Assembly (NCBI GenBank): GCA_025454775.1
Contig: JALONU010000008.1
Coordinates: forward strand, 1-34,869
Direction: 5' to 3'
Length of the DNA stretch: 34,869 nucleotides
Origin: Bacteroidales bacterium
GTDB lineage: Bacteria; Bacteroidota; Bacteroidia; Bacteroidales; VadinHA17
The translations under genes and the position numbers were made by a program. Shown here in pieces: positions 1 through 34,869 of this stretch. Under the pieces are notes generated by a model, which was not told where the DNA came from, did not search any database, and saw only the letters and a list, made by a program, of their open reading frames with translations. Within the stretch, counting starts at the first letter, position 1. Every line of letters begins with the position of its first letter.

Positions 1-911
1 CATCTCCCCAGTCACTAATTTTCCTGCACAATGATTCAGCTGAAAATGAATTGGATGAAAGATCCGTAAGCATTGAAAGAGATCCTGTAATTCATGCTTT
101 ACCCTATAAAGCAGACTTTGGTTTTCATTCCGGGACTCCAAACCTGATTCCATTAGAATTTAGTACTGAAAACATAAAGTTATTAAAAGGTCAGGCAGAG
201 GTTAAGACGAGTACGATAAAGCTTCACTGGACAGGTTTTCATTTTTTAATAACTAATGAGGAAGGATATGATAAGTTCGTCGGACCGAATAAGCTTACGT
301 TATTTTATTCCCCCGAGATCCATTTCAGTGATTCATTAATGACCATTGGTATGTCTCAGGGATTTGGTATCAGCTTTGATGGGGCGATACGATCATTGGT
401 CTCTGTTTCGGCCGGACTTTCATATCAGTCAATTAATTTCCAAAAGACAATTTTTTTAGGAAAAGTTCTTCCCGATGAGCATCTCCAACCATCTGATACT
501 AATAGTAGATACTATATGGCTGATAGCATTGGAATCAGAAGCGGCAGTTATAGATTTCTTGAGCTTCCGGTTTCATTGAATTATAAATTCCTTGAGACCA
601 CCAGATCGCAGGTATGGCTGGGTGCCGGTGTTTCGTCAATTGCTTTTCTACGGCAGGAATATACTTATGAAGCTTTTGTGGAAGGGAAAAGCTATTCATC
701 CAGTATCTCCGTAAAAGCCTGGGAGAATATACATCCGCTGGCATCGCTGAATTTTAGTTTACATTACAGATACAACCTTAGCGACCGGTTTTACGTGCAT
801 GGATCAATACAGTACAAGCATCACCTGAGTTCACTTGGGTATAATTCAATGAAACTTGATCGCCTGAATCTGCAGGTCGGACTGATATATCGCTTTGGGC
901 GTCAGAACTAA
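1..911 (+). CDS. Outer-membrane beta-barrel protein, 3' portion (5' end outside window)
   Basis: The reading frame is open from base 3 with no stop, so the true start lies upstream of the window; a TTG at 51 is only an internal codon. The visible ~300 residues alternate short hydrophobic and polar stretches typical of beta strands, and the protein ends in a strand with an aromatic near the C-terminus (LIYRFGRQN), as expected for a barrel inserted by the BAM machinery. Phrases such as SAGLSYQSINF, LGAGVSSIAFL and HYRYNLSDRFYVHGSIQY resemble the PorT/OmpW-like small barrels common in Bacteroidota. The N-terminal region, including any signal peptide or extra domain, cannot be seen. Base composition is more AT-rich than in the housekeeping genes further on. 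Function unknown; the family call is inferred from pattern, not from a specific motif. Confidence 0.6.
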   Translation, partial: SPQSLIFLHNDSAENELDERSVSIERDPVIHALPYKADFGFHSGTPNLIPLEFSTENIKLLKGQAEVKTSTIKLHWTGFHFLITNEEGYDKFVGPNKLTLFYSPEIHFSDSLMTIGMSQGFGISFDGAIRSLVSVSAGLSYQSINFQKTIFLGKVLPDEHLQPSDTNSRYYMADSIGIRSGSYRFLELPVSLNYKFLETTRSQVWLGAGVSSIAFLRQEYTYEAFVEGKSYSSSISVKAWENIHPLASLNFSLHYRYNLSDRFYVHGSIQYKHHLSSLGYNSMKLDRLNLQVGLIYRFGRQN

Positions 912-1097
912 TTCAATCTTTCAGGAATAATCTGGATTGAGGTGTTCTGCAATGCCAAAGCAAATTCCCCGGGGCGGGTGTTTTATTTTTTGATTTAAAG
1001 CCCCTCCCTCCCGGGGGAGAGCTTGTCCCGCCTCAGCGGGAGGTTTGGGGGAGAGGTGGTACATCAAAAGGATTACTCCTTCACTTCGTTCGCTCGC

Positions 1098-1145
1098 GAT
1101 CCCTTTTGGAGGCTCCTGCAAATCCAAAATAAACCCTGACGGGTT
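1098..1145 (+). repeat. Copy of 48-bp intergenic repeat (see 2065-2112)
   Basis: This stretch matches 2065-2112 over 48 bases with about four mismatches and no gaps. Both end in AAACCCTGACGGGTT, a small hairpin (AACCC-TGAC-GGGTT). The copies are about 970 bp apart in the same orientation, either side of the DUF4160/DUF2442 pair. Confidence 0.7.
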
Positions 1146-1288
1146 ATGTGGTTGTGCGGACTGCGTCCGCCGTAGCCCGGAGAAGATTTAGCGATAATAT
1201 CTTTCCTTAAAAAGAAAAACCCTCCTACGCTAAAGCTTCGAAGGGCGAAGGCGGAGAGATGTGCTTATTCTGAATCAATGTTTTTATT

Positions 1289-1296
1289 TATCTTTG
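1289..1296 (+). promoter_or_regulatory. Candidate -7 promoter element (TAnnTTTG) for the DUF4160 gene
   Basis: TATCTTTG is an exact match to the Bacteroidota -7 consensus TAnnTTTG. It ends only 7 bases before the ATG at 1304, so a transcript from it would have almost no leader. No clear -33 TTTG lies at the usual 19-21 bp spacing, so the call is tentative. Confidence 0.35.
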
Positions 1297-1303
1297 CTTT
1301 AAT

Positions 1304-1540
1304 ATGCCAACAGTATTAATAATAAATGGTTACAGATTTTTCTTCTTCAGTAATGAAAGGAATGAACCTATGCATATTCATATAGAAAAGGCAGAGAAAT
1401 ATGCAAAATTCTGGATTGATCCTCTCTTTGTTGCAATTAATTATGGTTTTACCGGGAAAGAATTGAGAGAGATTAGTGAGATTATTGACAGAAATGAAGT
1501 ACTTATAAAGGGAAAATGGAATGAGCACTTTAGCAAATAA
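1304..1540 (+). CDS. DUF4160 domain protein
   Basis: A 78-residue protein matching the DUF4160 pattern: a short N-terminal strand (VLIINGYRFFFFSNE), the conserved EPMHIHIEK segment with two histidines, then a helical C-terminal half ending in KGKWNEHFSK. DUF4160 genes are usually followed directly by a DUF2442 gene, as here with a 20-base overlap. The pair has been discussed as a possible toxin-antitoxin-like module, but I know of no established biochemical function. Low GC and the location in a repeat-rich, gene-poor stretch suggest an accessory, mobile gene pair. Length is normal for the family, so the gene appears intact. Confidence 0.8.
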   Translation: MPTVLIINGYRFFFFSNERNEPMHIHIEKAEKYAKFWIDPLFVAINYGFTGKELREISEIIDRNEVLIKGKWNEHFSK

Positions 1541-1757
1541 ACCGGCAAATGCACTTGCATCCAAGGTGTGGTTTACAAAGGATATGTTATATGTTCAATT
1601 ACAGGATGGGAGGGAAATAGGTGTCCCATTATTATGGTTTCCCAGACTAAGGAAAGCCACGGAAGAACAACTTAAGGATTGGCGTCTTGTTGGAAATGGC
1701 ATTGGAATCCATTGGGATATTATTGACGAAGATATCTCTGTTTCAGCCCTTCTCTGA
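1521..1757 (+). CDS. DUF2442 domain protein
   Basis: A 78-residue protein of the DUF2442 family. It shows the typical order: an N-terminal strand pair (VWFTKDMLYVQLQDGREIGVP), a WFPRL motif followed by a helix (ATEEQLKDW), and the closing GIGIHWDIIDEDISVSALL segment. The start overlaps the end of the DUF4160 gene by 20 bases in another frame, indicating co-translation. In many DUF2442 proteins this fold is a small DNA- or ligand-binding domain; here only the partner relationship with DUF4160 can be supported. An antitoxin-like role is a hypothesis. Confidence 0.8.
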   Translation: MSTLANKPANALASKVWFTKDMLYVQLQDGREIGVPLLWFPRLRKATEEQLKDWRLVGNGIGIHWDIIDEDISVSALL

Positions 1758-1996
1758 CCTTTATCCTAAACATCAAGAAACCCTCCCTGTTTTACCCCCC
1801 TCCCGGGAGATCGCGATCTCTTCATCCGTCCTGCCAAGCTTCACAAAGCTTAGTCATTCTGTTTTAAGTCTCTGATTATGAACGAAATTAGCCCCCTCTT
1901 TGCGTCAGCAGAGAGAGCCAGTCCCGCCTCAAGCGGGAGGGTTGGCTTTGTAAGCCGAAGCCTTGGCGAAGGCTTAGGGGTGAGTTCATGTGATAG

Positions 1997-2096
1997 TTTG
2001 GGATTACCTTCGGTGATCCCTTTAGTGGGCTCCTGCAAAGCCAAAATTTGGGATTACCTTCGGTGATCCCTTTAGTGGGCTCCTGCAAAGCCAAAA
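1997..2096 (+). repeat. Perfect 50-bp tandem duplication
   Basis: Bases 1997-2046 and 2047-2096 are identical: each begins TTTGGGATTACC and ends GCAAAGCCAAAA. The second copy continues into AAACCCTGACGGGTTT. A diverged relative lies at 1098-1145. Perfect identity suggests a recent duplication or strong copy-number turnover. Confidence 0.9.
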
Positions 2097-2210
2097 TAAA
2101 CCCTGACGGGTTTAGTTTATTTTCCTTCAGCACCTTCAGGCCCGTGAGCGGGCCTTCGGCACTTTGTAAAATAAACAACCCCGCTGATCGCGGGGTTTAT
2201 TTTGGCTTTG
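2086..2210. repeat. 18-bp perfect inverted repeat abutting the tRNA-Ser 3' end
   Basis: CAAAGCCAAAATAAACCC (2086-2103) is repeated in perfect inverse as 2193-2210. The right arm ends one base before the tRNA-Ser 3' terminal nucleotide (2211). The ~90 bases between the arms contain two further hairpins. It resembles a small palindromic element placed against a tRNA gene. Confidence 0.85.
2165..2197 (-). terminator. Likely intrinsic terminator of tRNA-Ser
   Basis: Read on the minus strand just after the tRNA, AACCCCGC-GATCA-GCGGGGTT forms an 8-bp stem with a 5-base loop, followed by the T-rich tract GTTTATTTT. Distance from the tRNA 3' end is about 14 bases. The T tract is interrupted, so efficiency is uncertain. 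Confidence 0.5.
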
Positions 2211-2300
2211 CGGAGAGAGGGGGATTCGAACCCCCGGTCCCGCTCTTCGCGGGACACCCGCTTTCCAGGCGAGCCAGTTAAACCACTCCTGCATCTCTCC
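2211..2300 (-). tRNA. tRNA-Ser (anticodon GGA)
   Basis: On the minus strand the acceptor arms GGAGAGA and TCTCTCC pair over 7 bp with discriminator G. The anticodon stem CTCGC/GCGGG encloses the loop CTGGAAA, giving anticodon GGA (serine, UCC/UCU codons). A long variable arm (GTCCCGC-GAAGA-GCGGGAC) marks a class II tRNA, and the T arm is GGGGG-TTCGAAT-CCCCC. Length is 90 nt. The 3' CCA is not encoded (the next bases are CAA), so it must be added by nucleotidyltransferase. The gene stands alone, surrounded by palindromic repeats, and has no integrase nearby. Confidence 0.95.
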
Positions 2301-2304
2301 TTTT

Positions 2305-2363
2305 GCCCTCCGTAGCCTTCTTCGACCTGCGAAGCTTTAGCGTAGCAGGTGGCGAAGGAGGGC
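2305..2363. repeat. Palindromic intergenic repeat upstream of tRNA-Ser
   Basis: GCCCTCC (2305-2311) and GGAGGGC (2357-2363) form the ends of an imperfect palindrome; inside, CCTGC (2326-2330) pairs with GCAGG (2345-2349). The core shares CTACGCTAAAGCTTCG in inverse orientation with the interval near 1225-1240. It lies only 4 bases from the tRNA 5' end, so it is probably inside the tRNA leader transcript. Confidence 0.7.
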
Positions 2364-2400
2364 TGTTTTGGCGGCGCAAATTACAAAATAATTTTTATAA

Positions 2401-3441
2401 TCAGCCCTGGCCTGAGATTTCTCCGGCAAGAGGCTTCCCAAGGTATTTTATCACTTCCTGCTTCGATTTGTACCTGCCCAGGAGATGCATGAGCTTGGTG
2501 ACCGATGCCTCTGATGTTATGTCCCTGCCACCCACAACTCCTGCTGCCAGAAGCTCACGGCTCGTCTCATACAGTCCCATCTCAACGCTGCCGCCATGGC
2601 ACTGGGTTACATTATATATAATACCGCCCCTGTCTATGAATTCCCTGAGATCGTCAATGAACCATTTGTACGTGGGTGCATTACCTGAACCGAAAGTTTC
2701 TATTATAAGTCCCTTGAGCTTCATGGTATTTATCACTGCTTCGACGAAGTTCCTGTTTATGCCGGGGAAAAGCTTCAGGATGGCCACATTGGTGTCAAAG
2801 GATTTGTGAAAAACCAGCTTACTGTTTTTAGCCGGATAATGGATATCATCATAGTTATATTTTATGTGAAGTCCCACTTCAGCCAGCGGAGGGTAGTTGG
2901 GAGAGTTGAATGCATCAAAGTGCTCGGCGCTGTACTTGGTCGTCCTGTTCCCGCGGGTAAGTTCATTGTCAAAATAGATGCACACTTCAGGAACAAGGGC
3001 TGCTCCTTTTTCGCGGGCGGCTGCAATCTCGATTGCAGTGAGAAGGTTCTCCCTTCCGTCAGTACGAAGAAGACCTATCGGAAGCTGTGAACCTGTAAAG
3101 ATCACAGGCTTTGCCAGGTTTTCGAGCATGAAACTCAGCGCCGATGCTGAATAAGCCATTGTATCGGTTCCATGGAGCACAACAAATCCGTCGTACCTGT
3201 CGTAATTCTTCACTATCGTTTCGGCCATCTTGATCCAGGTGGAAGGATCGATATTCGACGAATCCTTGACGGGATTAAAAGTTACAGAGTGCAGGTTGAA
3301 TCCGAACTTGTCGAGTTCCGGAACATGATTGGTTATGTGCTTGAAGTCGATCGGTACAAGCGATCCGGTTCCGCGATCGTGCACCATCCCTATGGTTCCA
3401 CCTGTGTAAATAATAAGTATGGAAGTATTGTTCTTTTTCAT
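2401..3441 (-). CDS. ansA: Type I L-asparaginase
   Basis: Hydrolyses L-asparagine to aspartate and ammonia, probably in the cytoplasm, since no signal peptide is visible. The 346-residue protein has both asparaginase signatures: IIYTGGTIGM at residues 11-20, with the first catalytic Thr, and VVLHGTDTMAYSAS around 87-100, with the Thr-Asp pair. Length matches the type I (AnsA) family. I chose the ATG at 3441 rather than the one at 3468: it gives the usual short N-terminus directly before the first strand and places the start 5 bases after the tatD stop. It is the last gene of a tatD-ansA unit; released ammonia and aspartate link it loosely to the glutamate dehydrogenase gene upstream in the same block. 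Confidence 0.93.
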   Translation of the reverse strand: MKKNNTSILIIYTGGTIGMVHDRGTGSLVPIDFKHITNHVPELDKFGFNLHSVTFNPVKDSSNIDPSTWIKMAETIVKNYDRYDGFVVLHGTDTMAYSASALSFMLENLAKPVIFTGSQLPIGLLRTDGRENLLTAIEIAAAREKGAALVPEVCIYFDNELTRGNRTTKYSAEHFDAFNSPNYPPLAEVGLHIKYNYDDIHYPAKNSKLVFHKSFDTNVAILKLFPGINRNFVEAVINTMKLKGLIIETFGSGNAPTYKWFIDDLREFIDRGGIIYNVTQCHGGSVEMGLYETSRELLAAGVVGGRDITSEASVTKLMHLLGRYKSKQEVIKYLGKPLAGEISGQG

Positions 3442-3446
3442 CGCAC

Positions 3447-4213
3447 TCAGATTTTGAACAGGTGACATGAGTTATGGTATGTTATTCCTGCAGATTCCTC
3501 TTCGCTCACATTGAAAATTTCAGCAAGCCTGCGGTTTATCAGTGTAAGGTATGAACTCTCGTTTCTCTTCCCCCTGTAAGGCACAGGCGCCAGGTATGGA
3601 GAGTCAGTCTCGAGCACTATGTGTTCCAGCCCGACTTCCCTGACAATTTCATCGAGCCTGGAATTCTTAAATGTTATAGGTCCTCCTATGCCGAGCATGA
3701 ATCCCATTTTTGCTGCTTTTAAAGCATCATCCAGTGTACCGGAAAATGCATGCAATACTCCTTTCAGTCCCGATCCTTCAAAATCATCAAGCACCGAGAA
3801 TACTTCAGGAAAAGATTCTCTTGAATGTATCACAACGGGAAGGCCGGCTTTAAGGGCGAAAGCAAGCTGCCTTTTCATTGCATCAAGCTGTTCCCTGATG
3901 TGAGTCTTGTCCCAGTACAGGTCTATGCCGATCTCCCCGATGGCGATGAAACGATGATTATCGAAGATCTTTTCAAGCTTGTCAATCTGCTTCCCGTAAT
4001 CATCCTTCACGGAAGTCGGATGAAGACCAAGCATCGGGATACATATGCCAGGATACTTCGATGAGGCATTGAGCATCGCACTAAGTGAACCGACATCGAT
4101 GTTTGGCATCAGCAGCTTCTCAACGCCATTGCCCTGCGCGCGTCTGATCATTTCGTCCCTGTCGGGATCGAACTCCGGTAGATAGAGATGTGTGTGTGTA
4201 TCAATAAGCTGCA

Positions 4214-4214
<1 letters not shown>
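3447..4214 (-). CDS. tatD: TatD-family metal-dependent DNase/hydrolase
   Basis: A 255-residue TIM-barrel metallohydrolase of the amidohydrolase superfamily. The metal ligands are visible in order: HTH at residues 7-9, Glu94 (AIGEIGID), His130 (VVIHSRES), His155 (VLHAFSG) and Asp204 (LETDSPYLAP). The PYRGKRNE segment after the last motif is characteristic of TatD/YcfH proteins. Family members act as 3'-5' exonucleases or deoxyribonucleases, and some are linked to D-amino-acyl-tRNA or general quality control; the exact substrate here is unknown. Its start codon shares one base with the stop of gdhA (4214), so it is translationally coupled downstream of that gene. Confidence 0.92.
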
Positions 4215-5578
<1,364 letters not shown>

Positions 5579-5772
5579 TTAGGGAATTAAAAGTATGAAA
5601 AAGATAATTCCTTAAAGCACACCTGTGCTAAATATTATTAAAAAAAATCCGGAAGAAAAATGTCTGATCCCCTGCATATCAGGATTTTGCCAGTTTTGCT
5701 ATAAACCGTTAAATCATTGCTGCCCGGAAGCTGGGATACTGAAATTAACCACATGGATAATGGTTTATTTTA

Positions 5773-6882
5773 TTAAGTTGCCCTGTACAGATTCCCGGGA
5801 TGGAATTTAACCAGTCCCCTGAATTCCATCTGAAGCAGAAGAGGAGACAGCTTATGAACAGGCATATCGAGTGACCTGCAGATGGCATCAATCGTAAGCT
5901 CATTTTCCTTTGAGAGAAGTTCATATACCAGTTTCTCAGGTTCGGACATGTCAGAGAAAAGAGTTCTCTGAACTGGTGGCTTCGACTTCTCGGGCTTCCA
6001 GTCGAGAACATATTCGATATCGTCTGCTGATTCCACCAGGGCAGCTTTGTTTGTCTTTATCAGGCTGTTGCAGCCGGCCGACCACTGGTCGTCGGGCCTG
6101 CCGGGAACGGCCATTAGATCACGGTTGTATGACGATGCTATGTCGGCGGTGATAAGTGCACCACCCTTTAATCCCGACTCGATAATAAGTGTAGCATCGG
6201 AGATCCCTGCTATGATCCTGTTCCTTTTTATGAAGTTGTTCCTTTCCGGCAAGGCATCATGGAGAAAATCAGTCAGCAGGCCGCCGTTCCTGAGCATGGC
6301 CTCAGCCGTCGGCCTGTGGATGGAAGGATAAATAGTTTTCAGGCCATTGGCAAGCACTCCGATCGTAGGCAGGTTGTAGTTAAGAGCTGCCTTGTGGGCA
6401 GTTATGTCTATCCCATAGGCAAGGCCGGAGACAATGACAAGATCCGGATGGCCGGCAGCCAGGTCGCCGACAATCCTTTCGCAGAGCTCTTTCCCCCGCG
6501 ATGTGGCGCTTCTTGTTCCGACAATGCTCAGGATCCTTGCCGAATCAGGATCGCAGCTGCCCCTGAAGAAGAAAACCACCGGTGAATCTTCACACTGCCT
6601 GAGCCTGTAAGGGTAGTCATTGTCTAGGTAGAAATATGTTCTGATGTTATGCCTTGTAACATACTCTGCTTCCTTTTCCGCAGCTTCAAGGTAGGATCTG
6701 TCGCTGATGTACTTAGCCAGGCCCGGACCGATTCCGGGTATGTTTGTCAGGGTTCTGTACGATTCCCTGAAAACTGCTTCCACACTTCCGAAGTGTGCGA
6801 CAAGCTTCCTGGCGCTTATATCACCGATACGCGGGATAAGACCAAGAGCAATCTTATGCTTCAAAGGGATATCTTCACTCAT
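5773..6882 (-). CDS. dprA: DNA-processing protein DprA
   Basis: Binds incoming single-stranded DNA and loads RecA during natural transformation; the gene is also kept widely in non-competent bacteria. The 369-residue protein has an N-terminal helix-hairpin-helix (LTNIPGIGPGLAKYI), the extended Rossmann core with IVGTRSATSRG, VIVSGLAYGIDITAHKAAL and ERNNFIKRNRIIAGISD, the SGLKGGALITADIA and PGRPDDQWSAGCNSLI segments, and a C-terminal winged-helix domain (LVYELLSKENELTIDAICRS). The ATG at 6882 is preferred over one 13 codons upstream because family proteins start close to the KIALGLIPRIG helix. No other competence genes are in the window. It lies between two glutamate dehydrogenase genes, with a palindromic element just upstream. 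Confidence 0.95.
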   Translation of the reverse strand: MSEDIPLKHKIALGLIPRIGDISARKLVAHFGSVEAVFRESYRTLTNIPGIGPGLAKYISDRSYLEAAEKEAEYVTRHNIRTYFYLDNDYPYRLRQCEDSPVVFFFRGSCDPDSARILSIVGTRSATSRGKELCERIVGDLAAGHPDLVIVSGLAYGIDITAHKAALNYNLPTIGVLANGLKTIYPSIHRPTAEAMLRNGGLLTDFLHDALPERNNFIKRNRIIAGISDATLIIESGLKGGALITADIASSYNRDLMAVPGRPDDQWSAGCNSLIKTNKAALVESADDIEYVLDWKPEKSKPPVQRTLFSDMSEPEKLVYELLSKENELTIDAICRSLDMPVHKLSPLLLQMEFRGLVKFHPGNLYRAT

Positions 6883-6923
6883 AGCACGAGGGTTGAGACA
6901 GGTAAAGATATGAAAAATCATGA

Positions 6924-7055
6924 ACTCACCCCCTGCCCCCTCTCTACTAGCGTAAAGAGGGGGTGAGGAATGAAGTCAGAACATCGATTACATGCTATCC
7001 ACGAAAAAATTCCCCCTCTTTCCTTTGGAGAGAGGGGGAATACAAGGGGGTGAGT
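6924..7055. repeat. 132-bp palindromic element with 11-bp terminal inverted repeats
   Basis: ACTCACCCCCT (6924-6934) is repeated in perfect inverse as AGGGGGTGAGT (7045-7055). Inside are a smaller palindrome (CCCCTCT...AGAGGGG, about 6937-6963) and the strong hairpin at 7010-7040. The whole stretch resembles a MITE-like intergenic element; no coding sequence is present. It fills most of the space between dprA and the second glutamate dehydrogenase gene. Confidence 0.6.
7004..7040 (-). terminator. Intrinsic terminator of the second glutamate dehydrogenase gene
   Basis: On the minus strand, 14-base arms (7027-7040 and 7010-7023, one G-T wobble) with a 3-base AAA loop are followed directly by six T residues (7004-7009). 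This is a classic rho-independent terminator 25 bases after the stop at 7065. It lies inside the palindromic element at 6924-7055. Confidence 0.8.
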
Positions 7056-7064
7056 ACGTGCGGT

Positions 7065-8402
7065 CTACACCACTCCCATATCGAGCATCGAATTTGCGAC
7101 TTTCAGGAAACCGGCGATATTGGCGCCTTTCACATAGTCGATGTAGCCGTCATCCTTCCTTCCATATTTCACGCACTGGCCGTGGATGTTACGCATGATC
7201 TCGTGCAGGCGGTCATCGACCTCCTTGCTGCCCCATCTGAGCTTCATCGCATTCTGGGTCATCTCAAGGCCGGAAGTGGCAACGCCGCCGGCGTTGACTG
7301 CCTTACCGGGGCCGAAGAGAATCTTGTTCTTCTGGAACTCTTCAACAGCTTCGGGGGTACATCCCATATTTGAAATCTCAGCCGCGAGGATTGTGCCGTT
7401 CTTTATCAGCATTTTTGCATCCTCTCCATTCAGCTCATTCTGTGTTGCGCAGGGAAGTGCAATGTCAACCTTAACTTCCCAGGGGCGTTTACCTTCATGG
7501 AATTCAACTCCCTCGAATGTATACGAATATGGTTTCACGATATCCTGGTTTGAGGCACGAAGGTCGAGCATATAATCAATTTTTTTGCCTGTGATACCGT
7601 CCTTGTCGTAAACATAACCATCAGGACCTGAGATTGTTACAACTCTTGCGCCCAGCTCGGTAGCCTTGAGTGCCGCTCCCCATGCTACATTCCCGAAGCC
7701 TGACACCGACACTGTTTTTCCCTTCAGGCTTTCATTCCTTGTGGCAAGCATTTCCTGAACAAAATATATCCCTCCGAATCCTGTAGCTTCCGGACGTATC
7801 AGAGATCCGCCCCAGTTGCTGCCCTTTCCCGTTAGAACACCTGTATGGTCGCCCTTAAGTTTCTTGTACATGCCGTAAAGGTATCCGATCTCGCGGCCCC
7901 CGACGCCGATATCGCCTGCAGGCACATCAGTCTCAGGACCGATATGTTTCCAGAGCTCAAGCATGAATGAATGGCAGAAGCGCATTACTTCAGCATTTGA
8001 TTTGCCTTTGGGATCAAAGTCCGATCCGCCTTTGGCTCCTCCCATAGGAAGTGTGGTAAGGGCATTCTTGAATATCTGCTCAAATCCCAGGAACTTGAGG
8101 ATCGAGAGCGTAACGCTAGGGTGGAAGCGGAGACCTCCCTTGTATGGGCCTATAGCATTGTTGAACTGTACCCTGTAGCCAAGGTTAACCTTTACGTTGC
8201 CCTCATCGTCGACCCAGGGTACCTTAAAGGTAAAGATACGGTCTGGTTCTATGATCCTTTCAATTATGTTGGCTGAATCGAACTGCGGGTTTTCGTTGTA
8301 TACCTCCTCTATCGATTCAAGCACTTCCCTAACTGCCTGCAAATACTCAACCTCGCCCGGATGCTTCTTCTCGAGGTTGTTCATTATTTTATCTACATTC
8401 AT
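7065..8402 (-). CDS. Glutamate dehydrogenase, predicted NAD-type
   Basis: A second class I hexameric glutamate dehydrogenase (445 aa), clearly diverged from the copy at 4214-5554. Substrate motifs are intact: [11 protein letters not shown] (85-95), catalytic Lys124 in PMGGAKGG, and [11 protein letters not shown] with Asp164. The coenzyme region reads SGFGNVAWGA (234-243) and TISGPDGYVYD (256-266). The residues equivalent to C. symbiosum Phe238, Pro262 and Asp263 are Phe236, Pro260 and Asp261, all of the NAD type, so this enzyme is probably NAD-linked and catabolic or dual-specific. It is flanked by its own terminator downstream and by AT-rich DNA with short tandem repeats upstream, so it is likely monocistronic. 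Confidence 0.93.
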   Translation of the reverse strand: MNVDKIMNNLEKKHPGEVEYLQAVREVLESIEEVYNENPQFDSANIIERIIEPDRIFTFKVPWVDDEGNVKVNLGYRVQFNNAIGPYKGGLRFHPSVTLSILKFLGFEQIFKNALTTLPMGGAKGGSDFDPKGKSNAEVMRFCHSFMLELWKHIGPETDVPAGDIGVGGREIGYLYGMYKKLKGDHTGVLTGKGSNWGGSLIRPEATGFGGIYFVQEMLATRNESLKGKTVSVSGFGNVAWGAALKATELGARVVTISGPDGYVYDKDGITGKKIDYMLDLRASNQDIVKPYSYTFEGVEFHEGKRPWEVKVDIALPCATQNELNGEDAKMLIKNGTILAAEISNMGCTPEAVEEFQKNKILFGPGKAVNAGGVATSGLEMTQNAMKLRWGSKEVDDRLHEIMRNIHGQCVKYGRKDDGYIDYVKGANIAGFLKVANSMLDMGVV

Positions 8403-8438
8403 ATTTGAAATATTTTAGGTTATTGATTCTTTCATAAT

Positions 8439-8473
8439 TCCACAATCCACAATCCACAATCCGAAATCCGAAA
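8439..8473. repeat. 7-bp tandem repeat (five units)
   Basis: Three copies of TCCACAA followed by two of TCCGAAA form a 35-bp array. It lies 36 bases upstream of the NAD-type glutamate dehydrogenase start and is read in its 5' region. Such heptamer arrays are frequent in Bacteroidota intergenic DNA and may vary in copy number. Confidence 0.85.
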
Positions 8474-8527
8474 TAGACATTTATTTTATTCATTAAAAAT
8501 GATTTAACTCATGTTATACATCTGCTG

Positions 8528-9010
8528 CTATGCCTTTGGAGAATACTGATCGAGAAGGCTGAACAGTTTTTGCTTCTGATCTCCTGAAAGAGCACTGATA
8601 TGGATGGGAGGATATTTTGCTATTCCCTGCCCGATTTTCTGGTACAGGATAATGCTTTTGTCAAGGCCGAGCTTTTTCTTTTCATATTTATACCCGGCGA
8701 AAGTCCTCTTGTTTATGGAAACCGAATTCTTTTTGCCGCCCACCATGCCTGCAAAGAAATACCTTATTACTATGTGCTCCTCATCGTCGGAGAACCATAC
8801 ATACTGATAACTGAGTATCATGGGGAAGAACAATATAATAAGGTATATCCCCACCAGTATCAGTGTCCATGCAGTTTCAGACAGGCCCAGGAGAGGGAAG
8901 GGGATCATTTTAGCAACGAACACCACTATTATCCATGCAATGAGCAGGATGGTTGCAAAGAAAAGCCAGATCCTCAGGTTGATTATCGTCTTGCTGTTGT
9001 CGAAGGTCAT
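8528..9010 (-). CDS. Small membrane protein with two TM helices and a PH-like C-terminal half
   Basis: A 160-residue protein I do not recognise as a named family. Residues about 12-34 (LRIWLFFATILLIAWIIVVFV) and 46-66 (WTLILVGIYLIILFFPMIL) are strong membrane helices. The C-terminal ~90 residues are soluble and rich in strand-like stretches (HIVIRYFF, SVSINKRTF, SIILYQKIG) ending in a helix (GDQKQKLFSLLDQY), an arrangement seen in bacterial PH-like membrane proteins. It follows tadA on the same strand with a 54-base gap, so the two may be co-transcribed. No catalytic motif is visible. Function unknown. Confidence 0.7.
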   Translation of the reverse strand: MTFDNSKTIINLRIWLFFATILLIAWIIVVFVAKMIPFPLLGLSETAWTLILVGIYLIILFFPMILSYQYVWFSDDEEHIVIRYFFAGMVGGKKNSVSINKRTFAGYKYEKKKLGLDKSIILYQKIGQGIAKYPPIHISALSGDQKQKLFSLLDQYSPKA

Positions 9011-9064
9011 GGTATGGAAATTTGTAGTAAACTTAACCAGTTTTATCGGAAACCTTGTATACTA

Positions 9065-9505
9065 TCAGCGTTTTGCCATGAAGAACCTCATCATTAGCTC
9101 CCTGCACTCTTCTTCCAGAACTCCCTTCACAACTTTAGTCTTAGGGTGAAGAAGCTGTCCTTTTACAAGGTTATAACCTTTCTTGTCGTCGCCGGCTCCG
9201 TAAACCAGCCTTGAAGCCTGGCTCCAGCCGATGGCTCCTGCACACATGGCACAGGGCTCAATGGTCACATATATTGTACACCCGGTAAGATATTTGCCTC
9301 CCAGCCAGTTAGCTGCTGCGGTTATCGCCTGCATTTCGGCATGGGCTGTTGGATCATTAAGGGCTTCTGTAAGATTGTGAGCCCGGGCAATTATTGTGTC
9401 CCTGCACACTACCACCGCACCAACCGGAACCTCCTGCCTGTCAAAGGCTTTCTGAGCTTCCGCAAGTGCTGCTTTCATATATCTTTCATCCCTCGATTCA
9501 GTCAT
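9065..9505 (-). CDS. tadA: tRNA-specific adenosine deaminase
   Basis: Deaminates the wobble adenosine (A34) of tRNA-Arg(ACG) to inosine. The 146-residue protein has the zinc-dependent cytidine/adenosine deaminase fold: HAE at residues 55-57 (zinc ligand His55, proton-shuttle Glu57) and PCAMC at 84-88 with the two cysteine ligands. The DPTAHAEMQAI and YVTIEPCAMCAGAI contexts are typical of TadA rather than cytosine or guanine deaminases, although Bacteroidota guanine deaminase paralogues are close. It is divergent from aspS, with a palindromic repeat between them. Confidence 0.9.
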   Translation of the reverse strand: MTESRDERYMKAALAEAQKAFDRQEVPVGAVVVCRDTIIARAHNLTEALNDPTAHAEMQAITAAANWLGGKYLTGCTIYVTIEPCAMCAGAIGWSQASRLVYGAGDDKKGYNLVKGQLLHPKTKVVKGVLEEECRELMMRFFMAKR

Positions 9506-9544
9506 TCTTTAATAAATATCTGATTAAAATTAAAAAGAAATCCT

Positions 9545-9658
9545 TTAACCGCAAAGTTCGCAATCCCGAGTACTCGGGAGCGCTAAGATCGCAAAGGTAT
9601 GATTAATATGGTTTTTACTTAACGTCCTTTGCTTAAGCTTAGCGTGCTTTGCGGTTAA
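9545..9658. repeat. Intergenic inverted-repeat element between tadA and aspS
   Basis: The left arm (9545-9597) and right arm (9626-9658) are inverse copies: TTAACCGCAAAG, CGCTAAG and GCAAAGG each have a perfect partner in the other arm in the correct order. The left arm carries about 22 extra bases holding a nested palindrome, CCCGAG-TA-CTCGGG (9565-9578). Transcribed, it would form a long branched hairpin. It resembles the CGCAAAG-type intergenic repeats common in Bacteroidota. Confidence 0.85.
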
Positions 9659-9678
9659 TATTAATTCATCAATATTCT

Positions 9679-9703
9679 TAATTTTGCTGAAAATTAAAAG
9701 GAG
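9679..9703 (+). promoter_or_regulatory. Candidate -7 element and ribosome binding site of aspS
   Basis: TAATTTTG (9679-9686) matches the Bacteroidota -7 consensus TAnnTTTG exactly. AAGGAG (9698-9703) sits 4 bases before the ATG at 9708, an unusually good Shine-Dalgarno for this phylum, and it settles that start over an in-frame ATG at 9684. No convincing -33 box at the expected spacing. Confidence 0.55.
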
Positions 9704-9707
9704 AGCA

Positions 9708-11468
9708 ATGTACAGAACACACACATGCGGAGAGCTTGCACTGAAGGATGCGGGAAGGAATGTCACATTGTGCGGATGGGTTCAGAAATCGAGAGACCTC
9801 GGTGGAATGACATTCGTCGATCTACGTGACCGCTACGGCATCACACAGCTTATATTTAACATGGATACAGACCCGGAATTGTGTGAACAGGCTCGCAGGC
9901 TTGGTCGCGAATATGTCATCCAGTCATCGGGAAAGGTGCGTGAACGGAGTAACAAAAACCCTAAAATGCCGACAGGCGATATTGAAATAGATGTTACAGG
10001 CCTCACCGTTCTGAACAAAAGCGAACTGCCTCCCTTCACAATTGAAGATGAGTCGGATGGGGGTGAAGAGCTCCGCATGAAATTCAGATACCTCGACCTC
10101 CGAAGGAATCCTGTAAAGAACAATATAATATTGCGTCACAGGGTTGCACAGGAAGTCAGGAAATACATGGACTCGATCGGGTTTATTGAAGTTGAAACCC
10201 CTAACCTGATCAAGTCAACGCCCGAGGGCGCCCGCGATTTTGTTGTTCCAAGCCGCATGCAGCCAGGGACTTTCTATGCCCTGCCGCAGTCACCACAGAC
10301 ACTTAAGCAGCTTCTGATGGTCGCCGGTTTCGACCGGTATTTCCAGCTCGTGAAATGCTTCCGCGACGAAGACCTTCGTGCCGACCGTCAGCCTGAATTC
10401 TCACAGATCGACTGCGAAATGTCGTTCGTCGAAAGAGATGATATCCTTGACACTTTTGAAGGACTGGCTAAATATCTCTTCAGGCAGGTAAAGGGAGTCG
10501 AATTCAACGAACCTTTCATCAAGCTCCCGTATAAGGAAGCAATCGAAAACTACGGTTCGGATAAGCCTGACCTGCGCTTCGGGATGAAATTCCGGGATCT
10601 TACCTCGCTCGTTAAGGGGAAGGGATTCCAGGTCTTTGATGGCTCTGAATACATCGGAGCAATATGTGCAGAAGGATGTTCAGACTACACCAGGAAACAA
10701 ACCGATGAACTTACGGAATTTATCAAAAGGCCGCAGATCGGGGCGAAGGGACTAGTTTACATGAAGTATGGGACCGACGGATCGCTGAAATCATCGGCCG
10801 ACAAGTTCTACACTCCCGACGACCTTCAGAAATGGTCTTCAGCTGCCGGCGCAAAACCCGGTGACCTGCTGCTTATCCTCGCCGGTGAGAAAAGAAAAAC
10901 ACTTAGCGCACTTTCGGAGCTCAGGCTCGAAATGGGAAACAGGCTCGGGTTAAGGAAGAAAGACATTTTCTGTCCGCTGTGGGTCGTAGACTTCCCCCTC
11001 CTTGAGTGGGATGAAGAGGAAAAGAGATTTTTTGCAATGCATCATCCTTTCACCTCCCCTAAACCTGAAGACCTTCATCTGATGGAAACAGATCCGGGAA
11101 AGGTGAGGGCAAATGCCTACGACCTTGTAATAAACGGTGTGGAGATCGGGGGCGGTTCAGTGAGGATCCACGACCCCGGAGTTCAGAAGCTGATGTTCAG
11201 GGTTCTTGGATTTTCCGACGCTGAGGCTGAAGCGCAGTTCGGTTTCCTGATGAATGCCTTCAGGTACGGAGCTCCGCCGCACGGAGGAATAGCCTTTGGC
11301 TTCGACAGATGGGTAGCGATGTTCGGCGGCCAGGATTCGATACGCGACTTCATAGCTTTCCCGAAGAACAATTCAGGCAGGGACGTAATGCTCGATACTC
11401 CTGCGCCCATATCTGATAAGCAGCTGGGAGAGTTGTTGATAGAGCTTAAAAAGGAGAAAAAGGATTAA
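9708..11468 (+). CDS. aspS: Aspartyl-tRNA synthetase
   Basis: Charges tRNA-Asp with aspartate. The 586-residue protein has an N-terminal OB-fold anticodon-binding domain ([24 protein letters not shown] onward), the class II core with motif 1 around [21 protein letters not shown], motif 2 in [18 protein letters not shown], the bacterial GAD insertion domain in the middle, and motif 3 in [15 protein letters not shown]. Length and domain order match bacterial-type AspRS. The C-terminus ([18 protein letters not shown]) is the variant usual in Bacteroidota. Whether it is discriminating or also charges tRNA-Asn cannot be decided here; no gatCAB genes are in the window. Its stop overlaps the convergent TonB-plug gene by 4 bases. 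Confidence 0.96.
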
Positions 11469-12184
11469 GGTCGCTTCTTTTCTTCGTGGCCTTTCAGGGT
11501 GATTATAAGGACTCCGTTTGCTCCCCTTGATCCGTAGATGGAGGCCGACGAACCCTTCAGCAGTTCAACCGATTTAACCTGCACCGGAACTATGTCGTCG
11601 ATTGATCCGACGATCACACCGTCGACCACAAAAAGCGGCTGGTTGTTCGGGTTGGTGGTCCCTGTGCCCTGGATGGTAATGCTCTTTCCTGTAACCTGTA
11701 CTCCCGCTACGGTTCCTCGAAGCATGTCATAGATATTGGAGTAGGATGCATATTTATTTCCGTCTCCGTCAACCTTGCTTACCGGCGTGGTGAGTTCACT
11801 GCTTTTCACCTTCCCGTATCCGACGCTGACATCTTCTTCTTTCGCGGCAGCATCTTTTTTCCTCTCCTCTGCTGCCGATCCCGATATCGAGAAATCGATA
11901 ACCCGTCTCCTGTCGATCGAAACGGTGCCCGTTGCGCCGGTGAATGTGAATACAGTGATTTCCTTTGAGGCGGGTTTCACCCTGACCCGGTACTTGCCGT
12001 CTTCGCCGGTAACAACATCCGTGTTCTTCCTGTCGATAAGGATCATAGCTCCCGGGACCGGCCTGCCTGTGCCGTCTGTAACAGTTCCGGAAAGAACATA
12101 TTTCCTGTTCTCCTTCTGTGCGGAAACAGGCGCGCAGGTCATGATCACAGCTGCCAGAAGGATTATCTTGTATGTTGTCCTCAT
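11465..12184 (-). CDS. Stand-alone SusC-type TonB plug protein (no barrel)
   Basis: A 239-residue exported protein. Residues 1-22 form a signal peptide ([16 protein letters not shown]). Residues about 29-95 are a carboxypeptidase-regulatory-like beta-sandwich ([29 protein letters not shown]). Residues about 130-232 are a TonB-receptor plug of SusC type, with the conserved [45 protein letters not shown]. The protein then ends (KGHEEKKRP) without the ~600-residue beta-barrel that follows in a true SusC. There is no frame continuing into barrel sequence, because aspS lies there on the other strand. It may be a periplasmic accessory protein or a degenerate remnant; the intact frame and signal peptide favour a functional small protein. 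It is close behind miaB (20 bases), so probably read with it. Confidence 0.85.
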
Positions 12185-12204
12185 CTTTGGTAAATTAACA
12201 GAAG

Positions 12205-13527
12205 TCAGGAAATCCTGCCGATCAGCGTCGCAGACGTGGTTCTGCTGATCAGGACATTTACATATTCGCCGGGTTTGTGATTTTCGCCGGGAAATACAAC
12301 AACCTTGTTCTGCGAGGTTCTCCCCGAGAGGAAATCCTGGGATCTCTTCGACTTCCCTTCGATGAGCACCTCAAACACCTTTCCCGTATCCTGTTTTTTC
12401 GAAACAGCCGAGAGCTTGTTCTGCAGGGCAATGATCTCGTTCAGGCGGCGGGTCTTTACATCCTCCGGCACATTATCCTTCAGTTTCCTCGCAGCCGATG
12501 TTCCGGGTCTTTCGCTGTACTTGAACATATAGGCAAAATCAAAGCCCGCCCACTCCATAAGTGAAAGGGTTTGCTGGTGATCGTCCTCAGTTTCGGTGGA
12601 GAAACCGGCTATTATATCGGTTGAAACCGAACATCCGGGAATTATGGTTTTTATCGCATTTATACGGTCCATGTACCACTCCCTGGTGTATCCGCGGTTC
12701 ATGAGTTTCAGTATCCGGGAGCTGCCGCTCTGAGCGGGCAGATGAATATGCCTGCAGATATTTTGGTATTTTTCAATAGTCATCAGCAGGGAGTCAGAAA
12801 TGTCTTTGGGGTGGGAAGTGGAAAACCTTACCCTCAGGAGAGGATCAATTGCTGCGACTTTTTCAAGGAGTGCCGGGAAATCAGTATTCCCGGAACCTTT
12901 TTCCCATTTGAAGGAATTTACATTCTGCCCCAGGAGTGTTACCTCCCTGTATCCTGAAGCAAAGAGTTCTCCTGCTTCCCTGATGACCGAATCCGGATCG
13001 CGGCTTCTTTCTCCTCCTCTTACATATGGCACCACGCAATAGGCACACATATTGTTGCAGCCCCTCATGATCGATATAAAGGAGCTCACTCCGTTCATAT
13101 CCATCCTTACGGGCGGGATATCCGCGTACGTTTCCTCCCGTGAGAGAAGAACATTTACAGCCTTATGGCCCGATTCAACTTCGGCTATCAGACCAGGAAG
13201 AGCCCTGTAGGCATCAGGCCCGGCCACCAGGTCAACGGCCTTCTCTGTCTCCAGCACTTCCTCCTTCAGCCTCTCTGCCATACACCCTATAAGTCCGATT
13301 TTCAGGTTCCTGTTCTTTTTCTTAAGATGGCCCAGTGCCTTAAGCCTTCCCCGGATCCGTTGCTCCGCATTCTCCCTTACGGAACAGGTGTTTATCAGTA
13401 TCAGATCAGCCTTTTCTGCATCTCCGGTGTAGCTGTAGCCCCGGTCCTTTAATACTGACATAACAATCTCACTGTCAGCCACATTCATCTGACAACCATA
13501 TGTTTCTATGTATACTTTCCCCGGCAT
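12205..13527 (-). CDS. miaB: tRNA-2-methylthio-N6-dimethylallyladenosine synthase (MiaB)
   Basis: Radical-SAM methylthiotransferase that adds the methylthio group to i6A37 of tRNAs reading UNN codons. The 440-residue protein has the N-terminal UPF0004 domain with three cluster cysteines (Cys12 in YGCQMN, Cys48 in NTCSVRE, Cys82 in GCMAER), the radical-SAM motif CNNMCAYC (Cys157, 161, 164) and the following [11 protein letters not shown], and a C-terminal TRAM domain (about 375-440). The GCQMN and VRGGERSR forms distinguish MiaB from MtaB and RimO. An exact TAnnTTTG promoter element lies 20 bases upstream of the start, and yebC is divergent. Confidence 0.95.
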
Positions 13528-13546
13528 TCACTATTTTAACAGGGCT

Positions 13547-13554
13547 CAAAGATA
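13547..13554 (-). promoter_or_regulatory. Candidate -7 promoter element of miaB
   Basis: On the minus strand TATCTTTG matches the Bacteroidota -7 consensus exactly and lies 20 bases upstream of the miaB ATG at 13527. A -33 TTTG at the usual distance is not evident. Confidence 0.45.
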
Positions 13555-13621
13555 GTTAATTCCCAAAACCATACCCGGTCGCCGTCCCGACGCTACGGTC
13601 GGAATCTCTGCTCCGCTTCGA

Positions 13622-13642
13622 GTCGCCGGTCGCCGGTCGCCG
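13622..13642. repeat. 7-bp tandem repeat (three units)
   Basis: Three exact copies of GTCGCCG lie in the divergent miaB/yebC spacer, between the two candidate promoters. A further GGTCGCCG occurs about 40 bases upstream. Confidence 0.85.
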
Positions 13643-13684
13643 GAAATATAAAGCAACGCCTAAATGTTATATTAAAGAAATATT

Positions 13685-13692
13685 TAATTTTG
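13685..13692 (+). promoter_or_regulatory. Candidate -7 promoter element of yebC
   Basis: TAATTTTG is an exact TAnnTTTG match 27 bases before the yebC ATG. No -33 box is evident at the standard spacing. Confidence 0.45.
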
Positions 13693-13719
13693 CCCCATAA
13701 TTTTTAATCCCGGGAATAT

Positions 13720-14463
13720 ATGTCAGGTCACAATAAATGGTCTACCATCAAAAGGAAGAAGGGTGCGGCCGATGCAAAGAGAGGTAAGATCTTTACCAAG
13801 ATCATCAAGGAAATAATCCTTGCTGCCAGGGACGGAGGCTCCGATCCCGACATGAACGCCAGGCTCAGACTTGCAATCCAGAACGCCAAAGGAGCCAACA
13901 TGCCCAAGGACAACATTGAAAGGGCAATTAAGAAAGCCACCGGTTCCGATTCGGTAAGCTATATAGAAACTTCCTTCGAAGGATACGCTCCTCACGGCAT
14001 AGCAGTTTTCGTTGAAGGCCTTACAGACAATAATAACAGGACTGTTGCATCGGTGAGGTCGGCATTCAACAAATTCGGGGGGAACCTTGGCACAAACGGT
14101 TCCCTGAGCTTCCTGTTCGACAGGAAAGGGATTTTTACGATCGCCAATGAAGGTCAGAATATCGAGGAGCTGGAACTTGAAATGATCGATGCAGGAGCAG
14201 AGGATTTCGAGGTTGACGAGGATACTATAACAATAACCTGCGCCAAGGAAGACTTCGGCAATGTCAGCAAGAAACTTGCACAGATGGGAATTGAACCGGA
14301 GGAATCAAGACTCAAAAGGATCCCCAACGACACAAAGAAGCTGGATGTTGAATCAGCCAAGAAAGTGCTCAGGTTCATCGAAGTGCTGGAGGACGATGAT
14401 GATGTACAGAACGTTTATCACAATCTTGAAATGACAGATGAGCTTGCCCAGGCCCTTGAGTGA
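13720..14463 (+). CDS. yebC: YebC/PmpR (TACO1) family protein
   Basis: A 247-residue member of the YebC/TACO1 family. The N-terminus (SGHNKWSTIKRKKGAADAKR, then GKIFTKIIKEI) is the family signature, followed by NMPKDNIERAIKKA and the GYAPHGIAVFVE segment of the second domain, and the acidic DAGAEDFEVDED region. Family members have been described as transcriptional regulators and, more recently, as ribosome-associated factors that help translation of proline stretches; which role applies here cannot be told from sequence. It has its own promoter-like element and is followed by the SPOR-domain gene 82 bases later. Confidence 0.95.
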   Translation: MSGHNKWSTIKRKKGAADAKRGKIFTKIIKEIILAARDGGSDPDMNARLRLAIQNAKGANMPKDNIERAIKKATGSDSVSYIETSFEGYAPHGIAVFVEGLTDNNNRTVASVRSAFNKFGGNLGTNGSLSFLFDRKGIFTIANEGQNIEELELEMIDAGAEDFEVDEDTITITCAKEDFGNVSKKLAQMGIEPEESRLKRIPNDTKKLDVESAKKVLRFIEVLEDDDDVQNVYHNLEMTDELAQALE

Positions 14464-14545
14464 CGGCATGGTATTTGACACCGGATCATCCGGAGAAATT
14501 ATTGATTACCGGAAAACTCTGCCCATTAAAGCTTATCTTTAACGC

Positions 14546-15019
14546 ATGTCCCGAAAGTTCACAATACTGATCATTATAACGATCCTGATCCCGGGGTTGT
14601 GCAGGGGACAGGCTTTCATCAGGACCTCCGATCTTTTCCCGCGACCAGGAAGCCCGGGAACCCTGAACATCGTCCAGAACAGTTCCATAGATACACTACT
14701 GAGCAGGTATATAGCTGCGAAGAAGAACATCCGTACAAGCGACGGGAAACAGGCTATACAGGGGATCCGTATCCAGATCTACCAGAGCTCGGTAAGGACA
14801 GCCCGCGAGGATGCTAACAAGGTCATGCTGAAGTTCCTGAACGACCATGGCGACATGAAAGCCTATGTCCTTTACCAGGACCCCGGATGGTACAAGGTGA
14901 GGATTGGCAACTACAGATCCCTGGGAGAGGCTTACAGGGACCTGATGATGATCAAGAAAGAATATCCCTCCGCCTATGCGGTTTGGGATAACATCCCATT
15001 TCCCGACCAGATCAGGTAA
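14546..15019 (+). CDS. Exported SPOR-domain protein
   Basis: A 157-residue protein with an N-terminal signal peptide (residues 1-21, ILIIITILIPGLCRG-Q), a short linker, and a C-terminal SPOR domain (about 72-148). The SPOR pattern is the two beta-alpha repeats IRIQIYQSSVRTAREDANKV and WYKVRIGNYRSLGEAYRDLM. SPOR domains bind peptidoglycan glycan strands lacking stem peptides and often localise to the septum, so a periplasmic cell-wall role is likely. The gene ends 4 bases before the PurF homologue, indicating co-translation, although the two products act in different compartments. Exact partner unknown. Confidence 0.82.
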   Translation: MSRKFTILIIITILIPGLCRGQAFIRTSDLFPRPGSPGTLNIVQNSSIDTLLSRYIAAKKNIRTSDGKQAIQGIRIQIYQSSVRTAREDANKVMLKFLNDHGDMKAYVLYQDPGWYKVRIGNYRSLGEAYRDLMMIKKEYPSAYAVWDNIPFPDQIR

Positions 15020-15023
15020 AAAA

Positions 15024-16925
15024 ATGAGCGAGAACATCAAGCACGAATGCGGCATCGCCCTGCTGAGATTGCGGAAGCCGTTTGAATACTATATTGAAAA
15101 ATACGGATCATGGGACTACGGCCTGCAGAAGATGTACCTCATGATGGAAAAACAGCACAACAGGGGGCAGGATGGAGCCGGAATAGCAGGCATTAAACTC
15201 GACACACCGCCGGGTAACCGGTACATCTTCAGGCAAAGATCCAACAAGGCAGACCCCCTGAGGGAGATATTCGGCCTGATAAACGAGGATATTGAAAAAA
15301 TAACCGGTAACATCTCTTCCGTCGGTATAACACCAGCTTTCATCAAGGAAAAAATACCCTATGCCTGCGATGTATACCTTGGTCACCTGAGATACGGGAC
15401 TTACGGCAATTATAAAATTGACTACGTCCACCCGGTCAGCCGCGAGAATAACTGGAAATCAAAAAACCTGGTGATGGCGGGGAACTTCAACCTTACGAAT
15501 GTTGGCGAGGTTTTCAACCATCTTGTTGATCTCGGGCAGAATCCGGTCGATTTCTCCGACACGGTGACAATACTGGAAAACATTGGTCACAGGCTCGACG
15601 AGGAAAATGAAAGGCTTTACTGGCAGTTCAAGGATCAGGGGTACTCCAAAAAGGAGATATCTCCATTGATAGAAAGGAGCCTCGACCTTGTGAAGATTCT
15701 ATCGAAGGCAAGCAGGAACTGGGACGGAGGATATGCCATGGCCGGACTTGTTGGTCATGGAGATGCTTTCGTAATGAGAGATCCTTCAGGTATCAGGCCT
15801 GCTTTTTATTATATTGATGATGAAGTAGTTGTGGTAGCATCGGAAAGGCCGGTTATCCAAACGATCTTCAATGTCCGCACCGACAATGTGCTCGAGCTTC
15901 CTCCTGCCCATGCCCTCATAGTTAAGGCTTCCGGAGAAACATCCGTCGAAAGGATCAGGGATGATGCCGAAATAAGAAAATGCTCGTTTGAGAGGATATA
16001 TTTTTCCAGAGGCACCGACAAATCGATTTACAGGGAAAGAAAAAAGCTTGGGGAGCTTCTGACAGATGCAGTCCTCAGGGCAGTTGACCACGACCTCGAC
16101 CACACGGTCTTTTCGTACATTCCCAACACAGCTGAGAGTGCTTTCTACGGACTGATCAAGGGAGTGGAAAACTACCTGAACAAATGGAAGACAGAAACAA
16201 TAATTCAAGGGGCTAAGTCGCTGACGGCAGCTGAAATAACCGAAATTATAAACCGGAGGCCGAGAGTTGAAAAGATTGCCGTGAAGGATGCCAAGCTCAG
16301 AACCTTCATTACCGGCGACAGGGGCAGGGATGATCTCGTGGGCCATGTGTACGATGTAACCTATGGTGTGATAAAGAGAGGCGAAGATAACCTTGTTGTG
16401 ATCGACGACTCGATTGTCAGGGGAACCACCCTCCGGAAAAGCATCATCCGTATTCTCGACAGGCTCGACCCCAAAAAGATAGTCATCGTTTCATCCTCGC
16501 CCCAGATCAGGTACCCCGACTGTTACGGGATAGACATGGCAAAGCTTTCTGACCTGGTGGCTTTCAGGGCTGCAACGGAACTTCTCAGGGATCATGGACG
16601 CGAACAGATGATAAGGGACCTGTACGAGGAGGCCAGGGAGGAGAACATGAAACCCGTAAACGAGATCCGAAACCTTGTCAGGGAGATTTACAAACCCTTC
16701 TGCAGCGAGGAGATATCAGGCAAGATATCGTCAATGCTCAGGTCGGAAGAAGTAAGGGCTGAAGTCAAAATAGTATTCCAGTCGATTGAAGGGCTTCATG
16801 AAGCATGCCCGGGGCATACCGGCGACTGGTACTTCACAGGCAACTATCCCACGCCAGGAGGGAACAAGGTTGCGAACCAGTCGTTTATAAACTTCGTGGA
16901 AGGAAGGAATGCCAGGGCTTACTAA
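15024..16925 (+). CDS. Amidophosphoribosyltransferase homologue, long Bacteroidota form
   Basis: A 633-residue PurF-type enzyme: an N-terminal Ntn glutamine amidotransferase plus a phosphoribosyltransferase domain. The nucleophile would be Cys9 (KHECGIALL), which implies removal of eight residues as in PurF. Other glutaminase motifs are QHNRGQDGAG and GHLRYGTYG; the PRPP loop is DDSIVRGTT at 461-469, followed by SSSPQIRYPDCYGID. The family reaction is PRPP plus glutamine to phosphoribosylamine, the first step of purine synthesis. It is about 130-160 residues longer than classical PurF, with extra sequence before the PRPP domain and at the C-terminus. Bacteroidota often carry both a short PurF and this long form, so I do not assign the symbol purF. 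Start at 15024 puts it 4 bases after the SPOR gene. Its 3' end overlaps the convergent glsB-like gene by 4 bases. Confidence 0.88.
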   Translation: MSENIKHECGIALLRLRKPFEYYIEKYGSWDYGLQKMYLMMEKQHNRGQDGAGIAGIKLDTPPGNRYIFRQRSNKADPLREIFGLINEDIEKITGNISSVGITPAFIKEKIPYACDVYLGHLRYGTYGNYKIDYVHPVSRENNWKSKNLVMAGNFNLTNVGEVFNHLVDLGQNPVDFSDTVTILENIGHRLDEENERLYWQFKDQGYSKKEISPLIERSLDLVKILSKASRNWDGGYAMAGLVGHGDAFVMRDPSGIRPAFYYIDDEVVVVASERPVIQTIFNVRTDNVLELPPAHALIVKASGETSVERIRDDAEIRKCSFERIYFSRGTDKSIYRERKKLGELLTDAVLRAVDHDLDHTVFSYIPNTAESAFYGLIKGVENYLNKWKTETIIQGAKSLTAAEITEIINRRPRVEKIAVKDAKLRTFITGDRGRDDLVGHVYDVTYGVIKRGEDNLVVIDDSIVRGTTLRKSIIRILDRLDPKKIVIVSSSPQIRYPDCYGIDMAKLSDLVAFRAATELLRDHGREQMIRDLYEEAREENMKPVNEIRNLVREIYKPFCSEEISGKISSMLRSEEVRAEVKIVFQSIEGLHEACPGHTGDWYFTGNYPTPGGNKVANQSFINFVEGRNARAY

Positions 16926-17893
16926 TGTTCCCGCATGAACCACGGGATGAAGAAATCCTTCTTGTAGGAAGCAAGGTGCCTGTTTATCTTCTCAACATAT
17001 ATGTCCCTGAGAGTGATCATGATCCCGGTCTCCTCAACATTGCCGAAATGATGATTTATGAAAGTGCCGAACACACGCATTGTGGGTGAAAGGTTCATAT
17101 ATGCATTTATCAGCGGCGGGATGACCTCTCCCAGGTTCCTTACTTCTGCCGAAAGGGTCTTGTAATCTTCCTTGTAGCGCCAGCTCCTGAAAAGTTTTTT
17201 CATCTCCTCCTCATTCAGGTCGATGACCGCAGGTTCCTTTGGTATCACCAGTCCTTCAGGATCACCGAAGTGCTTCTTCAGGAAATAAAGGATCATATTT
17301 CTTGCCTTGCGGTTAAAATGGGGATACATGGTAACCTTTCCGAAAAGGAACTTAATATGATGGTTCTCCAGGAAGAGGGCCCCCAGACCGTCCCAGATAT
17401 TGTCGAGGGCGAACAGGCTTTTCCTTCCCATGGCCTTCGACTGATAGTCGGGATGTACGAAAGAACGACCGAGTTCCATCACGTGGGGCAGGTATTTACC
17501 CTGGAACTTCTCAGAAAAATTGAAGTACAGCGACGATGCCAGCTTGCTGACGTCACAGTTGGTGCATCCTTTGGGTACAAAGTAGTAACGGTAACCTCCC
17601 ACTATTTCCCTGTTTTCAGGATCCCATACGATAAGCTGTTTCTGCGGATCCTCACCGGCTGTATCGTAATCATCGATGTCGATGGCATGGCCTGTTCCCC
17701 CGCCGGCAGCTCTGAAGGTTATCTCCCTCACCCTGCCTACTTCCTGCATCAGGACAGGGGAACTGTTATTGTCAAAAATGTAAACCTCATTGTTCCCGTT
17801 GTTGGTAAGGCGGAGAAGCTTGTCGGGAGTGAGTTCCGCCATTATCTGTTCTATCGGCTGGCGGGCAACAATCGGCCGGGATTCATTATTCAT
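16922..17893 (-). CDS. glsB: GNAT-type lipid N-acyltransferase (GlsB/OlsB-like)
   Basis: A 323-residue protein of the GNAT-fold family that includes ornithine-lipid OlsB and the Bacteroides glycine N-acyltransferase GlsB. Recognisable pieces are EVGRVREITFRAAGGGTG near residues 52-69, the central IVGGYRYYFVPKG strand, ELGRSFVHPDYQ (acyl-thioester/ACP-binding core) and FLFGKVTMYPHFN. In Bacteroides, GlsB N-acylates glycine with a 3-hydroxy fatty acid, giving lyso-glycine lipid (commendamide), and GlsA adds the second acyl chain. The gene sits directly downstream (50 bases) of an O-acyltransferase of that kind, which supports this reading over haemolysin-type annotations. Amino-acid substrate (glycine, ornithine or another) is inferred from phylum, not visible. 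Confidence 0.82.
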   Translation of the reverse strand: MNNESRPIVARQPIEQIMAELTPDKLLRLTNNGNNEVYIFDNNSSPVLMQEVGRVREITFRAAGGGTGHAIDIDDYDTAGEDPQKQLIVWDPENREIVGGYRYYFVPKGCTNCDVSKLASSLYFNFSEKFQGKYLPHVMELGRSFVHPDYQSKAMGRKSLFALDNIWDGLGALFLENHHIKFLFGKVTMYPHFNRKARNMILYFLKKHFGDPEGLVIPKEPAVIDLNEEEMKKLFRSWRYKEDYKTLSAEVRNLGEVIPPLINAYMNLSPTMRVFGTFINHHFGNVEETGIMITLRDIYVEKINRHLASYKKDFFIPWFMREH

Positions 17894-17943
17894 CCTTCTT
17901 TCGAATATCTTTTACAAAGATTCGGGCGCAAGTTACTCTTTTT

Positions 17944-18809
17944 TTAAATCCGGTCTTTATTTTTTATCAGGGATTCGAGCTCATATGACTTTCCCTTAAC
18001 CCATTCGGCCCATTCTGAAGGTGTTTTTGAGCTGTCGAAAGTCTGCCACGGAATAGGCTTCCCGAAGACCAGGGATATTTCCTTTTTCTTCTGGCTGAAC
18101 ATTTCATCGGGCAGATAGAGCATTTCAATGTTTGCCTTGATCCCCAATGCCTTCCTGAAATTTGAAAGGTTGTAGAAGAAGTTGGAATTGCGCCCGGAGA
18201 AATACGCCGGTATCACATCCCTTTTATGCTGTACTGCCTTCGTTATGAAGCTTTTATGCCAGACCAGGTCCTGTATGACACCCTTCCTTTTGCGTGAACA
18301 CAGGCCGAAGGGAAAATATAGTATCTGGCTGTCGGAAGCATATGTTTCCTCAAGCATCCTGATCGCATCCCTTGCCTGCCCTCCGTGCTTGTTCACCGGA
18401 AGAAAAATACCGGAAAGGTTACGGAGATTCATCAGGAGATCGTTGACAGGGAACTTAATATCCCTGAATGCTTGCCGAGTTCATTCATGAACACCAGCCC
18501 GTCGAGTCCTCCGAGAGGGTGGTTGGAAACGAAAAAAAACCTTCCTGATGAGGGGATGTTCCCGCTGCCGTATACCTGGTAGGTAATACCCATGGTATCA
18601 AGTGTCGGCTGTATGAAGTCAATATCCTTCAGATGACCGTGATCCCTCAGTATTCCGTTTATGTCGTCCTGGTGAATTATTTTTTTCAGGTACCTTATCA
18701 CAAAGCCGGGAATAAGCCTGGCAAGAGTCGGATTTTTTGAGCTGATAACTTTCTCAACATCAATCTGAAGCGATTCCTTATTTTCTGTTGATCCCTCCAT
18801 CTGAAACAT
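17944..18809 (-). pseudogene. glsA: PlsC-like O-acyltransferase (GlsA/OlsA-like), broken by a one-base frameshift
   Basis: Two overlapping frames together encode one acyltransferase. The first (18809-18432, 125 aa) carries the N-terminal half and the catalytic segment FFFVSNHPLGGLDG. It loses family similarity after MNELGKHSG and stops at TGA. The second frame, read from the GGG run at 18462-18464, continues the expected sequence (IKFPVNDLLMNLRNLSG, FLPVNKHGGQARDAIRMLEE, ILYFPFGLCSRK) to 17944. Adding one G to the run restores a single protein of about 288 residues. The enzyme would O-acylate the lyso-lipid made by the adjacent glsB product. TGA of the first frame shares its A with an ATG of the second (TGATG at 18432), which could allow coupled translation of two halves. 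Whether the shift is real or a sequencing error cannot be told from one sequence. Confidence 0.8.
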
Positions 18810-18826
18810 TGGTTATTTGAGGAGAG

Positions 18827-18834
18827 CAAAGGTA
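18827..18834 (-). promoter_or_regulatory. Candidate -7 promoter element of the glsA-glsB operon
   Basis: On the minus strand TACCTTTG matches TAnnTTTG exactly, 17 bases upstream of the acyltransferase ATG at 18809. It lies in the divergent spacer shared with mraZ. Confidence 0.45.
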
Positions 18835-18929
18835 TAATTTTTTCACACAGTTCCCGGTGCCCTTGTACCGGGGTTAAGTGGACCCGAATATATACATCCT
18901 TAAAAGTTTTCAACAAAAAAAGAAAAAAG

Positions 18930-18954
18930 TGGGGCAAAGTGGGGGAAAGTGGAT
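18930..18954 (+). promoter_or_regulatory. MraZ operator (three TGGGN boxes, 10-bp period)
   Basis: TGGGG-CAAAG-TGGGG-GAAAG-TGGAT: three boxes start at 18930, 18940 and 18950, each separated by 5 bases. This is the arrangement of the MraZ binding region known from E. coli and Mycoplasma (direct TGGGN repeats with 5-bp spacers). The third box is degenerate (TGGAT). It lies 40-65 bases before the mraZ start, so MraZ probably autoregulates the dcw cluster here. An imperfect -7 element (TACTTTAG, 18965-18972) follows; no good -33 box is visible. Confidence 0.85.
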
Positions 18955-18994
18955 ATTTTTTCTTTACTTTAGCCTTTTGTTGAAAAAATCAGGG

Positions 18995-19462
18995 ATGGCC
19001 ACATTTATAGGCGATTATACGTGCAAGGCGGATGTAAAGGGAAGGATAATCCTTCCCATGGCATTCAAGAAGCAGATGCCTGCTGATGCACGCGACCAGT
19101 TTGTGGTTCGGAAAGATATCTTCGAGAACTGCCTTGTACTCTATTCGATCGAAGACTGGAACAGGCAGCTCGAAAAGATCAGGAAGAAGATCAATCCCTA
19201 CAACAGGGAACATAACAAATTCCTGAGAAACTTCTTCAAGGGTACCGCCGAGCTGACCCTCGACAATAACAACAGGATGCTTATCCCGAAAAGGCTTCTC
19301 GACCTTATTGGAGCGCAGAGAGATGTGGTGCTTGCAGGACAGGACGGAAGGATCGAGATATGGGCTGCTGATGCATATGAAAGGATAGATCTTCCTGCCG
19401 AAGAATTCGCAAGCCTGGCAGAGAAGCTTATGGGAGGTACAATTAACGGGTCTGAGGAATAA
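18995..19462 (+). CDS. mraZ: Transcriptional regulator MraZ
   Basis: DNA-binding regulator of the dcw cluster, forming ring-shaped oligomers that contact the repeated operator boxes. The 155-residue protein has two AbrB-like half-domains, each with the DxxxR signature: Asp13-Arg17 (DVKGRIILP) and Asp90-Arg94 (DNNNRMLIP). The ATG at 18995 is chosen because it gives the conserved N-terminus (ATFIGDYTCKADVKGR); an in-frame start at 18878 would lie upstream of the operator. The stop codon overlaps the rsmH start (TAATG). Confidence 0.95.
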   Translation: MATFIGDYTCKADVKGRIILPMAFKKQMPADARDQFVVRKDIFENCLVLYSIEDWNRQLEKIRKKINPYNREHNKFLRNFFKGTAELTLDNNNRMLIPKRLLDLIGAQRDVVLAGQDGRIEIWAADAYERIDLPAEEFASLAEKLMGGTINGSEE

Positions 19463-20358
19463 TGGCTTACCACGTACCTGCATTGCTGGATGAGAGTATC
19501 AGGGGTCTGAATATCCGGCCTGACGGGATTTATGTCGATGCAACCTTTGGAGGCGGCGGCCATTCCCGAGAAATCCTTAAGAGGCTTAAGAAAGGAAAAC
19601 TAATTGCATTTGACCAGGATGACGATGCTTCTGCCAATGTTCCTGATGATGAAAGGTTCATTTTTCTCGATCAGAATTTCCGCTTCCTGAGGAACAACCT
19701 GGTATTCAACGGAATAAAATCCATCGACGGGCTTATTGCAGATCTCGGAGTTTCATTTCACCAGTTCGACGAAACAGAGAGGGGATTCACCTTCCGGCAC
19801 AATGCGCCTCTCGACATGCGGATGAACAAAAAAGGCTCACTGACTGCCGAGGCGTTGCTGGAAACAGCAGATGAAGAGATCCTCGCGGGAATATTCTTCA
19901 GTTACGGAGAACTGCAAAACTCGAGAAAGCTGGCAAGGAACATTGCTGAGGCACGTACGAAGCGACCGCTGAAAAATGCAGGAGACCTCATATCCGCAAT
20001 CAACGGACTCGCCCCTGCACGTCAGGAAAACAAGTATTACGCAAGAGTATTTCAGGCCCTCCGCATAGCTGTGAACCACGAGATAGACTTCCTCAAGGAG
20101 ATGCTTTTGCAGTCTCTCGATCTGCTGACTCCGGGAGGAAGACTGGTTATAATAACCTATCACTCGCTAGAGGACAGGATTGTGAAGAATTTCATGAGGA
20201 CCGGAAATTTTGACGGTGTGGTCACAAAGGATTTCTACGGTAACGCCCGGGAACCCTTCAGGGTAATCACGAAAAAGGGGATAACTCCGGATGCTGACGA
20301 GATTGAACGCAACAGCCGGTCGAGAAGCGCCAGGCTGAGGATAGCTGAAAAGTTATGA
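19462..20358 (+). CDS. rsmH: 16S rRNA m4C1402 methyltransferase RsmH (MraW)
   Basis: SAM-dependent N4-methylation of C1402 of 16S rRNA. The 298-residue protein starts YHVPALLDESIRGL and has motif I VDATFGGGGHSREIL (25-39), the FDQDDDA acidic loop, LGVSFHQFD, ERGFTFRHNAPLDMRM and the YHSLEDRIVKNF segment near residues 233-244; all are RsmH hallmarks. The start shares one base with the mraZ stop. The end is 3 bases before the FtsL-like gene. RsmH is the second gene of most dcw clusters. Confidence 0.96.
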   Translation: MAYHVPALLDESIRGLNIRPDGIYVDATFGGGGHSREILKRLKKGKLIAFDQDDDASANVPDDERFIFLDQNFRFLRNNLVFNGIKSIDGLIADLGVSFHQFDETERGFTFRHNAPLDMRMNKKGSLTAEALLETADEEILAGIFFSYGELQNSRKLARNIAEARTKRPLKNAGDLISAINGLAPARQENKYYARVFQALRIAVNHEIDFLKEMLLQSLDLLTPGGRLVIITYHSLEDRIVKNFMRTGNFDGVVTKDFYGNAREPFRVITKKGITPDADEIERNSRSRSARLRIAEKL

Positions 20359-20361
20359 AGG

Positions 20362-20721
20362 ATGGAGAAAGGCACGAAGAAGAATGAAGCCGGAAGCAAG
20401 CCGGGGAGTTTCATAAAGGAACTGCTGAGCGGGACGATGATCTCCGAAAAGATCATCCTGAACAACCTCTGGTACATTCTTCTCCTGACCCTTCTGGCAG
20501 CAGTGTATATCGGCAACAGGTTTCATGCAGAAAAGGTCACAAGGCAGATGACAAGACTGCAGCGCGAGGTAAAGGAACTTCGTGCCGAGTCGCTTGCAAC
20601 ATCGGCCAGCCTTATGGACCTGAGCCGGCAGAGCGAAGTTTACAGGCTGGTGAAGGAGAAGGGACTTAACCTTGAGGAACTGAAGGCCCCTCCCTATAAG
20701 CTACTTGTAGACAGAAAATAA
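20362..20721 (+). CDS. ftsL: FtsL-like septum protein
   Basis: A 119-residue bitopic membrane protein. A cytoplasmic basic N-terminus of about 30 residues is followed by one TM helix (residues ~36-52, NLWYILLLTLLAAVYIG), then a helical, coiled-coil-prone segment (VTRQMTRLQREVKELRAES) and a short C-terminal tail. Sequence is weakly conserved in this family, and the call rests on topology and position between rsmH and ftsI, where Bacteroidota place FtsL. FtsL with FtsB and FtsQ activates the FtsWI synthase. No ftsB is in the window. Confidence 0.8.
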   Translation: MEKGTKKNEAGSKPGSFIKELLSGTMISEKIILNNLWYILLLTLLAAVYIGNRFHAEKVTRQMTRLQREVKELRAESLATSASLMDLSRQSEVYRLVKEKGLNLEELKAPPYKLLVDRK

Positions 20722-20725
20722 CCGG

Positions 20726-22840
20726 ATGGCCGTAAGGGATGAAATAGTATGGCGCACAGGCGCGGTCTATATTGCAACGGCAGTTGTTGCACTTGCAATA
20801 CTTGTAAGGATACTGATCCTGCAGACAATCCAGCATGGGAGATGGACAGCAATGGCGGAACGTTACGTTTATAACACTTCCGAAATGCCTGCAGTCAGGG
20901 GAGATATCCTGGCATATGACGGACGCCTTCTTGCCAGCTCGGTGCCCTATTACACGATTTACATGGACACAAGGAGCACCGGAATGTCGTCATACACCTG
21001 GAACAAGGGGATCGATGGCCTCTGTGCAGGACTGGCAAAGCTGCTCGGTGTCAGATCAGCAGCAGGATGGAAGGCGGTGATCACTGAAGCACGAAGGAGA
21101 GGCGACAGATATTTCCTGATAAAAAGGAGGGTCGATTACGAGACCCTGAAGAAGCTCCGTGAACTTCCCATCTTCAGGGAAGGACAGTACCGTGGAGGAC
21201 TAATGGCCCAGTCAGAAAACAGGCGTATTAACCCGAACAGCGAACTTGCAGCAAGGACAATCGGATACCTGAACCAGGGAACTGAGGGTACGGTTGTGGG
21301 GCTGGAAGGTTCCTTCGACAGGGAGCTGGGAGGAAAGAACGGAGTTGTAGTGAAGCAGCGGCTTACCGGCGGCGACTGGATTACGATAAGCGATGCCAGC
21401 AGCGTTGAACCCAGGGACGGGAACGACATAGTGACGACGATCGATATTGACCTTCAGGATGTCGCATCGACCGCGTTGGAAAACCAGCTGAGAAAGTATA
21501 ATGCCCATCACGGATGTGCGATCGTTATGGAGGTTGAGACCGGCGATATCAGGGCAATCGCAAACCTGGAACAATCAGAAGACGGAAGTTATCATGAAAC
21601 GTACAATTATGCCATAGGTGAAAGCACCGAACCCGGCTCGACGTTCAAGCTCCCTGCTCTGATGGCAGCTCTTGAGGATGGTGTGATCGATACAGGCGAC
21701 TATGTTGACACCGGAACAGGGACGGTTAAATTCTACGACAAGGTTATAAGGGATACAAAGGAAGAAGGTTATGGCAGGATCACTGTCAGGGAGGTATTTG
21801 AAAAATCCTCGAACGTTGGAACATCAAAAATTATCTGGCAGCATTATAAGGATAATCCCGAAAAATGGGTCAGCAGACTCTATGCGATGAAGCTCAACGA
21901 GAAGCTCGGAATCCAGATAAAGGGAGAAGGAACTCCCCTCATAAGGTATCCGGGCGACAAGCTCTGGTCAGGTCTTTCACTCCCCATGATGTCGCACGGT
22001 TATGAAGTGCTGATGACTCCTCTTCAGATACTTACGTTCTACAACGCCGTTGCCAACGACGGCAGGATGGTTAAACCGCGGTTTGTGACAGCCGTCATGA
22101 GAAACGGGAACATTGTCAGAAGATATGAACCCGATGTGATCATCAACTCTATTGCTTCCAGGTCCACGATCAAAAAGGCAAAAAAAATGATGGAAGGTGT
22201 TGTGGAACATGGAACGGCAGTAAATCTGAAGAACAGCAATTACAGGATCGCAGGAAAAACAGGGACGGCACAGATCGCACGTGGACGGACCGGTTACCGG
22301 TCGGGTCAGCGTATATCATACCAGGCATCTTTTGTAGGCTATTTCCCTGCAGAGAACCCTCTTTATTCCTGCATCGTGGTCGTCAATGCCCCCTCGAACG
22401 GAGTATACTACGGCAACATAGTTGCAGGATCAGTATTCAGGGAGATAGCGGATAAGCTGTATGCCACAAGTTTTTACAGGGACTATACCACCAATGCCGT
22501 TGCGGTCAGGAAATATGCCGCTCCCGAAGCCGGTAACGGATACAGACCCGATATCAGCAAAGTCCTCAGGGACCTCGATGTAAGATATCGCCGCTCGGCC
22601 ACAAACGACTGGGTAAAAACACGGGAAAGCGGTGACACGGTAAAGCTCGTTGACCTCAGCATAAAAAAAGGGATGGTCCCGGATGTACGCGGGATGAGCC
22701 TCAGGGATGCAATGTACCTTCTTGAGAATTCAGGATATAAGGTAAGCTACAGCGGAAAGGGAAAGGTCCGCCGGCAATCGCCTGAGCATGGCGCAAGATA
22801 TTTTGAGGGACAGGTTGTCTCTCTCGATCTGAATATGTGA
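20726..22840 (+). CDS. ftsI: Septal transpeptidase FtsI (PBP, class B) with C-terminal PASTA domain
   Basis: Cross-links septal peptidoglycan. The 704-residue protein has an N-terminal TM anchor (residues ~13-33), the class B dimerisation domain beginning at VRGDILAYDGRLLA (57-70), and a transpeptidase domain with STFK (Ser305-Lys308, acylation site), SSN (361-363) and KTGT (511-514). Residues ~645-704 form a single PASTA domain (GMVPDVRGMSLRDAMYLLEN). PASTA on the division PBP is usual in Bacteroidota and Firmicutes but absent from E. coli FtsI. It begins 4 bases after the ftsL stop, and its own stop overlaps a possible GTG start of murE. Confidence 0.96.
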   Translation: MAVRDEIVWRTGAVYIATAVVALAILVRILILQTIQHGRWTAMAERYVYNTSEMPAVRGDILAYDGRLLASSVPYYTIYMDTRSTGMSSYTWNKGIDGLCAGLAKLLGVRSAAGWKAVITEARRRGDRYFLIKRRVDYETLKKLRELPIFREGQYRGGLMAQSENRRINPNSELAARTIGYLNQGTEGTVVGLEGSFDRELGGKNGVVVKQRLTGGDWITISDASSVEPRDGNDIVTTIDIDLQDVASTALENQLRKYNAHHGCAIVMEVETGDIRAIANLEQSEDGSYHETYNYAIGESTEPGSTFKLPALMAALEDGVIDTGDYVDTGTGTVKFYDKVIRDTKEEGYGRITVREVFEKSSNVGTSKIIWQHYKDNPEKWVSRLYAMKLNEKLGIQIKGEGTPLIRYPGDKLWSGLSLPMMSHGYEVLMTPLQILTFYNAVANDGRMVKPRFVTAVMRNGNIVRRYEPDVIINSIASRSTIKKAKKMMEGVVEHGTAVNLKNSNYRIAGKTGTAQIARGRTGYRSGQRISYQASFVGYFPAENPLYSCIVVVNAPSNGVYYGNIVAGSVFREIADKLYATSFYRDYTTNAVAVRKYAAPEAGNGYRPDISKVLRDLDVRYRRSATNDWVKTRESGDTVKLVDLSIKKGMVPDVRGMSLRDAMYLLENSGYKVSYSGKGKVRRQSPEHGARYFEGQVVSLDLNM

Positions 22841-22845
22841 TTATT

Positions 22846-24300
22846 ATGGAACTTGGGAAAATACTTTCAGGAATAAGCATCATTTCCTATACAGGGGAAG
22901 ACAGGAGGTCTATCGAGGACATAACCTTTGATTCGAGGACGGTCAGCCCCGGTTCTCTCTTTGTCGCTGTGAGGGGTACACACACCGACGGGCATGATTT
23001 CATTCAGAAAACAGTTGAGTCAGGTGCTTCGGCAGTTATCTGCGAGGCGCTTCCCGAAAATCCTTCCCGTGATGTCGCATGGATAAGAACAGGAGATTCT
23101 GCAAGCGCTCTCGGGCAGGCTGCATCCAACTTCTTCGGGAATCCCTCATCATCCCTGAAACTCGTGGGAGTGACAGGTACAAACGGCAAAACAACAATCG
23201 CAACCCTTCTTTACAGGTTGTTTACAGGGCTGGGTTACAAGTGCGGGCTTTTCAGCACAGTCTGCAATTATGTCGCGGGCAGGGAACTTCCTGCCACGCA
23301 TACCACTCCCGATCCTGTACAGCTGAACAGGACCATGGCTGAGATGGCTGATGCGGGATGCAGCTTCGCCTTCATGGAAGTAAGCTCACATGCCGTTCAC
23401 CAGCAGAGGATCGCAGGTCTTGAATATGCAGGCGGGATCTTTACGAACCTGACCCATGACCATCTCGACTATCACCTTACATTCGAAAATTACCTGGCGG
23501 CAAAGAAAAGCTGGTTCGACTCACTGGGTCCGGATTCATTTGCCCTGGTGAATGCCGATGACAGGAACGGAAGCGTTATGCTTCAGAATTGCAGGGCCGG
23601 CCACTATACTTTCTCGGTCAGGGGGATGGCCGATTTCCGCTGCAGGCTGGTAAGCCAGAGTTTCGAGGGGATGGAACTAAGGATAATGGACAATGAACTG
23701 TGGACGAGATTTGTAGGTGATTACAATGCATCGAACCTGCTGGCAGTATACGGCGCCGCCGTTCTCCTGGGCGCCGGGAAGGATGAGATACTGACAGTAC
23801 TCAGCAGCCTTACACCCGTTGCCGGCAGGATGGAAGTAATAAGGTCGGAAAGCGGAATAACAGGGATAGTGGATTATGCCCATACCCCGGATGCCCTGGT
23901 GAATGTGATTGGTACCATCAACAAGGTAAGGAAGGAAAGCATTCAGCTTATCACCGTGGTGGGAGCAGGAGGCGACAGGGATAAAACCAAACGGCCCAAA
24001 ATGGCAGCGATATCGGCTGAAGGGAGCAGCAGGCTGATACTGACCTCTGACAATCCGAGAACCGAGAATCCGGAGATGATACTCGACGACATGGAAGCCG
24101 GTTTATCAGCTGCCCTGAAAAAGAAGACGCTGAGAATAGCCGACAGGAGGGAAGCAATCAGGACGGCAGTTATGCTCTCTAACCCGGGTGATGTTATCCT
24201 GGTAGCCGGAAAGGGACATGAACCCTACCAGGAGATCAACGGCGTAAGGCACCATTTCGACGACAGGGAGGAGCTGAGGAAAGCATTTTCACAAAGTTAA
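22846..24300 (+). CDS. murE: UDP-MurNAc-L-Ala-D-Glu:meso-DAP ligase MurE
   Basis: ATP-dependent ligase adding the third stem-peptide residue. The 484-residue protein has the Mur N-domain ([25 protein letters not shown]), the ATP loop GTNGKTT (111-117), HTTPDPVQL substrate contacts and the DNPR motif at 402-405. DNPR is diagnostic of meso-diaminopimelate rather than lysine specificity, so this organism's peptidoglycan is predicted to be of DAP type. I chose the ATG at 22846; a GTG three codons upstream overlaps the ftsI stop and is a less likely alternative. mraY follows after 11 bases; murF, which would add D-Ala-D-Ala next, is not in the cluster. Confidence 0.95.
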
Positions 24301-24311
24301 AGGCAAAAAGG

Positions 24312-25568
24312 ATGCTGTACTATTTATTTCAATATCTCGATAATCTGAATGTTCCCGGAGCAGGCGTCTTTTCGTACATATCCTTCCGATCGGCTGCAGC
24401 CGTGATTACCTCACTTATCATCTCAATGCTCATCGGAAAGAAGATCATCCGCTTTCTTCAGAAGAAACAGGTGGGTGAAGTTGTCAGGGACCTCGGCCTG
24501 GAAGGGCAGTACCGCAAGGAAGGAACACCATCGATGGGAGGAATAATCATCCTGGCGTCCATCATGATACCGGTCCTGCTCTTTGCAAAGCTCGACAATG
24601 TTTATATAATCCTGATGCTGCTGACGACCCTGTGGCTCGGATTCATAGGATTCCTGGACGATTACATCAAGGTTTTCAGAAAGAACAAGGAAGGGCTGGC
24701 AGGAAGGTTCAAGGTCATCGGACAGGTGGTCCTCGGATTAATAGTAGGGGTAACCCTGTTCCTCAGCGATGATGTTCTGACAGTGGAGACTGCAAATGTT
24801 TCGTCGATGAGTGTTAGGGAGAGGAATGAGCTCATTGAGACAACGGCCGGCGAAAACGGCCATTCCGGTTTCAAACCTGATAAGACCACCATTAAAACCA
24901 CAATACCCTTTGTCAAGAACAACGAATTCGACTATTCGTGGCTCGTATCGTTCATAGTGAAGGACAGACGGCAGCCCTGGACCTGGCTGGTCTTTGTTCT
25001 GATAGTGATTTTCGTTATTACCGCAGTGTCGAACGGGGCTAATCTCACCGACGGTCTCGACGGGCTGGCAACCGGGACATCTGCCATTGTAGGGGTTGCC
25101 CTTGCCATCCTGGCCTACGTGTCGAGTAATATAATCTATGCCGATTACCTTAATATAATGTTCATCCCGCACTCCGAGGAGCTTGTGATCTTTGCCGCCT
25201 CGCTAATAGGAGCCACCATCGGATTTCTCTGGTATAATTCCTACCCGGCGCAGGTTTTCATGGGCGACACGGGTTCGCTGGCACTCGGTGGCATAATTGC
25301 GGTTTTTGCGATAGTAATAAGGAAGGAGCTCCTGATACCGGTGCTCTGCGGCATCTTCCTTATGGAAAACCTGTCGGTGGTGCTGCAGGTCTCCTGGTTT
25401 AAAAGAACAAAGAAGAAATACGGAACGGGAAGGAGGATCTTCCTCATGGCTCCGCTCCACCATCATTATCAGAAAAAAGGATATCCCGAACCGAAAATAG
25501 TCACACGGTTCTGGATAGTGGCAATAATCCTTGCCGTAATAAGCATTGTGACTCTCAAGATCAGGTAG
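24312..25568 (+). CDS. mraY: Phospho-MurNAc-pentapeptide translocase MraY
   Basis: Integral membrane enzyme transferring phospho-MurNAc-pentapeptide to undecaprenyl phosphate (lipid I). The 418-residue protein shows GTPSMGG (71-77), FLDDYIK with Asp116/Asp117, [12 protein letters not shown] with Asp247/Asp250, and HHH at 383-385, all conserved active-site residues, among about ten membrane helices. It is some 50-60 residues longer than E. coli MraY because of a polar insertion at ~152-222 between two TM helices, a length typical of Bacteroidota MraY. The gene is followed after 4 bases by murD. Confidence 0.96.
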
Positions 25569-25572
25569 GGTG

Positions 25573-26910
25573 ATGAAGAAGAGGATCGTAATACTGGGTG
25601 CGGGCGAAAGCGGCGCAGGGTCAGCAATCCTGGCGCTGAAGAAGGGCTTTGATGTGTTTGTTTCCGACATGGGCACAGTAAAGGATATTTACCGTAAGAT
25701 GCTGGATGATAACGGGATAGACTGGGAGGAAGGGAAGCACAGTGAGAGTATGATCCTGACGGCCGATGAAGTCATCAAGAGCCCCGGAATAAAGGAGGAT
25801 GCGCCGATAGTGAAACTCGTAAAGGAGAAAGGGATCCCCGTGATATCGGAAATTGAATTTGCGGGAAGGTATGCGTCAGGCAAAAAGATATGCATTACCG
25901 GGAGCAACGGGAAAACCACCGTCACCAACCTTATCTATCATATCCTGAAAAAAGCCGGGATGGATGCGGCCATGACCGGAAATGTCGGAAACAGCTTTGC
26001 CATGGCAGTGGCTGAGAAGGATTATGATTATTATGTTATCGAGTTAAGCAGCTTCCAGCTCGACGGGATGTACGACTTCAGGGCCGACATCGCAATACTG
26101 ATGAACATCACCCCTGATCATCTCGACAGGTACGGATACCAGCTTCAGAATTATGTAGACTCCAAGTTCAGGATCATACGCAACCAGAAGGAATCGGATT
26201 TTTTCATTTACTGGGCCGATGATCCGATCATCAGGGCTGAGCTGGTAAAGATACAGCCCGGGATGACGCTTCTGCCATTTTCCGACACAGCCGCGGAAGG
26301 CATGGCAGCTTATGCAGAGAACAGCCAATTAATAATTGATTACCCAAATAAAACGAACCTTATGACCATTCATGAACTGGCGCTGAAAGGACGTCACAAC
26401 ACTTACAACTCAATGGCTGCCGCCATTGCCGCAAAAGTGCTGAACATCCGCAAGGATGTAATAAGAGAAAGCCTGGCCGATTTCCAGGGTGTCGAGCACC
26501 GGCTTGAACCGGTAATCAAAGTCAGCGGGATCAGCTTCATTAACGACTCAAAGGCTACCAATGTGAACTCTACATGGTATGCCCTTGAGTGCATGGAAAC
26601 GGCAGTGGTATGGATAGTGGGAGGCGTCGACAAGGGAAACGACTACTCGGAGCTCTTCCCCGTCGTGAAACAGAAAGTCAAGGCAGTCGTATGCCTGGGG
26701 AAGGACAACAGGAAGATCATTGAGGCTTTCAGCGACAAGGTGCCGACCATTATCGAAACCACGTCGATGGAAGAGGCGGTCCGGTCATCCTATTACCTGG
26801 CGAAAAAAGGAGAGACCGTACTTCTTTCTCCTGCCTGTGCAAGCTTCGATCTCTTTAACAATTACGAGGACAGGGGACGCCAATTCAAGGCTGCGGTAAG
26901 GAACCTGTAA
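25573..26910 (+). CDS. murD: UDP-MurNAc-L-alanine:D-glutamate ligase MurD
   Basis: Adds D-Glu to UDP-MurNAc-L-Ala in the cytoplasm. The 445-residue protein has the N-terminal Rossmann fold (RIVILGAGESGAGSA), the ATP loop GSNGKTT (110-116), the NITPDHLDRY motif and the NDSKATN segment characteristic of MurD. The ATG at 25573 follows a GTG at 25570 that would add one residue; I prefer the ATG. ftsW begins 11 bases after the stop. Confidence 0.95.
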   Translation: MKKRIVILGAGESGAGSAILALKKGFDVFVSDMGTVKDIYRKMLDDNGIDWEEGKHSESMILTADEVIKSPGIKEDAPIVKLVKEKGIPVISEIEFAGRYASGKKICITGSNGKTTVTNLIYHILKKAGMDAAMTGNVGNSFAMAVAEKDYDYYVIELSSFQLDGMYDFRADIAILMNITPDHLDRYGYQLQNYVDSKFRIIRNQKESDFFIYWADDPIIRAELVKIQPGMTLLPFSDTAAEGMAAYAENSQLIIDYPNKTNLMTIHELALKGRHNTYNSMAAAIAAKVLNIRKDVIRESLADFQGVEHRLEPVIKVSGISFINDSKATNVNSTWYALECMETAVVWIVGGVDKGNDYSELFPVVKQKVKAVVCLGKDNRKIIEAFSDKVPTIIETTSMEEAVRSSYYLAKKGETVLLSPACASFDLFNNYEDRGRQFKAAVRNL

Positions 26911-26921
26911 AGAACCGGGAT

Positions 26922-28133
26922 ATGCAGAAGGGCTGGCTTACAAGGACATTCAGGGGCGACAGGGCTATATGGGGCCTTGTAGTCCTGTTTATGATTTATT
27001 CACTCCTTGCAGTATACAGCTCTTCCGTCGGAGTGGCTTTCAGAAGTCATGGAGGCAATACGACCTATTTCCTCAGGAGCCAGTTCATAATGCTTTTGCT
27101 CAGCCTGGGTATTATTATAATAGTGTCGTACCTTCCATATAAGATCTATTTTTCACTTGCAGGATTGTTCCTTATAATTTCTGCCGGCCTGCTGGTGCTC
27201 ACCCTCGTCTTTGGCGCAAGGGTGAATGAAGCCACGCGATGGCTGGTAATTCCCGGAACGGATTTCAAACTCCAGACTTCGGATGTGGCAAAGGTTGCCC
27301 TGGTGATCTGGCTCGCCCGTACACTTGCCAAATACCAGCATGAGCTTCGGAATTTCATGCTCGTGACCAGGCTCTTCATGATACCCGTCGCTGTGATATG
27401 TGCTCTCATTATGCCCGAGAACCTGTCAACTGCCATGATGATCTTCGGGATGAGCATGATAATCCTGTTCATAGGAAGGGTGCCTCTGAAATATCTCCTG
27501 GCCTATACGGGAATGGCTGTGGTTGGTGTCGTGCTATTTGCCCTGGTGCTGACCTGGGTCAGCGACGACAACAGGGTCGAGGTATGGAAGAACAGGATCG
27601 AAAATTATTTCTCCGGAAACCCAGATGAGGATGAAGACTACCAGGCCAACCAGGCAAAAATTGCAATAGCCACCGGAGGTCTTTTCGGAAAAGCACCCGG
27701 AAGGAGCACCCAGAGGAATATGCTCCCCCAGTCGAACTCGGATTTCATCTTTGCGATAATAATAGAGGAATACGGGCTTTTTCTTGGGGCAATTCCCCTT
27801 ATCCTGGCCTATATGATATTGTTGTTCAGGGGAGTAACCATCGCTAAAAAGTGCGAGACGGCATTCCCGGCATTCCTGGTGCTGGGGCTTATCATAATGA
27901 TTGTTGTCCAGGCTTTTCTGAATATGCTGGTGGCGGTGGGATTATTCCCTGTAACGGGACAGACCCTGCCAATGGTAAGCTGGGGAAGGACTTCTGTTCT
28001 TATGATGAGCTTTTCGATAGGGGCGATCCTCAGCGTCAGCAGGGTGGTAAATGCAAAGATGAGGAAAGAGGAGCTTCCGGAGGAGGAAAAAACGGAGGAA
28101 GGAGAAAGGATATATGAACCGGCAAAAGCATAA
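26922..28133 (+). CDS. ftsW: Septal glycosyltransferase FtsW (SEDS)
   Basis: Polymerises lipid II at the septum together with FtsI. The 403-residue protein has about ten membrane helices. Family markers include LRSQFIMLLLSLG early, the extracytoplasmic loop with the conserved acidic residue in SNSDFIFAIIIEEYG, and the C-terminal GQTLPMVSWGRTSVLMMS block (the usual PF(L)SYGG region reads MVSWGRTS). It ends in a charged cytoplasmic tail rich in Lys and Glu (~25 residues). The 3' end overlaps murG by 20 bases. Confidence 0.94.
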   Translation: MQKGWLTRTFRGDRAIWGLVVLFMIYSLLAVYSSSVGVAFRSHGGNTTYFLRSQFIMLLLSLGIIIIVSYLPYKIYFSLAGLFLIISAGLLVLTLVFGARVNEATRWLVIPGTDFKLQTSDVAKVALVIWLARTLAKYQHELRNFMLVTRLFMIPVAVICALIMPENLSTAMMIFGMSMIILFIGRVPLKYLLAYTGMAVVGVVLFALVLTWVSDDNRVEVWKNRIENYFSGNPDEDEDYQANQAKIAIATGGLFGKAPGRSTQRNMLPQSNSDFIFAIIIEEYGLFLGAIPLILAYMILLFRGVTIAKKCETAFPAFLVLGLIIMIVVQAFLNMLVAVGLFPVTGQTLPMVSWGRTSVLMMSFSIGAILSVSRVVNAKMRKEELPEEEKTEEGERIYEPAKA

Positions 28134-29226
28134 AAGGATCATTATCAGCGGAGGTGGTACAGGAGGACATGTGTTTCCTGCCATATCGATCGCCAACGCC
28201 CTCAGGCGTGTAGACCCTGAGACAGAGATCCTTTTTGTCGGAGCTGAAGGAAGAATGGAAATGGAAAAAGTGCCTGCAGCAGGATACAGGATCGTGGGGC
28301 TGCCGGTGACAGGATTCCGGAGGAGCCTGACACCCGCGAACATAATCGTTCTGTACAGACTTTTCAAAAGCATGATGAAGGCACGCAGGATAATCAGGGA
28401 ATTCAATCCCGACGTAGCTGTGGGAGTAGGAGGGTATGCCAGCGGACCTGTCCTGAAGCAGGCCGGACGAATGGGTATCCCGACCCTGATCCAGGAACAG
28501 AACAGCTATGCAGGTATAACAAACAAGCTGCTCGCAAAAAAAGCTTCGGTGATCTGTGTTGCCTATGAGGGCATGGAAAAGTACTTTCCGGCAGAAAAAA
28601 TCATCAAGACCGGGAATCCGGTCCGTCAGAACTTCGACAACCTTGAGAATTACCGCGAAGCTGCACTCGCGTTCTTTGGTCTTGACAACAAAAAGCCGGT
28701 AATTCTTGTCCTCGGAGGTTCACTGGGTGCCGGAACCCTGAACCGCAGCCTTACAGAGAACATCGATAAAGTTGCTTCCTCGGGATGCCAGTGGCTCTGG
28801 CAGACAGGAAAGGTCTATTTTGAAAAGATCAGCGGGCTCATCACTGAAAAAAGCATATCAAATATCTCGGTTCACAGCTTCATCAACAGGATGGAATATG
28901 CATTTGCAGCGGCTGATGTAATTGTCTCAAGGGCAGGTGCCGGAACCATATCGGAACTCTGCCTGGTAGGGAAGCCTGTTATACTTGTCCCATCACCAAA
29001 TGTCGCAGAGGATCATCAGACAAGAAATGCCCTGGCCCTCACCTACAGGAATGCCGCCATTATGGTAAAAGACAAGGAAGCTGTAAAAAGGCTTGTAGAT
29101 GAAGCAATTAAACTGGTTGACAACATGGAGGAGAGAGCTTCGCTGTCGGCTGCCATCCTGAAAATGGCAGACAGGGATGCAGATTCGAGGATTGCAGATG
29201 AAATACTAAAGCTTGCCGGAAAGTGA
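28114..29226 (+). CDS. murG: Lipid II synthase MurG
   Basis: Peripheral membrane glycosyltransferase adding GlcNAc to lipid I. The 370-residue GT28 protein has the N-terminal glycine loop GGGTGGHVFPA (13-23) with the conserved His19, IQEQNSYAGITNKLLA, the second glycine loop LVLGGSLGAGTLN, and the UDP-GlcNAc site VSRAGAGTISEL and PSPNVAEDHQTRNA. The start lies within the 3' end of ftsW, and the stop overlaps the murC GTG start (GTGA). Confidence 0.96.
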   Translation: MNRQKHKRIIISGGGTGGHVFPAISIANALRRVDPETEILFVGAEGRMEMEKVPAAGYRIVGLPVTGFRRSLTPANIIVLYRLFKSMMKARRIIREFNPDVAVGVGGYASGPVLKQAGRMGIPTLIQEQNSYAGITNKLLAKKASVICVAYEGMEKYFPAEKIIKTGNPVRQNFDNLENYREAALAFFGLDNKKPVILVLGGSLGAGTLNRSLTENIDKVASSGCQWLWQTGKVYFEKISGLITEKSISNISVHSFINRMEYAFAAADVIVSRAGAGTISELCLVGKPVILVPSPNVAEDHQTRNALALTYRNAAIMVKDKEAVKRLVDEAIKLVDNMEERASLSAAILKMADRDADSRIADEILKLAGK

Positions 29227-30611
29227 ACGGATTCGGGAACATAAAAGGATTCTATTTTGTCGGCATTGGCGGCATAGGCATGAGCGCCCTGGCATTTTAC
29301 TTTGCAGGCAGGGGCGCAGCTGTTGCCGGTTACGACAGGTCACAGAACCAGATAACCGAATCGCTCGAAGCTGCAGGATGCAGCATAACTTATAGCGACG
29401 AGACCACCGCCATACCTGAATTCTTCAGGGATCCTGCCAACAGGGATGTAATCCAGATAGTCTTCACCCCGGCAATTCCTCAGGAAAACAATATTCTCAG
29501 GTTTTTCAGGGACCAGGGATATTCTGTTGCAAAGAGGTCGGAAGTACTCGGAATCCTTTCATCGGCGACAGATACCATTGCGGTCGCAGGGACCCACGGC
29601 AAGACCACTGTCTCGACGATGACGGCTCACCTGCTCAAACAGTCGGCTGTGGACTGTTCCGCTTTTCTCGGGGGCATTTCCAAGAATTACAGCTCAAACC
29701 TGATCACAGGCAGCAGCCGGTATACGGTCATGGAAGCCGATGAATATGACAGGTCGTTCCACAGGCTGAAACCCCTCATCGCAGTCGTTACAGCGGTAGA
29801 TCCTGACCACCTGGAGGTTTACGGAACGCATGAATCTATGATTGAAGCTTATAATGAGTTTATTCAGAAGATCAGGCAGGGAGGCATACTTATATATAAT
29901 TGCCGTATCAGGGACCAGATCAGGATTCCGAGGGACGTAAAGGCATTCAGCTATGGTGATTGCCCTCAGGCTGATTACAGGTATTCAGGCATTGAGAACA
30001 AAGGCGATTATTACCTCTTCAATCTGAACACTCCCGCCGAAACCATCAGCAATATCCATTTTCCCTTTCCCGGGAAGATCAACATTGAAAATCTTACGGC
30101 GGCCATTGCTGCTGCAATGAACTGCGGCGTCAGCGAAAGCGAGATAAGAAAGGCGGCAGTACTCTTCCAGGGAGTAAGGAGACGCTTTGACATAAGGATC
30201 AACAGACCCGGCTTCACGTATATCGACGATTATGCCCATCATCCTGAAGAGATAAAAGCCTTTATCGGGTCTGTCAGGGAATATTTCGGAAACAGGAAGA
30301 TAACCGCGATATTCCAGCCCCACCTGTTCACCCGGACCCGTGATCATGCAGAAGGCTTCGCAGGAATACTCGACAGGTTGGATGAAGTGATACTGCTCCC
30401 GGTTTATCCTGCCAGGGAGAAGCCGATACCCGGCGTGTCGTCGGAGATGATATTTCAGCGTATGAAGCTGGTGAACAAACGCCTGCTTGAAATGAAAAAC
30501 ATTCCCGCGGAGCTCGATGCCTCAGAGCTTGATGTTCTGCTTACGATCGGTGCAGGGGATATCGACAGGCTTGTCGCACCCATTGAAAATAAATTCAGGG
30601 AGGCCGGATGA
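29223..30611 (+). CDS. murC: UDP-MurNAc:L-alanine ligase MurC
   Basis: First amino-acid ligase of the stem peptide. The 462-residue protein has an N-terminal Rossmann fold (FVGIGGIGMSALA), the ATP loop GTHGKTT (123-129), the MEADEYDRSFHRLKP motif, and DDYAHHPEEI, all MurC-specific. The start is a GTG overlapping the murG stop, the only start that keeps the conserved N-terminus without running deep into murG. The 3' end overlaps ftsQ by 4 bases (ATGA). Confidence 0.95.
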   Translation: MNGFGNIKGFYFVGIGGIGMSALAFYFAGRGAAVAGYDRSQNQITESLEAAGCSITYSDETTAIPEFFRDPANRDVIQIVFTPAIPQENNILRFFRDQGYSVAKRSEVLGILSSATDTIAVAGTHGKTTVSTMTAHLLKQSAVDCSAFLGGISKNYSSNLITGSSRYTVMEADEYDRSFHRLKPLIAVVTAVDPDHLEVYGTHESMIEAYNEFIQKIRQGGILIYNCRIRDQIRIPRDVKAFSYGDCPQADYRYSGIENKGDYYLFNLNTPAETISNIHFPFPGKINIENLTAAIAAAMNCGVSESEIRKAAVLFQGVRRRFDIRINRPGFTYIDDYAHHPEEIKAFIGSVREYFGNRKITAIFQPHLFTRTRDHAEGFAGILDRLDEVILLPVYPAREKPIPGVSSEMIFQRMKLVNKRLLEMKNIPAELDASELDVLLTIGAGDIDRLVAPIENKFREAG

Positions 30612-31390
30612 TGAGGAAGATATTTAAAATATTGCTCCTGGTCCCCGTGCTTTATCTTTTCGCAATGCCGGTTTACTATGCTGCGTCCTGCAGCAGCCTG
30701 CCATGCAGCGGGATAGAAGTCAGGATCGCAGATTCTGCTGATTACCATTTTGTGACAAAAAGGCAGCTTCTTAACCTGGCACAGGGAAACAGCAGCAGGA
30801 TAATCGGTAAGCCGATGGGTGAGCTGGCTGTCAATGAAATAGAGAACCGTATCAATGTCCTCCGTGAGCTTAAAATAGCAGAAGTCTACACAACTATCGA
30901 CGGAAAAATCCACCTTTACGTCGACCAGCGCAATCCAGTGCTGAGGATCATTCCCGACGACGGAGGGGACTTCTTCCTGGATGAGGAAGGCTGGCTCTTC
31001 AGGAAAAGGAACCTGTACAATCCCAGGCTTCATATCATCGGGGGCAACATAACGATAACTCCTGCGATGCTAGACAGCGTGGGCATACTGGATACGCTGA
31101 TCAGGAGAAGCATCCTGAAGGATGCATTTCATTTTGTGAATTACATCAGGGGCGACAGTTTCTGGTCGGCACAGATCGATCAGATCCATGTTGACGAGAA
31201 TGATGAGATAAACCTCATTCCCAGGGTCGGCAATCATATAATTCACCTCGGAACCTTTGAAAACTACAGGGGAAAGCTCAGAAACCTGGAAGCCTTCTAT
31301 GAAAAGGTCATGCCGGTAGCAGGATGGGATAAATATTCACTTATCAACCTTGAATACCGGGACCAGGTAGTGTGCCGGAAACGAAATTGA
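30608..31390 (+). CDS. ftsQ: Cell-division protein FtsQ
   Basis: A 260-residue bitopic protein: TM helix at residues ~6-26 (FKILLLVPVLYLFAMPVYYAA), then a periplasmic region with a short POTRA-like first part (FVTKRQLLNLAQ, GKPMGELAVNEIENRINVL) and the FtsQ/DivIB beta domain (IHLYVDQRNPVLRII, FFLDEEGWLF). FtsQ links FtsLB to the divisome. Start at 30608 overlaps the murC stop; an ATG one codon later is equally possible. The C-terminus (SLINLEYRDQVVCRKRN) fits the short Bacteroidota form. Confidence 0.92.
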   Translation: MMRKIFKILLLVPVLYLFAMPVYYAASCSSLPCSGIEVRIADSADYHFVTKRQLLNLAQGNSSRIIGKPMGELAVNEIENRINVLRELKIAEVYTTIDGKIHLYVDQRNPVLRIIPDDGGDFFLDEEGWLFRKRNLYNPRLHIIGGNITITPAMLDSVGILDTLIRRSILKDAFHFVNYIRGDSFWSAQIDQIHVDENDEINLIPRVGNHIIHLGTFENYRGKLRNLEAFYEKVMPVAGWDKYSLINLEYRDQVVCRKRN

Positions 31391-31409
31391 GAAACCATAT
31401 TTGATTCAT

Positions 31410-32777
31410 ATGAACAGGAAAGAACAGTACGTAGCAGCAATCGACATCGGAACCACGAAAATCGTGGCTATTGTCGGCAGAAAGAACGAGAACGGAAAAA
31501 TCGAAATTCTCGGCCTCAGCAAAGCCCTTTCAAAAGGAGTGAAGAGAGGGATCGTCATGAATATCGAGGACACTGTGAATGCTATCCAGACCACAGTTGA
31601 CGATGTTCAGAAAAGATCCGGGATAATGTTCTCGGAAGTCTTTGTGGGGATAGCGGGGCAGCATATCAAGAGCATGAAGAACCGCGGATATATAATAAGG
31701 GAAAACTATGAGGATGAGATCCGGAAGGAGGAGGTTTTCAGGCTGATAGAAGATATGCACAAAATCCACATCGACATAGGGGAGGAAATAATTCATGTTA
31801 TACCCCAGAATTTCATTGTCGACAACGAGACCGGGGTTAAAAGCCCGATAGGAATGTGCGGCAGAAGACTGGAAGCCAACTTTCACATTGTTATCGGCCA
31901 GGTTGCTGCTGCCAAGAACATAGAAAAATGTGTCCGCAAGGCCGGGCTTGAGGTGAGGGATATGATCCTTGAACCCCTCGCTTCGTCGGATTCGGTTCTT
32001 ACCGAGGATGAGAAGGAAGCAGGAGTTGTACTTGTTGATATTGGTGGCGGAACAACCGATGTGGCCGTCTATTACGACAATATCATAAGGCACACGGCAG
32101 TGATACCGCTCGGAGGTAACGTCGTAACCAAAGACATCAAGGAAGGTTGCGCAATACTCCAGCGATATGCTGAGCAGCTGAAGATCCAGTACGGTTCTGC
32201 ACTCGGCGATATTGCACCTGACGACAAGGTTGTGGCTATACCGGGGATCAGCGGTCGGGAGCCTAAGGAGATCTCGTTCAGGAGTCTTGCTTACATAATC
32301 CAGTCAAGGATGGAGGAGATCATCGACTTTGTCAATTTCGAGATACAGAACTCCGGCTATGCCGACAAGCTTGCCGCAGGAGTGGTTATCACAGGCGGGG
32401 GAGCTATGCTGAGGCATCTTCCGCAGCTGATGAAATTCAAGACAGCCATGGACGTGAGGATAGGATACCCCAACGAACATCTTTCGGGGACGGGCAAGAC
32501 TGAAATCAACCAGCCCATGTACGCCACCAGCGTAGGACTGATCATGAGAGGTTTCGAATACCTCGACACTTACAGGCAGACATTCAACGCCGACACCGAA
32601 CAGGAATTCGTAAGGCCTGTCGTGAAGGAGAAATACGAAGAAACCGCAGCAGTTGAGGATACTGTCGAAGCTGCCACCGGGGAGGAAGTGCCCGTGTCTC
32701 AGAAGATTTCAATCAGCGAGAAGATAAAGGGCATAATGAAAAGCATATTCGAGGTGGAAGACCAGCCCATCAACTGA
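31410..32777 (+). CDS. ftsA: Divisome actin homologue FtsA
   Basis: Anchors FtsZ to the membrane. The 455-residue actin-fold protein has phosphate-1 AAIDIGTTKIVAIVG (9-23), phosphate-2 DIGGGTTD (210-217), and the 1C domain between. The C-terminal amphipathic segment KISISEKIKGIMKSIFE, near the end, is the expected membrane-targeting helix, preceded by a ~40-residue acidic linker. An in-frame TTG at 31401 is ignored in favour of the ATG at 31410. A 63-base gap separates it from ftsZ, the longest gap in the cluster after mraZ. Confidence 0.95.
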   Translation: MNRKEQYVAAIDIGTTKIVAIVGRKNENGKIEILGLSKALSKGVKRGIVMNIEDTVNAIQTTVDDVQKRSGIMFSEVFVGIAGQHIKSMKNRGYIIRENYEDEIRKEEVFRLIEDMHKIHIDIGEEIIHVIPQNFIVDNETGVKSPIGMCGRRLEANFHIVIGQVAAAKNIEKCVRKAGLEVRDMILEPLASSDSVLTEDEKEAGVVLVDIGGGTTDVAVYYDNIIRHTAVIPLGGNVVTKDIKEGCAILQRYAEQLKIQYGSALGDIAPDDKVVAIPGISGREPKEISFRSLAYIIQSRMEEIIDFVNFEIQNSGYADKLAAGVVITGGGAMLRHLPQLMKFKTAMDVRIGYPNEHLSGTGKTEINQPMYATSVGLIMRGFEYLDTYRQTFNADTEQEFVRPVVKEKYEETAAVEDTVEAATGEEVPVSQKISISEKIKGIMKSIFEVEDQPIN

Positions 32778-32840
32778 AAAGGATCAGATATGGTTAAGGG
32801 AGGAGAGTTTACTGTTCACTAACAATAAAAAAATCAATAT

Positions 32841-34325
32841 ATGTCTGACGATATAATGAACTTTGATCTGCCTGTGGAAAGATCGTCGATAATCAAGGTC
32901 CTCGGAATTGGCGGAGGCGGTAACAATGCCGTCAACCATATGTTCGAGAAAGGAATCAGGGATGTGAATTTCATTGTCTGCAACACCGACCACCAGGCTC
33001 TGGCGAAAAGCCCTGTACCGGTGAAGATCCAGATCGGAGAGTCACTGACCGAAGGTATGGGAGCAGGCAGTCAGCCTGAAAAAGGGAGGAAAGCTGCCCT
33101 GGAGAACCTCGAAAATGTTATGGATGCCCTTGGCGGCAACACGAGAATGGTTTTCCTGACGACAGGAATGGGAGGAGGCACAGGTACGGGTGCAATTCCG
33201 GTTATAGCAAAAGCCTGCAAGGAAGCAGGACTGCTGACCATTGCCGTTGTGACAATCCCTTTCAAATCAGAAGGCAAGGTCCGAATCCGCTATGCGATTG
33301 ACGGCATCAGTGAGCTTAAAGACCATGTTGATTCCCTTCTTGTGATCAACAACGAAAAGCTCAGGGAGATATACGGGAACCAGGGAGTGTCAAGCGCTTT
33401 CTCGAAGGCCGACGATGTTCTGGCAACTGCAGTCAAGGGGATCGCTGAGATCATTACCGTGACAGGTTATATAAATGTCGACTTTGCCGATGTGGAAACA
33501 GTGATGAAAGACTCAGGGGTTGCAATAATGGGTATGGGCTCTGCCTCGGGTGAGAACCGTGCCATCAGGGCGATCGAGAACGCACTGGCCTCTCCGCTGC
33601 TTAATTCCAACGATATAACAGGGGCAAAAAGCATACTGATAAACATCTCCTCGGGTAAGGGAGAACATGAGCTTACCATGGATGAGCTTGGAGAGATAAC
33701 GGATTTTATGTACGACGCAGCATCCGATGATGCCTTGATAATAAGGGGATTATCGCAGGATGAGAGCCTGGGTGAGAGTATAAGTGTGATTGTGATAGCA
33801 ACAGGTTTTGAGGCAAACAGCATCTTCCAGCCTTATAAGCATGGCAAGAAAAGCCGTGTGGAGCTTTTCACCGACAGCGCTATTGTTCCTCCGAAGCTCA
33901 TTACTGACCGTGCCGAAGGGGAAATGGTAGTCCTCGACAGGAAGAAAAAGTCAATCATCGCCGATTTTGAGGATGAATCACAGGGAACCATCGACTTCGG
34001 CCAGATGAGCCAGGAAGAAATGGCGGCAATGCGTGAGCGTGCCGGTGAACCTGCAGATGACCAGGGTGAAAAGGCCGGCCATACCTTGCAGAAGGTTAAG
34101 CAGATGCAGAAGATCCTCAAGAAGGAGGGGCTTTCGAACAAGACCATGAAGGATAACATCGACACCTTTGAGGATGTGCCGGCGTACATCCGCAGGAACA
34201 TGCTGGTTGACCCGGCCGACAAGAACTCCGGCAGCAAGCTCTCCCGGTTCACTCTCACCTCCGACGACGACGAAGGCCCGGTGCTCCGCGAAAACAACGC
34301 CTACCTTAACGACAACGTCGACTGA
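32841..34325 (+). CDS. ftsZ: Tubulin-like division GTPase FtsZ
   Basis: Forms the Z ring. The 494-residue protein has VLGIGGGGNNAVNHM (20-34), the tubulin signature GMGGGTGTGA (109-118), and the T7 loop NVDFAD (212-217) that supplies the catalytic aspartate. After the GTPase and C-terminal domains (ending near residue ~330) comes a long polar linker rich in Glu, Lys and Met, then a conserved tail ending NNAYLNDNVD, the Bacteroidota-type FtsZ C-terminal peptide for FtsA binding. This closes the dcw cluster; REP-like repeats begin 24 bases after the stop. Confidence 0.96.
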   Translation: MSDDIMNFDLPVERSSIIKVLGIGGGGNNAVNHMFEKGIRDVNFIVCNTDHQALAKSPVPVKIQIGESLTEGMGAGSQPEKGRKAALENLENVMDALGGNTRMVFLTTGMGGGTGTGAIPVIAKACKEAGLLTIAVVTIPFKSEGKVRIRYAIDGISELKDHVDSLLVINNEKLREIYGNQGVSSAFSKADDVLATAVKGIAEIITVTGYINVDFADVETVMKDSGVAIMGMGSASGENRAIRAIENALASPLLNSNDITGAKSILINISSGKGEHELTMDELGEITDFMYDAASDDALIIRGLSQDESLGESISVIVIATGFEANSIFQPYKHGKKSRVELFTDSAIVPPKLITDRAEGEMVVLDRKKKSIIADFEDESQGTIDFGQMSQEEMAAMRERAGEPADDQGEKAGHTLQKVKQMQKILKKEGLSNKTMKDNIDTFEDVPAYIRRNMLVDPADKNSGSKLSRFTLTSDDDEGPVLRENNAYLNDNVD

Positions 34326-34348
34326 CTTTCCCGGAATCCGAGGCTGTT

Positions 34349-34426
34349 GCTGGCGTGGATTTTCCCTGAATTACGATGGCGCGGATTTGCCCTGAAGGAC
34401 GCTGGCGCGGATTTGCAATCCGTGCC
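34349..34426. repeat. Three tandem 26-bp REP-like units
   Basis: Units at 34349-34374, 34375-34400 and 34401-34426 each have the core TGGCGYGGATTT. The last is a palindrome: GGCGCGGATT (34404-34413), loop TGC, AATCCGTGCC (34417-34426), a 10-bp stem with one G-T pair. The units lie between ftsZ and a RAYT-type transposase gene 10 bases further on, so they are probably its substrate. The palindrome may also act as a 3' hairpin for the ftsZ transcript. Confidence 0.75.
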
Positions 34427-34435
34427 TACAGTAAA

Positions 34436-34869
34436 TTACCTTGATTTTCTCTGTTTCACCGATTCAAGAACGACTTCCAGATAATTATCCAATCCAGCAT
34501 AATTTCTTGCAGAGCTGAACAAATAATCCTCTGGCCGCTCCACTATAAGGTCCGTTACAGGATTGTTATGTATATAATCGAGTTTTTCATCAAAGAATTT
34601 GTTAGATGATATTTCGATGGGATGGATCCCGTCCTGCCATACTTTCCAGGTAGCTTTTCGCGATGCTTTGCCGGCTTCCCTGAAATAATCAAGGATCCAT
34701 TCCCGACGACTTTCAGGTTCATTCAATGCTTCACGAATGATTGATTTGGACGTGAACTTTTTAAAATCCCTCAAAATATCTGATAGGTCACAATTCCCGG
34801 TTGCCCTGGCTATCAGGTGAAGATGACTTGGCATTAGGCAATATCCGTAAATATCAAGACCTTTTTCCC
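34436..34869 (-). CDS. REP-associated tyrosine transposase (RAYT), N-terminus outside window
   Basis: The visible 144 codons belong to the Y1 (IS200/RAYT, Transposase_17) family. The frame is open to the window edge, and the first visible residues EKGLDIYGYCLMPSHLHLI contain the metal-binding HLH motif; an ATG at 34834 is internal. Further on, FDEKLDYIHNNPV carries the expected catalytic tyrosine, and PEDYLFSSARNYAG is a typical C-terminal RAYT block. RAYTs are single-copy, domesticated relatives of IS200 transposases that act on REP palindromes, and tandem REP-like units lie immediately downstream here. The gene ends with TAA at 34436; integrity of the N-terminus cannot be judged. Confidence 0.9.
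   Translation of the reverse strand, partial: EKGLDIYGYCLMPSHLHLIARATGNCDLSDILRDFKKFTSKSIIREALNEPESRREWILDYFREAGKASRKATWKVWQDGIHPIEISSNKFFDEKLDYIHNNPVTDLIVERPEDYLFSSARNYAGLDNYLEVVLESVKQRKSR

Follow-up and report, generated by a model that had tools for sequence, protein, structure and literature searches.

A glsA gene broken by a one-base frame change beside an intact glsB in a Bacteroidales draft genome

In this study, we describe a glycine-lipid locus in which glsA is interrupted by a one-base change of frame directly upstream of an intact glsB. The locus lies in the window, by which we mean the whole stretch of 34,869 nucleotides that was analysed (contig JALONU010000008.1 of assembly GCA_025454775.1, from a Bacteroidales bacterium), and the nearest named relatives of its host are uncultured Bacteroidales. 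We consider, with a little more than even confidence, that the break is a consensus or assembly error in one draft genome and that in life the organism probably produces an unbroken GlsA: one base would have been dropped from glsA in the draft consensus, and the true gene of the organism would be a whole frame. The features of the locus are as follows, with positions counted in the window.

18432-18809, minus strand: first piece of glsA, an ORF of 125 amino acids ending in TGA; it matches positions 1-102 of the GlsA model, carries SNHPLGGLDG (HX5D) and matches PF19576 at E=6.4e-23.
17944-18462, minus strand: second piece of glsA, in another frame; counted from the first residue (Asp) of DIKFPVND, it has 172 codons and then a stop; it matches positions 105-267 of the GlsA model, and PF19576 at E=1.6e-47.
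18462-18471, minus strand: stretch of the frame change, a one-base shift whose best point is 18468.
18430-18434, minus strand: TGATG, in which the stop of the first ORF overlaps an ATG read as an internal Met in the second frame.
16922-17893, minus strand: glsB, glycine N-acyltransferase, intact, 323 amino acids; NF053696 at 440.7 bits (cut-off 300).

The two pieces of glsA (minus strand, 18809-17944, directly upstream of glsB on the same strand) cover the NCBIfam model of GlsA (NF053697, 267 positions) nearly contiguously, from 1 to 102 and then from 105 to 267, but they do so in two frames. The first piece scores 120.3 bits and the second 263.3 bits, so that the second piece alone exceeds the curated cut-off of 260. 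No single frame holds the whole of GlsA, the first one being closed by the TGA at 18434-18432, and in the second frame the earliest start is at 18432, which leaves a start-to-stop ORF of 162 amino acids from 18432 to 17944 on the minus strand. Judged by sequence, the locus is classed as glsA with a broken frame and not as a demonstrated GlsA protein, and the operon is the ordinary, already known glsAB, with a predicted lyso-glycine-lipid O-acyltransferase (GlsA) followed by a predicted glycine N-acyltransferase (GlsB). The preliminary description of this DNA had recognised an acyltransferase beside glsB, an identity borne out by the NF053697 match of both pieces and the NF053696 match of their neighbour, and it had rightly set the break between the HPLGGLD segment and the VNDLL block, since SNHPLGGLDG lies in the first piece and DIKFPVNDLL in the other frame. 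Searching the whole genome with NF053697 returned, besides the two neighbouring pieces, a single distant paralogue, and no second GlsA copy reaching the family cut-off was found in it. The paralogue (C9:5079-5813) scores 117.2 bits against the 260 required; it was rejected as a second GlsA, and the OlsF model gives it a higher score (132.3 of 620 bits). Beside glsAB, from 18878 to 34325 on the plus strand, the window carries what we take to be a run of division and cell-wall genes starting with mraZ- and rsmH-like genes.

To place the frame change, we scored the possible points, over a span of 16 residues, with a profile built from 40 intact relatives, the alignment consisting of 40 of the 75 length-filtered sequences from 85 rows. 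The top point shares base 18468 between the two frames and reads NELGKHFRDIKFPVND, with 46.7 bits. The preliminary description had attributed the split to a base lost from the GGG run at 18462-18464: the one-base offset stands, but this placement reads NELGKHSGDIKFPVND and obtains 40.7 bits, 6 bits below the best. At the residue that decides between them, F is found in 20 of the 40 relatives, Y in 10, H in 6, W in 2 and R in 2, and S in none. The break thus probably lies outside the GGG run, four bases to its 5' side on the coding strand, the 6-bit gap being a moderate one that a single residue decides. The site itself is no long homopolymer, a point against the error reading. Two inverted repeats with six-base arms lie there, 18447-18452 pairing with 18461-18466 and 18465-18470 pairing with 18482-18487; we take them as chance, five such pairs occurring within 181 bases.

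On both sides of the break, the gene has the features of a conserved enzyme. All 39 residues that are invariant in the 40 relatives are retained (9 of them in the first piece, 30 in the second), and so are 47 of 48 nearly invariant ones, the exception being an F for A at 165 that is shared by the nearest relative, G079, in the motif FPFGLCSRK. No further stop or frame change was found in glsA besides the single break. Compared with G079, whose glsA ORF is intact with a GlsA score of 394.4 bits, the broken gene has a pN of 0.149 in the first piece and 0.083 in the second (pS of 0.718 and 0.732), where the intact pair G079-G010 has a pN of 0.120 and 0.067. The pN of the broken glsA is therefore low and near that of intact pairs; only pN is informative here, because pS is saturated for many pairs.

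We then come to the distribution of glsA in relatives. A search with the second piece covered 62 genomes of the genus, the source genome included, and a close orthologue (at least 69% identity) was present in 57 of the 61 others. Among these 57, 55 have a single open frame of at least 279 codons, the first half being judged by frame length alone in G060 and up and also searched in G001-G035. The preliminary description had named intact frames in all relatives, together with low read quality at the site, as what would speak against a real break, and its part on relatives is answered by these 55 intact genes. The two others are disrupted in other ways: in G021 (frame of 191), whose gene is the same as L097, a two-N gap replaces part of glsA, and in G080 (frame of 152) two pieces of the gene lie on contigs C59 and C104, the gene probably being cut by contig ends. 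In G021 (UBA2198), this scaffold gap (L097:2950-3010) hides the catalytic segment of glsA, and automatic annotation would call the gene split. Four genomes have no close orthologue, with a 49% match in G016, weak matches in G023 and G085, and no match in G031. G023 (completeness 99%) yields nothing for GlsB and a GlsA match of only 1.1e-4; the entire operon seems to have been lost there naturally. When the frames of 149 loci were checked, many of these being repeats of one gene, both halves were in the same frame in 136 and in different frames in 5, namely three copies of the source locus and two of G021; the remaining 8 (L002-L009), which are other acyltransferase loci of the source genome, received no verdict. 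Several relative rows list one TGA or one TAA, which we take as the gene's own stop from the matches reaching the query end and the frames being of full length. Of 59 other genomes searched, 50 match GlsB strongly (E-value no higher than 1.8e-79), and each of these 50 also matches GlsA, at E of 5.8e-47 or better, the two matches being on different contigs in G051. The glsB of G035 (C358:1131-2016) is covered by two matches that overlap, which may reflect a further frame break or a join made in assembly.

From these observations, we infer that the base was lost by error and not by mutation, because the orthologues of the same genus are single open frames with the exceptions given, because the only other disruption inspected (G021/L097) is an assembly scaffold gap with N letters, and because the invariant residues are kept on both sides of the break with little non-synonymous change. 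The co-occurrence of GlsA with GlsB (50 of 50), together with the intact glsB, also leans to an error. The main rival reading, which we consider a real possibility although we do not favour it, is that of a genuine, recent and private null mutation of glsA, in which GlsB works and the cell would make a mono-acyl (commendamide-like) glycine lipid with little or no diacyl form. The break does stand in the consensus, a recent event would leave the same conserved residues, and an apparent loss of the operon is seen elsewhere in the genus, in G023; but there is a single break, with no other stop or frame change and no invariant residue lost, GlsA accompanies GlsB in every other genome with a strong GlsB match, and the source genome has no second GlsA at the cut-off. 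Natural loss of glsA is the subject of no title in the literature among the matches listed. If the break were real, this would be a natural loss of glsA beside a working glsB, of which the 50 other glsB-bearing genomes give no case (0 of 50).

The general quality of the assembly was also considered. The source genome is of fair quality (288 contigs, 94.8% completeness, 1.05% contamination), another point against the error reading, and is probably a MAG, as are by title the first 48 named relatives listed (L070-L117). A survey of frame breaks, made on 657,772 of the 3,284,353 bases of the source genome and on 1,186,424 bases of G011, kept ORFs of at least 120 amino acids whose best match reached 50% identity and 70% coverage, which dropped most of the ORFs (847 and 497 were listed). 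Split genes amounted to 2 of the 89 in the source genome for which the sampled G011 stretches had an orthologue, or 1 of 88 without glsA, versus 1 of 87 in G011, and glsA was sampled by design, the G011 stretches L192 and L272 having been chosen near glsA on its contig. The rate in the source genome, not being above that of G011, is compatible with a private null mutation; it gives no sign of an error-prone assembly and does not separate error from mutation. The survey brought two side observations. In the source genome, a second break is found at C122:223-3302 (L204), in a gene that encodes a cytochrome c assembly protein (PF01578) in its second part; its frames have 819-1041 codons in 20 of the 22 other same-genus genomes searched and are short in G003 (418) and G021 (81), so that this break is nearly private to the source genome. 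In G011, one gene (L241:6641-7073) looks split into two frames compared with its match in the source genome.

The preliminary description had also raised the possibility that the enzyme is made in two pieces, and had read the overlap of stop and start as a sign of coupling. The overlap is indeed present: at 18434-18430 the TGA of the first ORF shares its letters with the ATG opening the ORF of 162 amino acids, and the second piece is conserved. The same letters TGATG, however, are found at the equivalent site in 22 of the 85 rows of relatives (and TAATG in 14 of 85), where ATG is read in frame as Met; the rows contain repeats of the same gene, and one of the 22 is L097, interrupted by the scaffold gap. 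TGATG is thus weak evidence for coupling, since the same letters occur in frame as Leu-Met, and in 10 of the 85 rows the loss of one base just before the Asp codon would terminate at the same position as here. The overlap is better explained as a chance product of the code: a Leu-Met codon pair, present in intact relatives as well, that the frame change exposes. An AlphaFold2 model of the GlsA of G079 (mean pLDDT of 83.1, pTM of 0.82) sets the break between a helix (98-108) and a strand (115-120), and this strand is covered by DIKFPVNDLL, which is absent from any product begun at the overlap ATG. A split function is unlikely because a second piece begun at this ATG would be without strand 115-120. 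Whole synthesis by programmed -1 frameshifting was rejected too, as no unusual RNA structure that could stimulate it was found (z = -0.68 over 111 nt, with 54 of 200 shuffles folding at least as well), no slippery heptamer of the form X XXY YYZ was seen by eye at the break, and the split is common to none of the 57 same-genus orthologues, G021 and G080 being disrupted otherwise. A working GlsA obtained either in two pieces through TGATG or whole by frameshifting is thus very improbable, and slightly more improbable still is the specific case of two polypeptides, made by termination and reinitiation at TGATG, that would come together again as a working or an altered acyltransferase.

The consequence for the lipids can be considered from the characterized systems. 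According to passages of PMC12746155, glsB of Bacteroides dorei alone in Escherichia coli yields mono-acyl glycine lipids, which is in favour of the null mutation, and glsA with glsB yields bis-acyl ones; the same passages report no bis-acyl form in B. dorei itself, though it bears glsA. According to passages of PMC10191378, the steps follow this order also in Bacteroides thetaiotaomicron, in which GlsA and GlsB are named BT_3458 and BT_3459 in a passage of PMC12927429. A real loss of glsA, if true, would be expected to leave the mono-acyl lipid. The preliminary prediction of lyso (mono-acyl) lipids lacking the diacyl form fits the result of glsB alone in E. coli, but lipid content is not readable from the gene alone, because B. 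dorei, with glsA, showed no bis-acyl form. For annotation, the locus is a standard glsAB, and the species should not be read as being without diacyl glycine lipids unless the break is confirmed.

Compared with known systems, the locus resembles GlsA of Bacteroidota (NF053697) in the contiguous match of both pieces and the adjoining glsB, and differs from it by the one base that breaks the frame. GlsB is of full length, at 440.7 bits for a cut-off of 300 (NF053696), and no difference was seen. The bifunctional ornithine lipid synthase OlsF (NF052615) is alike in that its two parts match glsA and glsB, but here they are two separate genes and not a fusion, with scores of 58.8, 101.6 and 187.2 bits that are far below its cut-off of 620. 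Finally, the model of the G079 GlsA matches the fold of PlsC (5KYM) with a Foldseek E-value of 4.1e-08 (TM of 0.47 by query length, rmsd of 7.0), a protein that the sequence profile search reaches only at E=0.035.
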